Shown here: piece by piece, positions 1 through 64,000 of the stretch
Layout: every line of letters begins with the position of its first letter
Numbering within the stretch: the stretch's first letter is position 1
Origin: an uncultured Desulfatitalea sp.
Lineage (GTDB): Bacteria; Desulfobacterota; Desulfobacteria; Desulfobacterales; Desulfosarcinaceae
Assembly (NCBI GenBank): GCA_937868765.1
Contig: CALMNL010000007.1
Location: 186,001-250,000, forward strand
Length of the DNA: 64,000 nucleotides
Reading direction: 5' to 3'
The notes under the pieces: generated by a model
Database searches by the model: none
What the model was told of the DNA's origin: nothing
What the model saw: only the letters and a program-made list of their open reading frames with translations
Position numbers and translations under genes: made by a program

Positions 1-522
1 GGCACGGCCAACATCCTGGCCCGCATCGTGCGCCGCGCGGCGGAGCGGAGCGGACCGGAATACTATCGATTTTTGTACGCCGAGTTGTTCGACCCCCTCG
101 GCCTGCGCAAAGCCGTCTTCGAGCCCGACCCCTCCGGCACTTTCGTGGGCTCTTCCTATTTCTTCGCCACGACCCGCGACTGGGCCCGCTTCGGCCAGCT
201 CTACCTCCAGGACGGCGTCTGGCAGGGCCAGCGCATCCTGCCCGAAGGCTGGGTGCAATACAGCACCACTCCCACCGGCGGCGTCCCCAAGCGGCAGTAC
301 GGCGCCCTTTTCTGGCTCAATGCCGGTTCCCTCGACAACCCCGCCGATCGCCGCTGGCCCGACGCCCCCACCGATGCCTTCGCGGCCCTGGGCTTCCAGG
401 AGCAGATGGTGATTGTCATCCCCTCCCGCAAGGCCGTGCTGGTGCGCCTGGGCGCCTCCGCCCCCCGGGAGGCCTGGAGCACCAACGACTTCATCCGCGA
501 CGTGCTGGCGGCGCTGCCGTGA
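1..522 (+). CDS. Serine hydrolase of the beta-lactamase/penicillin-binding family, C-terminal part
   Basis: The reading frame is open from the first base, so the 5' part, including the SxxK nucleophile motif, lies outside the window. The 173 visible residues contain a segment typical of class C beta-lactamase-like hydrolases: LFDPLGLRKAVFEPD, then FFATTRDWARFGQLYLQDG, then an RQYGALFWLN stretch in the position of the usual YGxxW motif. Family members are periplasmic or secreted esterases, amidases or peptidases; the substrate cannot be told from this fragment. The gene ends 213 bases before the next one and need not belong to the same operon. The family call is fairly secure; a true antibiotic-hydrolysing lactamase is unlikely but cannot be excluded without the N-terminus. 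Confidence 0.75.
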   Translation, partial: GTANILARIVRRAAERSGPEYYRFLYAELFDPLGLRKAVFEPDPSGTFVGSSYFFATTRDWARFGQLYLQDGVWQGQRILPEGWVQYSTTPTGGVPKRQYGALFWLNAGSLDNPADRRWPDAPTDAFAALGFQEQMVIVIPSRKAVLVRLGASAPREAWSTNDFIRDVLAALP

Positions 523-735
523 ACTTGGGCAAGGGAGGCATGCCACTTCGAACGGCGTCCAGGTTGTCGCATGGAATCACCTCTGCCCGGCCGCTATCAT
601 CTGCGCCAAGCGCCACCACGTGCGCCATTCGGTGAAAAAATACTGACGAGATTCCATAGGTTGCAACAAAAAAAATGGCCAATCCGTCAGTTACTGCGCT
701 ATAGGTCGGAAAACCCCATGGTGGAAGGAGCTGGG

Positions 736-2571
736 ATGCGGGTGTTCAGGTTCGCTTGGTTGCTGGGGTGGATGTTTATCACCGTAGAAAGGGTTTTTGC
801 CTGGGGCGCCGTCGAGGTGGCGTGCCCGACCCATCAGCTCATCGACCGGCAGGCATATCTGCGGTTGCAGCAGGATCCGGCGTTTCCCGAATCCGGTTTC
901 ATGCCCCTTGATGTCATTCTCTCGCAGGAAGGGGTCTATGCCCAAGTCAGCGCCACATTGGACTTTGGCGGATCAGGTCCAGGACCGGACAGCAATGGGG
1001 CGTCCCCCTATTCCTGGCACTATTACAATCCCCTCACCGACAGAGGACGCGCGCCGGGCGCTGTTTCGCAGTTCTATTTCGATTTGCTCAATCCCCAAAG
1101 CCGAGATCGTGGCAAAGGCGCTGCCTGGGCCGCCCATTTTCTGGCCGACATGAGCGTTCCCTATCATATCGTCGGCATGCCGCGCGACGATGCGTTCAAT
1201 CGCGCCCGCGACAGCCGCGGCGTTATTGAAGTGCCTGTGACCGGCCCACTACTGCTCTACGACAACGCCATGCAGGGGGCCATTGCGCCTGAAGGCTGGG
1301 GCGGAATGTCCGACTTCTCGGCGGCTCTGGGGCTGTATGTGAACGGGCTCGCCGCAAACGAGGCCGATTGGTTCGATCCCTGGTATGCCAACGGCACCGG
1401 TATTTATGGGTCTCAGAAAATCGCCACTTCCAGTCATGTCTTGTGGGAAGGGCGTGCGGACGACAGCTATCGCGGAGCATCTTCGCTGGGCGGTTACAAC
1501 CCGGTATGGCGTAATGCCGCTCCTAATTATCTCTTCGTCGAATCCCAAACCGCGACTTCTCAAGCCGCGCAGGCCAGCCACTTTGCCGTCGAAGCGGCAC
1601 TGTTCACCAGTCGTTCCATTGAGGCGGTTTACCGTGACCCGGGCCTGGGTCTCATGGAGGCCATCCGTAACGTGGCCACCTTGTGGCGGGCTTCTTTTTC
1701 GGGTCTTCGTCCGGCCTTCAGGGTCTTGGCCGACCCCCAGCAGAATAACCGCTGCCGATTGGATTGCCGCATCAAAAACAGCGCCTCCGTCGATGCCATC
1801 AACCCCGCGGTCAGAGTCACCGTTCGCAACGGATCGCAGGCGCGCATCTATCCAGGCCGCTACGAAGGCAGCCTGGCGCCCGGTCGTGAAAGCCAATTCT
1901 CGTTCACCCTGCAAACGCAGCCCGATTCAGTTTATGACGTTTCACTGGAAACCGTGGCGGCATATCCCATTCCCGATCTGCAATATGCGGTGGCAAGGGG
2001 TTCATTTCGAACCCCCCCGGCCAATTCCTCGGTCGCCATGCCATCCGACGGAGGTTCTCGACCCCTGCCCCCGCCCCCTCCGGTTGAAACGCCGCAGGCG
2101 GATATTCTGCAAGGTTTTCTGGATCCCAACAAGCGGGCGTCGGTTTTACGAAAAAAATCGGAAAGCAGCTATTACGAATGCTACGATGCCGACGCGCTGA
2201 CCCTTAAAGTCGATGCCAAAGGGATTCCCCGGGAATTGCTTGGTACGGTGAATCGCACCATCATCAGCACCGTCAAGGGCAAGGGGTACAGTGTGACCTA
2301 TACGTATGAAACACGCTATATGCCGAACGGCGAAGCTGTCACCAAAGGGCTGAAAGTCGATCGCTTGACCCGTAAAACCACTCGCATGACCACATTTGGC
2401 GGTTCGGGCCAACCTCAAGTGAAGACAACCGTCGAAACCTCTCACGACGCCCATTGCCCGGTAAGTCGCATCATCGACAGCAGCCGGCCCCACGACTATT
2501 TGGTGATAATACCCCACGGATCGGGCAGTGCGCCCGATGTGCCGTGGCATCTGAAGAAGATAGCGCGATGA
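736..2571 (+). CDS. Secreted S1/P1-nuclease or phospholipase-C-like zinc enzyme with C-terminal extension
   Basis: I chose the ATG at 736 because GGAAGGAG lies five bases upstream and the protein then opens with a signal peptide; the frame stays open further upstream to 571. Predicted cleavage after VFA22 leaves Trp23 as the new N-terminus. Zinc phospholipase C and P1 nucleases use an N-terminal Trp as a metal ligand. His33, His95 (in SWHYYNP) and the run H134-FLAD138-MSVPYH144 match the remaining ligand pattern of that fold. The last 330 or so residues are unlike the family: a possible beta-domain, a proline-rich linker (PLPPPPPVETP) and an uncharacterised tail. The protein has 611 residues, against roughly 250-300 for the simple enzymes. 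It is probably exported and acts on phosphodiesters; whether lipid or nucleic acid is unknown. Confidence 0.6.
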   Translation: MRVFRFAWLLGWMFITVERVFAWGAVEVACPTHQLIDRQAYLRLQQDPAFPESGFMPLDVILSQEGVYAQVSATLDFGGSGPGPDSNGASPYSWHYYNPLTDRGRAPGAVSQFYFDLLNPQSRDRGKGAAWAAHFLADMSVPYHIVGMPRDDAFNRARDSRGVIEVPVTGPLLLYDNAMQGAIAPEGWGGMSDFSAALGLYVNGLAANEADWFDPWYANGTGIYGSQKIATSSHVLWEGRADDSYRGASSLGGYNPVWRNAAPNYLFVESQTATSQAAQASHFAVEAALFTSRSIEAVYRDPGLGLMEAIRNVATLWRASFSGLRPAFRVLADPQQNNRCRLDCRIKNSASVDAINPAVRVTVRNGSQARIYPGRYEGSLAPGRESQFSFTLQTQPDSVYDVSLETVAAYPIPDLQYAVARGSFRTPPANSSVAMPSDGGSRPLPPPPPVETPQADILQGFLDPNKRASVLRKKSESSYYECYDADALTLKVDAKGIPRELLGTVNRTIISTVKGKGYSVTYTYETRYMPNGEAVTKGLKVDRLTRKTTRMTTFGGSGQPQVKTTVETSHDAHCPVSRIIDSSRPHDYLVIIPHGSGSAPDVPWHLKKIAR

Positions 2572-2824
2572 TCCAGGCAAATCTTTCACAGGATCGAAGA
2601 AACAAATTTAGAGGCGCTTTTTTCGGCCCACCGGGCCAATCTCAAGGCCGGCAGCCAGCAATTGCCGGATGAGCTGGCGGGTCTGCCGTCACGCTATTCT
2701 TTTGACCGAGGTCGATGGAAATTCCGGGTGCTTGCATATTTCCCTGTGCATTGCCCAAAAACCTCAGGTCTGCTAACTGGTGCCCGGGGCTTGAGACGAA
2801 AGGGCCCGACAAAGGAGGAATAGT

Positions 2825-3388
2825 ATGGTGGTCCGCTGCCCCTGGCCTGGTGAGGATGCGCTGATGCAACGATATCACGACGAAGAGTGGGGCGTGCCGG
2901 TGCGGGATGATCGACGCTGGATGGAATATATCATTCTGGACGCCTTCCAGGCCGGGCTTTCCTGGCGCACCGTGCTGCACAAGCGGCAGGCCTTCCGGGC
3001 GGCTTTTCATGATTTCGATCCGCTGAGAGTGGCACGCATGACCGAAAGCGAGATCGAGGCCGCCCGGCAGAACCCGGGTATCATTCGCAACCACCTGAAA
3101 ATCAAGGCTGCCGTGAAGAACGCCGCCCTTTTCGTCGCCCTGGCCGAAAAGCACGGTTCGTTCGACCGGTTCATCTGGTCGTTCACGGACGGCAGGGTGG
3201 TGCGCAACCGCTGGAAGCGGCCCGAGGAGATACCGGCCGCGACCCCGCTCTCGGACAAGGTCAGCAAGACGCTCAAGCAGGCTGGTTTCTCGTTCGTGGG
3301 CAGCACCATCTGCTACGCTTTTCTGCAGGCCGGCGGCATCGTCAACGATCACCTGGTGTCTTGTTTTCGCTATAACGAGTTGAAATAG
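2825..3388 (+). CDS. tag: DNA-3-methyladenine glycosylase I
   Basis: Removes 3-methyladenine from alkylated DNA as the first step of base excision repair in the cytoplasm. The 187 residues cover the whole Tag family length. The zinc-snap ligands of E. coli Tag (Cys4, His17, His175, Cys179) are matched by Cys5, His18 (YHDEEWGVP) and the C-terminal NDHLVSC. The base-binding segment reads ILDAFQAGLSW, so the position of the E. coli Glu38 holds Asp39; I believe this occurs in other family members. The start is well supported by AAAGGAGG just upstream of the ATG. The gene stands alone between unrelated genes. Confidence 0.93.
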   Translation: MVVRCPWPGEDALMQRYHDEEWGVPVRDDRRWMEYIILDAFQAGLSWRTVLHKRQAFRAAFHDFDPLRVARMTESEIEAARQNPGIIRNHLKIKAAVKNAALFVALAEKHGSFDRFIWSFTDGRVVRNRWKRPEEIPAATPLSDKVSKTLKQAGFSFVGSTICYAFLQAGGIVNDHLVSCFRYNELK

Positions 3389-3435
3389 CGCGCCATCGCC
3401 TCTACACTTGCCCAAAGAGAACACTTGGCTATAAG

Positions 3436-5097
3436 ATGGGCGCCATGCAATGTCCCTCATGCCAGACCGCCAATCCCATCGGCCATAAATTCTGCCCTGC
3501 CTGCGGCCATTCATTGGAAAAGCCCTGCCCGCGCTGCCGGGCCAACAACCCTGCCCATCACAACTTCTGCGGCGCGTGCGGCGCAAGCCTGGTGGAGGAG
3601 GCCGACATCACCCTGGTCCGTTCCGGCTTGATCACCCAGGTCAACCAGAAGACCCTGGATCTGCTGGGCTATCCCCAGGGCGAGATGCAGGGCAAGCCCT
3701 TTTCGCTGTTCGTCAAGCGGCAGGAGTTGGTCGTTTTCTTTACCCACTGGAACGCGCTGCTCAGCCAGGCGCAACCGCAAACGTTCGAAATCGCCCTGAA
3801 CCACAAGACCCAAAAGGGGGTCCATGTCCGGTTGGCGTGCCGTGTCCAGGCAGCTCCCCCCAAACCCATCGAAGCCATCCACCTGTGCCTCGAAGAGATT
3901 ACCGACCGCCGCCTGGTTGCGGCCCAGATGCAGGCCCAGCAAGAACTGCTCGGCCTGACGATGGCCTTGGCGAACCATGTCCGCACCGCCGATACGGGGC
4001 ATATGGCTCAAGCCGTAAAAGCTGCGCTCAAAAAGATATGCCTGTTCATCCGGGCGGATATCGGCCGTATCCACAGCATCAGCCGTTCGTCCAATTGCCT
4101 GGAACCCCTTTACGAGTGGTGCCACCCCGCCGTGGTGCCGCTCCCGGGGGGCGATGCTTCCCAAAACGTGCCCCTGGCCAAATTCAAGCAGACCCTGGTC
4201 CGGCTGCGCCAGGAGAAGACGGTCGTCGTCGAAGATATGGCGCAACTTTTGCCGTCGGAACGCGAGGAGTGGCGCGTCTGGCACCCGGAGGCCGGCGGAG
4301 CGGCCATTTGCCAACTGGTATATGCCGGCGCCATGCCCGTGGGGGTCATCGCGGTGGCCCGGCGGTCGGCCGACGGCCCCTGGACAGCGGAGAGCGTTTC
4401 CCTGATCAAGTTTTTCGGTGACCTGATTGCCGACCGGTTGCCCGCCGTGCCGGCGGATAGGGCCGGTCGGTCGGCGGGCGGCCCCAAACCCGTCCCTTCG
4501 GCCGGGAGACCCGGGCGGGCGTCCGCCGTCCATCCTTCCAAAGGGCCCAAGCAGACGACATCGACCGCTGCCCGGCCCTTGCTGCTCGAAAAACTGACCG
4601 GGGGACCGGCGATGGCGCCGGTGACGGTTTTTCCGCGGGATGACGGCCTGGTGCTGATCACCTGCGCCGATTGCGGCATCCAGGAACCGGTCTCCATCGA
4701 CCAGTTCGATAAGCTGGGCAAAACCCTGGGCGTGAAGTGTGCGTGCGGGCGGCAATTCCCGGTGGTGCTGGAAAAAAGGCGCTTCTTCCGCAAGGCGGTG
4801 CGCCTGGACGGCTACTTTTCGGTGGGCGGCGATCTGGGCCCCATCGGCGCCGACGGCACCGTCTGGGGCACCATGGTGGTCAAGGACCTTTCCCGGGCCG
4901 GAATTCGCTTCACCACGGCCAAGGCCGATAGGCTCCGCCCGGGAGACCTGCTGATGGTGCGCTTCAACCTGGACAACGCCAATCAGGCCCTGATCCACAA
5001 GCCAGTCCGGGTGATCGCCGTCACCCGCCAGGGCGTGGGATGCCGCTTCGAAGGGGCCGACAGCTACGACATCACGCTGGGGTTCTATTTTATGTAG
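3436..5097 (+). CDS. Zinc-ribbon, PAS, GAF and PilZ domain protein, probable c-di-GMP-responsive sensor
   Basis: A 553-residue soluble multidomain protein. Two zinc ribbons come first (CPSC...CPAC and CPRC...CGAC, residues 4-52). A PAS-like domain follows (about 55-160), then a GAF-like domain (about 170-330) and a proline/glycine-rich linker. After the linker is a further Cys cluster (CADC...CACG, about 408-437). The C-terminal domain has the two PilZ signatures for cyclic di-GMP: RRFFRKAVR near 446 and DLSRAGIRF about 35 residues later. It therefore likely senses a small ligand or redox signal and cyclic di-GMP together. There is no output domain such as GGDEF or a kinase. The start could also be the ATG at 3445 (MQCPSC); neither has a strong ribosome binding site. 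Domain calls are from motifs; the GAF call is the least certain. Confidence 0.7.
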   Translation: MGAMQCPSCQTANPIGHKFCPACGHSLEKPCPRCRANNPAHHNFCGACGASLVEEADITLVRSGLITQVNQKTLDLLGYPQGEMQGKPFSLFVKRQELVVFFTHWNALLSQAQPQTFEIALNHKTQKGVHVRLACRVQAAPPKPIEAIHLCLEEITDRRLVAAQMQAQQELLGLTMALANHVRTADTGHMAQAVKAALKKICLFIRADIGRIHSISRSSNCLEPLYEWCHPAVVPLPGGDASQNVPLAKFKQTLVRLRQEKTVVVEDMAQLLPSEREEWRVWHPEAGGAAICQLVYAGAMPVGVIAVARRSADGPWTAESVSLIKFFGDLIADRLPAVPADRAGRSAGGPKPVPSAGRPGRASAVHPSKGPKQTTSTAARPLLLEKLTGGPAMAPVTVFPRDDGLVLITCADCGIQEPVSIDQFDKLGKTLGVKCACGRQFPVVLEKRRFFRKAVRLDGYFSVGGDLGPIGADGTVWGTMVVKDLSRAGIRFTTAKADRLRPGDLLMVRFNLDNANQALIHKPVRVIAVTRQGVGCRFEGADSYDITLGFYFM

Positions 5098-5248
5098 CCA
5101 AAACCAATTCGCCGGATGCGTTTCAGTCCGACCCTGCCAACCCCTGTTCGTCATTGCCGTCAGCCCCCAGGTCTGCTAACAGGTATCATGAAGGCCGGCG
5201 CATCCGCGCCGGCGCGCGTTTCAACCAGAACCGGAAAGGGGCCGCAGC

Positions 5249-6712
5249 ATGGGCGCAGCAGCTGGATCGACTGATTTCGAACGCATCTTTCATCCCCGCA
5301 ACCTGGCCATCATCGGCGTATCCAAAGAAGGCATCGGTTTCGGCGCCGGCATCTGCAACAGCTTGCGCGCCATCGGGTACAGCGGCGAGATTTACCTGGT
5401 CAATCCCAAGGGCGGCACCTGGAACGGCCAGACCCTTTATCCCAGCGTGGAAGATATCCCCGGTCCGTTCGACCTGGCGATCATCGCCGTGGCGGCCCCG
5501 GCCGTGCCGGCGGCCCTGGAGGCGTGCCGATTGAAAGGCGCGGCCGGCGCCTCCATTGTCTCGTCGGGCTTCAAGGAATTGGGCACGGCCGAGGGGCTGG
5601 CCCTGGAGCAGGAGATCGTGGCCATCGCCAAAAAAGGCATCCGGGTGATCGGCCCCAACTGCTTCGGCATTTACTGCCCGCGCAGCGGACTGACCATGCT
5701 GCCCGGCCCGGACCTTTCCCGGCAGAGCGGCCCCATCGCTTTCTCTTCCCAGAGCGGCGGCATGGCCGTGGATTTCGCCAACCTGGGCAAATCCCTGGGC
5801 CTCAAATTCAGCAAGATGGTCAGCTTCGGCAACGGCGCCGACCTGCGCGAGACCGAGCTGCTGCGCTACTTCCGTCAAGACCCCGAAACCGGCGCCGTGG
5901 GCATGTACATCGAAGGTGTCCAGGACGGCGACGCCTTTTTCCACGCCCTCAAAACCACCGCGGCAGTCAAGCCGGTGATCGTCAACAAGGGGGGGCTGTC
6001 GGATGCCGGGGCGCGGGCCGTGCAGAGCCACACCGCCTCCATGGGCGGCAGCGGCCGTATCTGGTCCTCGATCCTGCGCCAGGCCAATGCCGTTCAGGTC
6101 CAGAGCATGACCGAAATGGCCGACGCCTGCCAGGCCTTCACCCTGCTGCCCGGCCGGGTTTACCGCGGCATCTCCGTGCTGGGTGGCGGCGGCGCCCTGG
6201 GGGTGGCGGCCGCGGACGCGGCCGAGACCTACGGACTGCACATTCCGGCCTTCCACGACGATTTGGCCGGGCGCATCGATGCCCTGCTGCCCAAGCCCGG
6301 CTCCAGCCCGGGCAATCCCGTGGATGTGGCCAACCCCTTCGTGCCGCCCAAGACCATCAAAGAGATCATGCGCCTTTCGGCCTCGGACCCGCGCATCGAC
6401 CTGCAGATCTTCAATTCGCTGATTCACCATTACAAGAACATGGCCAGAATCACCGGCCGGCCGCTCAAGGAGGTGACGCCCTATCTCGAACTGGCCGACG
6501 ACATCCAGGCCGTGGTGGCCGAAACCGGCAAGCCCATCGTCGTCATCCTGTTCAATCCCAAGAGCGGCATGGACCACCTGGATGTGGTGGAGATGTTCGC
6601 CGATGCCCGCCGCGCCTTTGTCCAGCGCGGCATTCCCGTTTTCAACACCCTGTCCGACGGCCTGCGGGCCCTCGGGCACCTCAACGCCTATTATGAGAGG
6701 AAAAGATCATGA
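5249..6712 (+). CDS. ADP-forming acyl-CoA synthetase, CoA-binding (alpha) subunit
   Basis: Shows the CoA-binding Rossmann domain (FHPRNLAIIGVSKEG, residues 12-26) and the succinyl-CoA-ligase-like domains, with VIGPNCFG and SSQSGGMA segments. The phosphohistidine loop SHTASMGG corresponds to SHTG in acetyl-CoA synthetase (ADP-forming) alpha subunits. The enzyme couples acyl-CoA hydrolysis to ADP phosphorylation, or runs in reverse to activate acids. The 487 residues fit a stand-alone alpha subunit; the next gene supplies the ATP-grasp beta subunit and overlaps by four bases (ATGA), so the two are translationally coupled. A purine-rich GGAAAGGGG precedes the ATG. Acyl substrate unknown; an aryl or branched acid is as plausible as acetate. 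Confidence 0.87.
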   Translation: MGAAAGSTDFERIFHPRNLAIIGVSKEGIGFGAGICNSLRAIGYSGEIYLVNPKGGTWNGQTLYPSVEDIPGPFDLAIIAVAAPAVPAALEACRLKGAAGASIVSSGFKELGTAEGLALEQEIVAIAKKGIRVIGPNCFGIYCPRSGLTMLPGPDLSRQSGPIAFSSQSGGMAVDFANLGKSLGLKFSKMVSFGNGADLRETELLRYFRQDPETGAVGMYIEGVQDGDAFFHALKTTAAVKPVIVNKGGLSDAGARAVQSHTASMGGSGRIWSSILRQANAVQVQSMTEMADACQAFTLLPGRVYRGISVLGGGGALGVAAADAAETYGLHIPAFHDDLAGRIDALLPKPGSSPGNPVDVANPFVPPKTIKEIMRLSASDPRIDLQIFNSLIHHYKNMARITGRPLKEVTPYLELADDIQAVVAETGKPIVVILFNPKSGMDHLDVVEMFADARRAFVQRGIPVFNTLSDGLRALGHLNAYYERKRS

Positions 6713-7398
6713 GCACAGCGACGGCCCAACAACTGATTGACACTGCCCGGCGGGAAGGACGCACGACGCTCTCCGAATATGAGGCCAAACAACTGCTTGC
6801 CGCTTATGATATCCCGGTTACGCGGGAGACCCTCGTCCGGCAACGGGGCGAGTTGGCCGACGCCGTGCGGCGCATCGGCTGCCCCGTGGTGCTCAAAGGC
6901 TGCGCGGCCCATATCGCCCACAAGACCGAGAAGAATCTGGTGCGTGTGGATGTGCGCACCGAGGACGAGGCGCTGAAGATCTTCGACGAACTCATGGCCG
7001 CCATGGCCGGCGAAGCCGACGCCGCGGTGCTGGTGCAGGAGATGATTTCAGGCCGGCGCGAACTGGTGGTGGGCTTGACCCGCGACCCGCAGTTCGGCGC
7101 CTGCGTCATGTTCGGCCTGGGGGGCATCTTCACCGAAATCCTCAAGGACATCTCCTTCCGCAAGGCCCCCCTCGAAATGCGCGATGCCCTGGAGATGATG
7201 CAGGAGATCAGGGGCCGCAAGATCCTGAAAGCCGTGCGCGGCATGCCCGCCGCCGACACCGAGGCCCTGGCCCGCATCCTGATGCAGGTGGGCGCCATCG
7301 GTCTGGAATTGCCGTCGGTGGCCGAGATCGACCTGAACCCCGTGATTCTCTCAGGGGCCAGGCCCGTGGCCGTGGATGCGCTGGTGGTGATTAAATAG
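6709..7398 (+). CDS. ADP-forming acyl-CoA synthetase, ATP-grasp (beta) subunit
   Basis: A 229-residue ATP-grasp protein of the acetyl-CoA synthetase (ADP-forming) beta type. Recognisable stretches are LSEYEAKQLLAAYDIPVT at the N-terminus, CPVVLKG, the ATP-binding VLVQEMISGRRELVVGL, FGLGGIFTEILKD, and EIDLNPV near the end. It pairs with the alpha subunit just upstream (ATGA overlap) to make an alpha2beta2-type NDP-forming synthetase in the cytoplasm. Its end overlaps the convergent sensor kinase gene by eight bases. Function by family is secure; substrate is not. Confidence 0.88.
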   Translation: MSTATAQQLIDTARREGRTTLSEYEAKQLLAAYDIPVTRETLVRQRGELADAVRRIGCPVVLKGCAAHIAHKTEKNLVRVDVRTEDEALKIFDELMAAMAGEADAAVLVQEMISGRRELVVGLTRDPQFGACVMFGLGGIFTEILKDISFRKAPLEMRDALEMMQEIRGRKILKAVRGMPAADTEALARILMQVGAIGLELPSVAEIDLNPVILSGARPVAVDALVVIK

Positions 7399-8980
7399 CG
7401 GCCTTGTCCAGCAATGCACGCAGGGTTCTGGCCAGGGTGGCCTTGTCGATGGGTTTGGTGATGGTGGCCTGGATTCCGGCCCTGGCGGCTCTGGCTTCGG
7501 AGATATCGCTGCTGTACCCCGTGCAGAGAATGACGGGTATGCCGGACCGGATCCTGGCCAGCTCGGCCGCCAGCTTCTGCCCCGGCAGATTGGGCATGGT
7601 CAGGTCGGTGATCACCAGATCGAAATGGTCGGACTGCTCCTTGAACAGGGCCAGAGCTTCGATGCTGCTTGTGCGGCTCGTCACCTGATAGTTCAGGCGC
7701 TGGAGCATCATGGTGAGCATCTTGGCCACGGCGGCTTCGTCATCCACCACCAGAATGCGCTCGTTGCCGGTTCCCACTGGTAAATTTTCCGCCTTTTCCG
7801 CCACCGGCGGCTTGGGCCGCTCCAGCAGCGGCAAGAAGACGCTGACGCTGGTGCCGCATCCGTTCATATGCTCTTCGGACATATGGCCGTTATACTCGCT
7901 GACGATGCCGCGTACCACAGACAGCCCGGCGCCTGTGCCGGAGGTCCGGGAGGTGGCCCCCGGTTCGGGGCCACCCGGCGCTGCGGCTTTGCCCATGCCG
8001 GTCACCTTCCATCGCAAGAAGCGCCCCGGCTCGAGCCCCGGGTGGTGAGCCGTATATGCGGCCTCCAAGGTCACGCTTTCCAGGCAGACCTGCATGACCC
8101 CCCCCTCGGCGGGCAAGGCCTGGGCGGCGTTGGCGCACAGATTCATGACGATCTGATGCAAATGGCCCGCATCGGCCATCACCAGGCCGTCGCTGGTCAT
8201 GGTGGTGTGGATGTCGATAGTGCTGGGAATCGAGGCGCGCAATAGCTTGAGCGCCTCCTTGGCGATCGTCTTGAATTGCAGCGGCTGAACCGTGCGGTCC
8301 GCCTTGCGGCTGAAAGAGAGGATCTGGTGCACCAGCTCCCGGGCGCGGGTACCGGCTGTGATGACCTCCTGCAGGTAGTCGCGCTGGGGGGCCTCCGTGG
8401 GAAGTCCCTCCAGGCTGAGCTCCGCATAGCCCAGGATGGCCGATAGGATGTTGTTGAAGTCGTGGGCGATGCCCCCCGCCAGGGTCCCCAGGGCTTCCAT
8501 GCGCTGGGAGAGGCCCAGACGGATTTCGTAAGATCTGGTTTTGCGCTCGTCCTGTTTTTTTTCGGTGAGATCCTTGACGAAGGCGCAGTGATACGCCCGG
8601 TCGCCGAAGCAGATTCGGCGCGTGGTGATGGCCACCGGTATCTGCTGGCCGTTTTTGGCCACCAGCATCGATTCCAGGGTTATGCAGGGGGCTTTTAGCA
8701 GGCTGTGCCAATGTTCGGCCCAGGCATTGGCGGAAAAACCCGGAAAGATCTCATGGGCAAACTTACCCAGCAGTTCCCGGTTTTCATATCCCAGAAGCCG
8801 GCCTGCCGGGTCGTTGGCCCGAAACACACGACCGTCGGGCTCCATCCAGAAGACCGCATCGCTGCAATGATCGACGGCATAGCGATCCAGTTGCAGGCCG
8901 GGGCTTTCAAGGAGGGCCGGCAGCGGGGCGGTTTGCTCCATGACATTCTGATGTTCGCTGCGGGTGATTTCGTTAAACAC
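7391..8980 (-). CDS. PAS hybrid histidine kinase and receiver with an eroded ATP-binding lid
   Basis: A 529-residue cytoplasmic sensor. The start is GTG at 8980 with AAGGGAG five to six bases upstream. Order: PAS (about 33-140), dimerisation/phosphoacceptor domain with the H-box LAGGIAHDFNNIL (His near 172), ATPase domain with a normal N-box (QIVMNLCANAAQAL), then a C-terminal receiver (LVVDDE, ITDLTMP, CTGY, ITKPID) with its Asp and Lys intact. The ATPase domain is odd. Between the N-box and the GAGLSVV box, the usual DNGxGM and FEPFFTTK motifs are missing, replaced by TGMGKAAAPGGPEPGATS. A paralogue at the right edge of the window keeps both. It may have lost kinase activity and act as a phosphatase or scaffold. 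The frame is unbroken. Confidence 0.85.
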   Translation of the reverse strand: MFNEITRSEHQNVMEQTAPLPALLESPGLQLDRYAVDHCSDAVFWMEPDGRVFRANDPAGRLLGYENRELLGKFAHEIFPGFSANAWAEHWHSLLKAPCITLESMLVAKNGQQIPVAITTRRICFGDRAYHCAFVKDLTEKKQDERKTRSYEIRLGLSQRMEALGTLAGGIAHDFNNILSAILGYAELSLEGLPTEAPQRDYLQEVITAGTRARELVHQILSFSRKADRTVQPLQFKTIAKEALKLLRASIPSTIDIHTTMTSDGLVMADAGHLHQIVMNLCANAAQALPAEGGVMQVCLESVTLEAAYTAHHPGLEPGRFLRWKVTGMGKAAAPGGPEPGATSRTSGTGAGLSVVRGIVSEYNGHMSEEHMNGCGTSVSVFLPLLERPKPPVAEKAENLPVGTGNERILVVDDEAAVAKMLTMMLQRLNYQVTSRTSSIEALALFKEQSDHFDLVITDLTMPNLPGQKLAAELARIRSGIPVILCTGYSSDISEARAARAGIQATITKPIDKATLARTLRALLDKAAI

Positions 8981-9122
8981 GATGACTCCCTTTGGGCATA
9001 ACGCTTGCGCTGAAACATTCCCTCTGGTTATCGGCCCGAAGGCAGCGGATCTTGAAATTTAATTGAAGCCGCCGACCCACAAGCGCATCAGGCTGGCCCC
9101 GTCCTTCAAGTATCTTTGATTT

Positions 9123-9494
9123 ATGACGATTAGTGCCGTATGGGATGAAAAAAGAATCGGCCGGGGCCGTCGACCATCCGAACAGGGACGACCCACGGCC
9201 TTCGGTTTTGCGCAACGCGGGTTCGATCGGACAAAAGTGCAATCTTCGCATTCCACAGACAGCATCCAGAGTTTTCCTACCCTGTTGCTGACAGCCGACG
9301 CTCCCCATGGGGCACTCGTCCGGCAATCCCTCGTCCGCCGCCATGCCTCCTGCGACATGACCCAATCCGATCGATTGGCCCACGGCCTGTCGGCCCTGGC
9401 CGCCGGCATGGATGATTACGCAGCCATGCCCACCCAGCCCCAAATGCTGCTGCCGGCCATCGAGCGGGCGCTTTCCGGCCTGGCGTCTCGATAA
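9123..9494 (+). pseudogene. Receiver-domain relic with an internal deletion
   Basis: An open frame of 123 codons without a clear ribosome binding site. The first half is not recognisable. The second half aligns with the two ends of a response-regulator receiver but lacks its middle. LLLTADAPHGALVRQSLVRR resembles the first strand and helix. It is joined to SDRLAHGLSALAAGMDDY and QPQMLLPAIERAL, which resemble the last helix-strand-helix (compare GDRDKCLAAGMNEY and QPHLLLQTIERML in the kinase just downstream). The acidic pocket is gone, the phosphoacceptor Asp lies in the missing part, and the KP motif reads MPT. I read this as the decayed tail of a former hybrid kinase. A small functional protein cannot be ruled out, since the frame is intact. 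Confidence 0.5.
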
Positions 9495-9602
9495 CCCGAC
9501 GACATTATTATTTTTCTCAACAGCCTGGTGAATATCAAGTTTTCGGCCGCCAGGTCGATAGATTCATAAAGATCCATCCATTTCCTTTTGAGGCGGCGCG
9601 AT

Positions 9603-12386
<2,784 letters not shown>

Positions 12387-12624
12387 GCCGGTTTCCGGCC
12401 ATCCATCATCAGATCCCCTCGCCCAAATTTCGACACCGGGACGGCGCGGCTTCGCCGGTGCCGAGTTGCACCGTCACCCCGACTGTCGGGGCGGGGCAAT
12501 TCGATTCCTACAAAAATGTCCAATAAAAATGATGGATACAACAAATTTGTCCTGCGGACTTCTGGTTTTCTTATGGCTTCAATTAAAAAATATAATAATA
12601 TCGATATATTATAAAATCTTTGGC

Positions 12625-12642
12625 TCGGCACGGCCAATGCAT
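12625..12642 (+). promoter_or_regulatory. Sigma-54 promoter candidate of amtB
   Basis: GGCACG at 12627-12632 and ATGCA at 12637-12641 give the invariant GG (12627-12628) and GC (12639-12640) with exactly ten bases between. The consensus is TGGCACG-N4-TTGCW; ten of twelve positions match. Transcription would begin near 12652, leaving a 47-base leader before amtB. Control of ammonium transporters by sigma-54 and NtrC is well known, which raises my confidence. The rest of the 312-base gap (12387-12624) is AT-rich near its end and holds only a short GCCGG-TTT-CCGGC hairpin just after the upstream stop codon. Confidence 0.65.
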
Positions 12643-12698
12643 TGCATCGCCGGGTTTAATCTTTCAATTTCCCCGAGGGGGCATCCAAGGAGGTTTTG

Positions 12699-14036
12699 AT
12701 GCGATCGAAGGCGTTGGCCACAGGCGTATTTTCGTTCATTGTCTGGATGAGTGCCGTTGGTCTGGCACTTGCAGCGGATCAACCGCCGGTGGATACCGGC
12801 ACGACGGCATGGATGCTGACCTCCACGGCCCTGGTGCTGCTGATGGTGCCTGGGCTGGCCATGTTCTACGGCGGCCTGGTGCGCACCAAAAATGTCTTGG
12901 GCACCATGATGCACAGCTTCGTGGCCATTTCCATCATCGGCGTCCTGTGGGCCGTGTGTGGGTACTCGCTGGCCTTCGGCAAGAGCATCCTGGGGGGCTG
13001 GGTCGGCTGGAGCAGCGATTATTTTATGCTGCGCGGCATCGACGAGAGCATCGTCAACGGCGTGCCCGAATACGTGCTGGCCATGTTCCAGGGCAAGTTC
13101 GCCATCATCACCCCGGCCCTGATCAGCGGCGCCCTGGCCGAGCGCGTCTACTTCAAAGGGTACAGCCTCTTTATCGTCCTGTGGTTTCTGCTGATCTACT
13201 GCCCCCTGTGCCACTGGGTCTGGGCCTCCGACGGGTGGCTCTTCAACAGCGGCGCGGCCGGTGTCATCGACCTGGCCGGCGGCCTGGTGATCCATGTCTC
13301 GGCCGGCATCAGCGCCCTGGTGGTGGCTCTTTTTCTCAAGCCGCGCGTGGGTTTTCCGCGCACCACCATGGCGCCCAACAACCTGGTGATGACCATGATG
13401 GGCGCCGGCATCCTTTGGGCCGGCTGGTTCGGTTTCAATGCCGGTTCCACCGTCCACAGCGGCCTGGACACTGCCCGGGCCCTGACCATGACCCAGATCT
13501 CGGCGGCCAGCGGCGCCTTCACCTGGATGGTCATCGAATCCCTGGCCTTCCGCAAGGTCACCTCCCTGGGCTTCGTCTCCGGCATCCTGGCCGGCCTGGT
13601 AGTGATCACCCCGGCCGCCGGGGTGGTGCAACCCCTGGGCGCCCTGGCGCTGGGGGCGATCTCTTCGCTGGCCTGTTACTATGCGCTGCAAGTCAAGATG
13701 AAGCTGGGCTATGACGACAGCCTGGATTGCTTCGGCGTCCACGGCGTGGGCAGCGGCCTGGGAGTGTTGTTGCTCAGCTTCTTCATCCGCGACAGTTGGA
13801 TGCAGGCTGCCGCCGCCAACGTGGCCGGCTGGGGCGCGTGGCAGCAGTTCGGTGTGCAGCTCAAGGGCATCGGCGCCACCATTGCCCTGGCGGCCATCGG
13901 TACCTTTCTGATCTGCCTGGTGGTCGACAGATCCATCGGTTTCCGCATCGACAAGGAGGGCGAGCAGCAGGGTTTGGATCAGTCGCTGCATGGGGAGAGC
14001 GGGTACGGGCTGATCTTTCCTGAATCTAGATCGTAG
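12699..14036 (+). CDS. amtB: Ammonium transporter
   Basis: A 445-residue Amt/Mep/Rh channel protein of the inner membrane that conducts ammonium/ammonia. It begins with a cleavable signal sequence (cleavage after GLALA, before ADQPP), as in E. coli AmtB. Eleven hydrophobic segments follow. The pore His pair is present in CPLCHWVWASDGWL and DCFGVHGVGSGLG. AAGGAGG lies five bases before the ATG at 12699. A TTG three bases earlier is in frame but less likely. No glnK/glnB gene adjoins it, which is unusual because amtB and glnK are generally paired. A sigma-54 promoter candidate upstream suggests induction under nitrogen limitation. Confidence 0.95.
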   Translation: MRSKALATGVFSFIVWMSAVGLALAADQPPVDTGTTAWMLTSTALVLLMVPGLAMFYGGLVRTKNVLGTMMHSFVAISIIGVLWAVCGYSLAFGKSILGGWVGWSSDYFMLRGIDESIVNGVPEYVLAMFQGKFAIITPALISGALAERVYFKGYSLFIVLWFLLIYCPLCHWVWASDGWLFNSGAAGVIDLAGGLVIHVSAGISALVVALFLKPRVGFPRTTMAPNNLVMTMMGAGILWAGWFGFNAGSTVHSGLDTARALTMTQISAASGAFTWMVIESLAFRKVTSLGFVSGILAGLVVITPAAGVVQPLGALALGAISSLACYYALQVKMKLGYDDSLDCFGVHGVGSGLGVLLLSFFIRDSWMQAAAANVAGWGAWQQFGVQLKGIGATIALAAIGTFLICLVVDRSIGFRIDKEGEQQGLDQSLHGESGYGLIFPESRS

Positions 14037-14106
14037 TCGGTACGGTATCCGTCCAGAAACGGCATCCTGCGGTCCATTTGACCACCGACTACCATTTCTG
14101 GACGGA
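14033..14106. repeat. Two interleaved inverted repeats downstream of amtB
   Basis: The arms run in the order A, B, A', B'. A is GTAGTCGGT (14033-14041, overlapping the amtB stop codon). B is TCCGTCCAGAAA (14048-14059). A' is ACCGACTAC (14084-14092). B' is TTTCTGGACGGA (14095-14106). Both pairs are perfect, of 9 and 12 bp. In RNA this order could form a pseudoknot at the 3' end of the amtB message. In DNA the arms could be activator sites: they lie about 130-200 bases upstream of a sigma-54 promoter candidate, the usual enhancer distance. There is no T-run, so a simple terminator is unlikely. Confidence 0.7.
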
Positions 14107-14232
14107 CAAGGGCTGCCGTGGGGCACGATGGCGCACATGGGCGCCGTCAAATTGACGCACCTGGGGAGGCCGAGGCCCCGGGTTACATTAAGTATGTAAT
14201 TATTTCGAGCAGATAAAATCGTATCCGCTGGC

Positions 14233-14249
14233 TGGCCGTTTTTTTGCAT
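14233..14249 (+). promoter_or_regulatory. Sigma-54 promoter candidate of the flavoprotein gene
   Basis: TGGC at 14233-14236 and TTTGCA near 14243-14248 place GG (14234-14235) and GC (14246-14247) ten bases apart, as sigma-54 requires. The predicted start is near 14258, 45 bases before the ATG at 14303. A short dyad, TTACAT (14183-14188) and ATGTAA (14194-14199), lies about 50 bases upstream of the -24 element and could be a further protein site. Confidence 0.6.
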
Positions 14250-14302
14250 GCTCTCTTTTTGAAAGGCCCCGGGTAACCACCTTAAACAAAAGGAGAAAAG
14301 CA

Positions 14303-16000
14303 ATGGCTTGCGAAACGGTTGAGTCAGCGGAAGTGACCCAATTGGACGTCACCCTTTGGCAGCAGGGCATCCAGCGCATCAGGGAGACGATCGGCGCCGA
14401 ACACGTCATTATCGATGACCAGGAACTCGCCCAGCGGTCGCGGGTCATCATCCCTTCGGCACGCAAGCCGTCCGCTTTTCTGTATCCCCGTACCGTCGAA
14501 CAGATTCAGGAAATCGTACATATCGCCAACGAACTCAAGCTGCCCCTGTGGCCGGTCAGCCGTGGCAAGAACTGGGGTTACGGCTCGGCCACGCCCTGCC
14601 AGGACGGTGCGCTGGTGATGGCCCTGGAGCGGCTCGACCGCATCCTGGAGATCAACACCGAAATGGCCTATGCCGTGGTGGAGCCGGGCGTCACCTACCG
14701 GCAGCTGCACCAGCACCTCCTCGACCAGAAGATCGACCTCTGGCTGGACTGCACCGACGGTCCGGCCGATGCCAGTGTCACGGGCAACGCCCTGGAACGC
14801 GGCATCGGTGAGACGCCCTACGGGGATCACTTCGAAAATATCTGCGGCCTGGAAGTCGTGCTGCCCAACGGACGGCTGGTGCGCACCGGCGGCGGCCCCA
14901 TGGAGAACTACCAGTCCTGGAACTGCCACAAATGGGGCGTGGGCCCCTACCTGGAAGGGCTTTTCAGCCAATCCAACTATGGCATCGTCACCAAGATGGG
15001 GGTCTGGCTGATGCCCAAACCGGAGAAGTTCATCTCCTGCCTCTTCGAGCTCGGGGATGAAGCGGATTTTCCCAAGCTCATCGATGCCCTGCGCCGATTG
15101 CAGTTCAACGGTGCCATTCGCAGCAAAGTGCACCTGATCAACGATTTCATCATGTTCGCGGTGGTGGACAAATACCCGCATCATCTGCTCCAGGGGGCCA
15201 AATGTCTCTCCCGGGAGACCCGGCTGCGCCTGCGCAAGGAGTACAACATCTCCTCCTGGACCTTTGCCGCCGGCATATACGGCAGCGCCGACCAGGTTCG
15301 TGCCGGCATACGGCTGGCCAAGCAGGAGCTGGCGCCCCTGGGCCGCGTCCAGTTCATCAGCGATAAGAAAATCAAGACAATCCAGCAGATGACCGCCTGG
15401 CTGCAGAATTTGGGCAAAACCTCACTGGGGGCGGCGCCGGCTAAAAAGATCGGGTGGCATCTTTTCAAAAAGCCGCTTTCGATCATGGCGTTTTTGCCCC
15501 ACGTGCATGCCATCGAAAAGGGGGTGCCCAGCGATTACTTCGTCAAGCACGCCTACTACAAGAACCGCCGGCCCAAACCCGCCGACAAGGACATCGATCC
15601 GGCCCGCGACCATTGCGGCCTGATCTGGCTCGGGCCGATCATCCCCCTCAATGGCCGCCAGGTCACCGAGGTGCTCGACATGGTGCGGCCGCTCTATGAA
15701 AAGTACCAGTTCGAGTTCTCCACGGCGCTCATGATCGCCAACCCGCGCAGCGTCATTGCCCTCATGTCCATCTTCTTCGACAAGCAGGACCCCGAAGAGA
15801 CCGACCGGGCCGAGCGGCTCTACTTCGAAATGGGCCGGGTCACCCAGGCCGCCGGCTACCAGCAGTACCGCACCAGCACCGCTTACATGGATCGCATCCT
15901 CAAGCCGGCCCCGGAGTTCCGCGCCCTGGCCTCCCAGATCAAGACCGCCCTGGACCCCAACAACATCATGGCGCCGGGCAAATACGGGGTGGGGTTGTAG
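14303..16000 (+). CDS. FAD-linked oxidase of the p-cresol methylhydroxylase/vanillyl-alcohol oxidase family
   Basis: A 565-residue flavoprotein. The PCMH-type FAD-binding domain is clear: FLYPRTVEQIQEIV, SRGKNWGYGSA, a GVTYRQLHQHLL stretch and DGPADASVTGNALERG. The C-terminal cap domain ends in ALDPNNIMAPGKYG, typical of p-cresol methylhydroxylase and vanillyl-alcohol oxidase. Relatives oxidise para-alkylphenols such as p-cresol, eugenol or vanillyl alcohol, using water as oxygen source and a cytochrome c subunit as electron acceptor. No cytochrome gene (CxxCH) lies beside it, so the electron acceptor must be encoded elsewhere or differ. AAAGGAG precedes the ATG. It stands alone behind a sigma-54 promoter candidate. 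The family is secure; the substrate is not. Confidence 0.85.
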   Translation: MACETVESAEVTQLDVTLWQQGIQRIRETIGAEHVIIDDQELAQRSRVIIPSARKPSAFLYPRTVEQIQEIVHIANELKLPLWPVSRGKNWGYGSATPCQDGALVMALERLDRILEINTEMAYAVVEPGVTYRQLHQHLLDQKIDLWLDCTDGPADASVTGNALERGIGETPYGDHFENICGLEVVLPNGRLVRTGGGPMENYQSWNCHKWGVGPYLEGLFSQSNYGIVTKMGVWLMPKPEKFISCLFELGDEADFPKLIDALRRLQFNGAIRSKVHLINDFIMFAVVDKYPHHLLQGAKCLSRETRLRLRKEYNISSWTFAAGIYGSADQVRAGIRLAKQELAPLGRVQFISDKKIKTIQQMTAWLQNLGKTSLGAAPAKKIGWHLFKKPLSIMAFLPHVHAIEKGVPSDYFVKHAYYKNRRPKPADKDIDPARDHCGLIWLGPIIPLNGRQVTEVLDMVRPLYEKYQFEFSTALMIANPRSVIALMSIFFDKQDPEETDRAERLYFEMGRVTQAAGYQQYRTSTAYMDRILKPAPEFRALASQIKTALDPNNIMAPGKYGVGL

Positions 16001-16006
16001 ACCGGG

Positions 16007-16342
16007 TCAGGCGAAGTTCAGAATCATGCTGTCCTCGGCCTGGTAGGCCTCGGTCGCCAGGCCGGCAGCCTCGGCCACATAACCGGGAACAGCCATGCCC
16101 GACGGGTGCCGTCGGTAGTTGACGAAAGTGCGGCCGTCGATGCGCACCTTCATGCCCGAAACCGGAGCTTTCAGCGGCACAATCAGCTCCGCAGTGGCAA
16201 AACGCGTCCCGAGATCCCCCAGGCCGAGCTTGCCGGCCTCCCGGCCGACATTCACTTCGATGTAGTGCCGTCCCTGCGGTAATATACGATCTCGATAGCT
16301 CTTGCCGATATGATCCAACAACTCTTTGAGCCGGGTGTCCAT
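16007..16342 (-). CDS. Small protein of unknown function
   Basis: A 111-residue protein starting at 16342, chosen because AAAGGAGG lies six bases before this ATG; the frame continues upstream without another good start. It begins MDTRLKELLDHIGKSYRD and has no signal peptide, membrane segment or cysteine. The middle is rich in beta-forming residues (IVPLKAPVSGMKVRIDG). I do not recognise the family. It is convergent with the flavoprotein gene, with six bases between their stop codons. Confidence 0.65.
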   Translation of the reverse strand: MDTRLKELLDHIGKSYRDRILPQGRHYIEVNVGREAGKLGLGDLGTRFATAELIVPLKAPVSGMKVRIDGRTFVNYRRHPSGMAVPGYVAEAAGLATEAYQAEDSMILNFA

Positions 16343-16849
16343 AGATATCCTCCTTTCGGCATTTGAGGGCACGCATTTCATACTAGGACGGCAATACCCT
16401 GTCGCAAGGACCCGAAGCCGCAGTCAGGCAGTCTAAAAATGGCAGGGGACTGGGAGGGGTTTTCACCCAGCGAAGAATTTTTTTCGGAAAGTATGCGGAT
16501 GTCCGCATGAGAGCGATAACTGCCTGAAAACCCGGACGAACCTTCTTTCCGCGCCAACCTCCAGATAAGTACTGATATACAAAAATTGTTTGATTAATCA
16601 AGAAGATGGAGGTTATAAATGGTCCTATCTTCCAGAACGTCGATTGTTCGCCTGAGGCAAATTGATGGACCTTTACGGGGTGAAGGAAGGATACCATAAA
16701 AGAGGAACCCAGAAGGACCTTTATCGGCTGATAAAAGCGAGCGACAAAGTTGTTTCCTTCTAATTCACGATAAGAAAAAGCTCTCAATCGTGGCTGTTGC
16801 CGATGTCTATCCCTTGCGGTAACGCCCTGAGGTTGGGTGGCGTGAAGAT
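16343..16849. other. Gap without a convincing gene
   Basis: About 500 bases of lower GC content. A 134-codon open frame on the minus strand (16383-16787) has no ribosome binding site, an uneven composition and no recognisable motif, so I do not call it. I looked for the missing GTPase part of the RsgA remnant just downstream in this stretch and did not find it. Confidence 0.5.
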
Positions 16850-17113
16850 ATGAAATTGATAGATCCGGGCTTCGAGGAATTCGGCCTGCTTGCCGCCGAT
16901 TGCCGATATGCGAATTGCAGCCATGAACACGCGCCGGGTTGTGCCGTGCGAGCCGCGATCAAGAAGGGCGAATTGTCAAGGGGCCGCTGCTCAGGCTGCT
17001 TTAAGCTTAAGAAGGAATCGGAACGCCATGGGATGTCCTATCTCGAAAAACGAAGGAAGGAAAAAGCCTTCGGGCGGTACATCAAAACGGTCAAAAAACT
17101 GATAAAGGACTGA
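16850..17113 (+). pseudogene. Remnant of ribosome-associated GTPase RsgA, C-terminal zinc domain
   Basis: The 87 codons match only the end of RsgA, the GTPase that checks 30S ribosome assembly. The RsgA zinc signature is visible in CRYANCSHEHAPGCAVRAAI (Cys, Cys, His, Cys). It is followed by the usual helical tail (KLKKESE, YLEKRRKEKAFGRYIK). The first residues, KLIDPGFEEFGLL, look like the G3 region (LIDTPGMREFGLL) joined straight to the zinc domain with one residue missing. The P-loop, the NKxD motif and the OB domain are absent upstream. The simplest reading is a deletion remnant of an rsgA copy. It could also be a free-standing zinc-domain protein, since the frame is intact. Confidence 0.65.
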
Positions 17114-17150
17114 AAGGCGAACCGCCACAACCTTTAATAAAAGCATATTG

Positions 17151-17672
17151 ATGCCGATGGGAGCCGTGAAAACCAAGAAGATCGTCGTCGACGACCGGAT
17201 GCAGCGCAATTATGTCTATTATCTGTCAGCGCCTGTCGGCCGGGACTTTCATCGCGACTTCTCCCCCGATTTGACCCCCAAAGAGATGCTGGCGCTGGGC
17301 GTCTTCGGCGGCAAATACATGACGGACTGCATCGCCGAATTTCCCGGGGATTGGTTCGAAAATGCCAGACTATGCCCCCGGCGGCACGATCCAGGCATGA
17401 ATTTTTTCGGCGTCAACGCCTCGCAACCGCTTTCCGTGTGGCGGGAAAAAGGCTGGATCTATCATGAAGACCCCCGGGGCTGGTTTCAGTGGTACTGCCG
17501 GTACTACATGGGGCGACGATGCCTCGATGACGAGCGCCAGATCAAACGATGGAAGGCCATGAAACGGCATGTCGCCCAGATCCGGAAACACTGCCGGCCC
17601 GGGGATACGAGCTGTCGGAAAAAGCAGCGCCAGGCCCTGCTCAATTGGGCCTATGACAGCAGAAGATTTTAA
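17151..17672 (+). CDS. Conserved protein of unknown function
   Basis: A 173-residue soluble protein starting at the ATG at 17151 (17157 is also possible; no strong ribosome binding site). It is rich in Trp, Tyr and Arg and carries distinctive blocks: DFSPDLTPKEMLALGVFGG, DCIAEFPGDWF, and GWFQWYCRYYMGRR followed by DDERQIKRW. I recall such blocks in uncharacterised proteins of many bacteria and some eukaryotes, but I know no function. It follows the RsgA remnant by 37 bases. Confidence 0.75.
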   Translation: MPMGAVKTKKIVVDDRMQRNYVYYLSAPVGRDFHRDFSPDLTPKEMLALGVFGGKYMTDCIAEFPGDWFENARLCPRRHDPGMNFFGVNASQPLSVWREKGWIYHEDPRGWFQWYCRYYMGRRCLDDERQIKRWKAMKRHVAQIRKHCRPGDTSCRKKQRQALLNWAYDSRRF

Positions 17673-17758
17673 TCTTATCGGAAAATGGCCGGCGCTCGAT
17701 GCGACGGCGGACCGGTCCTCTATTACCTCCATGGCCACATGTCTTAAGGGAGATGCAT

Positions 17759-18481
17759 ATGAAAACGATTTTACTAGTGATCGCATCGCTTTTGCTTTTG
17801 AGCGCCACAGGCTGCGGAACCCCGGCCGTTATGACCGCATCGCGCCCACCGTCCTATTACGAACAGACAGACCTCTACAGCGGCACAGCCGGCCATGATT
17901 CCCTTTTTTCAAGTGACAGCGAACTGCTCTCCGACGAGGATGTGAAAAGGATCCTGGGCTTTCATTTCAATCCCCAACCCCTCAACCGAATCGCCGTAAT
18001 GCCTATGGGGCAAGTCCGATGGTTCGGCTGGTCGGATGAGTTGGACAAGGCCGGTACTGCGGTGCAAATGGCTCTGATTGGAAGACTCAAACAATCCAAA
18101 TCGGTATATGACGCCTCCTACCTGCCCACGCTCCTGGTGCCCGATAAAAAGAGCATCGGTTACTTGAGGGAGGCTGCGGCCCGCTACCAGGCCGATCTGC
18201 TGCTCGTCTACAAGGCATCCTGCATGAGTTACGAAAAATACAAGGCCTTCAGTCCCGACAAGACCAAAGCTTACTGCAATCTGGAAGCCATCCTGCTGGA
18301 CACGCGCACCGGCATCGTGCCTTTCACCATTCTGGTCAACCGGACGTTCACCGCCGAGGAACAGGGCTCGGACATGAACTTCTACGAAACCATTCGGAGG
18401 GCCGAACTCAAGGCACTGGAAAGTGCATTGACGCAAGTCGGCGATGCGGTGGTGGAATTTTTGACTGGCCCCCAGGGCTGA
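17759..18481 (+). CDS. Lipoprotein of unknown function
   Basis: The ATG at 17759 is preceded at six bases by AAGGGAGA, and the protein opens with a lipoprotein signal peptide: MKTILLVIASLLLLS, then the lipobox ATGC. It should be acylated at that Cys and anchored to a membrane facing the periplasm. The 240 residues contain an alpha/beta domain (NRIAVMPMGQVRWFGW, DLLLVYKASCMSYEKY, LEAILLDTRTGIVPF). This resembles the general fold of periplasmic lipoproteins with a TolB-N-like layout, but I cannot name the family. There is no partner gene next to it. Confidence 0.8.
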   Translation: MKTILLVIASLLLLSATGCGTPAVMTASRPPSYYEQTDLYSGTAGHDSLFSSDSELLSDEDVKRILGFHFNPQPLNRIAVMPMGQVRWFGWSDELDKAGTAVQMALIGRLKQSKSVYDASYLPTLLVPDKKSIGYLREAAARYQADLLLVYKASCMSYEKYKAFSPDKTKAYCNLEAILLDTRTGIVPFTILVNRTFTAEEQGSDMNFYETIRRAELKALESALTQVGDAVVEFLTGPQG

Positions 18482-18626
18482 AACCCGCTTGCCAAAAAGC
18501 GCTGCAAAGGCCCTATGGAAAGCAAATCCAGAACCATCATGCTTTCGATTCGGGATTTATGTCCAGTCGCTGACTTGGTATCGAATCCAAGCGTGGGCAT
18601 CGCCGGAGATGCTTCGGGCGCGATGA

Positions 18627-19190
18627 CTACTTGCGCTTGGTGCTCGCCCGCCAGCCGCCCAGGGGCGCATAGGTCGGTCGAAGTACTTTGCTGATGTCGC
18701 GGGCCTGCTCGATGACGTAGAAGGCATTGGGGTCGATTTCCCGCACTTCGGAGAGAATCCAGCCCAGATCGCGGCGGCGGCAGGCGACGTAGAGTTCGTC
18801 CACCGGGCCGGTCATGCCTTCGCCCCGGAAGATGGTGACCGGCTGGCCTTGCTGCCGCAGCCGGTCGGAAAGCTCTTTGCCGGCGTCCCGGGTGATGACG
18901 CGCAGGATGATCAGGCCGAAGGCCAGCTTGCGTTCGACGAGGATGCCGACCACATTGCCGGTGGCATACCCCAGAGCGTAGAAAGCGACCAGGATGGGTT
19001 GGACCCGCACCTGGTTGATGACGGTGCTGGCCACCAGCACCCAGATGATGATTTCGAAGGTCGCCAGGAAGAAGGCGATGGTGGTGCGTCCCTGGACGGT
19101 GATGATGGTCCGCACCGTGCCGATGGACACGTCGCAGATGCGGGCCAGGAAGATGGCCAGTCCGGTCAAAAGAATATGGGTGTCGAACAT
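18627..19190 (-). CDS. UPF0316 family membrane protein
   Basis: A 187-residue inner-membrane protein. Three hydrophobic segments fill the N-terminal half (LTGLAIFLARICDVSIGTVR, AFFLATFEIIIWVLVAS, ILVAFYALGYATGNVVGIL). A soluble domain of the DUF2179 type follows (VFRGEGMTGPVDELYVACRR-like region, then DPNAFYVIEQARD). This is the standard layout of the UPF0316 family, whose role is unknown. The C-terminal domain resembles those of YitT-type proteins. It lies 47 bases downstream of the old yellow enzyme gene on the same strand. Confidence 0.85.
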   Translation of the reverse strand: MFDTHILLTGLAIFLARICDVSIGTVRTIITVQGRTTIAFFLATFEIIIWVLVASTVINQVRVQPILVAFYALGYATGNVVGILVERKLAFGLIILRVITRDAGKELSDRLRQQGQPVTIFRGEGMTGPVDELYVACRRRDLGWILSEVREIDPNAFYVIEQARDISKVLRPTYAPLGGWRASTKRK

Positions 19191-19237
19191 AGAGCGGATT
19201 ATACTCCCCGGCGGTCATCCGGTCCGGATGCCGCAGC

Positions 19238-20302
19238 TCAATTTTTGGCGCGCAGATACTGCACCGGCCATGCGACGTCCACGCCCAGGGAACGGGCGGC
19301 GTGCAGCGGCCAGTAGGGGGATCGCAGAAATTCACGGGCCAGCAGCACGGCGTCGGCCTGGCCGTTGGCCACGATCTGTTCGGCCTGGGCGGGCTGGGTG
19401 ATCAGCCCCACGGCGCCGGTGGCGATGCCGGCCTCGCGGCGGATGGCTTCCGCGAAGGGCACCTGGAAGCCGGGTCCAGCCGGTATCCTGGCATGGGGCA
19501 CCAGGGCCGCGCTGGAGCAGTCGATGAGATCCACCCCCAGGGGCTTGAGTCGTTGACAGAAGTAAATGGACTGCGCCAGGTCCCAGCCTCCTTCGGCCCA
19601 GTCGGTGCACGAGATGCGCACGAAGAGCGGCAGCCGGTCCGGCCAGCGGGCGCGCACACGCTCGGCGATGGTGAGGGGCAAGCGGATGCGCTGGTCCAGG
19701 TCCCCGCCGAAGGCGTCGCTGCGCTGATTGGATAATGGCGAGAGAAACTCGTGCAGCAGATAGCCGTGGGCCATGTGCAGTTCCAGGACCTCGAAGCCGG
19801 CCGCAAGGGCGCGATCGGTCGCCGCCTCGAAATCTGCGATCAACTGATCGATGTCGGCCGCGGTCATCTCCCGGGGCGTGCGCGATTTTTCATCGAAGGG
19901 CAGGGGGCTGGGGGCCAGGGGCAGCCAGCCACCATCCGCGTCGGCAAGCGGCGCGCCGCCTTGCCAGGGGGCGTCGGTGGCGGCTTTGCGGCCGGCATGG
20001 GCCAGTTGGATGCCCGGAACGCATCCCTGGGTTTTGACGAAGGCCGCAATACGCTGGAAGGCGGCGGCATGCGCGTCGGACCACAGGCCGCAGTCGTAGG
20101 GCGAAATGCGCCCCTCGGGGCTGACGGCCGTGGCTTCCACGATCACCAGGGCGGCGCCGCCCACGGCCCGGCTGCCCAGATGCACCAGGTGCCAGTCGGT
20201 GGGCAGGCCGTCGCGGCAGCTGTATTGGCACATGGGGGCCACGAAGATCCGGTTTCTAAAGGTCGTGGAACGCAGGGACAGCGGTGAAAAGAGGCGGCTC
20301 AT
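19238..20302 (-). CDS. namA: NAD(P)H:flavin oxidoreductase, YqjM-type old yellow enzyme
   Basis: A 354-residue FMN TIM-barrel enzyme that reduces activated C=C bonds of enones and nitro compounds. The thermophilic-like/YqjM class is shown by APMCQYS with Cys25 (Cys26 in YqjM), by LAHAGRKA, and by the substrate-binding His pair in HMAHGYLLHEFLSPLSNQR. The C-terminus keeps QADAVLLAREFLRSPYWP. It is the third gene of a minus-strand series after the RNB exonuclease and arfB, 20 bases downstream of arfB. Physiological substrate unknown; detoxification of electrophiles is the usual suggestion for the family. Confidence 0.92.
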   Translation of the reverse strand: MSRLFSPLSLRSTTFRNRIFVAPMCQYSCRDGLPTDWHLVHLGSRAVGGAALVIVEATAVSPEGRISPYDCGLWSDAHAAAFQRIAAFVKTQGCVPGIQLAHAGRKAATDAPWQGGAPLADADGGWLPLAPSPLPFDEKSRTPREMTAADIDQLIADFEAATDRALAAGFEVLELHMAHGYLLHEFLSPLSNQRSDAFGGDLDQRIRLPLTIAERVRARWPDRLPLFVRISCTDWAEGGWDLAQSIYFCQRLKPLGVDLIDCSSAALVPHARIPAGPGFQVPFAEAIRREAGIATGAVGLITQPAQAEQIVANGQADAVLLAREFLRSPYWPLHAARSLGVDVAWPVQYLRAKN

Positions 20303-20321
20303 GGCTTCTCCTTTGTAAAGA

Positions 20322-20741
20322 TTAATCTTCCGGTGTCACTCTGGCCCGCATGGCTTTGGCGCGTCCGCGCCGGACTTTGGATTCCAGGCGCCGCCGGCGG
20401 GCAGCCAGGGTGGGGCGCGAAGGGCGCCGCTGGACCGGCACGAAGATAGCGCGCCGGACCAGGGCCTGCAACCGCGAAAGGGCCTCGGTGCGGTTCTGCT
20501 CCTGGGTGCGGTGCTGCTGGGCCTTGATGACCACGACCCCTTCCTTGGTGATCCGCTGTTCATGCAGCCGGAGCAAGCGTTCTTTGAATGTGCCGGGCAG
20601 GGACGAGGCCCGGATGTCGAAACGCAGGTGCACGGCCGTGGCGACTTTGTTCACATTCTGGCCGCCGGCCCCCTGGGCGCGTACGGCGCTGAGTTCGATC
20701 TCATGCAGGGGTATGGCGACGGTATCGGTAATCGGCAGCAT
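20322..20741 (-). CDS. arfB: Peptidyl-tRNA hydrolase ArfB, ribosome rescue factor
   Basis: A 139-residue class I release-factor homologue lacking codon-recognition domains. The catalytic GGQ is at residues 26-28 within VRAQGAGGQNVNK. The C-terminal tail is strongly basic (RRRRLESKVRRGRAKAMR), as needed to enter the mRNA channel of stalled ribosomes. It frees peptides from non-stop complexes. The gene follows the RNB exonuclease by three bases, suggesting one transcript linking mRNA decay and ribosome rescue. Confidence 0.95.
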   Translation of the reverse strand: MLPITDTVAIPLHEIELSAVRAQGAGGQNVNKVATAVHLRFDIRASSLPGTFKERLLRLHEQRITKEGVVVIKAQQHRTQEQNRTEALSRLQALVRRAIFVPVQRRPSRPTLAARRRRLESKVRRGRAKAMRARVTPED

Positions 20742-20744
20742 GGC

Positions 20745-22724
20745 TCATCCCAAATAGACATTGATTACATCGTTGCGCGCATGCACATGCTGAATCGTGA
20801 CCTGCACCAGGTCCTCGGCTTTGAGGGTGACGTGGTCGGCGCCGGAGAGGTTGCATTCGAGCATGTATTCCGGGATCAGGATGGCGTACCCCTCGCGGCG
20901 TCGGAAGAGCACCACGGCCTCTTCCTTTTTCCCGATGCGGCCTTCCAGGTATTTGAGCAGCCAGTAGCGCTGGCGGCTGTACTGGATGCGTCCCACCAGC
21001 GCGATCGGTTCTTCCAGGGCGGCGATGATGAAGGCCATTTCCTCCTGGGAATAAGGCGTCTCCAGGCCCAGGGTGGAGCGGATCTGTCGCTGGGTCACCA
21101 GGTCGGTATACTTGCGGATGGGCGAGGTGCTGGTGACATAGGCCGGCAGGCCCAGGCCGGAGTGCGGCTCCGGCGTGCCGCTCAGGAGGAAGCGGTTGAT
21201 CTGTTTGCGCTGCATGCAGTTCTGGAAGAGCGTGCCCTGATCGCGGCTGTAGAGCCGTTCGCGCGGTTCGGCCTGGGAGCGGAAGATGGCCGGCAGGCCT
21301 CGCTCCGACAGGTGGCGGGCCGCCAGGCCGTTGGCCAGGATCATCATTTCCGAGACCAGCAGGTGGGAGGGGCCCTCCCGATCGATGCGCTGGAAGACCG
21401 GCTGGCCCTTGTTGTCCAGCCAGACATTGATTTCGGGCAGTTCGATGTGCAGCGCCCCGTTGTCCAGCCGGCTGTTGCGGTAGCCCCGGGCGATGGTGAT
21501 GAGGGCCTGGACCGTGGCATCGTGGGTCGCCATTTCATCCACATCCTGGTAGGTCAGCTGCCGGCTCACCCGGATCAGGCTGGGCACGATCTCGAAATCC
21601 AGAATCCGGCCGTGGGGGGTGACCCTCACCAGGGTGCTGACGGCCGGCCGATCTTCGCCGGCTTTTAGGCTGCAGGCGCCCAGGGCGAGGGCCGCGGGCA
21701 GCATGGAGATGCGCTGGTCGGGCATGTAGATGGAGCTGGCGCGGCCCATGGCCTCCTGGTCCACCGGGTCGCCCTTGGCCACAAAGTGGCCCACGTCGGC
21801 GATGTGGATGCCCAGCACGAAATTTTCCCCATGGGGCACGAGGCTCAAGGCATCGTCGAAATCCAGGGTGGCCGGGCCGTCGATGGTCATCAGGGGCAGA
21901 TCGCGCAGGTCGCGGCGGCCGGCGGCGAACGGCGGCGGGTTTTGCACCAGGGACGCGGCGTGGGATGTCACCGGCGCCGGCAACTCGGCGCGGATATCGT
22001 GGCGCAGCAGGTCGAGGTTTTCATCGGGCTGCCATTCGCCGATCTTCACCAGGAAACCGAAGAGGGCCGAGGGCGATCCGGCGCCGGCCTTGGTGAGCAT
22101 GGTCCGCGCCAGTTCCCAGTGGGGGCTCTCCTTCTCGTGCAGGGCATACGACACCAGGATGCTTACGATCTCGTCGCGTTCGCCGGGGGCCTGGGTTTCC
22201 TGCCCTTTGAACACTCTGTGGAGCCACTGGCTGCCCTGTTCGACGAGGCGGGCGTGCCGGACCTCTTTTTCCCGCTGGCGGGCGATCTGTTCGACCTTGT
22301 CGGCGGCGTGGGGGAAGAACCGGTCCGGCGCGAATTTGAAGTAGAGCCGGTCGTTGAAGAAGGCCCTGATGACGGCCGACTCGTGGTCGCCGTCGGGATG
22401 GTCCGGAAAACAGAGCGCGGTCATGGTGGCCAGGTCGATCCACTGCTGCTCTTCCTGGAGCACCGACCAGAGCCCCGGGATATCCACCGCGCGGCTCAGT
22501 TCCTTGCGCCGCTGGGCGATCTCCTTGAGGCTCGCCGCCAGCTTGTCCCGGGGCGCGGAGGGCTCCAGGCGCGCCCTGGAGCGGTGGCTCAGCCGTTCGG
22601 CCGACATTTTGACTTCGCGATTGTTTTCGGTCAACAGCCGCAGGCGCAGACTCTTTATTTCCATCACCACGGCGCAGAAGATTTTCTGGCTGTCGATGAA
22701 TTCAACCACCTGACCCGATTCCAT
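20745..22724 (-). CDS. RNB-domain exoribonuclease (RNase II/R family)
   Basis: A 659-residue 3'-5' exoribonuclease. The catalytic RNB signature TIDGPATLDFDDALSL keeps all the metal-binding Asp residues, and the distal HIADVGHFV and TSTSPIRKYTDLVTQRQI motifs are present. The C-terminal 60 residues look like an S1 RNA-binding domain. The N-terminal 200 residues are long and helical rather than clear cold-shock domains, as in the shorter RNB proteins of Deltaproteobacteria and cyanobacteria. I therefore avoid the symbols rnb and rnr. AGGA precedes the ATG at 22724. First gene of the series with arfB and namA. Confidence 0.88.
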   Translation of the reverse strand: MESGQVVEFIDSQKIFCAVVMEIKSLRLRLLTENNREVKMSAERLSHRSRARLEPSAPRDKLAASLKEIAQRRKELSRAVDIPGLWSVLQEEQQWIDLATMTALCFPDHPDGDHESAVIRAFFNDRLYFKFAPDRFFPHAADKVEQIARQREKEVRHARLVEQGSQWLHRVFKGQETQAPGERDEIVSILVSYALHEKESPHWELARTMLTKAGAGSPSALFGFLVKIGEWQPDENLDLLRHDIRAELPAPVTSHAASLVQNPPPFAAGRRDLRDLPLMTIDGPATLDFDDALSLVPHGENFVLGIHIADVGHFVAKGDPVDQEAMGRASSIYMPDQRISMLPAALALGACSLKAGEDRPAVSTLVRVTPHGRILDFEIVPSLIRVSRQLTYQDVDEMATHDATVQALITIARGYRNSRLDNGALHIELPEINVWLDNKGQPVFQRIDREGPSHLLVSEMMILANGLAARHLSERGLPAIFRSQAEPRERLYSRDQGTLFQNCMQRKQINRFLLSGTPEPHSGLGLPAYVTSTSPIRKYTDLVTQRQIRSTLGLETPYSQEEMAFIIAALEEPIALVGRIQYSRQRYWLLKYLEGRIGKKEEAVVLFRRREGYAILIPEYMLECNLSGADHVTLKAEDLVQVTIQHVHARNDVINVYLG

Positions 22725-22946
22725 GCAGTTCCTGTTCTATCGGCCCTCCATCGGCCGCCCTTTGGGTTTGTGCCGCTCGCCGGCGATCCGCCCCCATCCT
22801 TATCGACAATGGAATGTAATGTCAAATAAAGCAGATACATTCCCCCGGGGGAGAAGATCAGTGGTTGACCTGCCGGGCCGGCGGCCTTATGGTAACCGGC
22901 GTTGCCGCCCGGCGGCCTGGAGATGTAAACCAACCCCCTTAGGAAC

Positions 22947-24689
22947 ATGATGCGCGCCCGGGACCTGATCACCCCTTACTTCAAAGCTCACGGCCGGTCC
23001 ATCGCCATCGGCATGGTTTGCCTGATGCTGGTGGACCTGCTGCAACTGATGATTCCCCGGGTGGTCAAATGGGCCGTGGACGAGCTGACCCTGTTGGCCG
23101 CCGACGGCCGCACGTTGCTGCGCCATGCGGTCACCATCGCCGTCATGGCCCTGCTCATCGGGGTCTGCCGCTACGTCTGGCGCCGCTGCCTGCTGGGAAC
23201 GGCGCGTTTTCTGGAGGCCGACCTGCGCAACCGGCTGCTGGGGCACCTGCAGACCCTGTCGGCCGGATTTTTCGATCGCGCCAAAACCGGCGATCTGATG
23301 GCCCATGCCACCAACGACATCCAGCAGATCCGCATGGCCGCCGGTCTGGGGTTGGTGGCCCTCAACGACGCCATCCTGATGGGGGCGGCAGCCATCGGTT
23401 TCATGCTCTACATCCATGTGGAACTCACCCTTTATGTGCTGATCCCCATGCCCCTGGTGGTTGTCAGCGCCCGGTTGTTGGGCCGTCGCATGCATGCCCG
23501 CTACCAGAGCGTGCAGGCCGCCTTCGCCGACCTGACCGAAATCGTGCGCGAACGGTGCGCCGGCATGCGCCTGATCAAGGCCCACAACGAAGAGGCGGCG
23601 GCCCTGGCCGCCGTGACCGGCGTCTCCCAGGCCTACGTGGATGAGAACATGCGCCTGGTGGGGGTGACCAGCCTTTTCTTCCCGCTGATGATGATGCTCA
23701 CCAACCTGAGCCTGGCCGTCGTGCTGTTCTTCGGCGGACGCAAGACCATCCTGGCCGAGATCACCACCGGCGACTTCGTGGCCTTCATCAGCTACTTGAA
23801 CCTGCTCTCCTGGCCCATGATGGCATTGGGCTGGGTCACCAACCTGATCCAGCGGGGTGGGGCGTCGCTGGAGCGGCTCAAACGGATCCTCGACCAGCAG
23901 CCCGAAATCCAGGCGCCGGACACGCCCGCATCGCTGCCGGCGATCCAGGGCAGGATCGCCTTCGACGGGGTGACGTTCAGTTATGACGGACCCCAGGGGC
24001 GTCCGGTGCTCAGGGATATTTCGGTGGAAATCGAGCCGGGCCGGATGCTGGGGGTAGTGGGGCCGCCGGGCAGCGGCAAGAGCACGCTGCTCAGCCTGGT
24101 GCCCCGGCTCTACGATCCATGCGCCGGTCGGGTGACCCTGGACGGCATCGACCTGCGCGCTCTGGACCCGGCCGAACTGCGCCGGCAGGTGGCTTACGTG
24201 CCCCAGGAGCCGTTTCTCTTCTCCGGTACGGTGCGCGACAACATCCTGTTCGGCTGCCCCCAATCTTGTTCGAACCGGCTGGACCAGGCTCTGGCCGAGG
24301 CGGCCCTGACCGAAACCGTAGCCGCCCTGCCGGCGGGCCTGGAGACCCGGGTAGGTGAAAAAGGCGTTCTGCTTTCCGGAGGGCAGAAGCAGCGCATCGC
24401 CCTGGCCCGGGCACTGCTGGTCGACGCGCCCATCGTGCTGCTGGACGACCCCATCAGCCAGGTGGACACCGCCACGGCGGCCGTCATCGTGGCCGCCATA
24501 CGTCGCATGGCCGGCCGCAGGACGATTATCGTGGTCTCCCACCGCCTGTCGGCCGTGCGCTTCGCCGACCTCATCGTGACCGTGGAAGCGGGGCGGGTGA
24601 CCGAGTGTGGTTCCCACGACCGCCTGGCATCCGCCCAGGGCTACTATGCCCGGGTGTACCGTTTGCAGGAGCTGGACCATGCGACCTGA
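22947..24689 (+). CDS. ABC exporter half-transporter with degenerate catalytic site
   Basis: A 580-residue fusion of a six-helix exporter domain (residues 1-320) and an ATPase domain, of the MdlA/YheI heterodimer type. Walker A is GPPGSGKST and the signature is LSGGQKQRIALA. Walker B reads IVLLDDPIS, with Asp where the catalytic Glu should be. It is coupled to the next half-transporter by an 11-base overlap, and the two should form one inner-membrane pump for lipids, peptides or drugs. The degenerate site would consist of this Walker A/B and the partner's signature. ATG 22950 is an alternative start, better spaced from AGGAA. Confidence 0.9.
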   Translation: MMRARDLITPYFKAHGRSIAIGMVCLMLVDLLQLMIPRVVKWAVDELTLLAADGRTLLRHAVTIAVMALLIGVCRYVWRRCLLGTARFLEADLRNRLLGHLQTLSAGFFDRAKTGDLMAHATNDIQQIRMAAGLGLVALNDAILMGAAAIGFMLYIHVELTLYVLIPMPLVVVSARLLGRRMHARYQSVQAAFADLTEIVRERCAGMRLIKAHNEEAAALAAVTGVSQAYVDENMRLVGVTSLFFPLMMMLTNLSLAVVLFFGGRKTILAEITTGDFVAFISYLNLLSWPMMALGWVTNLIQRGGASLERLKRILDQQPEIQAPDTPASLPAIQGRIAFDGVTFSYDGPQGRPVLRDISVEIEPGRMLGVVGPPGSGKSTLLSLVPRLYDPCAGRVTLDGIDLRALDPAELRRQVAYVPQEPFLFSGTVRDNILFGCPQSCSNRLDQALAEAALTETVAALPAGLETRVGEKGVLLSGGQKQRIALARALLVDAPIVLLDDPISQVDTATAAVIVAAIRRMAGRRTIIVVSHRLSAVRFADLIVTVEAGRVTECGSHDRLASAQGYYARVYRLQELDHAT

Positions 24690-26652
24690 TTACGGCTACA
24701 GCGAAGAGGGCTACCAGGGCAAGACCCAGGATTGGCGGTTGCTGCGGCGGCTGCTCTCCTTCGTGCGGCCCCATGGCCGCATGCTGATCGGGTCGGTGGC
24801 CCTGGTGGTGGTGCTGACCGTCATCGAACTGGCCCTGCCTTATTTCAGCAAGATCGCCATCGACCGCTATATCCTGCCCGGCCGGGAATCTTCCCGGGCC
24901 GCCGCCGGCAGCCAGACCCAGCGTTTCATCGAGGTCGATCCGGCCGATCCGGCGACCCGGGCGGTGATGGTGCGCCACCCCGACCTGTTTCGCCTCGAAG
25001 ACGGGCGGGCGCGCATCGCTTATGCCGACCTCTCCCGGCTGCCCAAAGGAGATCTGCGGCTGCTGCGGCGGGATGATTGGCGCGCCCTGGGCGGCGTGGT
25101 GCTCGTCTTCCTGCTGCTGGTGGCGGCCGATTTCGGTTTGACCTTTTGCCAGCGGGTCATCATGGAGCGCGCCGGCCACCGGGTGATGCACGACCTGCGG
25201 CTGCGGCTCTACGATCACATCCAACAGCAGAGCATGTCCTTCTTCACCCGACAGACCGTGGCCCGCCTGGTGACGCGGGTCACCAACGACGTGCAGAACA
25301 TGCATGAACTCTTCACCACCTTCATCTCCATGGTGTTCAAGGATATCTTCCTGCTGGCGGGCATCGCCATCGTCATGCTCACCCTGGACTGGCGCATGGC
25401 CCTGGCCGTCTTTGCCGTCATGCCGGTGGTGGCCTGGGCAGCGGTGATGTTTTCGGTCAAGGCCCGGGATATCTACCGGGCCTTGCGCGTCAAGGTCGCC
25501 GAGATCAACGGGCGCATGGCCGAATCCATCGACGGCATGCGCACCATCCAGACCTTCGGCCAGGAGGCTTACAACTACGCACATTTCGCCGAGCTCAACG
25601 CGGAGAACTACCGGCTGGGCATGCGCGAGATCCACGTATTCGCCCTCTTCATGCCGCTCATCGAAGTATTGGGGCTGGTGGCCATGGCCGTCCTGATTTA
25701 CTACGGCGGCCAGCGGGCGATCGACGGCCGTATCAGCCTGGGCGTGCTGGTGGTGGCCTTGAGCTATGTGCGCATGTTCTTCCGCCCCATGCGCGACCTG
25801 GCGGAGAACTACAATGTCCTGCAGAATGCCATGAGTTCGGCCGAACGCATCTTCGGGCTGCTGGACATCGACCAGCGCCTGCCCATGCCGGCAACCGACA
25901 TTCGGCCGCCGGTCATTCGGGACAGGTCCCGTTGGCTCGCGCTGGACAGCGTCTCCCTGGCCTATACGCCCGGTGAATACGTGCTGCGCGATGTCTCCCT
26001 CACCGTGGCCATGGGCGAAAGCGTGGCCCTGGTGGGGCCCACCGGCGCGGGCAAGACCAGCCTGCTCAACCTGATCCAGCGGTTGTACGACCCCTCCGAA
26101 GGAGCGGTGCGGCTCGACGGCCTCGACCTGCGTCAGTGGGATCCGCACCGGCTGAGGCGGCTCACCGCCCTGGTGACCCAGGAACCGGTGCTCTTCTCCA
26201 CCACGGTGCGCCGCAATATATTCCCCGATCCATCGGCGGTGGACGAACTGGAGGTCGATCGCATCATCGCCGCGGCCAATTGCAAAGAGCTGGTGGCCCG
26301 ACTGCCCGAAGGCCTGGACACCGTGCTGGAAAAAGGCGGCGCAAGCCTTTCCAGCGGCGAGCGGCAGCTGATCACCATCGCCCGGGCCCTGGCCCGCGAC
26401 GCCCGGTTGATCCTGCTCGACGAGGCCACCTCCTATATCGATTCCCAGACCGAAGCGGCCATTTACGAGGCCCTGCGCCGGCTGATCGCCGGCCGCACCT
26501 GCATCCTGGTGGCCCATCGTCTCTCCACCGCCCGCATGGCTGACCGCATCGTCGTGCTGCGCGATGGACGTATCGCCGAAACCGGCACCCACGACGAACT
26601 CCTGGAAAGCGGCGGCCTCTACTGGCGGCTGCACCGGCAACAAACAGCGTGA
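24679..26652 (+). CDS. ABC exporter half-transporter, catalytically competent partner
   Basis: I start it at the ATG at 24679, with AGGAG seven bases upstream and inside the end of the previous gene; the frame is open further upstream. The 657 residues include an extended extracytoplasmic loop between the first two membrane helices (residues 50-150), as in MdlB/YheH proteins. The ATPase domain has Walker A GPTGAGKTS and Walker B LILLDEATSYID with the catalytic Glu. Its signature reads LSSGERQ rather than LSGGQ. This complements the partner: one normal and one degenerate ATP site, the asymmetry known from TM287/288-type exporters. Substrate unknown. Confidence 0.9.
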   Translation: MRPDYGYSEEGYQGKTQDWRLLRRLLSFVRPHGRMLIGSVALVVVLTVIELALPYFSKIAIDRYILPGRESSRAAAGSQTQRFIEVDPADPATRAVMVRHPDLFRLEDGRARIAYADLSRLPKGDLRLLRRDDWRALGGVVLVFLLLVAADFGLTFCQRVIMERAGHRVMHDLRLRLYDHIQQQSMSFFTRQTVARLVTRVTNDVQNMHELFTTFISMVFKDIFLLAGIAIVMLTLDWRMALAVFAVMPVVAWAAVMFSVKARDIYRALRVKVAEINGRMAESIDGMRTIQTFGQEAYNYAHFAELNAENYRLGMREIHVFALFMPLIEVLGLVAMAVLIYYGGQRAIDGRISLGVLVVALSYVRMFFRPMRDLAENYNVLQNAMSSAERIFGLLDIDQRLPMPATDIRPPVIRDRSRWLALDSVSLAYTPGEYVLRDVSLTVAMGESVALVGPTGAGKTSLLNLIQRLYDPSEGAVRLDGLDLRQWDPHRLRRLTALVTQEPVLFSTTVRRNIFPDPSAVDELEVDRIIAAANCKELVARLPEGLDTVLEKGGASLSSGERQLITIARALARDARLILLDEATSYIDSQTEAAIYEALRRLIAGRTCILVAHRLSTARMADRIVVLRDGRIAETGTHDELLESGGLYWRLHRQQTA

Positions 26653-26776
26653 CGTTCAAGTCGGCCGCCAAGGCGCGCACCGCCGGAATTATTTTCAGGA
26701 TCAACGGCTTGACCAGGCGCCGAGCATTCCTATAACTTATTGAAGATCCAAATGATCGGTGCTATAGGAGAGCGCC

Positions 26777-28537
26777 ATGACCTGCGCTGCAACCACCCGC
26801 CTGCGAGCCTTCTGGGGGGCTACCAAACCCGTGCTGCTGCCCTGTGCCGGCTTTCTGCTTTTTTTCAGCGCCTATACGTTGATAGCCGGGTATGTCGGTG
26901 GATTGCCCGTATTCCTGCCGGCCTGGCGGTTGGAAATCCCGTTGCTGCTTTACCTGTTTTTTTATTTCAGATGGATCACGCGGCCGTCGCGCTGGCGATC
27001 GGTGATCGCGGCCCTGCCCATCTTTTTGGCCTATGTGGTTTTCGATGCCTACCACGTGCTCTTCGGCCGGTTGCTGCGGGTTATCGAGGTGACCGAGCTG
27101 CCGGAGATGTTCATGGTGATGCCTCTCCTGAACAAGATCCTGCTGGTGTTCGCCGTAGGCGTGCCGATGGGGATCTTTATGCGCGCGGTGCAATGGCGGC
27201 GGTTCCGACCGATCTTGTGGGGCGCCGTGCCGCTGCTGGCCCTCCTGGTGGCGGTCGAAGGGCTCCCCTCCTTTTTCATTGCAGGCTTTGAAAGGCTTTT
27301 GAAGCCGATCCACTGGATGTCGGAGAGCGAACAGGCCCAACTTAACGGCCGGCTTGGTATGGCCCTGTACAACGAGGCGCGCCGAATCAACAGCCTCGAA
27401 AAAACCATCGCCTATCGGGGCGACATCCGGTACCTGAGCGCCTTCGACGATGCGGTGGAGGTCGTCAAGGATGTGAAGCTCAAACACAATGTCCACCTGA
27501 TCGTGCTGGAAAGCTTCCTCGACCCCAATTTACTGCGCAATGCCCATTATTCCCGGAATCCCGCGCATCCCGAATTCGAAGCCTTCTTCAAGGGGAAGGC
27601 GGGACTGTCGATATCGCCGGTATTCGGCGGCTCCACGGCCCAGGCCGAATTCGAAGTGCTCTGCGGCGTGCCGGCCATGCGGGAGCTTGCCGGCATCGAA
27701 TTCGACGTCTTCACCGGTGCCAAGACCTTGTGCCTGTCCAATGTCCTCGATCAGGCCGGCTACCATACCATGGCCACCAACGCCTTTTACCCGGATTTTT
27801 TCAATGCCACCAAGGCCTACGAGGGGTTGGGATTCGAGAATATCTACTACCCCAGCGAATATGCCCCCGTGGGGGGCTCCTATTTCCGCACCGGCGACGT
27901 GACGGATGAATTCTTCATGTTTGATGGCGATCTCTTTTCCCAGAACCTGGCTTTCGTCAGCGACTGGATCCGTCAGAACCCCGGCAAGCCGCTGTTGAAC
28001 TACATCATGACCGTCTACGGCCATACCCCCCACCTGATCAACCTCCAAAAGCGCCCCAAAGTGGTCGATATTTCGGGGATGGGCAAGCTTCCGGACGATC
28101 AACTGGAACGCGCCGTCAATCAATTCTACTATCGCACCGAGGTGCTCGCGGCATATGTCAAAGGGCTCGTGCGCATCGATCCGCACAGCATCATCATCCT
28201 GGTGAGCGATCACCTCCCTTCGCTGACCTATGGCCCCAATACCTATCAGGAGCTCCATTACCTCGACAACAGCCCGGATGCCATTCATCTCAATCGCGTC
28301 TACATCATCGAAAATGGTCGCCCGGTCCGATTTGAGACCATCCACCATTACGACATCCCCCGGATCATCCTGGGCTACCTGACCCAGGACAAGGTCCGGC
28401 ATACCCTGGCTTTGAAAAATGAAAATCAAAAAAACGAGGCCGATCTGCGGGAGCAATACTTGACGGTCATGGCCCACGCCATGGACGGCAAGCCGATCTT
28501 TTCGCGCTTCGGCTACCGCAAAGCCCTCGCCGATTGA
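26777..28537 (+). CDS. LtaS-like membrane sulfatase-fold phosphotransferase
   Basis: A 586-residue inner-membrane protein with about five N-terminal membrane segments (residues 20-180) and a large extracytoplasmic alkaline-phosphatase/sulfatase-fold domain. The metal and nucleophile motifs of lipoteichoic acid synthase are recognisable: LIVLESFLDPN (metal Glu), GSTAQAEFEVLCG (the Thr here fits the nucleophile), and LVSDHLPS (metal Asp-His). In Gram-negative bacteria relatives add phosphoglycerol or phosphoethanolamine to periplasmic glucans or lipids. AGGAG lies upstream of the ATG. It follows the ABC exporter by 124 bases, so a link to envelope lipid or glycan modification is possible but inferred. 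Confidence 0.82.
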   Translation: MTCAATTRLRAFWGATKPVLLPCAGFLLFFSAYTLIAGYVGGLPVFLPAWRLEIPLLLYLFFYFRWITRPSRWRSVIAALPIFLAYVVFDAYHVLFGRLLRVIEVTELPEMFMVMPLLNKILLVFAVGVPMGIFMRAVQWRRFRPILWGAVPLLALLVAVEGLPSFFIAGFERLLKPIHWMSESEQAQLNGRLGMALYNEARRINSLEKTIAYRGDIRYLSAFDDAVEVVKDVKLKHNVHLIVLESFLDPNLLRNAHYSRNPAHPEFEAFFKGKAGLSISPVFGGSTAQAEFEVLCGVPAMRELAGIEFDVFTGAKTLCLSNVLDQAGYHTMATNAFYPDFFNATKAYEGLGFENIYYPSEYAPVGGSYFRTGDVTDEFFMFDGDLFSQNLAFVSDWIRQNPGKPLLNYIMTVYGHTPHLINLQKRPKVVDISGMGKLPDDQLERAVNQFYYRTEVLAAYVKGLVRIDPHSIIILVSDHLPSLTYGPNTYQELHYLDNSPDAIHLNRVYIIENGRPVRFETIHHYDIPRIILGYLTQDKVRHTLALKNENQKNEADLREQYLTVMAHAMDGKPIFSRFGYRKALAD

Positions 28538-28823
28538 GAACCCCGAATTTCCGGAAATCAAGCGCGCCCCACGGCCTGTCGATCGTGCTCAATCACAGGC
28601 CCTTTGGGCTTGCTAAACCATCAGGTCCCATGTTAAGGAGGCGCGAATTTGTCGGACTGGATTGAAGCGCCGTCCCGGTACTATTCAGATTCGACAATGG
28701 CGCGACCGATGTGCGCCATCCTGATCAAGCCCCACGTAAGCACTTAACATAACCGGCGCCGGTGGTGAGAGGGCGCTTTGCATCCAAACTACCAGAATCA
28801 CAATTATCAAGGAGGTTGAATCG

Positions 28824-30587
28824 ATGGCTTACGATGCGACAAAGATGGCCGACTGGCAAATTTCCGAGGAAGCGGAAAAGAACATGCCCATGCCCGAAGA
28901 GTGGCGTGAGAAACTGGGCCTGGAAAAGGACGAGATGCTGCCCATGGGCCGTCTCTCCAAGCTGGATTTCCTGAAGATCATCGAGCGCTTGAAAGGCAAA
29001 CCGGACGGCAAGTACATTGAAGTCACCGCCATCACCCCCACCCCGTTGGGCGAAGGCAAAAGCACCACCTCGCTGGGCCTGATCGAAGGCCTCGGCGCCC
29101 GCGGCAAAACCGTGGGCGGCGCCCTGCGGCAACCCTCTGGCGGCCCCACCATGAACGTGAAAGGCACGGCGGCCGGCGGCGGCAACTCTCTGCTGATCCC
29201 CATGACCGAGTTCTCCCTGGGTCTCACCGGCGACATCAACGACATCATGAACGCCCACAACCTGGGCATGGTGGCCATGACCAGCCGCATGCAGCACGAG
29301 CGCAACTACAACGATGAGCAACTGGCCCGCCTGACCGGCATGCGCCGCCTCGACATCGATCCCACCCGCGTGGAGATGGGCTGGATCATCGACTTCTGCG
29401 CCCAGGCCCTGCGCAACATCATCATCGGTATCGGCGGCCGCACCGACGGTTACATGATGCAGAGCAAGTTCGGCATCGCCGTGGGTTCCGAACTGATGGC
29501 CATCCTGGCCGTGGCCACCGACCTGGCCGACCTCAAAGAACGCATCAACAACATCACCGTGGCCTTCGACAAATCCGGCAAACCGGTCACCTGCCGCGAC
29601 CTGGAAGTGGGCAACGCCATGGCGGCCTTCATGCGCAACACCATCAACCCCACCCTCATGAGCACCGCCGAGTACCAGCCCTGCCTCGTGCATGCCGGCC
29701 CCTTCGCCAACATCGCCGTGGGTCAGAGCTCGATCATCGCCGACCGCGTGGGCCTGAAATTGTGGGATTACCATGTGACCGAGTCCGGCTTTGCCGCTGA
29801 CATCGGCTTCGAGAAGTTCTGGAACGTCAAGTGCCGGTACTCGGGCCTGAAGCCCCACGTCTCGGTGCTCACCGCCACCATCCGCGCCTTGAAAATGCAC
29901 GGCGGCGGCCCCAAGGTCGTGGCCGGCAAGGCCCTGGACGAAGCCTACACCAAAGAAAACCTCAAGCTGGTCGAAGCGGGCTGCGCCAACATGGTGCACA
30001 TGATCGGCATCATCCGCAAAGCCGGCATCAACCCGGTGGTGTGCATCAACCGCTTCTACACCGATACCAACGCCGAAGTGGCCATCGTGAAGAAAGCGGC
30101 CGAGGCGGCCGGCGCGCGTTGCGCGGTTTCCGAGCATTGGCTCAAGGGCGGCCAGGGCGCCCTGGAGTTCGCCGACGCGGTCATCGATGCCTGCAACGCC
30201 GGCAACGACTTCAAATTCCTCTACCCGCTGGAGATGAAACTGCGCGACCGCGTGGCCCTCATCGCCAAGGAAGTGTACGGCGCCGACGGCGTGGATTGGT
30301 CTCCGGAAGCCAATGCCAAGGCCGAAATGCTGGAAAAGGATCCCAAGTATGCCGACTTCTCCACCATGATGGTCAAGACCCACCTCTCCCTGACCCACGA
30401 CCCGGTGAAGAAGGGCGTGCCCAAGGGCTGGCGTCTGCCCATCCGCGACGTCCTCATCTACTCGGGCGCCAAGTTCCTGTGTCCCTGCGCCGGCACCATC
30501 AGCCTGATGCCCGGAACCGCCTCCAACCCGGCCTTCCGCCGCATCGACGTCGATCCCAAGACCGGCAAGGTGAGTGGTCTGTTCTAA
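28824..30587 (+). CDS. fhs: Formate-tetrahydrofolate ligase
   Basis: Makes 10-formyl-tetrahydrofolate from formate, THF and ATP, the entry step of the methyl branch of the Wood-Ljungdahl pathway. In complete-oxidising sulfate reducers the step can run in the oxidative direction. The 587 residues span the full enzyme. [17 protein letters not shown] (P-loop), [29 protein letters not shown] and the C-terminal [20 protein letters not shown] are all present. AAGGAGG eight bases before the ATG and a uniform choice of C-ending codons suggest high expression. A strong terminator closes it as a single-gene unit. The 286-base gap upstream shows only a weak GGCCTGT/ACAGGCC hairpin at 28573-28601. Confidence 0.97.
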
Positions 30588-30613
30588 AAAGTCCTGCCAT
30601 CGCAATAACATCA

Positions 30614-30644
30614 AACGCCCCGGCTTCGGCCGGGGCGTTTTTTT
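30614..30644 (+). terminator. Intrinsic terminator of fhs
   Basis: An 11-bp perfect stem (AACGCCCCGGC at 30614-30624, GCCGGGGCGTT at 30629-30639) closes a stable TTCG tetraloop and runs into seven T residues (30638-30644). It begins 26 bases after the fhs stop codon. Confidence 0.95.
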
Positions 30645-30789
30645 GAGTTATGGCGCCGCGAGACCCGCTCTTCCCTAATGCGCCAAAACTAGGTATCTTA
30701 TCGCCATATTGCGAACATCCTAAGATCTGCCCATGTGATGCTTCTACCAGTATCGGTATTGCGTGCTCGTTTTTGAATGGGAGCGTTAA

Positions 30790-32445
30790 ATGTCATCTTC
30801 TCATTTTATGTCCTGCCGAGCGATTATAGGTGAATTGAAGTGGCGCTTGAAGAAAAAGCTTCGCCGTCGGATATCGGGTAAAGACTTTGAACTGTTAAAT
30901 GAACGCTCACCCCACCATCTGTCGGGAGCTGTCAGGGTTTCGCCTGCCACTCCGTTCGTTGATCTGGATGTTGAGATCGATATTTCCTGGGAGGACTCGG
31001 CCACTTATAGATACAGCAAACTCTATTTCGCTCGATATCCCGAAGACTATTTTTCCGAGAGTCAGGTGATCTGCTTCCGAATGAAACAGAATCGCTGTCG
31101 TCAGCGAATTCGCCTAAAGCTGCCCGATAGCGCAGTGAAGCCGGGTAAGATCCGATTTCGTTTTGATCCATTGCCCTATTCCAAGGGGCAAGCCTGCGTT
31201 TATGGCTGTGTGCTTGTGCCGGCGAACGACTCAGATGTCCAGTCATGCGAGACGGCTCATATCCATGCGTTGAAGCAAGCGACCAGAGCTGCCGTTGTGC
31301 GCAGTGAGGAGGCACAGCTTTCCGCATTGCCCCATTATCCGGAATCCATGAGTCTGGAACTGCAACCGGGCTGCAATTTTCGATGCGGCCATTGTGCCAC
31401 CCACGGCACGCCGAAAGCCCACGCAAGCAATAATCGGCTGGGGGAAATCGAGCTGCCAATCCTGCGCGCGCTGTCGGAAGAGGTCTTTCCCCACCTTACG
31501 CTGCTCCATCTCGTCGGCCGAGGCGAGCCGCTGATGGTGAGCGATTCATTGTGGGACTTTCTTGTCAAAGCGGCGAAACGTCATCAATTGCTGCTGACGG
31601 TGGTGACTAACGGCTATTTTATTGAGCGAAGAATTACCGAAGATGTATTGCCGTTGATCGATACGCTCACCGTATCGATCGACGGGCTCTCGCCGGAAGT
31701 ATTCGCCGCGAACCGGGGGGGCGCAAGTTTAAACAAAGTATTGAAAGGCGTTCAGTACTTCCACGAGATGCGAAAGGCCGCCTGCTTGCCGCGGAGACCT
31801 AAATTGTGCCTGTCCTGGACGCTCAAGAAGAACAATATTGCAGAGCTGCCGGACTTCGTTCGGTCCATGGCAAAATACGAGCCAGACCGCTATTACATGC
31901 GTCACCTACTTGTGTGCCACGATAAAGATGCGCCGGATAGTCTTCTCGAGGTACCTGAGATAGCCAATCGTTACCTTGCAGAAGCGTATCGGCTGATCGA
32001 AAAGCAGGGGGCTGAGACGGACTGTCCGCCGCTATTTTCCACTGCCGCAGTGCCTTCACGACGTCCGCTGTCAGCAGCCTCCGATACGGGTAAGGGGCAT
32101 CCCACGGCAACGGATAGAGATAGCATCTGTCACTATATTCATAGGACCGCCAGTATAAAAGCTCAGGGCAACGTGACCACCTGTGGCATCTATCATGCCG
32201 TAACGGTGGGCATCTTCGATAGGCATAATAGTTTCTGGTCATTGTGGAATGGCGATCTAATGCAGAAATTGCGCCGTGACATAAATACCCCTAACGAATG
32301 GAATCAATGCAGGAACTGTTGGTATCGTGAGTCACGCTACCGCAGTCAGCGTGAAAAGCGTGCCAAATTCAGTGCTTACTCGCTCTTGCAGGAGAGCACC
32401 TTTACTGAGCGAGCGTGGGACTATCGTCAAAGAAAAAACGAATAA
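30790..32445 (+). CDS. Radical SAM protein with SPASM-like C-terminus
   Basis: A 551-residue protein. The N-terminal 180 residues are mostly beta-rich with no clear family. The radical SAM core follows: the 4Fe-4S/SAM motif CNFRCGHC near residue 195, HLVGRGEPLM, and TVSIDGLSPEVF. The C-terminal third holds Cys residues spaced like a SPASM or twitch domain (CHYIH, TTCGIY, CRNCWY) for extra iron-sulfur clusters. SPASM proteins often modify peptides or proteins, but no precursor peptide is evident. GGGAG sits upstream of the ATG. The gene is visibly less GC-rich and uses more A/T-ending codons than its neighbours, suggesting recent transfer. It is isolated between the fhs terminator and a convergent regulator gene. 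Confidence 0.8.
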   Translation: MSSSHFMSCRAIIGELKWRLKKKLRRRISGKDFELLNERSPHHLSGAVRVSPATPFVDLDVEIDISWEDSATYRYSKLYFARYPEDYFSESQVICFRMKQNRCRQRIRLKLPDSAVKPGKIRFRFDPLPYSKGQACVYGCVLVPANDSDVQSCETAHIHALKQATRAAVVRSEEAQLSALPHYPESMSLELQPGCNFRCGHCATHGTPKAHASNNRLGEIELPILRALSEEVFPHLTLLHLVGRGEPLMVSDSLWDFLVKAAKRHQLLLTVVTNGYFIERRITEDVLPLIDTLTVSIDGLSPEVFAANRGGASLNKVLKGVQYFHEMRKAACLPRRPKLCLSWTLKKNNIAELPDFVRSMAKYEPDRYYMRHLLVCHDKDAPDSLLEVPEIANRYLAEAYRLIEKQGAETDCPPLFSTAAVPSRRPLSAASDTGKGHPTATDRDSICHYIHRTASIKAQGNVTTCGIYHAVTVGIFDRHNSFWSLWNGDLMQKLRRDINTPNEWNQCRNCWYRESRYRSQREKRAKFSAYSLLQESTFTERAWDYRQRKNE

Positions 32446-32447
32446 TC

Positions 32448-34148
32448 CTATCCGAATTTCTTTCTCTTCCGCCACAAGGTCACCCTGGAGATCCCCAGTT
32501 CCTCGGCCGCGGCTCCCAGGTGGCCGTCATGCCGGGCGAGGGCGTCCATGATGGCGCGGTGCTCGCGCTCGTGCCGTTTCGATCTGCCGTCCAGGATGCC
32601 CGCAGCGTCGGCCTCATGGGCAGCGGCCGGTGCCGGTGGTTCCGGATATTGAATCTGCAGGGGCAGACGCACCGGCGTGATTTCGATCTCCCGGCTCATG
32701 GCGAGCGCATGCTCGATGGCGTTCTCGAGCTCGCGAATGTTACCCGGCCAGTGGTATTGCAGCAGCAGTTGCTGGGCGGGCAGGCTGAGCGTTTTCAGGT
32801 TCCGGCGGTCTTTCTTCTGATGCTTGTCGATGAAGTGGCCCGCCAGCCGGAGGATGTCCTGGGATCTTTCCCGCAGCGGCGGAATGACCAGGGGGATCAC
32901 CGCCACCCGGTAGTAGAGATCCATCCGGAATTCCCTCTGTTGGACGCCGGCCGCAAGATTCCGGTTGGTGGCGCAGATGATGCGCACGTCCACCGGATAG
33001 AAACGGTCCGATCCCACGGGGCGCACCGTTCGTTCCTGCAGGACCCGGAGCAGCTTGACCTGCATGCTCATGTCCAGTTCTCCGATTTCGTCCAGAAAGA
33101 GGGTGCCTTCGTGGGCTTCCCGGAAGAGGCCGGCCCGGTCGGAGATCGCCCCGGTGAAGGCGCCTTTCACATGGCCGAACAGTTCCGATTCCAGCAGCGT
33201 TTCCGGCAGGGCGCCGCAGTTCACGGCCACGAACGGCTTGTCCTTGCGATGGCTCTGGCTGTGAATGGCCCGGGCCGCCACCTCCTTGCCCACCCCGGTT
33301 TCGCCGGTGATCAAAACGCTGGAATCGACCTCCGCGCAGCGCACGATGGTGTCGAACACCCCCTGCATCTGTCGGCCGCTGCCGATCATTTCGGTCTGTA
33401 GTTCGTTGCGCCGTTTTTGCCGTTTGAAGTGAAACAGCTCGCGCTCCTTTTCGGCCAGGCGCACGTTGTCCGTGATGTCGGTGAGGGTTTCGGCATGGGC
33501 GAAGAGCCGACCCTGGTGGTCGTAGATCGGGCGGATCTCCCCGATGAATTGGCGGTGGTGTCCCTCCACGCTGAGCTCCAGTTCCACCGGTCCCTTGGCC
33601 GCAAGCGGCAGCAGCGGCCTGGTCCGGCCGCCGTGCAGGGTCGAACTTTCGGTGCTGCCGAACATGTAGCGCCCGTCGATATCGAAGATCGACACGCAGT
33701 CCCGGATGCCGAACAGGATGCTCTGGAGCATCCTTTTTTCCTTCTCCAATTCATCGCGCATGCGCTTCTGTTCGCTGATATCCATCAAAAGGATATTGAC
33801 CGACGTGGGACTCCCCTTTTCGTCCGTGTTAAGCGACAGGTGAAACAGCACCGGGATCTTTTCCCGATTGCGCGCCCCGTAGACGTAGAGTTCGAACTGG
33901 ACCGACTTTCTTCCTTTCTTCAGGAGTTCGATATGCTGCTCGACCATTTGAATTTCTTCCGTGCTGATCAGCGTGCGCACGTCCCGGCCGATGAGGTTGG
34001 TGCGGCTGGCGCCGGCATATTCGAGAAAGGTATCATTGACATCCAGAAGGATGAAATCGATGTCGGTCAGCCAGTAACTGATCTTCAAAACGTCCAGGAT
34101 ACGTTTGAGGTCGGCGTTGCTGTGGGCGGTGATGGCTTTCGGATCCAT
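32448..34148 (-). CDS. PAS-PAS sigma-54-dependent transcriptional activator
   Basis: A 566-residue enhancer-binding protein. Two PAS domains (about 15-130 and 140-250) take the place of a receiver, so it senses a ligand directly rather than through a kinase. The AAA+ domain has Walker A GETGVGKE, the sigma-54 contact loop GAFTGA (near residue 330) and Walker [13 protein letters not shown] Fis-type helix-turn-helix ends the protein ([20 protein letters not shown]). It is transcribed away from the acyl-CoA carboxylase operon, across a 315-base gap with repeated ATGTTTC motifs and a sigma-54 promoter candidate. It is very likely the local activator of that operon, possibly responding to the substrate or an acyl-CoA intermediate. 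Confidence 0.93.
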
Positions 34149-34190
34149 GGTGGCGTAGCTCCGGGCGGGGCATGCGGCCGAGCCCTATGA

Positions 34191-34255
34191 ATGTTTCAAA
34201 TATGTTTCTCTGACATTTCACATGTTTCATTCGTGTTAACCTTAAATTGAAACAT
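34191..34255. promoter_or_regulatory. Cluster of ATGTTTC motifs, likely activator binding sites
   Basis: ATGTTTCA occurs at 34191-34198 and 34222-34229 and, inverted (TGAAACAT), at 34248-34255. ATGTTTCT lies at 34202-34209. The second and third form a perfect 8-bp dyad with 18 bases between the arms. The cluster is 140-205 bases upstream of the sigma-54 -24 element, at normal enhancer distance, and next to the start of the activator gene, where it could also serve autoregulation. Confidence 0.6.
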
Positions 34256-34392
34256 TCCCCCATGTCAAATCATCGTTTCGAAGCGAAATTGGCTATTATT
34301 CCAAAACCTGAAAATTGATCGAGACCTTTGGCATCAACTTTGAATTGCATATCACGGACGGGATGGGGTATCGTTTTTCAATTGCTTCTCCA

Positions 34393-34410
34393 CCGGCACC
34401 CGTTATGCTT
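34393..34410 (+). promoter_or_regulatory. Sigma-54 promoter candidate of the acyl-CoA carboxylase operon
   Basis: GGCAC (34395-34399) and ATGCT (34405-34409) place GG and GC ten bases apart. The match to TGGCACG-N4-TTGCW is nine of twelve. Transcription would start near 34420, about 44 bases before the first gene, which has AAAGGAGG at 34445-34452. The divergent sigma-54 activator supports the call. Confidence 0.55.
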
Positions 34411-34463
34411 TTCACGCATCTCCCGGCAATCAACGCACCCGCCCAAAGGAGGTATGTCCCACC

Positions 34464-36080
34464 ATGCATGTGATCGCGTCGCGGATCGACACTCAATCGG
34501 ATGCATATCGGAAGAACTATGACACCATGGCGGCCCGCGTGGCCGATCTTACCACGGAACTGAACCGGTCGATGAACGAGCGCCCGGAGAAGGACCTGAA
34601 CCGGTTGGTCGCGGCGGGCAAATTGCCGACCCCAAAGAAGCTGGAACTGCTGCTGGACCCCAACACGCCCTTTCTCGAAATTGCGCCGCTGGCCGCCAAG
34701 GGCATGTACGACGGCAAGATCCACAAGGCCGGCACCATCATCGGGATCGGCATGGTGTCCGGCCGGGAGGTGCTGATATCGATCAACGACCCCAGCATCA
34801 AGGGCGGTTCCTCCTATCCCATGACCGTGAAGAAAACCCTGCGCAGCCAGACCATCGCCATGGAAAACCGGCTGCCCATGGTCAACCTGCTGGATTCGGC
34901 GGGGGCCTATCTGCCGCTGCAGTCGGAGATCTTCCCGGATGTGGATGACGGCGGACGGGTCTTCTACAACCAGGCGCTGATCAGCAAGATGGGCATTCCC
35001 CAGATCACGGCCGTCATGGGGCTGTGCACCGCCGGCGGCGCCTACGTCCCGGCCATGAGCGACGAGGTGGTCCACGTGAAGGGCCACGGCGCGATCTTCC
35101 TGGGCGGCCCGCCGCTGGTCAAGGCCGCCACCGGCGAGGAGGTCACGGCCGACGAATTGGGCGGCGCCGAGGTGCACTGCGCCGAGTCGGGCGTGTCGGA
35201 CTACTATGCCGAAGACGACGCCCATGCCATCGAGATGGTGCGCATGCTGGTGGCCAACCTGCCGGAAAACGCCAAGGCGCGCCTGAGCACCCGGGAGGCC
35301 CGGCCGCCGCTCTACGACCCCCGGGAGATCTACGGCATCGTGCCCGGGGATATCTCCGAGCCCTACGACATCCGCGAGGTCATCGCCCGGATCGTCGACG
35401 GCAGCGAGTTCATCGAATTCAAGGAGATGTACGGCTCGACCCTGATCTGCGGCTTCGCCTGCATCCACGGCTACCCGGTGGGCATCCTGGGCAACAACGG
35501 CATCTTGTTTTCCGAAAGTGCCCTGAAAGGCACCCAGTTCATCCAGCTGTGCGACAAGCGCCAGATTCCCCTGGTCTTCCTGCAGAACATCACCGGCTTC
35601 ATCATCGGCCGGGACTACGAGCGCGGCGGCATCACCAAGAACGGCCACAAGATGGTCAATGCGGTGGCCACGGCCACCGTCCCGAAGTTCACGGTCATGG
35701 TGGGGGCCTCTTTCGGGGCCGGCAACTACGCCATGTGCGGCAGGGCCTACAGCCCCCGCTTTTTATGGACCTGGCCCAACCACCAGATCGGGGTCATGGG
35801 CGGTGCCCAGGCGGCCGACGTGCTCGTCACCCTGCAGAACGACCAGCGGGCGCGCGCGGGGCAACCGCCGTTGACCGAAGCGGAAGTGGGCTTTATCCGG
35901 GAGCCGGTGATCGCCGCCGCCCTCAAAGAGGGCAATGCCTATTACAGCACCGCCAACCTCTGGGATGACGGCATCATCGATCCGGCCAAGACCCGGGACG
36001 TCCTGGGGCTGGGCATTTCCGCGGCGCTCAACGCGCCCATTCGGAATGACGTGCACGGCTACGGCATTTTCCGCATGTAA
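34464..36080 (+). CDS. Acyl-CoA carboxylase carboxyltransferase (beta) subunit, methylcrotonyl/geranyl-CoA type
   Basis: Transfers the carboxyl group from carboxybiotin to an unsaturated branched acyl-CoA. The 538 residues match the MccB/AtuC group of carboxyltransferases rather than the propionyl-CoA type. Typical blocks are MVNLLDSAGAYLPLQSEIFP, GLCTAGGAYVPAMSDE, FLGGPPLVKAATGE, FLQNITGFIIGRDYE and GASFGAGNYAMCGRAYSPRF. It is the first gene of an operon that also encodes an AtuA-family protein, a crotonase and acyl-CoA dehydrogenases. A substrate such as 3-methylcrotonyl-CoA, geranyl-CoA or a relative is therefore likely. The choice between these needs comparison of the acyl pocket residues. 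Confidence 0.88.
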   Translation: MHVIASRIDTQSDAYRKNYDTMAARVADLTTELNRSMNERPEKDLNRLVAAGKLPTPKKLELLLDPNTPFLEIAPLAAKGMYDGKIHKAGTIIGIGMVSGREVLISINDPSIKGGSSYPMTVKKTLRSQTIAMENRLPMVNLLDSAGAYLPLQSEIFPDVDDGGRVFYNQALISKMGIPQITAVMGLCTAGGAYVPAMSDEVVHVKGHGAIFLGGPPLVKAATGEEVTADELGGAEVHCAESGVSDYYAEDDAHAIEMVRMLVANLPENAKARLSTREARPPLYDPREIYGIVPGDISEPYDIREVIARIVDGSEFIEFKEMYGSTLICGFACIHGYPVGILGNNGILFSESALKGTQFIQLCDKRQIPLVFLQNITGFIIGRDYERGGITKNGHKMVNAVATATVPKFTVMVGASFGAGNYAMCGRAYSPRFLWTWPNHQIGVMGGAQAADVLVTLQNDQRARAGQPPLTEAEVGFIREPVIAAALKEGNAYYSTANLWDDGIIDPAKTRDVLGLGISAALNAPIRNDVHGYGIFRM

Positions 36081-36101
36081 CACCAATCCATGGGGAACCG
36101 C

Positions 36102-37589
36102 ATGTTTAAGAAGATTCTGATTGCCAACCGCGGCGAAATCGCGGTGCGGATCATGCGCACCTGCAAAGAGATGGGCATTGCCACCGTAGCGGTCTACTCC
36201 GATGCCGACCAACAGGCCCTGCATGCCCTCGAGGCCGACGAGGCGGTGGCCATCGGACCCTCCGAGCCGTCCCAAAGCTACCTGGACATCGAACGCATCG
36301 TTGCGGCAGTCAAACAGACCGGCGCCGAGGCCGTTCATCCCGGTTACGGGTTTCTGGCCGAAAACGCCGACTTCGCGGCGCGCTGCGAGCGGGAGGGCAT
36401 TGTCTTCATCGGTCCGCCAGCCCGGGTGATCCGCAACCTGGGCGACAAAATCATCGCGCGCCAGATCATGCAGAAGGGCGGGGTGCCCATCATACCGGGC
36501 ATGCTCGAGACGGCGCAAAATCCTGCCGCCTGGCTCGTCCATGCCGAGCAGATCGGCTTTCCGCTGCTGATCAAGGCCGCGGCCGGCGGCGGCGGGAAAG
36601 GGATGCGCATCGTCCACCATCCCGGAGAGCTGGCCGAGGCCTGTCAGGCGGCCGCCCGGGAGGCCGCCGCCGCTTTCGGCGACGGCACCGTCTACTTGGA
36701 GAAATTCCTGCCCAAGTCCCGGCACGTGGAGATCCAGATCCTGGCCGACGGCCAGGGCCACACCATCCACCTTTTCGAACGGGAGTGCTCCATTCAGCGC
36801 CGGCATCAGAAGATCATCGAAGAGACCCCCAGCCCGGCCCTGACCCCGGCCCTGCGCGCCGCCATGGGCCGGGCGGCGGTGGCGGCCGCCCGGGCGGCCG
36901 GCTATGTGAATGCGGGCACGGTGGAGTTCATCCTGGACCCGGAGGGCCGCTTCTACTTCCTGGAAGTCAACACCCGCCTGCAGGTGGAACACCCCATCAC
37001 GGAGATGATCACCGGGCTGGACCTGGTGCGCCACCAGATCGAGATCGCCGCCGGCCGGCCGCTGACCCTGACCCAGGAGGAGGTGCACGGCCGGGGGCAT
37101 GCCATCGAATGCCGGATCTACGCCGAAGACCCTGCCCAGAACTTCATGCCCTCGCCCGGTCGCATTGCCTTTCTCCGGGAACCCACCGGGCCGGGGGTCC
37201 GCAACGACTGCGGGGTCTATGCCGGGTTCGAGGTCCCGGTGGAGTACGATCCCATTCTCTCCAAGCTGGTGGTCCATGCCGAAACGCGGGAGCTGGCCAC
37301 CCGGCGCATGATCCGGGCCCTGGCATCGTATGCGGTCCTGGGGGTGCAGACCCCCATCGACTTTCTGCTGGATGTCCTCGCCTCGGCGCCGTTCCAGGCC
37401 GGCGAGACCTATACCGATTTCATCGCCACCCATTTCGCCGACTGGTCCCCGGATCGCAAGGTGCTGGAACTGGCCGCCATCGCCTGCGTGGCGGACGCCA
37501 TGGCGCCCAAGGGGCGGCCGGCCGGGCGCGCCTCCGAGGCAGCGGCCCATCCCGGCCCCTGGCGCACGTTGAACCATTGGCGGCTGTAG
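36102..37589 (+). CDS. Acyl-CoA carboxylase biotin carboxylase subunit
   Basis: The ATP-grasp biotin carboxylase that charges biotin with bicarbonate. I place the start at 36102 (MFKKILIANRGEIAVRIM), with GGGGA five bases upstream, rather than 36090. All domains are present: the N-terminal ANRGEIAVRI, HPGYGFLAENADFA, the glycine-rich AAAGGGGKGMR, the catalytic EVNTRLQVEHPITEMITG, and a C-terminal GVQTPIDFL segment. It ends at 495 residues. In methylcrotonyl- and geranyl-CoA carboxylases this subunit continues into a BT and a biotin-carrier domain; here the carrier is a separate gene 40 bases downstream. The alpha subunit is thus split. Confidence 0.93.
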   Translation: MFKKILIANRGEIAVRIMRTCKEMGIATVAVYSDADQQALHALEADEAVAIGPSEPSQSYLDIERIVAAVKQTGAEAVHPGYGFLAENADFAARCEREGIVFIGPPARVIRNLGDKIIARQIMQKGGVPIIPGMLETAQNPAAWLVHAEQIGFPLLIKAAAGGGGKGMRIVHHPGELAEACQAAAREAAAAFGDGTVYLEKFLPKSRHVEIQILADGQGHTIHLFERECSIQRRHQKIIEETPSPALTPALRAAMGRAAVAAARAAGYVNAGTVEFILDPEGRFYFLEVNTRLQVEHPITEMITGLDLVRHQIEIAAGRPLTLTQEEVHGRGHAIECRIYAEDPAQNFMPSPGRIAFLREPTGPGVRNDCGVYAGFEVPVEYDPILSKLVVHAETRELATRRMIRALASYAVLGVQTPIDFLLDVLASAPFQAGETYTDFIATHFADWSPDRKVLELAAIACVADAMAPKGRPAGRASEAAAHPGPWRTLNHWRL

Positions 37590-37629
37590 CCCGAGAGCGA
37601 TCATCACCGGCAAGAGGAGCATCGGCTGT

Positions 37630-38157
37630 ATGGACTTCAGATTGAAACACAAGGAAGAAACCATTGCCCTGGCGGTGGAAGCGTCGGGGGAGGGCGGTTT
37701 TGCCGCCGCTATCGGAGACAGGCGCGTGGCGGTGTCGTTCGCGCGCATTTCCGAGCATCAGATGCGCCTGACCGTGGACGGGCGTCAGGTGTTGGCCTTC
37801 GTAGCCGAAACCCCCGACGGCAAAGCGGTGATGGTCGACGGGCGCACCTTTTTGCTGGCGGACGAGCGTGCATCGGGAGCCCGTCCCCGGTCAGGCGCCG
37901 CCAACGGCCCCAAGACGGTCACGCCCCCCATGCCGGCGGTGGTGACCCAGATCCTGGTAGCCCAGGGCCAGGCGGTGGAAAAGGGACAGGGGCTGCTGGT
38001 GGTGTCGGCCATGAAGATGGACACCCTTCTTACCGCGCCTTTTGCCGGCGTAGTCACGCGGGTCAACGTGGCCGAAGGAGAAAAGGTGGCCCCCAAGCAG
38101 GTGCTGGTGGATATCGAACCCGCGGCGGCGGAGCCGGCCGCCGGACGGGCATCCTAA
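37630..38157 (+). CDS. Biotin carboxyl carrier subunit of the acyl-CoA carboxylase
   Basis: A 175-residue protein. The C-terminal 75 residues form a biotinyl domain: PPMPAVVTQILVAQGQAVEKG, then VSAMKMD with the biotin-accepting Lys, then APFAGVVTRVNVAEGEKV. The attachment motif has Ser in place of the usual Glu of EAMKM. The N-terminal 95 residues look beta-rich and probably correspond to the BT domain that joins biotin carboxylase to carrier in single-chain alpha subunits. With the previous two genes it completes a three-polypeptide carboxylase. AAGAGGAG lies upstream of the ATG. Confidence 0.88.
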   Translation: MDFRLKHKEETIALAVEASGEGGFAAAIGDRRVAVSFARISEHQMRLTVDGRQVLAFVAETPDGKAVMVDGRTFLLADERASGARPRSGAANGPKTVTPPMPAVVTQILVAQGQAVEKGQGLLVVSAMKMDTLLTAPFAGVVTRVNVAEGEKVAPKQVLVDIEPAAAEPAAGRAS

Positions 38158-38176
38158 CGATCAGGGAGGGAGCTTC

Positions 38177-38953
38177 ATGGCGGAAAAGGATTTGATCTAT
38201 AAGGTAGACGGGCATGTGGCCACCGTGACCATCAACCGGGCGGCCGCACGCAACGCCATCACGACGGAGGCAGTGGCGCTGTTCCACCAGGCCCTGGACG
38301 AGGCCCAGGTCGATCCCCAGGTGCGGGTGGTCTGCGTCACCGGCGCTGGCGACAAAGCCTTCTGTTCAGGCGCGGACCTGGGCGGCGGCATGCAGGCCGA
38401 TGCCGGCCGTCGCAGCCACTTCGACAGCTATGCCCGGCTCATCAGCCGCCTTACGGAGTTTCCCAAGCCGACCGTGGCGCGGGTCAACGGGCACTGCCTG
38501 GCCGGCGGCACCGGCTTCATGCTCGCCTGCGACATCGTGATCGCCAAGGCCTCGGCCCTATTCGGCACACCCGAGGTCAACGTCGGGTTGTTTCCCATGA
38601 TGATCGGCGCCCTGATCTTCCGCAACGTTCCCCGCAAGAAGGCCATGGAGATGATTCTGCTGGGCCAGCGGCTCACCGCCGCCCAGGCCCTGGAGATGGG
38701 CCTGGTGACCCGGGTGGCGGCCGATGCCGATTTCGATGCCGAGGTCGCGGCGGTGCTCACCGAGCTCGCGGCCAAGAGCCCCATCGGCCTCCGGCTGGGC
38801 AAGCAGGCCTTTGCCGCCGTCGAGCAGATGCGCCTGGCCGAGGCCGTGCGCTATCTGGCCGGCCAACTGCTCGAGGTGGCTGATACCCGGGATGCCCGCG
38901 AAGGCATCACCGCCTTCCTGGAAAAACGCGCCCCGCACTTCAAAGGAGAATAG
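38177..38953 (+). CDS. Enoyl-CoA hydratase/isomerase family protein
   Basis: A 258-residue crotonase. The oxyanion-hole segments FCSGADLGGG and NGHCLAGGTGFMLACDIVIA are clear. One catalytic Glu is present in LFGTPEVNVGLFP, matching rat crotonase Glu164. The position of Glu144 is occupied by a non-acidic residue, as I recall also for methylglutaconyl-CoA-type hydratases. Following the carboxylase genes, it is placed to hydrate the carboxylated, glutaconyl-type intermediate, the role of LiuC or AtuE. No HMG-CoA-lyase-like gene for the next step lies in the window. Confidence 0.88.
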   Translation: MAEKDLIYKVDGHVATVTINRAAARNAITTEAVALFHQALDEAQVDPQVRVVCVTGAGDKAFCSGADLGGGMQADAGRRSHFDSYARLISRLTEFPKPTVARVNGHCLAGGTGFMLACDIVIAKASALFGTPEVNVGLFPMMIGALIFRNVPRKKAMEMILLGQRLTAAQALEMGLVTRVAADADFDAEVAAVLTELAAKSPIGLRLGKQAFAAVEQMRLAEAVRYLAGQLLEVADTRDAREGITAFLEKRAPHFKGE

Positions 38954-38958
38954 ACCGC

Positions 38959-39582
38959 ATGCTCTACCGCTTCCACGGCCGCACCCCGTCCATCGGCAAA
39001 GAGACCTACGTCAGCGAACTGGCCCAGGTGATCGGCGAGGTGGTCATCGGCGATAACTGCTACATCGGCCACGGCGCCATTCTGCGCGGCGATTACGGCC
39101 GCATCGAAATCGGCGACGGCACTGCCGTGGAGGAGGGCGTCATCATCCATGCCCCGCCCGACCACCTCAACCGCATCGGCCGGCGCGTCACCCTGGGCCA
39201 CGGGGCGATCCTGCACGGCAGCAGCGTCGGTGACGGCGCGGTCATCGGCATGGGGGCCGTGGTGAGCATCCTCAGCGACATCGGCGAGGGCGCCATCGTG
39301 GCCGAAGGCGCGCTGGTGAAATGGGGTCAGAAGATCCCGGCCCGCATGGTGGCCGTGGGCAATCCCGCCGAAGTGAAACGCGCGGTGAGCGCCAAAGACG
39401 AGGAGATCTGGTCTTTCGGCAAGCAGCTTTACGTGGATCTGGCCAGACGCTACCTGGCATCCGACCTGGAACCGCTGACCATCGACCAATGCAGGGCCGC
39501 CGGCCCGTCGGACGGTTCCATCGGCCCATTGCCCCGGGTCGGCGCCGCAACCCATGGGAGGCAAGCACATGCACGACCCTGA
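38959..39582 (+). CDS. Gamma-carbonic-anhydrase-like hexapeptide protein
   Basis: A 207-residue left-handed beta-helix protein with repeated I/V-G-D hexapeptides (VIGEVVIGDNCYIGHGAILRG). The metal-binding His set of the gamma-carbonic anhydrase/PaaY group is visible in IIHAPPD and TLGHGAILHG. Members include carbonic anhydrases and the PaaY thioesterase that protects phenylacetyl-CoA catabolism. Here it could supply bicarbonate to the neighbouring carboxylase or release stalled CoA esters. It starts five bases after the hydratase and overlaps the AtuA-family gene by 14 bases. Confidence 0.85.
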   Translation: MLYRFHGRTPSIGKETYVSELAQVIGEVVIGDNCYIGHGAILRGDYGRIEIGDGTAVEEGVIIHAPPDHLNRIGRRVTLGHGAILHGSSVGDGAVIGMGAVVSILSDIGEGAIVAEGALVKWGQKIPARMVAVGNPAEVKRAVSAKDEEIWSFGKQLYVDLARRYLASDLEPLTIDQCRAAGPSDGSIGPLPRVGAATHGRQAHARP

Positions 39583-41359
39583 AAAACTGATCATCGCCAA
39601 TTGCAGCGGCTTTTTCGGCGACCGGCTCTCGGCGGCCAAGGAGATGGTGCTGGGCGGTCCCATCGACGTGCTCACCGGCGATTACCTGGCCGAACTGACC
39701 ATGGCGCTCCTGTTCCAGAAGAAGCTCAAGTCGCCCGAGGGCGGCTTTGTGCCCACCTTCCTCAAGCAGATGGAAGCGGTCATGGGCGAATGCCTGCAGA
39801 AGGGCATCCGGGTGGTGGCCAACGCCGGCGGCCTGAACCCCGCGGCCATGGCCCGGGCCCTCAAGGCCGCGGCCCAGACCCTGGGCCTGTCGCCCCGGAT
39901 CGCCTATATCGAAGGCGACGATCTGATGCCGCGCCTGGCCGATCTGCAGCAGGCCGGCGAGAGCTTCACCCATCTGGACAAGGGCCTCCGCCTGGCCGAC
40001 AGCGGGGCCGTGCCCCTTACGGCCAATGCTTACCTGGGGGCCTGGGGCATTGCCGCGGCCCTGGAACAGGGGGCCGACATCGTGGTGTGCGGCCGGGTGG
40101 CCGACGCCGCCCTGGTGGCCGGCCCCTGCGCCTGGCGTTTCGGCTGGCAACGCAGCGACTGGGACCCGTTGGCCGGGGCCTACGCCGCCGGGCACATCAT
40201 CGAGTGCGGCGCCCAGGCCACGGGCGGCAACTATTCGTTCATCCACGAGGTGCCCTCCTACCGCAACGTGGGGTTCCCCATCGCCGAGATGCACCCCGAC
40301 GGCAGCTTCGTCATCACCAAGCATCCCGGCACCGGCGGGCTGGTGTCGGTGGGCACGGTCACGGCCCAACTGCTCTATGAAATCGCCGCGCCGGCCTATC
40401 TGACCCCCGACGTGACGGTGCGCTTCGACACCCTGGCCCTGACCCAGGAGGGGCCCGACCGGGTGCGCGGCACGGGCACCCGGGGCGAACCGCCGCCCGA
40501 GACCACCAAGGTGTGCATCAACACCCTGGGCGGATACAAGAACGCCATGACCGTGATCCTCACCGGCCTGGACATCGAACGCAAGGCCGAGATCGTCACC
40601 GCAACCCTCTTCGACAGCCTGGGCGGCCGGGAGCGGTTCCAAACCGTGGACGTGCAGCTCGTACGCTCGGAAAAGACGGATCCCGGCACCAACGACGAGG
40701 CCTTCGCCTATCTGCGCGTCACGGTGCTGGACCCGGACGCCAACAAGGTGGGCCGGCGCTTTTCGGCCGCGGTGGTGGAGATGGCCCTGGCCAACATTCC
40801 CGGCTTCACGCTCACCTCACCGCCCGGCGACGGTGGGCCGGCGGTGGTGCACTGGCCCGCGCTGGTGGCAAACCGCCACATCCATCAGACGGTCTGCCTC
40901 GACGACCGGCCGGCGGTGGTGGTCGAGGCCGCCTGGGAGAGCGAACCCTTCACCCTGTCGCCCGCCATGCCGGAGATCCCCGCGGTTCCGGGGGGGCCGG
41001 CCGTGCGGGCGCCGCTGGGCCGGGCCTTCGCCACCCGCTCGGGCGACAAGGGCGGCAATGCCAACCTGGGCATCTGGGGCCAAACACCGGAAGCCTATGC
41101 CTTCCTGCGCAGCTTTCTGACCACCGAACGCCTCAAGGCGCTGCTGCCCGACTGCGCGCCGTTCGCCATCGAGCGCTATGAACTGCCCAATCTGCTGGCC
41201 GTCAACTTCTACATCCGCGGCCTTTTGGGCGACGGTGTGGCCGCCTCGGTGCGCAGCGACCCCCAGGCCAAGACCCTGGGGGAATACCTGCGGGCCAAAG
41301 TCGTGGAGATGCCGGCCGCGATCCTGGTGACCGATCCGGATGGAAAGGAGATTCGATGA
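39569..41359 (+). CDS. AtuA family protein of acyclic terpene/branched-acid utilization clusters
   Basis: A 596-residue protein (formerly DUF1446). The start at 39569 has GGGAGG seven bases upstream. N-terminal hallmark: NCSGFFGDR followed by GGPIDVLTGDYLAELTM. Further blocks are VVANAGGLNPAAM, VVCGRVADAALVAGP and ECGAQATGGNYS. The C-terminal AtuA-like domain begins near RAFATRSGDKGGNANLGIWG. AtuA is essential for citronellol/geraniol growth in Pseudomonas, but its reaction is not established as far as I know. Its presence beside a geranyl/methylcrotonyl-type carboxylase is the main reason to compare this operon with the Atu pathway. Confidence 0.9.
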   Translation: MHDPEKLIIANCSGFFGDRLSAAKEMVLGGPIDVLTGDYLAELTMALLFQKKLKSPEGGFVPTFLKQMEAVMGECLQKGIRVVANAGGLNPAAMARALKAAAQTLGLSPRIAYIEGDDLMPRLADLQQAGESFTHLDKGLRLADSGAVPLTANAYLGAWGIAAALEQGADIVVCGRVADAALVAGPCAWRFGWQRSDWDPLAGAYAAGHIIECGAQATGGNYSFIHEVPSYRNVGFPIAEMHPDGSFVITKHPGTGGLVSVGTVTAQLLYEIAAPAYLTPDVTVRFDTLALTQEGPDRVRGTGTRGEPPPETTKVCINTLGGYKNAMTVILTGLDIERKAEIVTATLFDSLGGRERFQTVDVQLVRSEKTDPGTNDEAFAYLRVTVLDPDANKVGRRFSAAVVEMALANIPGFTLTSPPGDGGPAVVHWPALVANRHIHQTVCLDDRPAVVVEAAWESEPFTLSPAMPEIPAVPGGPAVRAPLGRAFATRSGDKGGNANLGIWGQTPEAYAFLRSFLTTERLKALLPDCAPFAIERYELPNLLAVNFYIRGLLGDGVAASVRSDPQAKTLGEYLRAKVVEMPAAILVTDPDGKEIR

Positions 41360-42165
41360 AAGCATTGTGCGCCGATCTGGCCTGGGAGCAGGATCGCCTG
41401 GACGCCCTGGTGAGCGGCATCGCCCCCGGAGCGTGGGAAACCCTGGCCCCGTGCGGCAACTGGACGGTCAAGGACGAGATCTGCCATCTGGCCTACTTCG
41501 ACTACACGGCGCGCCTCGCGGCCACCGATCCCGCGGCGTTCCAGCGCCACCTGGTCGAGGATCTGGGCCGGATCAAGGACATGGACGAGGCCACCGCCAT
41601 CACCCTGGCCAAGGGACGGGCCATGGCCACCGGCGAGCTGCTGGCCTGGTGGCGGCAAGAGCGGCGGCAACTGGTCGAGGCCCTGGAGCGCCTTGCCCCC
41701 AAGGACCGCCTGCCGTGGTACGGGCCGCCCATGAGCGCGCGTTCGTTCGCCAGCGCCCGGCTGATGGAGACCTGGGCCCACGGCCAGGATATCTACGACG
41801 TGCTCGGCGTCGCGCGGCCCGCCAGCCCGGGGCTGCGCCACATCGCCCACCTGGGGGTGACCACCTTCGGCTGGAGTTTCGCCAACCGGGGCCTGCCGGT
41901 TCCCGAGGCGGCCGTGCACGTGGAACTGACCGCGCCCGCGGGCGAGATCTGGAGCTGGGGCGACGAGACCGCGGCCCAGCGCATCAGCGGGCCGGCCGTG
42001 GATTTCTGCCTGGTGGCCACCCAGCGCCGGCACGTGGACGACACCGCCCTGGTGGTGATCGGCGAGGTGGCCCGAAAGTGGATGGAGCTGGCCCAGTGCT
42101 TTGCCGGGCCGCCCACCCTGGGGCCGGCCGCCGGAACCCGGGGCATTCTCAAGCAGCGCGCCTAA
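41356..42165 (+). CDS. DinB/maleylpyruvate-isomerase-like protein (TIGR03084 type)
   Basis: A 269-residue four-helix-bundle protein. Typical features are WTVKDEICHLAYFD near residue 40 and WYGPPMSARSFASARLMETW-AHGQD near 130. The His residues in these two stretches fit the metal site of the DinB/MDMPI superfamily. I associate this sequence type with TIGR03084, which is seen mostly in actinobacterial acyl-CoA clusters; its function is unknown. It is coupled to the AtuA-family gene by an ATGA overlap, so the two products probably act together. Confidence 0.8.
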   Translation: MKALCADLAWEQDRLDALVSGIAPGAWETLAPCGNWTVKDEICHLAYFDYTARLAATDPAAFQRHLVEDLGRIKDMDEATAITLAKGRAMATGELLAWWRQERRQLVEALERLAPKDRLPWYGPPMSARSFASARLMETWAHGQDIYDVLGVARPASPGLRHIAHLGVTTFGWSFANRGLPVPEAAVHVELTAPAGEIWSWGDETAAQRISGPAVDFCLVATQRRHVDDTALVVIGEVARKWMELAQCFAGPPTLGPAAGTRGILKQRA

Positions 42166-42184
42166 ACAAGGTCTGGAGGTTTGG

Positions 42185-44215
42185 ATGTATCCCTATCTGT
42201 TCAGTCCCATCCGCATCAACCGGCTGGAAATCAAAAACCGCATCGCCTATCCGGCCCTGGGGCTGGCCTATTCCCATGACCGTCGGCTCAACGACCGCTA
42301 CTTCCACTACTTCCGCGAAATCGCCCGGGGCGGCGCCGGCATCGTGACCGTGGGCCCCGTGGGGGTCGATGTGCTCGGCGCCGGCTTTCTGGTGCTGACC
42401 CTGGACAACGACGGCGCCATCGCCGATTTCAGGCGCCTGGCCGATGCCATCCGGCGCGAAGGCGCCAGCCCCTGGATTCAGCTCTTCCACGCCGGCGGCT
42501 ATTCCCATCCCATCCTCATCGACAACCAGACCCCCATGGCGCCCTCGGCGGTCTTCTCCAACTACTCCCGCACCACGCCCCGGGAGATGACCCTCGACGA
42601 TATCGCCAAGGTCCAGGAGGCCTTCGCGGCCGCGGCGCAGCGGGCCCGGCAGGCCGGCTTCGACGGCGTGGAGATCATCGCCAGCGGCGGCTACCTGCTC
42701 ACCCAGTTCTGGTCGCCGCTCAAGAACCAGCGCACGGACGATTACGGCGGCAGTTTCGAAAACCGCGGGCGCTTTGCCCGGGAGACGATCCAAAAGGTGC
42801 GCGCCGCTGTGGGGGAAGAATTTCCCATCGGCATCCGCATGGCCGGCAACGATTTCGTGCCGGGCAGCAACAGCGACGCGCAGACCCCGGCCATCGCCCG
42901 GGTCTATGAAGCCGCCGGGGTGGACGTGATCAACGTCACCGGTGGCTGGCACGAGACCCGGGTGCCCCAGTTGCCCATGGAACTGCCCCGGGCGGCCTAT
43001 GGCTATCTGGCCTTGAACATCAAAAAGGCCGTGTCCGTGCCGGTGATGGCTTCCAACCGCATCGCCAGCCCCGACGCCGCCGACAAACTGCTGCGCGACG
43101 GCTACGCCGACATGGTCAACCTGGGACGGGTGCTCATCGCCGATCCCTTCTGGCCGCAAAAGGCCTTCGCCGGCCGCGCCGCCGAGATCCGGCCCTGCAC
43201 GGCCTGCGGCCAGGGGTGCGCCGACCAGGTGTTCCGCGGCGCGGCCGTTTTCTGTGCCGGCAACCCCCGCGCCGGCTTCGAGGCCGAGCGTACCGTTGTA
43301 AAAACCGATGCGCCCAAACGCATCCTGGTGGCCGGCGCCGGCCCGGCCGGCCTGGAGGCCGCCGTCACCGCGGCCCAAATGGGCCACCGCGTGGAGATCT
43401 GCGAGCAGTCGGGCGACATCGGCGGGCAACTGTGGCTGGCCGGCGCGCCGCCGCATAAGCAGGAGTATCTGGAGTACATCCGCTACTACCGGGCCATGCT
43501 CGACCGGCTGGAGATCCCGGTGCACCTGAACACGCCGGTGGACGCGGCCCTGATCCAATCCCGCAAACCGGAGCATGTCATCGCCGCCACCGGGGCCGAG
43601 GCGCTGCGGCCGCCGATTCCCGGCGTGGACGCCGAGGGCGTGCTCACCGCCTGGGAGGTGTTGCGCGCCAATCCGCCCCTGGGCCGTTCGGTGGCCATCA
43701 TCGGCGGCGGCGCCGTGGGTCTGGAAACCGCCCTGTTCGTGGCGGCCAAGGGCACCATCAACGCCGAAACGCTCGCCTTTCTCTTCACCTATAGGGCCGC
43801 CTCGGAAGAGCGGCTGCGGGAATTGCTGTTCAACGGCAGTTCCAAAGTCACGGTGTTCGAGATGCTGCCCCGGGCCGGCGGCGATGTGGGGCGCTCCACC
43901 CGCTGGGTGCTCTTCGAGCGCCTCAAGCAGTACGGGGTGACCATCGAAACCAGTGCCAAGGTGACCGAGCTGACCGCCCGCGCGGTGAGCTGGGAACAGG
44001 ACGGCAGCGTCCAAAGCCGGCCGTTCGACCAGGTCATCGTGGCCTCGGGCGCGCGTCCGGTCAACGCCCTGGCCGCGCGCCTCGCGGCCCTGGGCATCCC
44101 CTTTACGGCGGTGGGCGACTGCACCGGGCCGCGCAAGATCCAGGATGCCATCCACGGCGGTTTCCTGGCCGCCCTCAACCTCGACCAGCATCAGAAACAG
44201 GGAGAAGCCGCATGA
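42185..44215 (+). CDS. 2,4-dienoyl-CoA-reductase-like flavin/iron-sulfur oxidoreductase
   Basis: A 676-residue enzyme of the FadH/trimethylamine-dehydrogenase group. The start at 42185 follows GGAGG at five bases. An FMN barrel (residues 1-340, with NQRTDDYGGSFENR) leads to a 4Fe-4S motif, CTACGQGC plus a later Cys in FCAGNP. An NAD(P)/FAD domain follows (ILVAGAGPAGLEAAV and VAIIGGGAVGLETAL). FadH relatives reduce conjugated double bonds of dienoyl-CoAs, and others act on aromatic-derived or bile-acid CoA esters. In this operon it may reduce a conjugated intermediate or re-oxidise a cofactor. ATGA overlap couples it to the next gene. Confidence 0.88.
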   Translation: MYPYLFSPIRINRLEIKNRIAYPALGLAYSHDRRLNDRYFHYFREIARGGAGIVTVGPVGVDVLGAGFLVLTLDNDGAIADFRRLADAIRREGASPWIQLFHAGGYSHPILIDNQTPMAPSAVFSNYSRTTPREMTLDDIAKVQEAFAAAAQRARQAGFDGVEIIASGGYLLTQFWSPLKNQRTDDYGGSFENRGRFARETIQKVRAAVGEEFPIGIRMAGNDFVPGSNSDAQTPAIARVYEAAGVDVINVTGGWHETRVPQLPMELPRAAYGYLALNIKKAVSVPVMASNRIASPDAADKLLRDGYADMVNLGRVLIADPFWPQKAFAGRAAEIRPCTACGQGCADQVFRGAAVFCAGNPRAGFEAERTVVKTDAPKRILVAGAGPAGLEAAVTAAQMGHRVEICEQSGDIGGQLWLAGAPPHKQEYLEYIRYYRAMLDRLEIPVHLNTPVDAALIQSRKPEHVIAATGAEALRPPIPGVDAEGVLTAWEVLRANPPLGRSVAIIGGGAVGLETALFVAAKGTINAETLAFLFTYRAASEERLRELLFNGSSKVTVFEMLPRAGGDVGRSTRWVLFERLKQYGVTIETSAKVTELTARAVSWEQDGSVQSRPFDQVIVASGARPVNALAARLAALGIPFTAVGDCTGPRKIQDAIHGGFLAALNLDQHQKQGEAA

Positions 44216-45363
44216 GCGCAAATTTGTACTTCACCAAAGAGCACGAGCAGGTGCGCAAGGCCCTGCGGGACTTCGTGACCAAGCGGATCAATCCCTTCGT
44301 GGACGAATGGGAGGAAAAGGGCGCCGCGCCCCTGCACGACCTGTTCAAAGAGATGGGCGAACTGGGGTTCCTGGGCATCCGCTACGACGAGCGCTACGGC
44401 GGCCTGGGCCTGGACTACTGGTATGAGACCGTGATGCTCGAAGAGATCGCCCGGGCGCGCTGCGGCGGGGTGCCCATGGCCATCGCCGTCCAGACCAACA
44501 TGGCCACCCCGGCCATCGCCGAGTTCGGCAGCGACTATCTCAAGGACAAGTATCTGCGCGCGGCCATCCGCGGCGAGATGGTGGGGGCCATCGCCGTCAC
44601 CGAACCGGACGCCGGCTCGGACGTGGCGGCCCTGCGGACCTTCGCCCGCAAAGAGGGCGACGTCTACGTGCTCAACGGCTCGAAGACGTATATCACCAAC
44701 GGCACCCAGGCCGATTTTCTGACGCTGCTGGCCCGCACCAGCGAGGCGCCGGGCTATCATTCGTTCAGCCTCTTCGTGGTGCCCACCGCCCTGCCCGGAT
44801 TCAAGATCAGCAGGAAACTCGACAAGCTGGGCATGCGCAGCAGCGACACGGCCGAGTTGTACTTCGACGACCTGCGCATTCCGGCCGAAAACCGCATCGG
44901 CCAGGAGGGCGAAGGCTTCATCTACCAGATGCAACAGTTCCAGCACGAACGCTTCTCGGCGCTGCCCATCTGCTACATCGGTGCCGAAGAGATGATCCGC
45001 GAGACCGTGGCCTACATCAAGAAGCGCATCGTTTTCGGCAAGCCGTTGATCAAAAAGCAGGTGCTGCGCCACCGGCTGGTGGACTGGCTCAGCGAGATCG
45101 AGTGCCTGCGCCAGCTCACCTATCACATCGTGCGCCTCAAGATGGCCGGCCAGGATGCCACCAAGGAGATCTCCATGGGCAAACTGATCGGCGGGCGCCT
45201 GCTCAACCAAGTGGCCGACGGCTGCCTGCAGATGTACGGCGGCCTGGGGTTCATGAACGAGATGCACGTCTCCCGGTTCTTCCGGGACGCCCGGCTGATC
45301 TCCATCGGCGCGGGCGCCAGCGAAGTGATGAGCGATATCATCGCCAAACTCGAAGGGTTCTGA
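44212..45363 (+). CDS. Acyl-CoA dehydrogenase
   Basis: A 383-residue FAD enzyme that introduces an alpha,beta double bond into an acyl-CoA. Typical blocks are ITEPDAGSD-like AVTEPDAGSDVAAL, NGSKTYITNGTQAD and YGGLGFMNEMHVSRFFRDA. The position that holds the catalytic Glu in medium-chain enzymes is not Glu here (ISIGAGASEV). A Glu in QFQHERF lies where isovaleryl- and long-chain dehydrogenases carry their base. That suits a branched substrate, but is inference. It is translationally coupled to the flavoenzyme upstream. Confidence 0.92.
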   Translation: MSANLYFTKEHEQVRKALRDFVTKRINPFVDEWEEKGAAPLHDLFKEMGELGFLGIRYDERYGGLGLDYWYETVMLEEIARARCGGVPMAIAVQTNMATPAIAEFGSDYLKDKYLRAAIRGEMVGAIAVTEPDAGSDVAALRTFARKEGDVYVLNGSKTYITNGTQADFLTLLARTSEAPGYHSFSLFVVPTALPGFKISRKLDKLGMRSSDTAELYFDDLRIPAENRIGQEGEGFIYQMQQFQHERFSALPICYIGAEEMIRETVAYIKKRIVFGKPLIKKQVLRHRLVDWLSEIECLRQLTYHIVRLKMAGQDATKEISMGKLIGGRLLNQVADGCLQMYGGLGFMNEMHVSRFFRDARLISIGAGASEVMSDIIAKLEGF

Positions 45364-45455
45364 CAGCGGAACCCGTCGGGAGTTCCATAGTCGAAGTTCC
45401 ATAACGTACGGAGGGTCCAGTGTAACCATCAACCATTCAAAAAGGAGCTGGGGTC

Positions 45456-46964
45456 ATGAAGATCAACATCGGTTATCTGCTCTACAAGCGGGCCATGCTG
45501 AGTCCCAAACTGGAGGCCCTCGTGGTCGGAGAGGTGCGGCGTTCTTATCCGGAATTGAACGCAGGCGCCAACCGGGTCGCCAACGCCATGCGCAGGATGG
45601 GAGTCCAGCGGGGGGATCGGGTGGCGGTGCTGGCCCTCAACGATCCCGAGTACCTGGAACTCTTCTTCGGCCTGGCCAAGATCGGCGTGGTGATGGTGCC
45701 GCTCAACCACCGCCTGGCGCCGCCCGAGGTGGCCTACATCGCCAACGATTGCGGGACCCAGACCTTCATCTTCGGCAAGGAGTTCGTCCCGGTGGTCGAG
45801 GCCATCCGCGATCAGATCCCGGCCAAGCGCTTCATTGGCATCATGGACAATCCCCCGGCCTGGGCCCGGCCCTACCCAGCGGTTTTCGGTGACGCCCCGA
45901 GCGACGAGCCCGAGTATATCGGCGGGGACGACGACACCCTGACCATCCTCTATACCTCGGGAACGACCGGCCGGCCCAAAGGGGCCGAACTGACCCATAA
46001 CGGCTACTACCACACCTCGGTGGACCTCAAGGCCACCCTCACCGATGTCGGCACGCGCATGCTGATGCCGCTGCCCCTGTTTCACATCGGCGCCCTGGCG
46101 CCGGTGCCCATGTGCGCCCACTTCGGCTCGACCATGATCTTCCAGCGGACGTTCGAGCCGGCCGAATTTCTCAAGCTGATCCAGACCGAGCACATCTCCT
46201 GGTTCGGCTCCGTGCCCCAGGTGCTGATGTTCCTGCGCTCGGTGCCGCAGTTCGAGACCTTCGACTGGTCCACCATCAAGCTGGCCCTGGTCTATGCGGC
46301 ACCCGTGCCGGTGCCCCTGATCAAGGCCTTTGCCGAAAAGGGCATGGGGGTGCGCCAGCTCTACGGTCTGACCGAGTGCACCGGTCCGGCCTCGGTCATC
46401 GACGCCGAGTGGGCGATCCAGAAAGCCGGCTCCTGCGGCCCGCCCTTCTATCACACCGATATCCGCGTGGTGGACCTCGAGGGCAAGGATTGCGCCCCGG
46501 ACGTGCCCGGCGAGGTGCTGATGCGCACCACCCACCTCATGAAGGGCTACTACAACAATCCCACGGCCACGGCCCAGACCATCATCGACGGCTGGCTGCA
46601 CACGGGCGACATCGCCAAGATGGATGCCGACGGCTTCCTGTATATCCTGGACCGCAAGAAGGACATGATCATCTCCGGCGGCGAGAACATCTATCCGGCC
46701 GAAGTGGAAGAGTGCCTGCACGCCCACCCGGCCATCGCCGACGTCGGGGTGATCGGCATTCCGGACGATACCTGGGGCGAAGCCGTCAAGGCCATCGTGG
46801 TGCTCAAAAAGGGCGAGAGTCTCACCCAAGAGGCCCTCATCGAGTGGTGCCGGGACAAGCTGGCGCGTTTCAAGACGCCCAAGCAGGTGGTCTTCATCGA
46901 CCAGATCCCGCGCACGCCCACCGGCAAGATTCTCAAACGGGTGCTGCGGGAAAAATTCAGTTAG
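45456..46964 (+). CDS. AMP-forming acyl-CoA synthetase (acid-CoA ligase)
   Basis: A 502-residue member of the ANL superfamily that activates a carboxylic acid with ATP and CoA. The AMP-binding P-loop is YTSGTTGRPKGAELTHNG. QLYGLTECT, DGWLHTGDIAKMDADGF and the C-terminal catalytic Lys in RTPTGKILKRVLRE are present. It is separated from the upstream dehydrogenase by 92 bases, with AAAAAGGAG before the ATG. It is the probable first enzyme of the pathway. The medium-chain/fadD3-like size does not reveal the substrate. Confidence 0.93.
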   Translation: MKINIGYLLYKRAMLSPKLEALVVGEVRRSYPELNAGANRVANAMRRMGVQRGDRVAVLALNDPEYLELFFGLAKIGVVMVPLNHRLAPPEVAYIANDCGTQTFIFGKEFVPVVEAIRDQIPAKRFIGIMDNPPAWARPYPAVFGDAPSDEPEYIGGDDDTLTILYTSGTTGRPKGAELTHNGYYHTSVDLKATLTDVGTRMLMPLPLFHIGALAPVPMCAHFGSTMIFQRTFEPAEFLKLIQTEHISWFGSVPQVLMFLRSVPQFETFDWSTIKLALVYAAPVPVPLIKAFAEKGMGVRQLYGLTECTGPASVIDAEWAIQKAGSCGPPFYHTDIRVVDLEGKDCAPDVPGEVLMRTTHLMKGYYNNPTATAQTIIDGWLHTGDIAKMDADGFLYILDRKKDMIISGGENIYPAEVEECLHAHPAIADVGVIGIPDDTWGEAVKAIVVLKKGESLTQEALIEWCRDKLARFKTPKQVVFIDQIPRTPTGKILKRVLREKFS

Positions 46965-46980
46965 GCGGAAAAGAGAGGCC

Positions 46981-48138
46981 ATGTCGACACGAACCAGCAA
47001 CACCGGCGTTCAGGAATATTTCAGCCAGGAGCAGGCGCGTCTGCGCCTGGCGGTAAGGGAGCTGATCAAGAAGGAAGTGATCCCCCATATCGATGAATGG
47101 GAAGAGGCCGGCGGTTTTCCGCGCTCTTTGTATGACCAGTTCGGAGAACTGGGCTTTTTGGGGGTCGGCTACCCGGAAGAGGTGGGCGGCAGCGGCGGTG
47201 ATCTTTTCGACCAGATCGCCATGGCCGAAGAAGTCATGCGGGCCGGCTCCGGCGGTTTCGCCGCCGGCATCGGCTCGTTGAACATCGCCCTGCCGCCCAT
47301 CGTCCGCAAAGGGACCGGCGAGCAGATTGAGCGGTTCGTCAAGCCGGTTCTGGCGGGAAAACGCATCGCGGCCCTGGGCATTACCGAACCGGGCGGCGGG
47401 TCGGATGTGGCCAATCTGCAGACCACCGCCGTGCGGGACGGCGACGGATATATCGTCAACGGCAGCAAGACCTTCATCACCAGCGGCGTGCGCGCCGACC
47501 AATTGACCTGCGCGGTGCGCACCGGAGGGCCCGGCGCCCATGGCATCAGCTTTCTGGTCATCGAGCGCGACACGCCCGGTTACGCGGTGGGCAAGAGCCT
47601 GAAAAAGACCGGGTGGTGGGCCTCGGACACGGCCGAGATCTTTTTCGACAACTGCCGGGTGCCGGCCGTTAACCTCATCGGTGCAGAGAACCAGGGTTTC
47701 TATACCATCATGGAGAATTTCCAGGCGGAGCGGTTGCAGTTGAGCGTCATGGCCAACATGACCGCTCAACTCGCCCTGGAGGAGGCGCAGCGCTATACCC
47801 GGGAGCGGCAGGCCTTCGGCAAGCCGCTCGCGGGGTTTCAGGTGACCCGCCACAAGCTGGCGGACATGGCCACCCTGGTGGAGGTCAGCCGGGAGTTCAC
47901 CTACCGCGTGGCCGCGAGGATCAACGCCGGCATCGACCAGGTCAAGGAGGTCTCCATGGCCAAGAACTTCGCCTGCAGTGTCGGCGACCGGGTCACCTAC
48001 GACGCGGTGCAGCTGTTCGGCGGATATGGCTACATGCGCGGCTGTCTGGTGGAACGGCTCTTCCGGGACAACCGGATTCTTTCCATCGGCGGCGGCACCA
48101 CCGAAATAATGAAAGAGATCATTTCCAAATTGATGTAG
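46981..48138 (+). CDS. Acyl-CoA dehydrogenase (second)
   Basis: A 385-residue FAD enzyme, a paralogue of the one 2.8 kb upstream. Shared blocks are ITEPGGGSDVANL, NGSKTFITSGVRAD, FGKPLAGFQ and YGGYGYMRG. Like its paralogue it lacks Glu at the medium-chain catalytic position (SIGGGTTEIM) and has a candidate base in FQAERLQL, as in isovaleryl-CoA dehydrogenase. The ATG follows AAAAGAGAG by five to six bases and is 16 bases after the ligase gene. It closes the operon. Two dehydrogenases could act at two oxidation steps or form a heteromer. Confidence 0.92.
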   Translation: MSTRTSNTGVQEYFSQEQARLRLAVRELIKKEVIPHIDEWEEAGGFPRSLYDQFGELGFLGVGYPEEVGGSGGDLFDQIAMAEEVMRAGSGGFAAGIGSLNIALPPIVRKGTGEQIERFVKPVLAGKRIAALGITEPGGGSDVANLQTTAVRDGDGYIVNGSKTFITSGVRADQLTCAVRTGGPGAHGISFLVIERDTPGYAVGKSLKKTGWWASDTAEIFFDNCRVPAVNLIGAENQGFYTIMENFQAERLQLSVMANMTAQLALEEAQRYTRERQAFGKPLAGFQVTRHKLADMATLVEVSREFTYRVAARINAGIDQVKEVSMAKNFACSVGDRVTYDAVQLFGGYGYMRGCLVERLFRDNRILSIGGGTTEIMKEIISKLM

Positions 48139-48612
48139 TCCGTGTCCATCCTCATCCACGGCCCGGGGTGGGTGCTGCCGGCAGGACCGGGCAGCTGGAC
48201 CATAGTACCTGTTTTTCCTGCTGGTGGGCCTCGCCCAAGCCGCCATCCAAAGTTCAGTGCGCAAATTATGGTGCAAATCATATTGAACGGGAAATTTTCA
48301 TACCCTGCGATCCCCTCGAATTCCGGAAAAAGTTAAAAATACAGATAGTTGTAAAGTGGCATGAGCGTTGCCTAAGAAACCGATTCAGAACTTTGCGTGA
48401 ATTAATTCTTCAAGCGGCGTTGACGCTTCTCCAATTGTGTTGAATTATATGTGAAATTCAAATTGTGCGGTGTCCGTAATTCTTCTGAAACAATTTCTTC
48501 AAATTCTACTTGACTCCTTATCGGAAGAAGAGCATATTCACGCGAAAATTGCTTGAAGAATAGCAAAGGCTTCGAAAAAACCAAATAATATCAAATAAAA
48601 AAAGATCAAAAA
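48139..48612. other. AT-rich intergenic region with long leader
   Basis: 474 bases without a credible gene, much richer in A and T than its flanks. It holds the sigma-54 promoter candidate at 48357-48372. If that is used, the glycosyltransferase message has a leader of about 230 bases. Within the leader, ATTCTTCAAGC (48405-48415) and GCTTGAAGAAT (48551-48561) form a perfect 11-bp inverted repeat with 135 bases between, which could fold the leader into one large loop. A smaller dyad, TTGAATT/AATTCAA, lies near 48440-48460. Confidence 0.5.
48357..48372 (+). promoter_or_regulatory. Sigma-54 promoter candidate of the glycosyltransferase gene
   Basis: TGGCATG (48357-48363) and TTGCC (48368-48372) with GG and GC ten bases apart; ten of twelve consensus positions match. 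The predicted start is near 48383. No sigma-54 activator is encoded beside it. Confidence 0.6.
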
Positions 48613-50034
48613 ATGGTACGATACTCCATTAAAGCGGACAGGTTGTATCCTTGGCTATTGCTGGTGTTCATTGCATCAGTTGTCGGGATGGTCGTTTGGC
48701 AATCTCTTTCCATGACCCACTCTTCCTCACATGCACTGCCATGGCTGCAGTTGATGCACAGCTATCTGGGCATGAGCCTGAGCTTCGTCGCCATGCTGAC
48801 CCTGGTGTGGCGCATCACATTCGCCATGCGGTACAAGGCGTATCCCCCCGTGCAAACGGCTTTTTTGCCCGATGTTTCGGTCATTATACCGGCCTTCAAC
48901 GAAGGCGCCCAGATCCTGGACACGGTGCGCAGCGTCATGGCCAGTCGCTATCCCGGTAAAAAGCTCCAGGTCATCTGCGTGGATGACGGATCGGCGGACG
49001 ACACGTGGCGCTGGATGGTCAAGGCGAACAAGCAGTTTCCCAAAAACGTGCATCTCATCCGTCAGCCGGTCAACAGCGGCAAGCGCCATGCGTTGATGGC
49101 CGGTTTCGCCCAAGCCACCGGCCAGGTATTCGTGACCATCGATTCCGATTCCGAGGTGTTGCCCGATACCCTGCGGCACCTGGTCAGTCCCTTTGTGGTC
49201 GATCCGCGTGTCGGGTCGGTGGCCGGCAACGTTCGGGTGTTGAACATGAAAGAGGGCGCCATCCCCAAGATGATGGACGTCTCTTTTACCAGTGCCTTCG
49301 ATTTCATCCGTGTAGGCCAGAGCGTCTATGGCGGCGTATTCTGTACCCCCGGCGCACTCTCCGCCTACCGGGCCGCAACCATAAAGCCGTTGCTGGCGGG
49401 CTGGTCGGTCCAGACCTTCATGGGCAACCCGGCCAATATCGGTGAAGACCGTGCCCTGACCAACCTGGTGATCGCTTCGGGCATGCGGGTGGTCTACCAG
49501 CGGGAAGCGGTGGTACTGACCAAGGTCCCGGTGAATTTTACCGGTTTGCGGCGGATGCTGACCCGCTGGGCGCGCAGCAACGTGCGCGAGAACCTCGTGA
49601 TGTTCGGATTTATTTTCGGCCACTTCCGCCCCAACGACAGTGGCAGCAACTGGGTACGGTTGTTCAGTCTGACCCAGATGATGCGCATGACCTTTACCGA
49701 AGCGTTCAAGTGCGCGGTCCTGGTCCAACTCTTTTTAGAGCCTTTGGGGACGCTGGTCGTGCTCGCCACGGGAGCCGTGCTCTCCGCCATCCTGCCTGCC
49801 GTCGTCTATTTTCTGCAGCATCGCAGCCTGTTCGGATTGAAATGGTCTCTGCCGTTCTCCTTTTACTGGCTCGCCAGCCTGTGGTGGATTCCCCTGTGGG
49901 GTGTCCTCACGGCCTCCCAATCGGGCTGGCTGACCCGGGGCGCACCGGCCAAGGCACCCCAGTTCCAGCCGGCGCCGGCCATGGCCGCCCCAGCCGGGGT
50001 CGCTCCATCCAACGTATCGGTTCGGGCAGCCTGA
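48613..50034 (+). CDS. Processive family 2 glycosyltransferase, hyaluronan/chitin-synthase-like
   Basis: A 473-residue inner-membrane enzyme that should polymerise an aminosugar or uronic-acid polysaccharide and export it. Two membrane helices (about 12-30 and 48-68) precede the GT2 domain. PDVSVIIPAFNEG and VDDGSADDTW bind the nucleotide sugar. TIDSDSEV holds the metal motif, and GEDRALT is the acceptor/catalytic motif. RRMLTRWARS stands where processive enzymes have QxxRW. Three or four C-terminal helices and an Ala/Pro-rich tail follow. No clear ribosome binding site precedes the ATG. A hairpin 37 bases after the stop codon may end the transcript. The product is likely an extracellular polysaccharide; its sugar is not predictable. 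Confidence 0.87.
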   Translation: MVRYSIKADRLYPWLLLVFIASVVGMVVWQSLSMTHSSSHALPWLQLMHSYLGMSLSFVAMLTLVWRITFAMRYKAYPPVQTAFLPDVSVIIPAFNEGAQILDTVRSVMASRYPGKKLQVICVDDGSADDTWRWMVKANKQFPKNVHLIRQPVNSGKRHALMAGFAQATGQVFVTIDSDSEVLPDTLRHLVSPFVVDPRVGSVAGNVRVLNMKEGAIPKMMDVSFTSAFDFIRVGQSVYGGVFCTPGALSAYRAATIKPLLAGWSVQTFMGNPANIGEDRALTNLVIASGMRVVYQREAVVLTKVPVNFTGLRRMLTRWARSNVRENLVMFGFIFGHFRPNDSGSNWVRLFSLTQMMRMTFTEAFKCAVLVQLFLEPLGTLVVLATGAVLSAILPAVVYFLQHRSLFGLKWSLPFSFYWLASLWWIPLWGVLTASQSGWLTRGAPAKAPQFQPAPAMAAPAGVAPSNVSVRAA

Positions 50035-50070
50035 CCCAGTTCCGGCGTTTAAGAAAATCGCGTCCTTCAA

Positions 50071-50106
50071 AGGGCGGTGAAGGGGAGAATTCCCACACCG
50101 CCCTTC
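50071..50106 (+). terminator. Hairpin after the glycosyltransferase gene
   Basis: AAGGGCGGTG (50071-50080) pairs perfectly with CACCGCCCTT (50097-50106), and the loop can close further through GGGA/TCCC. There is no T-run after it, so it may be a weak or Rho-assisted terminator or an mRNA 3' stabiliser. The rest of the gap to the next gene contains a sigma-54 promoter candidate. Confidence 0.5.
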
Positions 50107-50142
50107 ATGTCTCCAGGCCAAGTCAACCGCCCCTCGAATCTT

Positions 50143-50159
50143 TGGCCGACAATTTGCAT
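50143..50159 (+). promoter_or_regulatory. Sigma-54 promoter candidate of the CheX/SpoA-domain gene
   Basis: TTGGC (50143-50147) and TTTGCA (50154-50159) with GG (50145-50146) and GC (50157-50158) ten bases apart. Transcription would start near 50170, 167 bases before the ATG at 50337. Many flagellar genes use sigma-54, which fits the FliN-like domain of the product. Confidence 0.6.
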
Positions 50160-50336
50160 CATCCGCCTGTGGTTTGAACCCGTCCTTTTCAGGATCTCCT
50201 GCGGGCGCGCCGGTTCTGAACGAGCGATCGCCGGCGCAGCCGGAGGAAAACCGGAAAGGGGGGCGAAACCCGTCAATTTACTGACGATGGCAGAGAATTG
50301 CGCACAGCGCAGGCAGAGACCGGCAGGAACGGCACC

Positions 50337-51683
50337 ATGGAAAAAATCCGCATCACCGCAGTCGAAAAAAACATCAACAACTGCGTCATCGAGACCTTCG
50401 ATACCATGCTTTCCATGCCCATGGCCAAGGTGGGGATGGTCACCGACCCGGGACTCAATGAGCGGCGGTTGGTGAGTGCCGTGCATTTCGCCGGCGAGGT
50501 GGTCGGCACCATGAGCCTGCATGTGAGCCAGGAGTTCGCCACCCTGATCACCATCGGCATGCTGGGTATCGAAGAGGGCCAGATCGACAACGAGGAGGAG
50601 ATCAAGGACGTTCTCGGCGAACTGGCCAACATCATCAGCGGCAATTTACGCAGCGAGTTTCAGGACGGCGACCTGGCCTGTGTCATCTCCACCCCCTCGA
50701 TCACCCGCGGTTCGGATTTCAAGATCGAGCCCAGCAAAATGGGCGATCTGCACAAGTGGATTTTCAGGCACAAGAAACATGAGCTGATTGTCGAGATCAC
50801 ACTCAAGGAGGATCTGGGAGCCAAAGCTGAAATCGCCGGCATCGCCCAACTGGACAGCGTCGAGATCCAAGCCAAGATCAATTCGGTGGATATCCCCACC
50901 ACCGTGATCAATAGCGTCATCGATGTATTCTATACCATGCTTTCCATGGAAACCGAGAACATCCCCGAAGTACCCGAGGGATTCCGGGAAGATAAGCGCA
51001 CTGTCGGTACGGTCAGCTTTGCCGGCGATGTGCAGGGCTTATTCAACATCCAGGTGAACGATGACTTCGCCCGCACCATGACGGCCGCCATGCTGGGCAT
51101 CTCGGTGGACGAGATCGGCAGCGAAGAAGAGGTCTTCGATGTGCTGCGCGAGTTGAGCAACATCATCGGCGGCAATCTCAAATCCGCCTTCGTGGATGTG
51201 GGCCTCTCCTGCGTACTTTCCACTCCGGCCATCACCAACGGCCGCGATTTCCGAGTCGAATCGCTGAACATCATCAAGACCCAGCGGTTTCTGTTCTCCT
51301 GCGGCGGCAACACCATCATCGTGGATGCCGGGATCAAGCGGGACGATTTCGACGAATCCAGGCTGGCTGCCAAGACTTCCACCAGCAAAAGGAATGAAGC
51401 CGAGGAGGAGGCCGATGCGGAGTTGCGCAACCTGAGCCTGATCATGCAGATTCCCATCGAATTGACGGTGGAACTGGGCCGTACCAGCCGTCGCATCAAC
51501 GAGGTGCTCAAGCTGGGGCAGGGATCGGTGGTGGAACTGAGCCAGCTGGAGGGGGAGCCGGTGGATGTGCTGGTCAACGAGACCCTTATCGCCAAAGGCG
51601 AGGTGGTGGTCGATCGAGAGAAGTACGGGATCCGCATCGTCGAGGTAGTCAGCCGCAAGAAGCGGGTGGACAGCTTTCGGTGA
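50337..51683 (+). CDS. Two CheX-like domains fused to a FliN/SpoA domain
   Basis: A 448-residue soluble protein starting at 50337 (AGGA eight bases upstream). It has two similar halves, each of the CheC/CheX/FliY fold: DTMLSMPMAKVG...ELANIISGNLRSEF (motif near residue 95) and YTMLSMETENIP...ELSNIIGGNLKSAF (motif near 272). Both keep the ExxN pair that CheX-type phosphatases use on phospho-CheY. The last 75 residues are a SpoA/FliN domain (IPIELTVELGRTSRRINEVL, then PVDVLVNETLIAKGEVVV). FliY of Bacillus joins CheC-like and FliN-like domains, but I do not know this tandem-CheX form. No flagellar gene lies nearby. It may act at the flagellar switch or in another CheY-linked system. Confidence 0.8.
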   Translation: MEKIRITAVEKNINNCVIETFDTMLSMPMAKVGMVTDPGLNERRLVSAVHFAGEVVGTMSLHVSQEFATLITIGMLGIEEGQIDNEEEIKDVLGELANIISGNLRSEFQDGDLACVISTPSITRGSDFKIEPSKMGDLHKWIFRHKKHELIVEITLKEDLGAKAEIAGIAQLDSVEIQAKINSVDIPTTVINSVIDVFYTMLSMETENIPEVPEGFREDKRTVGTVSFAGDVQGLFNIQVNDDFARTMTAAMLGISVDEIGSEEEVFDVLRELSNIIGGNLKSAFVDVGLSCVLSTPAITNGRDFRVESLNIIKTQRFLFSCGGNTIIVDAGIKRDDFDESRLAAKTSTSKRNEAEEEADAELRNLSLIMQIPIELTVELGRTSRRINEVLKLGQGSVVELSQLEGEPVDVLVNETLIAKGEVVVDREKYGIRIVEVVSRKKRVDSFR

Positions 51684-51823
51684 AATCCCCGCGCGAACCG
51701 TTTCAGACTATTTCCGGCGCTTCTTCCAAAACCCATTGTGCAAGGCCTGCGCTTCGATTATGATCGGCGTTGGCGATTCTGGAGAACCATGACGTCGCCG
51801 TTCATGAGCATGGGTGGAAGCAA

Positions 51824-52126
51824 ATGGAAAAAGATAAAGTCATCTCCATCGAGTCTCTGGGCGGGCCGCTTTACAGCATGCTGCGCAATGTGCTGCGCAT
51901 GGTCCCCGAGCGGGACCAGAACGATGTGGCGTTGCAGCGACTGCTGGCGTTTCGCCTGCGCATCGATGGCGAAGGCGCCACCCGCGAATACCTGATGCGC
52001 ATGATCCGCGACATGATTCAATGCCGCTATACGGGGCGGCTCTATGACTTTTTGAAAAACGACAAGCTTTCCGGCGCTTGCAGCCCCCAGCCGCCGGCAC
52101 CCGGTGACCCCCCCGAAACCGCGTGA
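51824..52126 (+). CDS. Small protein of unknown function
   Basis: A 100-residue soluble protein that probably starts at the ATG at 51824 (MEKDKVISIESLGG), with GGTGGAAG upstream; an in-frame ATG at 51770 would add 18 residues of poor quality. It is mostly helical and charged, with no Cys cluster or membrane segment, and ends in a proline-rich tail. The first 70 residues (MLRNVLRMVPERDQNDVALQ, then REYLMRMIRDMI) look like a compact helical domain I cannot name. It sits 140 bases after the CheX/SpoA gene and convergent with the efflux permease gene. Confidence 0.6.
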   Translation: MEKDKVISIESLGGPLYSMLRNVLRMVPERDQNDVALQRLLAFRLRIDGEGATREYLMRMIRDMIQCRYTGRLYDFLKNDKLSGACSPQPPAPGDPPETA

Positions 52127-52147
52127 AGTAAAATTTGGAACCCGCCG

Positions 52148-53362
52148 CTACTCGTATCGCAGGGCCTCGATGGGATCGAGCTGCGCCGCCTTCTGGGCCG
52201 GCAGGTAGCCAAAGGCGATACCCACCGCGCCCGAGAAGAAGAAAGCCAGGGCCACGATACCCGGTTTGAAGATGAAGGGCACGCCGATGAGGCGGGCGCC
52301 GAGCACCGAGGCGCCCAGGCCCAGAAGAATTCCGAGGATTCCGCCGAAGGCGGCCAGCACCACGGCCTCCACCAGGAATTGCAGCAGGACCTCTTCGCGC
52401 ATGGCACCGATGGCCAGGCGGGTGCCGATCTCCCGGGTGCGCTCGGTGACCGAGACCATCATGGTGTTCATGATGCCGATGCCGCCCACCAGCAGGCTGA
52501 CACCGGCCACGGCGCTGAGCAGGGCGGTCATGATGGTGGTGGTGCTGGTGAAGGTATCGATGATCTCTTTCATGTCGCGGACATGGAAATCGTCATCCTG
52601 GCCGGCCTTGATCATGCGGCGTTCGCGCATGAGACCTTCGATGTCGGTTTTGACGGCCTGGGTGGAGACTCCCGGTTCCACCGAGACGATGATATTGCGC
52701 ACGTCGGTGTTGCCGGCGATGCGGCGCTGAAAGGTGCGCAAGGGGATCACGATCACGTCGTCCTGATCCTGACCGAAGGTGGAGGCCCCTTTGGATTGAA
52801 GGGTGCCGACCACCTTGAAGGAAATCTTGCCCACCCGCATCGCCTTGCCGATGGGAGAGACCGTTCCGAAAAGCTCTTTCTGCACGGTCTGCCCCAGGAC
52901 GCAGACGCTCTTGCCGGCTTTGAGTTCGGCGTCGTTGAAGAAGCGCCCGTCGGCCAGTTGCCAGCCTTGCACCGTGAAGTAGGCGTTGGTCACGCCGCTG
53001 ATGGTGGTGGAACGGTTGGCGCTGCCCAGGATGGCCTGGCCGGCGGTGTCGGCCGTGGGCGCCACAGCCCGCAATCCGGCCACGCTGTTTTCGATGGCCC
53101 TGGCGTCGGCCAGTTCGAAGGGCTTCGATGCGGCCCGCACGCCGCCCGGCCCGTGGGGGCCCAATCCCGGCCGTACATACAGGATGTCGCTGCCCAGCTT
53201 GGAGATGTCCTGGGTCACCTTGACCGTGGCGCCGCTGCCCAGGGTGACCATGATGATTACGGCCCCCACGCCGATGACGATTCCCAGCATGGTGAGCGAC
53301 GAGCGCAGCGCATTGCGCAGGATGGTGCGCTGGGCCAGCAGGTAGATTTCCCACAAAATCAT
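52148..53362 (-). CDS. MacB-type ABC transporter permease
   Basis: A 404-residue FtsX-family inner-membrane protein. A first membrane helix (SLTMLGIVIGVGAVIIMV) is followed by a 220-residue periplasmic MacB domain. Three C-terminal helices follow, with VSLLVGGIGIMNTMMVSVTERTREIGTR split across the second. In MacB the ATPase is fused; here it is the separate gene upstream, overlapping by four bases. With the adaptor and outer-membrane factor it forms a tripartite pump that moves substrates from the periplasm outward. Last gene of the four-gene efflux operon. Confidence 0.92.
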   Translation of the reverse strand: MILWEIYLLAQRTILRNALRSSLTMLGIVIGVGAVIIMVTLGSGATVKVTQDISKLGSDILYVRPGLGPHGPGGVRAASKPFELADARAIENSVAGLRAVAPTADTAGQAILGSANRSTTISGVTNAYFTVQGWQLADGRFFNDAELKAGKSVCVLGQTVQKELFGTVSPIGKAMRVGKISFKVVGTLQSKGASTFGQDQDDVIVIPLRTFQRRIAGNTDVRNIIVSVEPGVSTQAVKTDIEGLMRERRMIKAGQDDDFHVRDMKEIIDTFTSTTTIMTALLSAVAGVSLLVGGIGIMNTMMVSVTERTREIGTRLAIGAMREEVLLQFLVEAVVLAAFGGILGILLGLGASVLGARLIGVPFIFKPGIVALAFFFSGAVGIAFGYLPAQKAAQLDPIEALRYE

Positions 53363-54060
53363 TGTATCGCCTCGATAATGCCATCCCGGAACTGGATCTG
53401 ACGGTGGGCGTAGGCCGCCATGTCGGGCTCATGGGTCACCATGACGATGGTGATGCCCTGCCGCTGATTGAACTCCACCAGCATCTCCATCACCTCTTTG
53501 CTGCGCGCCGAGTCCAGGTTGCCGGTGGGTTCGTCGGCCAGAAGGACTTTGGGCCGGCCCACCAGGGCCCGGGCGATGGCCACCCGCTGCTGCTGGCCGC
53601 CGGACAGCTCGCTGGGCGTGTGATCGGCCCAGTCGGCCAGGCCGACATCGGCCAGGGCCCGCATGGCCAGTTCTCGCCGCTTTCTGGCCGTCATGCGGCG
53701 GTATATCAAGGGCAGCTCGACGTTTTCCAGGGCCGAGGTGCGGTTGAGCAGGTTGAAGCCCTGGAAGATGAAACCCAGGAAGTTGCGGCGCAGCACCGCA
53801 CGCTGGTCCAGCGAGAGATGCTCCACCTGGACATCGGCGAAACGATAACTGCCCTGGCTGGGGGAATCCAGGCAGCCCAGGATGTTCAAGCAGGTGGATT
53901 TTCCCGATCCGCTGGGGCCCATCATGGCCACGAATTCGCCCTGGCGGATGGTCAGGTCGATGCCGTCCAGGGCGCGTACCGTGGCCTGGCCTTCGCCGTA
54001 AATCTTGGTGACGCCCCGCAGCTCGATCAGATCTTCGCCTCTGGCGGCGGTTGCGATCAT
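53359..54060 (-). CDS. MacB/LolD-type ABC transporter ATPase
   Basis: A 233-residue ATPase that drives the mechanotransmission pump. Walker A is GPSGSGKST, the signature is [14 protein letters not shown], Walker B is [13 protein letters not shown], and the His switch is MVTHEPD, so all catalytic residues are present. It overlaps the permease gene by four bases and follows the adaptor gene by four bases, a tightly coupled operon. Confidence 0.95.
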
Positions 54061-54064
54061 GGGA

Positions 54065-55357
54065 TCATTCCTTGGGGGTGACGGTATAGAGGATCACCGG
54101 CATACCCACTTTCAAATCCGGGGAGGTCACGGCGGTGATGGCGCCATCCGTGGCTTCCACCGTCACGGTCACCGCTTCCGGACGGTTCTCCTTGAGGATC
54201 CAAATCCTGGCCTGCTTGGTCTTGTCCGGACTCTCATCGTCGGCAGACCGGCTGGGCCGCGAAAAGCGCGGGCGCGGCATCAGGGCGCTGACCAGCCCCC
54301 CTTCGCGCTTGGGCTTTTCGGTGCGCTGAACCGGCGTGAAACGCAGGGCCGTATTGGGCACGAGCAGCGCCTTTTCGATGGTCAGCACATTGATGGTCGC
54401 CGTGGCGGTCATGCCCGGACGCAACAGCAGATCGGGGTTCTCCACTTGCAGCACGCTCTTGTAGGTCACGACCCCCTCGGTGGTCTGGGCCCCGTACCGC
54501 ACCTGGGTGATCTGCGCCGCAAAGTTGCGGTCCGGATAGGCGTCTACGGTAAAGGAGGCCGATTGCCCCGGCTGGATCTGGCCCACGTCGGCTTCGTCCA
54601 CATCCACCTGCAGCTCCATATGGCGCAGGTCTTCGGCCAGGGTGAAGAGCACCGGCGCCTGCAGTGAAGCCGCCACGGTCTGACCGACCTCCACATCCCG
54701 GCTCAAGACGATGCCGTTGATGGGCGAGTAGATCACGGTCTTCCCGAGGTCGGCTTCGTCGGATTGCAGGGTCGCCTGGGCTTTCTCGATGGCCGCCACG
54801 GCGGCGTCCACGGCCGCGATGGCCCGCTCCAGATCGGCCTCGGTCTGCTCCAGGTCTTCCTGGGAGGGCAGTTTGTTCTCGGTCAGCGCCCGGGTCTTGC
54901 GCTGGCGGGCCAGCTTCTTTTCCTGGGCCTGGCGGGTGGCCAGGGCTTCCTTGTAACTGGCCTTGGCCGAGGCCAGTTCAGCCTTGGAGCGGGCCACCGC
55001 GGCCCGGTACTTGGAGTCGTCCAGGTAGGCCAGGGGCTGGCCTTTCTGGATGGTATCGTTGTAGTCGGCCCTCAGGGAAACGATGATGCCCGACAGCTCG
55101 CTGCCCACCTGCACCTGATTGGTGGCCTGCAGGTTGCCGGTGGCCACCACCGTGAGCATCAAGTCCCCCCGGCGCACCGGCTGGGTGTGGTAGTCGACGG
55201 TGCCGTTGCGGCCGCCGAGGCTCCAGGCGAAAAGCACGGCGGTTATGATCGACGCCACGCCTGCCCCGGCGGCCCAGCGGATCAGACGCCTGCGCCGGCC
55301 GGCGGCAGCCACCCGGGTCATGGTTTCACTCACCGAAATTTCTGATTTCTCCAACAT
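54065..55357 (-). CDS. MacA-type periplasmic adaptor protein
   Basis: A 430-residue membrane-fusion protein starting at 55357 (MLEKSEISVSE). A single N-terminal membrane anchor (about residues 27-48, GVASIITAVLFAWSL) leads into the lipoyl domain halves (GRNGTVDYHTQPVRRGD and YSPINGIVLSRDVEVGQTV). These flank a long coiled-coil hairpin (about 105-200). Beta-barrel and membrane-proximal domains follow. The adaptor links the permease to the outer-membrane channel. The open frame extends upstream through the neighbouring gene, an effect of high GC, and is not used. The loop near residue 360 is unusually long, charged and Ser/Pro-rich. Confidence 0.92.
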   Translation of the reverse strand: MLEKSEISVSETMTRVAAAGRRRRLIRWAAGAGVASIITAVLFAWSLGGRNGTVDYHTQPVRRGDLMLTVVATGNLQATNQVQVGSELSGIIVSLRADYNDTIQKGQPLAYLDDSKYRAAVARSKAELASAKASYKEALATRQAQEKKLARQRKTRALTENKLPSQEDLEQTEADLERAIAAVDAAVAAIEKAQATLQSDEADLGKTVIYSPINGIVLSRDVEVGQTVAASLQAPVLFTLAEDLRHMELQVDVDEADVGQIQPGQSASFTVDAYPDRNFAAQITQVRYGAQTTEGVVTYKSVLQVENPDLLLRPGMTATATINVLTIEKALLVPNTALRFTPVQRTEKPKREGGLVSALMPRPRFSRPSRSADDESPDKTKQARIWILKENRPEAVTVTVEATDGAITAVTSPDLKVGMPVILYTVTPKE

Positions 55358-55362
55358 AGGCC

Positions 55363-56874
55363 TCAACTTTTTTTCTCCCCGGAGGGGGGCGGTTCTTTTT
55401 CCAGGCTGAACGGCTGCCAGCCGCCGCCCAGGGCTTTGTAGATCCGGACCAGGTCGGAGAGCACCGCGCCGCGGCTGACGGCCAGTTGATCTTCGAAGGA
55501 GAGCAGCGAACGCTGGGCGTCGAGCACCTCGCTGAAACCGGTCAGGCCGGTGATGTATTGCTGCTTGGCCAGTTTTTCCGCCAGGCGCGCGGCATCGGCG
55601 GCAGCCCGCAGGTTTTCCGCCTTGCGCTGCTCCTTGGCATAGGCCGTCAAGGCGTTTTCCACCTCCTCCAGGGTGGACAGAATGGCGGCCTCGTAACGGA
55701 TGAGGGCTTGTTCCTGGAGCTCTTCCTGCACATGGATGTTGGCGCGGATGGCGCCGGCCTTGAACAACGGCCAGCTGAAAGATGGGCCGAACGACCAGAC
55801 CTGGCTGCCTGAAGAGAAGAGATCGCCCGTGGATCGCGACTCCAGCCCGATCGATCCGCTGAGGGTGAACTTGGGATAAAGATCGGCCGAGGCTTCGCCG
55901 ATACGAGCCGTCTGGGCCGCCAGTTCCCGTTCGGCCTTGCGGATGTCCGGCCGCTGGCGGATCGCGTCGGCCGGCACGCCCACGGCCAGGGCCAGGTCGG
56001 CCTCGGGAATGGGGCGCACCGGAGAGAGCCGGGCATGCAGCGACCCTGCCGGACGCCCGGTGAGCAAGGCCAGGCGGTTCATGGCGGCCTCCAGGCCCAC
56101 CTCCAGATCGGTGAGCTTGGCCCGGGAGCTTTCCAGGTTGTAGCGCGCCTGGGCCACGGCCAGCTCGTCGCCCCCGCCGGCCTGGCTCAGGGCCGAGAGC
56201 AGGTGCCAGGTCTGCTCCTGGGCCGCCACGTTGTCCCGGGCCACGGCCAGGCGCACCTGGTAGGTGCGCAGATCGATATAATTGACCGCCACTTCCGCCA
56301 GCAGGCTGACCACGACCGAGCGCAGATCCTCGACGCTGGCCTCCAGGTCGGCCTGGGAGGCTTCCACCGACCGCCGGACACCGCCGAAGAGATCGATTTC
56401 CCAGCCGGCATCGAAACCCAGGGTGTACATTTCGGAGGTGCCGCCGGCATCGCGGCCGAAGAACTGGGACATCCGATTGGAGCCCGTACTGTCGCCCTGG
56501 TCGCTTTTTTTGGCCGAGCCGCTGGCCTCCAGATTCGGAAAGAGGGGGGCGCTGCTGATCACCCGGCGATGCCGCGCCTCGCGCACCCGCGACAGCGCCT
56601 GGTGAACATCCAGGTTTTGCACGGCCGCCTGATGCACCAGCTCGGTGAGCAAGGGATCTTTGAGCACCTGCCACCACTGGGCCAGGCGCTGGGCATCCTG
56701 CCGGGTTGCGGACGGATCCGCGGTATGCCACTGAGCCGGCAGTCGGGGGGCCGGCGGCTGGTAATCCGGTCCCACGGCACAACCCGTCAGGGTCAGCGCT
56801 GCGGCCAGAATCATGGCCTTGGTCCGCGTCAAAGGGCTCCGGCCGGCCGGTATGGAAAGGGGAGCATTGGTCAT
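55363..56874 (-). CDS. TolC/NodT-family outer-membrane efflux lipoprotein
   Basis: A 503-residue outer-membrane factor. The signal peptide ends in the lipobox LTGC near residue 32, followed by AVGPDYQPPAPRLPAQW, the standard NodT start. Two repeats of the OMF helical domain are visible, with VAVNYIDLRTYQVRLAVA and KQYITGLTGFSEVLDAQRS. It provides the exit duct of the pump. First gene of the efflux operon, divergent from the BaeSR-like pair across 129 bases that contain an 11-bp tandem repeat. Confidence 0.94.
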   Translation of the reverse strand: MTNAPLSIPAGRSPLTRTKAMILAAALTLTGCAVGPDYQPPAPRLPAQWHTADPSATRQDAQRLAQWWQVLKDPLLTELVHQAAVQNLDVHQALSRVREARHRRVISSAPLFPNLEASGSAKKSDQGDSTGSNRMSQFFGRDAGGTSEMYTLGFDAGWEIDLFGGVRRSVEASQADLEASVEDLRSVVVSLLAEVAVNYIDLRTYQVRLAVARDNVAAQEQTWHLLSALSQAGGGDELAVAQARYNLESSRAKLTDLEVGLEAAMNRLALLTGRPAGSLHARLSPVRPIPEADLALAVGVPADAIRQRPDIRKAERELAAQTARIGEASADLYPKFTLSGSIGLESRSTGDLFSSGSQVWSFGPSFSWPLFKAGAIRANIHVQEELQEQALIRYEAAILSTLEEVENALTAYAKEQRKAENLRAAADAARLAEKLAKQQYITGLTGFSEVLDAQRSLLSFEDQLAVSRGAVLSDLVRIYKALGGGWQPFSLEKEPPPSGEKKS

Positions 56875-56912
56875 ATGCGTCTGCTTTCTCCTATAGCGCT
56901 TTTTAGCGCCCG

Positions 56913-56934
56913 ATTGTGGAGAAATTGTGGAGAA
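56913..56934. promoter_or_regulatory. 11-bp tandem repeat in the efflux/two-component divergent region
   Basis: ATTGTGGAGAA occurs twice head to tail, at 56913-56923 and 56924-56934, a period of one helical turn. OmpR/PhoB-family regulators bind direct half-sites spaced 11 bases apart, and a regulator of this family is encoded 1.5 kb to the right. The repeat is 39 bases upstream of the efflux operon start codon and 70 bases upstream of the sensor gene, so it could control both. Confidence 0.65.
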
Positions 56935-57003
56935 ATGATGGGCTTTTGCGCCAGACGCCGGAAGGCAATTGAATTTCCCCGCAAAATGTTTTTAAAAGAA
57001 CCC

Positions 57004-58449
57004 ATGCGCATCAAGCTGGCCTACAAGTTGTTCGGCGCCTTTTTCCTGATCCTGGCCATCGTGGTCGGGGCCGTGCTCTTTGCGCGCCACCTCTTCTTCC
57101 TCAATTTTCACAACTACATCCGGCAGGTGGAGATCGAAAAGCTGCGCAGCCTGGTGCCGGCCCTGCAGACGGAATACCGGGCCAATCACGGATGGGAGGG
57201 GCTGCGCAGCGATCTTGCCCACTGGCAGCGGGTGATCGGGGTGCTGTCGGACCTCATGAAGGCTACTCCCGGACAGGTCGACCCGGAGCCGGCCCCGGTC
57301 AACGAGGAGGCCGCCCCCCAGCAGGCGTCTCCCTTGAAAGTGTTGCCCCGGGGGGGGCCGCCGGGGGTGTTGCTGATGGATGACCGGCGGCGGCCGATCA
57401 TCGGTATTCCGGGCGACGAAGATCGTCAGCAGCTAGTGGCTATCGAAGTGGACGGTCAAATCGTCGGCTGGCTGGGGCTGGAAAAGCATACCCCCTTCAA
57501 ATCGGGCGCTCCCCCCGACTGGCTGGAAAGCCAGGCCCGGCAGCTCTATCTGCTGGCCGGTACCGTTATCCTGCTGACGGCATTGATCGCTTTTTTCCTC
57601 TCGCGCCATTTGCTCGGGCCGGTGCAGCGCCTGGCCCGGGGAACCCGGGATCTGGCCAACCGCGACTTCAGTGTGCGCATCGCGCCCACCACCGCCGACG
57701 AATTGGGGCAGCTGGCCGAAAATTTCAACACCATGGCCCAGACCCTCGACCAGTACGAGAGCATGCGGCGCCAGTGGCTCACCGACATCTCCCATGAACT
57801 GCGCACGCCCCTCGCCATTTTGCGCGGAGAGATCGAGGCGCTCCAGGACGGCGTGCGGCCGCCCACCCCCGACAATCTGGCTTCCCTGCACGCCGAAATC
57901 CTGCGCATCGGCAAACTGGTCGATGACCTGCACCTGCTCTCCCTGGCCGAGTCCGACATGCTGCATTTGAACCCCCGGCCCATTTCACCGGCCTCCGTGT
58001 TGCAGGGTGCGGCGGAAAACCACCGACCCCATCTGGCCCAAGGCCGGATCAAGCTCGAACTGGGCCTGGAGGAGGTTCTGGCACTGCGGATCAAAGCCGA
58101 CGCGGATCGACTGGAGCAGGTATTCGCCAACCTGATGGAGAACGCGGGCAAATACATCCAGCCCCCCGGCATCCTGCGGATCACGGGACGCGCCGGTACC
58201 GACGGCCTGACGCTGCGCTTCGAAGATTCCGGCCCCGGTGTCCCCGCCGAGGCGTTGCCGCGGCTCTTCGACCGGCTCTACCGCGTGGAAAACTCCCGCA
58301 ACCGCGTCTCGGGCGGCAGCGGGTTGGGGCTCTCCATCTGCAAGCATATCGTGGAAAGCCACGGTGGCCGGATCTGGGCCGAAGCCAGCGCGCTGGGCGG
58401 TCTGTGCATCGCCATCCGGCTGCCCTTGACGCCGAAATTCAATGCCTGA
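57004..58449 (+). CDS. BaeS-like membrane sensor histidine kinase
   Basis: I place the start at 57004 (MRIKLAYKLFGAFFLILAIV); 56986 is an alternative, and neither has a strong ribosome binding site. The 481-residue protein has two membrane helices (about 7-28 and 180-200) around a periplasmic sensing domain. A HAMP domain, the H-box LTDISHELRTPLAIL (His near 264) and an ATPase domain with NLMENAGKY, EDSGPGV and GSGLGLSICKH follow. It pairs with the regulator nine bases downstream. Location opposite a tripartite efflux operon suggests it senses envelope stress or the pump's substrate, like BaeS. Confidence 0.92.
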   Translation: MRIKLAYKLFGAFFLILAIVVGAVLFARHLFFLNFHNYIRQVEIEKLRSLVPALQTEYRANHGWEGLRSDLAHWQRVIGVLSDLMKATPGQVDPEPAPVNEEAAPQQASPLKVLPRGGPPGVLLMDDRRRPIIGIPGDEDRQQLVAIEVDGQIVGWLGLEKHTPFKSGAPPDWLESQARQLYLLAGTVILLTALIAFFLSRHLLGPVQRLARGTRDLANRDFSVRIAPTTADELGQLAENFNTMAQTLDQYESMRRQWLTDISHELRTPLAILRGEIEALQDGVRPPTPDNLASLHAEILRIGKLVDDLHLLSLAESDMLHLNPRPISPASVLQGAAENHRPHLAQGRIKLELGLEEVLALRIKADADRLEQVFANLMENAGKYIQPPGILRITGRAGTDGLTLRFEDSGPGVPAEALPRLFDRLYRVENSRNRVSGGSGLGLSICKHIVESHGGRIWAEASALGGLCIAIRLPLTPKFNA

Positions 58450-58458
58450 GGCGGATCC

Positions 58459-59154
58459 ATGGCCGAAGAACATATCCTGGTGGTGGAGGACGAGGTCAAG
58501 ATTGCCCAATTGCTCAAGGACTATCTTACGGCGGCCGGCTTCAAGGTCTCTTGTCTGGCACGGGGCGATGAGGCGCTGGAGAAATTCAAGAGTCTCGACC
58601 CGGCCCTGATCCTGCTGGATCTCATGCTGCCCGGCGTGGACGGCATCGCGGTCTGCCGGGAGGTGCGCAAATATGCCGATATCCCCATCATCATGGTCAC
58701 CGCCAAGGTGGAGGAGGTGGACCGCCTGCTGGGGCTTGCGATCGGGGCCGACGATTATATCTGTAAACCCTTCAGTCCCCGGGAGGTGGTGGCCCGGGTC
58801 AAGGCGGTGCTGCGGCGCACCCGTCCCGGCCGGAGCCACCGGCGGCTGATCGCCGGGCCCCTGGTGCTGGACGAAGAGACCCGCCAGGTGACCGTGGACG
58901 GCCAACCCCTGCTCCTGACCCCCAGCGAATTCAGCCTGCTCAACGTGCTCATGGCTTTCCCCGAGCGGGTCTTTCCCCGCAGCGAATTGCTGGACAGGGT
59001 CCAGGGCTACACCTTCGAAGGTTACGACCGCACCATCGACAGCCACGTCAAGAATCTGCGCAAGAAGATAGCGGCCCTGCTGCCGGACCGCGAAGTCATC
59101 CACACCATCTACGGTGTGGGCTATCGGTTCAGCCTTTCCCCCAGGACCCCTTGA
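58459..59154 (+). CDS. BaeR-like OmpR-family response regulator
   Basis: A 231-residue regulator. The receiver has its acidic pair (VVEDE), phosphoacceptor Asp (LLDLMLPGVDG), Thr (VTAKV) and Lys (CKPFSPRE). The C-terminal winged-helix DNA-binding domain shows LTPSEFSLLNVL, then YDRTIDSHVKNLRKKI and IYGVGYRF. It is co-transcribed with the sensor kinase upstream. The 11-bp tandem repeat at 56913-56934 is the natural candidate binding site, giving control of the efflux operon and of itself. Confidence 0.94.
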   Translation: MAEEHILVVEDEVKIAQLLKDYLTAAGFKVSCLARGDEALEKFKSLDPALILLDLMLPGVDGIAVCREVRKYADIPIIMVTAKVEEVDRLLGLAIGADDYICKPFSPREVVARVKAVLRRTRPGRSHRRLIAGPLVLDEETRQVTVDGQPLLLTPSEFSLLNVLMAFPERVFPRSELLDRVQGYTFEGYDRTIDSHVKNLRKKIAALLPDREVIHTIYGVGYRFSLSPRTP

Positions 59155-59221
59155 TAATCTGTCCGCATACCCCTCGATGCGGGCCGCAGGCCGCCATTTG
59201 TCCACGGCGCTCGCTTGCGTG

Positions 59222-59250
59222 TTGACAATCCGGGCGCAGGGCATTAGTTT
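59222..59250 (+). promoter_or_regulatory. Possible sigma-70 promoter of feoAB
   Basis: TTGACA (59222-59227) is a perfect -35 element, with 17 bases to TAGTTT (59245-59250), a poor -10. Transcription would begin about 65 bases before feoA. I found no recognisable Fur box around it. Confidence 0.35.
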
Positions 59251-59322
59251 CGCCATGCTTTTCAGGTCGTTAGAAAATCCGGGGAAACGAGCGCCGAACG
59301 GTTCTGGGGAAGGGTGGGGCGG

Positions 59323-59550
59323 ATGCAGTTAAGTCAGTTGCGAGAGGGATCTTGGGCGGTGATCGAGCGCGTCGGCGGCAGTGGCGCCTTGCGGCGGCGC
59401 ATCCTGGAAATGGGACTGCTCAAGGGAACCCGGATTTACGTGGAAAAGTACGCTCCCCTCAAGGATCCCATGGAACTGATCGTCAAAGGGGCCCACATCT
59501 CACTGCGGGTGGAAGAGGCGGCACAGATCAGCGTGCTGGATGTTCAATAA
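59323..59550 (+). CDS. feoA: Ferrous iron transport protein A
   Basis: A 75-residue SH3-like cytoplasmic protein that supports FeoB. Typical blocks are LREGSWAVIERVGGSGALRR, RILEMGLLKGTRIYV and the final VEEAAQISVLDV. The ATG at 59323 is preceded by a G-rich stretch (GGAAGGG). feoB begins within 14 bases of its end, so the two form one transcript. Confidence 0.92.
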   Translation: MQLSQLREGSWAVIERVGGSGALRRRILEMGLLKGTRIYVEKYAPLKDPMELIVKGAHISLRVEEAAQISVLDVQ

Positions 59551-59563
59551 GGAAAACGGCGCC

Positions 59564-61747
59564 ATGACCGACCCCACCCTCACCATCGCACTGGCCGGCA
59601 ATCCCAACTCGGGCAAGACCACCATCTTCAATGCCATCACCGGCACCCGCCAGAAGGTGGGCAACTGGCCGGGCGTGACCGTGGAAAAAAAGGAAGGCGT
59701 GGTGCACCGTCACGGCTACGACCTGAAGGTCGTGGACCTGCCCGGCACTTACAGCCTCACCCCTTTTTCCATCGAAGAGATCGTGGCCCGCAACTTCATC
59801 CTGGATGAATCTCCGGATGTGGTCATCGACATCATCGACGCCTCCAACCTGGAGCGCAGCCTCTATCTGGCCACCCAGCTCAGGGAACTGGACTGCAAGG
59901 TGGTGTTCGCCCTCAACATGATGGACATGGCCGACTCACGGGGCATCAAGATCGACGCGCGCAAGCTTTCCGAACTGCTGGATGTGCCGGTGGTGCTCAC
60001 CGTGGGCAACAAAGAAAAGGGGATCGACGACCTGCTGGCCAAAGCGGTGGAACTGGCACTCTCGGGCACGCCGCCCCCCCAGAAACGCAAGGTGCGCTAC
60101 AACCAGGAGGTGGAAAAGGCCATCGACTCCCTGCAGCACTATCTGACCACCCATCTGGGAGCGGCCTTGCCGTACCACCCCCGCTGGATCGCCATCAAGC
60201 TCATCGAGGACGACGCCATCATCAAGGAGCGCCTGGCGGCCATTGCCGGCGAAGGCATCGGGGTCCTGCTGGCAACGGCCAAAAAGCAGCGGGCCTTTCT
60301 CGTGGACCGCTTCAACGACGATCCCGAGATCATCACCACCGACGAGCGTTACGGGTTCATCACCGGTATCATCAAAGAGGTGCTCACCACTTCGCCCAGG
60401 CAGCGCGTGGATTTTTCCCGCAACATCGATCTGGTGCTCACCAACCGTTTCCTGGGCATGCCGATTTTCTTCTTCTTCATCTGGGCCATGTTCCAGCTTA
60501 CCTTCACGGTGGGCGCCTATCCCCAGGATTGGATCGAACATCTCTTCGAACTGCTGGCAGTCGGCGTCGACCATCTGCTGCCGGCAGGCTGGGTGAAGGA
60601 CCTCATCATAGACGGCATCATCAGCGGCGTGGGCACCGTCGGCGTATTCCTCCCCAACATCCTGATCCTCTTCTTCTGCATCGCGCTTTTCGAAGACACC
60701 GGCTACATGGCCCGGGCGGCGTTCCTGATGGACAAGATCATGCACCTGGTGGGCCTGCACGGCAAATCGTTCATTCCCATGCTCATGGGGTTCGGCTGCA
60801 ATGTGCCGGCCATCATGGCCACGCGCACCCTGGAAAGCAAAACCGACCGCATCCTCACCATCCTGATCACGCCGTTCATGTCCTGTTCGGCCAAACTGCC
60901 GGTCTACATCGTCCTGGCCGGCGGGTTTTTCGGCGTGCGGGCCGGCACCGTGATCTTTTGCATCTATCTCACCGGCATCGTGCTCTCCATTCTCACCGGC
61001 CGGCTTTTTCGCACCGTGCTCTTTCGGGGGGCGGACGCCCCCTTCGTCATGGAACTGCCGCCCTACCGCGTGCCCATGCTCAAGAGCCTGATGATCCACA
61101 TGTGGGACCGCAGCAAGATGTTTCTCAAACGCATGGGCGGTGTGATTCTGGTGGGTTCGGTCATCATCTGGGGCCTGGCCAACTTTCCCCGGGCAACGGA
61201 ACTACACGATGCCCAAGTTCAGGAAACGGCACGCCTGGAAGCCCAATTTCAATCGGAGTTGAAGGCGGCCCCTGCTCACAGCCAACCGGAGATTGAGGCT
61301 CGTCGTGAGCAAGCTTTGGCGGAACTCTCCCAACGGGTCAAGTCCCAGCAGGCGGCCCAATCGCTGCTGGGCCGCATCGGGCAAGCGCTGGCGCCGGTGT
61401 TCAAGCCCATCGGCGTGGATTGGCGCGGCGGCATCGCCCTGCTCAGCGGTTTCGTGGCCAAGGAGATCGTGGTCAGCACCCTGGGTGTGCTCTATGCCGT
61501 CACCGACGACCCGCAGGCCAATGCGCTGGAAAGCGCCCTGCGCGCGGCCGGCATGACACCCTTGTCGGCGCTCTCCATGATGGTCTTCGTGCTGCTCTAT
61601 CTGCCCTGCCTGGCCACCGTGGCGGCCATCCGTCGCGAAACCGGCTCCAGCGGCTGGATGTTCTTTTCCATCACCTATACCACCTCCGTGGCCTGGCTCA
61701 TGGCCTTCCTTGTCTACCAGGGGGGGCGGCTGCTGGGCCTGGGTTAG
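59564..61747 (+). CDS. feoB: Ferrous iron transporter FeoB
   Basis: The GTP-dependent inner-membrane importer of Fe(II). I start it at 59564, with AAGGA nine bases upstream; 59540 is in frame but overlaps feoA. The 727 residues hold an N-terminal G domain (GNPNSGKTT, DLPGTYSLTPFSIEE, NMMD), a helical spacer and the membrane domain with its two gate repeats (MGFGCNVPAIMATRTLE, SCSAKLPVYIVLAGGF). A charged coiled-coil-like insertion (about residues 545-605, rich in Glu, Gln and Ala) precedes the last membrane part. I see no feoC. Fe(II) is the form available to anaerobes. Confidence 0.96.
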   Translation: MTDPTLTIALAGNPNSGKTTIFNAITGTRQKVGNWPGVTVEKKEGVVHRHGYDLKVVDLPGTYSLTPFSIEEIVARNFILDESPDVVIDIIDASNLERSLYLATQLRELDCKVVFALNMMDMADSRGIKIDARKLSELLDVPVVLTVGNKEKGIDDLLAKAVELALSGTPPPQKRKVRYNQEVEKAIDSLQHYLTTHLGAALPYHPRWIAIKLIEDDAIIKERLAAIAGEGIGVLLATAKKQRAFLVDRFNDDPEIITTDERYGFITGIIKEVLTTSPRQRVDFSRNIDLVLTNRFLGMPIFFFFIWAMFQLTFTVGAYPQDWIEHLFELLAVGVDHLLPAGWVKDLIIDGIISGVGTVGVFLPNILILFFCIALFEDTGYMARAAFLMDKIMHLVGLHGKSFIPMLMGFGCNVPAIMATRTLESKTDRILTILITPFMSCSAKLPVYIVLAGGFFGVRAGTVIFCIYLTGIVLSILTGRLFRTVLFRGADAPFVMELPPYRVPMLKSLMIHMWDRSKMFLKRMGGVILVGSVIIWGLANFPRATELHDAQVQETARLEAQFQSELKAAPAHSQPEIEARREQALAELSQRVKSQQAAQSLLGRIGQALAPVFKPIGVDWRGGIALLSGFVAKEIVVSTLGVLYAVTDDPQANALESALRAAGMTPLSALSMMVFVLLYLPCLATVAAIRRETGSSGWMFFSITYTTSVAWLMAFLVYQGGRLLGLG

Positions 61748-61758
61748 CCGCAAAGAGA

Positions 61759-64000
61759 CTATTTCACGTCCAACGCTTTTCGAATCGTGACCGCCAGGCT
61801 GTAGCGTAGAATGGGCTTGAGCAGCAGTTCGCGGATGCCGATCCGGGCGATCTGCTCACTGGTGATCTGGTCGCCGTACCCGGTGCACAGGATCACCGGT
61901 AACCGTGGTTGGATGCGCAACAGTTCCTCGGCCAGTTGGGTGCCTCTGAGCTTGGGCATGGTGAGGTCCGTGATGACCAGATCGAAACGCTCCGGGGTGC
62001 GGCGGAACTGCTCCAAGGCTTCCACGGGGTCCTGGCAGGCGGTAACCGTATAGCCCAGCTTGGAGAGCATCTGCCGACCCATCTGGATGATGGTGCGTTC
62101 ATCGTCTACCAGGAGGATACGCTCCCGGCCGCCGGGTGTCGGCTCTTCATCATCTTCTTTATCTTCCTGGTCGCGGGACGCCACCGGCAGCAGTATTTCA
62201 AATACGGTGCCTTGTCCGGGTTCGCTCTGGACGCGGATGCCGCCCTGGTGGGTCTGCACCACGCCTAACACTACCGAAAGTCCCATGCCGGAACCTTCCC
62301 CCTGGGTCTTGGTGGTGAAGAACGGCTCGAAGATGCGATCGATGATCTGCGGCGCCATGCCGGTGCCGTTGTCGGCCACGGCCAGCCGGACGTAGCGGCC
62401 CGGTGCCAGCGGGCCGTTGAAGAATATGTGACCCGCCGTCAATGTGACGTTTTGCAGGTCCACGCGCAGCAGCCCGCCGCGGTTTCGCAGGGCGTGAGCC
62501 GCATTGGTGCACAGGTTCATGATCACCTGGTGGATCTGGGTGGGGTTGGCCAGAATCGTGTCGGTTTTGGGGGCGATACGGGCCTGGATCTCCACGCTCG
62601 ACGGAAGGGTGGCCCGCAGCAGCTTGAGCGCCTCCTTTATCAGAGGGGCGGGCTGGATCGGTTTGCGTTCGCTCTCTTCCTGACGGCTGAAGGCCAGGAT
62701 CTGGGCGATCAGTTCCCTGGCGCGGTAGCTGCCCTGCAACGCCTCCGTCAGATTGTCATGCAGCAGTGAGCCCTGGGTGGCGTCGTCCAGCGCCAATTGG
62801 GTATATCCGATCAGGCCGTAGAGGATGTTGTTGAAATCGTGGGCGATGCCGCCGGCCAAGGTCCCGATGGCCTGCAGGTGCTGGGCGCGAGTGAGCTGGT
62901 TTTCCGCTTCCCGTTTGGCGGCCTCGGCTTCCTTGATTTTCTGGATGCTGACGAAACTGATCAGCCAGTGGGGCTTGCCGTTGAACTCCATGGGGTGCAT
63001 GGTCTTGATAACGGGGATCGTCGCATGGCCGTCGCGCAGCAGGTCGCACTCCACCGGATCGACATAGGCGCGTTGACCGGTCTTGTGCGGATCGGGGCCG
63101 GTCACCTGAATCAACCCATCGAGCGGCCTCCCCTTGATGCGTTCGATGGGTTCGTCGAGCATCTGAGCCGCGGCCGGGTTGACTTCGATCACTTCTTGCG
63201 TATCTGCTTTGACGATCAGCATACCGGCGGCCGCGGTTTCAAAAATATCTTTGAACCTGGCCTGGCTTTCGGCCAGGGCCTTTTCGGTGCGATGGCGCTC
63301 GGTGATATCCCGGGAGAGGGTGTAGACCACCTGGCTGCCCCCGCGGCTGGCCGGTCCCACCACGCTGCTGTATTCCATGACGCGCAACTCGCCGCCCTTG
63401 GCCAAAAGGCCGATCTTGCCGGCATCCTTCCTGGTGGTGCGCAGCCGGTCGAGGTAACCGCCGAATAAAGGTCTGCCTTTGGGAGAGATCAGGTCTTTCA
63501 GGTTCATGCCGATGATCTCTTTGTGGGAGTAGTCCAATCCGGTGATCATGCGGTAGTTGGCTTCGATGATCGTGCCGTCCAGGTCGTGCACCACCAGGTA
63601 ATCGGTGACATTGTTGACCATGCGTCGATAGCGCCGCTTGCTCTCCCGCAAGGCCTTTTCGATGGTCTTGCGGTTCGCGATTTCGGATTCCAGCCGCTGG
63701 TTGGCCCGGGTCAGCTCGGCGGTGCGTTTTTCCACCCGTTTCCCAAGGAAGCGCAGGGCCACGCCCAGGCGCCGTTTCTTGGATTCCAGGTGACGGGACA
63801 GGTAGTAATTTCTGCGCGTGAAACGTTCGATGGTATAGCCGGCCAACATTCCCAGCAGATTGATGCCGAAGAGGAAAATGGCGGCCGACGCCCAGCGCTC
63901 CGGCGGCAGTTGGAAGGCGAAGGCACCCAGAACCACAAAACTCACGAGGAGGGTCGTGAAGGTGACGGCCGCCCATATGAAGCGGAAACGCATCAGCGTA
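61759..64000 (-). CDS. Membrane PAS hybrid histidine kinase, N-terminus outside the window
   Basis: The first ATG in the window is at 63993 and gives 744 residues, but the frame stays open to the window edge. The visible N-terminus (two membrane helices, then FLFGINLLGMLAGYTIERFT) looks like the end of a longer multi-helix sensor module, so I treat it as partial. A coiled coil and two PAS domains follow. The H-box LAGGIAHDFNNILYG (His near 381), and an ATPase domain with intact DNGTGM, FEPFFTTK and GSGMGLSVV boxes come next. A C-terminal receiver (LLVDDE, ITDLTMP, CTGY, LLKPI) completes it. It is a paralogue of the eroded kinase at 7391-8980. Convergent with feoB, 11 bases apart. Confidence 0.88.
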   Translation of the reverse strand, partial: TLMRFRFIWAAVTFTTLLVSFVVLGAFAFQLPPERWASAAIFLFGINLLGMLAGYTIERFTRRNYYLSRHLESKKRRLGVALRFLGKRVEKRTAELTRANQRLESEIANRKTIEKALRESKRRYRRMVNNVTDYLVVHDLDGTIIEANYRMITGLDYSHKEIIGMNLKDLISPKGRPLFGGYLDRLRTTRKDAGKIGLLAKGGELRVMEYSSVVGPASRGGSQVVYTLSRDITERHRTEKALAESQARFKDIFETAAAGMLIVKADTQEVIEVNPAAAQMLDEPIERIKGRPLDGLIQVTGPDPHKTGQRAYVDPVECDLLRDGHATIPVIKTMHPMEFNGKPHWLISFVSIQKIKEAEAAKREAENQLTRAQHLQAIGTLAGGIAHDFNNILYGLIGYTQLALDDATQGSLLHDNLTEALQGSYRARELIAQILAFSRQEESERKPIQPAPLIKEALKLLRATLPSSVEIQARIAPKTDTILANPTQIHQVIMNLCTNAAHALRNRGGLLRVDLQNVTLTAGHIFFNGPLAPGRYVRLAVADNGTGMAPQIIDRIFEPFFTTKTQGEGSGMGLSVVLGVVQTHQGGIRVQSEPGQGTVFEILLPVASRDQEDKEDDEEPTPGGRERILLVDDERTIIQMGRQMLSKLGYTVTACQDPVEALEQFRRTPERFDLVITDLTMPKLRGTQLAEELLRIQPRLPVILCTGYGDQITSEQIARIGIRELLLKPILRYSLAVTIRKALDVK

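Follow-up and report, generated by a model that had tools for sequence, protein, structure and literature searches.

Branches at the 3-methyl position halt beta-oxidation, and the usual aerobic bypass requires oxygen. The question raised by the locus described here is what an operon that joins an acyl-CoA carboxylase to an AtuA-family protein does in an uncultured Desulfatitalea sp., and more precisely which branched acid it would degrade and which enzyme would carry out the cleavage step. The operon lies in a window of 64,000 nucleotides (contig CALMNL010000007.1, positions 186,001 to 250,000). A sequence-only reading had described the host as an apparent anaerobe; the genome is akin to those of sulfate reducers, and its nearest named relatives, among the best 80 loci listed, are Desulfatitalea. 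The matches listed from the open-access literature include no report of an Atu-type operon from sulfate reducers.

Layout, distribution and accessory proteins

All eleven same-strand genes of that reading (34464-48138) are present as open plus-strand genes, and their families match by scans (for ACAD2 from Pfam alone, for the ligase from NCBIfam alone, and for the others from Pfam and/or NCBIfam). Their order is carboxyltransferase (CT), biotin carboxylase (BC), biotin carboxyl carrier protein (BCCP), crotonase, gamma-carbonic-anhydrase-like protein, AtuA, DinB-fold protein, OYE/FadH-like flavoprotein, acyl-CoA dehydrogenase 1 (ACAD1), ligase and ACAD2. The order given earlier, ligase, dehydrogenase, carboxylase and hydratase, is that of the proposed reactions and not the actual arrangement. 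The proposed single transcription unit agrees with the successive gaps of 9, 40, 19, 5, -29, -4, 13, -4, 92 and 16 bp, which are short or overlapping, with a possible break only at the 92-bp gap.

Dozens of genomes, of relatives and also of a small number of other bacterial groups, contain the cluster; this goes beyond chance and rules out an operon unique to one genome. Within the order, the same CT clade appeared in 34 of 194 genomes, and an AtuA match reaching 400 bits occurs in 27 of these 34 carriers vs 12 of the 160 other genomes (Fisher 1.6e-17, uncorrected for phylogeny). Of the 56 clade loci, four (L061, L062, L064 and L191) duplicate contigs already represented, which leaves 52 distinct loci. 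The L038 AtuA was dropped for a frame break, and the first CT tree omits L061 and L080, whose CTs are fragments.

The Atu/Liu-type logic proposed earlier is supported; the family scans identify the carboxylase, crotonase, AtuA, dehydrogenases and ligase. The crotonase-family hydratase candidate (38177..38953; PF00378), to which the AtuE/LiuC role may be assigned, keeps E133 in 52/52 sequences; the other usual Glu is missing in 52/52. Both usual residues are catalytic in crotonases, and the missing one was counted against our preferred explanation. Counted in its favour, as a pointer to a branched substrate, was the isovaleryl-CoA dehydrogenase (IVD)-type Glu of ACAD1 (44212..45363; Glu246) and ACAD2 (46981..48138), which occupies the same place in both and aligns, as shown for ACAD1, with the Glu of isovaleryl-CoA dehydrogenase 4kto. 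Both dehydrogenases are without the C-terminal Glu of 4u83, and they retain the motifs FQHER (ACAD1, 38/38) and ER (ACAD2, 19/19). An AMP-forming acyl-CoA ligase (45456..46964; NF004837, 506 bits, cut-off 476) lies between them.

Three proteins had been said to go beyond the classical Atu set, and the scans identify all of them. The PaaY/gamma-carbonic-anhydrase-like hexapeptide protein (38959..39582) keeps its His motifs and occurs in 8 of the 52 distinct loci. The DinB-fold putative metal-binding protein (41356..42165; TIGR03084, 333.6 bits, cut-off 247.95) mostly keeps its His-containing motifs; for TIGR03084 no paper was found in the open-access literature and no match in the PDB. The OYE/FadH-like 2,4-dienoyl-CoA-reductase-type flavoprotein (42179..44215; Oxidored_FMN; best PDB match 1ps9) carries GYL and GWHE motifs in 16/16 sequences and the pattern C-x2-C-x3-C-x11-C in the 15 of 16 shown. 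Its iron-sulfur cysteines and Tyr/His motifs align with those of the 2,4-dienoyl-CoA reductase 1ps9, a type of enzyme in which the Tyr and His are catalytic.

This flavoprotein exceeds the cut-off of none of the best 25 of 59 matched NCBIfam models and is distantly BaiCD-like, which would suit a carboxylase for some other unsaturated acyl-CoA, for instance a steroid or terpenoid-ring side chain, in place of a general 3-methyl fatty-acid route. Ligases and dehydrogenases also vary from locus to locus, so that substrates may vary as well. The most constant part across clade loci, however, is CT-BC-BCCP-crotonase-AtuA, a set of Atu-type steps, and we regard this alternative as very unlikely.

Upstream of CT, a divergent minus-strand ORF (32448..34148) encodes what we take to be a PAS/AAA sigma-54-type activator, NtrC-like and with a GAFTGA motif; it stands divergent beside CT in several relatives at 69-88% identity. 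A candidate sigma-54-like promoter block on the plus strand, TTGGCATCAACTTTGAA (34328..34344), has 14 of 17 columns invariant across six aligned same-genus intergenic regions, with the GG kept and the -12 GC unmatched. A strict scan upstream of CT yielded no conserved GG-N10-GC site; its single 9-of-12 site, a score that 15 of 500 shuffles reach, is not conserved, and a strict sigma-54 promoter was rejected.

Carboxylase lineage and acyl pocket

The CT, or beta subunit (34464..36080; PF01039, 458 bits), has the beta subunit of methylcrotonyl-CoA carboxylase (MCC) 3u9r as its best PDB match. It had been called a methylcrotonyl/geranyl-type carboxylase, and it does fall in the part of the tree formed by MCC- and geranyl-CoA carboxylase (GCC)-type enzymes, but by descent it is neither. 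Both CT trees rule out a propionyl- or acetyl-CoA carboxylase assignment, and the mmdA-type CTs of the same genome (L001-L003) fall outside. The first tree places it next to four MCC-type references (joint clade, 100/99), a position left unresolved by the second tree, which has other rows, so that a firm sister relationship to MCC was not retained; from GCC-beta (5ikl) it is separate in both. In these trees the CT belongs to a clade of its own, a third lineage that is neither canonical MCC nor canonical GCC.

The residue that distinguishes the acyl pockets is Phe191 in MCC and Gly162 in GCC (PMC4673880). Reading alignments with PDB chains assigned these columns to Gly163 of the window's CT. 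Glycine occupies the site in 50/50 distinct clade CTs that cover it (three identical CTs removed, fragments short of the site excluded), and phenylalanine in the five MCC-type PDB chains shown. Eleven CTs of the order from outside the clade were compared, namely all six at 52-56% identity, both at 42-43% and three of the 55 at 35-40%; four have Phe (L200 and L208-L210), all of them beside genes resembling HMG-CoA lyase (HMGL), and the Ala-type L202 also has an HMGL-like neighbour. Given the Gly of the clade and the HMGL-like company of the Phe-type CTs, a larger 3-methyl-branched acyl-CoA appears likelier than isovalerate as the substrate.

Other traits set the enzyme apart from GCC. The loop FPDVDDGGR is of MCC-like length and keeps three residues before the pocket that are missing from GCC, 5ikl being shorter. 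The BC (36090..37589; 499 aa) and the BCCP (37630..38157; PF00364, biotinylation motif SAMKM, MK kept in 40/40 aligned) are separate genes and not a fused alpha subunit, in contrast to the fused BC-BCCP of MCC and GCC (PMC3199775) and of most AtuA-linked loci outside the clade (639-681 aa vs 499 aa for the window's BC). A stand-alone BC is no hallmark of the clade, since L200-L205 have one too. In loci L066 and L067 the CTs are of GCC type and group with 5ikl (98/94), but three further proteins match those of the window, with identities of 70-71% for AtuA, 58-61% for the crotonase and 56% for the DinB protein. In the AtuA tree, their AtuA proteins sit within the window's seven-row sub-clade (99/97). 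This apparent function swap was counted for the preferred explanation.

The operon could instead serve leucine/isovalerate degradation (Liu), the carboxylase acting on 3-methylcrotonyl-CoA and an HMGL encoded elsewhere completing the pathway. Among the genome's seven CTs, the window's is the sole member of the MCC/GCC-type region of the tree (the placement of L007, on a very long branch, is unsure), which suits a Liu role too, as do the lack of a second CT at E 1e-80 or better, the HMGL on contig C6 (275 bits, cut-off 246; a weaker one scores 129 bits), the IVD-type Glu of both dehydrogenases and the acceptance of methylcrotonyl-CoA by GCC (PMC4673880). MCC-beta as best PDB match, the loop length and the IVD-type dehydrogenases are likewise shared with liu/MCC systems, from which the operon differs in Gly for Phe, in AtuA and in a cluster without HMGL. 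Against a Liu role stand the uniform Gly pocket and the 56 clade loci, none of which showed an HMGL within 16 kb on the strand of the CT, although contig ends truncate some of them. A second CT at that E value or better is present in 14 of the 34 clade carriers, so that in those genomes the clade CT need not serve isovalerate.

A comparison within the order is offered by the isovalerate cluster of Desulfococcus multivorans, also a carboxylation route, whose proteins are formed on 3-methylbutanoate (PMC5109826). One of the order's Phe-type CTs apparently belongs to this cluster; it is 38% identical to the window's CT and is accompanied by an HMGL-like lyase and an acetoacetate-CoA ligase, and AtuA has no match in the genome taken to be that of this species (G039). 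Neither AtuA nor a FadH-like enzyme is known to act in the Liu pathway. Because D. multivorans uses this other cluster, isovalerate becomes less likely, and a Liu operon seems to us unlikely. The earlier prediction of 3-methyl-branched acid breakdown thus holds best for a larger or isoprenoid acid and less well for isovalerate, with a broad enzyme possible.

AtuA and the cleavage step

AtuA (39554..41359) combines a PF07287 domain (542.8 bits) with a ferredoxin-like PF23544 domain (59.8 bits), both present in 44/44 aligned sequences, and has no PDB relative by sequence or profile. It is given as the lyase in PMC4847356; the review PMC4097962 assigns cleavage in Pseudomonas to LiuE and not to AtuA. 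The sequence-only reading was right that the operon holds no HMGL-like gene. Its suggestion that cleavage is encoded elsewhere agrees with the HMGL found in the genome, and AtuA is therefore not strictly needed for cleavage there, yet the relatives point to AtuA.

Eight AtuA carriers (G046, G072, G076, G098, G146, G173, G194 and G209) have no HMGL above background in HMM searches, their best E values being 1.8e-11 to 2.8e-17. The window genome's lyase, used as the query, scores at most 41 bits in them and has no hits in G098 (controls: 659 in G000, 314 in G037). They span four families, and two are on single contigs; five belong to family f18 and so are not independent. A further indication is the exchange of AtuA for BKACE (PF05853), which in four related genomes occupies AtuA's position, flanked by crotonase and ACAD1. 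These are only four of the seven clade carriers in which AtuA does not reach 400 bits; G136 has crotonase and ACAD1 side by side, with neither protein between. BKACE is not among AtuA's Pfam matches and is missing from the window operon, with one gene elsewhere in the genome. On the strength of the lyase-less carriers and this exchange, AtuA is the best candidate for the carbon-carbon cleavage, its chemistry being assigned by association.

The same exchange suits a different division of labor, in which an HMGL-type enzyme would split the 3-hydroxy-3-alkylglutaryl-CoA, releasing acetyl-CoA along with a beta-keto acid that AtuA or BKACE would then turn into an acyl-CoA, as the name of BKACE, beta-keto acid cleavage enzyme, would suggest. 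HMGL exceeds the cut-off in G032 and G140, is intermediate in G163 (1.7e-54) and weak in G154 (1.6e-29), and the window genome has one as well. The eight carriers with only background hits, two of them on single contigs, speak against this scheme, and G154 falls to background (27.5 bits) with the window genome's lyase as the query. We consider it doubtful that AtuA is not the lyase.

Proposed route and its implications

The operon has its closest counterpart in Pseudomonas atuABCDEFGH, with which it shares AtuA, ligase, acyl-CoA dehydrogenase, biotin carboxylase complex and crotonase (PMC4847356, PMC4097962). The pocket Gly is common to the window's CT and to GCC (AtuC/AtuF), but the CT lies outside the GCC clade, has three extra residues and works with unfused BC and BCCP; FadH-like, gamma-carbonic-anhydrase-like and TIGR03084 proteins are added, and a putative sigma-54-type activator adjoins the operon where Pseudomonas has the repressor AtuR. 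The anaerobic linalool pathway of Thauera linaloolentis, a denitrifying betaproteobacterium, employs AtuC/AtuF and a separate liu set (PMC4847356).

We consider it reasonably likely that the operon serves to degrade, without oxygen, 3-methyl-branched acyl-CoAs of greater size than isovaleryl-CoA, most plausibly those of isoprenoid acids, with AtuA as the cleaving enzyme. The sequences themselves show the gene content and its co-conservation, the pocket residue, the separate CT clade, the exchange of AtuA for BKACE and the absence of HMGL from some carriers; from these we infer every reaction and the substrate. The ligase would form the CoA ester of a branched acid (terpenoid acids or phytanyl-type chains), ACAD1 and/or ACAD2 would introduce the 2,3 double bond, and the three-subunit carboxylase would place CO2 on the 3-methyl group that otherwise blocks beta-oxidation. 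The crotonase would add water to the carboxylated product, and AtuA would split the resulting 3-hydroxy-3-alkylglutaryl-CoA, returning a shortened chain to beta-oxidation. The FadH-like enzyme would reduce 2,4-dienoyl-CoA intermediates from unsaturated chains, and the gamma-carbonic-anhydrase-like protein may be a source of bicarbonate or else a thioesterase. More tentatively, and at somewhat less than even confidence, the operon may represent a widespread isoprenoid-acid module built on a third gamma-carboxylase lineage with a separately gained GCC-like pocket, in which AtuA is a new cleavage enzyme unrelated to HMGL and exchangeable with BKACE.

Within this order, checking the pocket residue may be a simple way to tell carboxylases for isovalerate apart from those acting on larger substrates. 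The operon also opens AtuA to comparative genomics; PMC4847356 and PMC4097962 give this protein different roles. Finally, the cassette makes it possible to test, in a genus that has been cultured, by what route isoprenoid carbon is respired in anoxic sediments.

Gene order and conservation of the operon

Open reading frames and family scans resolve eleven plus-strand genes at 34464-48138, in the order carboxyltransferase (CT), biotin carboxylase (BC), biotin carboxyl carrier protein (BCCP), crotonase, a PaaY/gamma-carbonic-anhydrase-like protein (gamma-CA), AtuA, a TIGR03084 DinB-fold protein (DinB), a FadH/OYE-like protein (OYE), an acyl-CoA dehydrogenase (ACAD1), a ligase and a second dehydrogenase (ACAD2), with intergenic spacing of -29 to 92 bp. 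A sigma-54-type activator is encoded divergently at 32448-34148. Between them, a 17-bp block with a partial sigma-54 look (34328-34344) is invariant in 14 of 17 columns over six aligned same-genus regions; a strict sigma-54 scan found no conserved site. Upstream of the regulator, at 28824-32445 of the window, are two genes that look by sequence to be formate-tetrahydrofolate-ligase-like and radical-SAM-like. The genome containing the window spans 5.36 Mb, and its description as that of an apparent anaerobe is reasonable by kinship, since Desulfatitalea tepidiphila is a sulfate reducer (PMC4972781).

The sequence-only reading of a single operon holds: the eleven genes are present, and much of the set recurs over 52 distinct loci whose CT is of the window type (56 in total, the clade loci). 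With hits counted when they lie on the CT's strand and no more than 16 kb away, and with some loci cut by contig ends, the 56 contain CT 56 times, BC 55, BCCP 54, crotonase 48, AtuA 45, ACAD1 38 (two at only 25-32% identity), DinB 24, OYE 18, gamma-CA 8 and the beta-keto acid cleavage enzyme (BKACE, PF05853) 7; ACAD2 (25) and the ligase (20) include distant paralogues in their tallies. Therefore, CT-BC-BCCP-crotonase-AtuA, mostly with ACAD1, constitutes the core, and gamma-CA, ligase and OYE are accessories. Across the order, a CT of about 70% identity or more occurs in 34 of 194 genomes (as a fragment in two of the 34), and AtuA reaches at least 400 bits in 27 of these carriers versus 12 of the other 160 genomes. 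A second, different CT (E 1e-80 or better) is found in 14 of the 34 and is absent at this threshold from the window genome. At any score above the PF07287 cut-off, 22 of 60 relatives have AtuA. When the AtuA alignment was scanned over named genomes, taking the best 80 of 575 relatives, the window-type CT was common to Desulfobacterota, SAR324, Spirochaetota, a Dehalococcoidia MAG and a few others; in SAR86, other Myxococcota, an Amycolatopsis and others, AtuA was accompanied by a different carboxylase or by none within the stretch viewed. One genome (G029, locus L036) carries two AtuA genes (72% and 65%) about 5 kb apart.

Pocket and lineage of the carboxylase

Compared with PDB entries, the window CT ranks the beta subunit of methylcrotonyl-CoA carboxylase (MCC) first and that of geranyl-CoA carboxylase (GCC) lower. 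PMC4673880 aligns MCC Phe191 with GCC Gly162 and places a three-residue insertion just before it in MCC. The window CT reads FPDVDDGGR, of MCC-like length, yet with Gly at this position, as have all 50 distinct clade members that cover the site. Eleven other CTs fetched from the order carry Phe (four: L200, L208-L210, all adjoining genes resembling HMG-CoA lyase, HMGL), Ala (five: L201-L205, 52-54% identity) or Ser (two, both GCC-type). The Ala-pocket CTs form a clade of their own, and at one of them, L202, an HMGL-like gene likewise lies next to the CT. AtuA-linked CTs from outside the order show Ser, Gly or Thr, with single instances of Ala (L131) and, as aligned here, of Asp and of a gap. 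A PDB chain named propionyl-CoA carboxylase beta (9tps) carries the pocket motif of MCC and falls with MCC in the tree.

In a tree of 73 CTs, the window clade (21 rows, 100/99) is separate from the GCC clade (5ikl) and adjoins the MCC references; with 42 rows it is still monophyletic (13 rows, 100/100), without firm placement beside MCC. Both in the clade and at L200-L205, BC has a gene to itself (about 500 aa). At most other AtuA-linked loci it is part of a fused 639-681-aa subunit, the form that PMC3199775 describes for known MCC and GCC. Tree placement, the mixture of pocket and length, and the stand-alone BC indicate an enzyme that is by membership neither MCC nor GCC, so the earlier label fails in this sense. 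Its GCC half would survive as function: pocket and company suggest that the enzyme probably works like GCC. This is supported by a natural swap in two Desulfobacteraceae MAGs (L066, L067), where CTs grouping with GCC 5ikl (98/94) replace it beside AtuA, crotonase and DinB of the window's type; their AtuA falls inside the window's seven-row sub-clade (99/97). The same arrangement occurs in G202 (L206, CT nearly identical to L066) and G087 (L207), with AtuA not seen at L207.

The cleavage step

HMGL is found at none of the 56 clade loci (CT's strand, within 16 kb, some cut by contig ends), and one HMG-CoA lyase over cut-off is encoded outside the operon (L057, contig C6), where its neighbours have no apparent link. 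The window genome holds seven HMGL-like Pfam hits, five of them classified by scan (all except L054 and L056): besides L057, these are a weaker relative (L059, contig C4, 1.20 Mb, 129 bits) and L055, L058 and L060, which resemble homocitrate synthase, 4-hydroxy-2-oxovalerate aldolase and pyruvate-carboxylase-B types. L059 adjoins a crotonase and an ACAD, with no carboxyltransferase in its 3.9-kb stretch.

Among the 34 CT carriers, the best HMGL hit is over cut-off in 15, just under in 2, intermediate in 3, weak in 5 and background in 9. Hits of 1e-11 to 1e-17 were taken as background because all 14 control genomes gave some match to the HMM, only 3 of them over cut-off. Eight of the nine background-only carriers have AtuA; they represent four families, five belonging to one, and include single-contig G098 and G194. 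In four of the eight, the HMM survey scored only 11 of 13-16 candidates. A second search with the window genome's lyase, scoring every candidate, gave 41 bits or less in the eight, with G098 showing no hit at all; the controls, the window genome and G037, scored 659 and 314 bits. A PF00682 search of the four genomes scored incompletely before returned just long-frame synthase-like, shorter aldolase-like or partial matches, not individually classified. Both checks bore out the HMGL gap.

Seven CT carriers lack AtuA of at least 400 bits, and in four of them (G032, G140, G154, G163) the very slot between crotonase and ACAD1 is occupied by BKACE; both proteins occur together at two distinct loci (L076, L078). 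Most simply, AtuA and BKACE would both answer one requirement of the cleavage step. The main rival to cleavage of a hydroxyglutaryl-CoA is that AtuA acts on a beta-keto acid. Published assignments diverge: PMC4847356 names AtuA as the lyase, and PMC4097962 attributes that step to LiuE. AtuA has no PDB relative by sequence or profile. We regard AtuA as the probable cleavage enzyme of the operon. At BKACE loci L179, L184, L190 and L193, a related gene directly follows ACAD1, of the TetR family by Pfam at L193, the one scanned, in contrast to the sigma-54 activator of Desulfatitalea.

Remaining enzymes and substrate

ACAD1 carries a helix Glu (FQHER) in 38 of 38 sequences, in line with the Glu of isovaleryl-CoA dehydrogenase (4kto), and Gly at the place of 4u83's Glu; ACAD2 shows the same pattern. 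A Glu of the 4kto type suits branched substrates. Compared with 2,4-dienoyl-CoA reductase 1ps9, the OYE protein retains the GYL and GWHE motifs in 16/16 and the cysteine pattern in 15/15 shown. The crotonase has one of the two usual acids in 52/52 and is missing the other in 52/52, which argues against a simple hydratase label.

Isovalerate was among the predicted substrates. For Desulfococcus multivorans, PMC5109826 describes a cluster at 3.20 Mbp whose Mcc and HmgL were produced only by cells adapted to 3-methylbutanoate. Locus L209 of G039, at 3.21 Mb, appears to be this cluster: its Phe-pocket CT is adjoined by an HMGL-like protein (131 bits), an ACAD and an acetoacetate-CoA ligase, and the genome gave no AtuA match. 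Because of this Phe pocket, HMGL-like neighbour and missing AtuA, isovalerate seems the less likely substrate of the window operon; since no further CT of the G039 kind is present in the window genome, the operon could serve isovalerate too.

The proposed Atu/Liu kinship thus stands as a variant of that kind, modified by a carboxylase best read as a third lineage beside MCC and GCC and by AtuA as probable cleavage enzyme. The operon is best read as a predicted anaerobic pathway for carboxylation of 3-methyl-branched, presumably isoprenoid, acyl-CoA.
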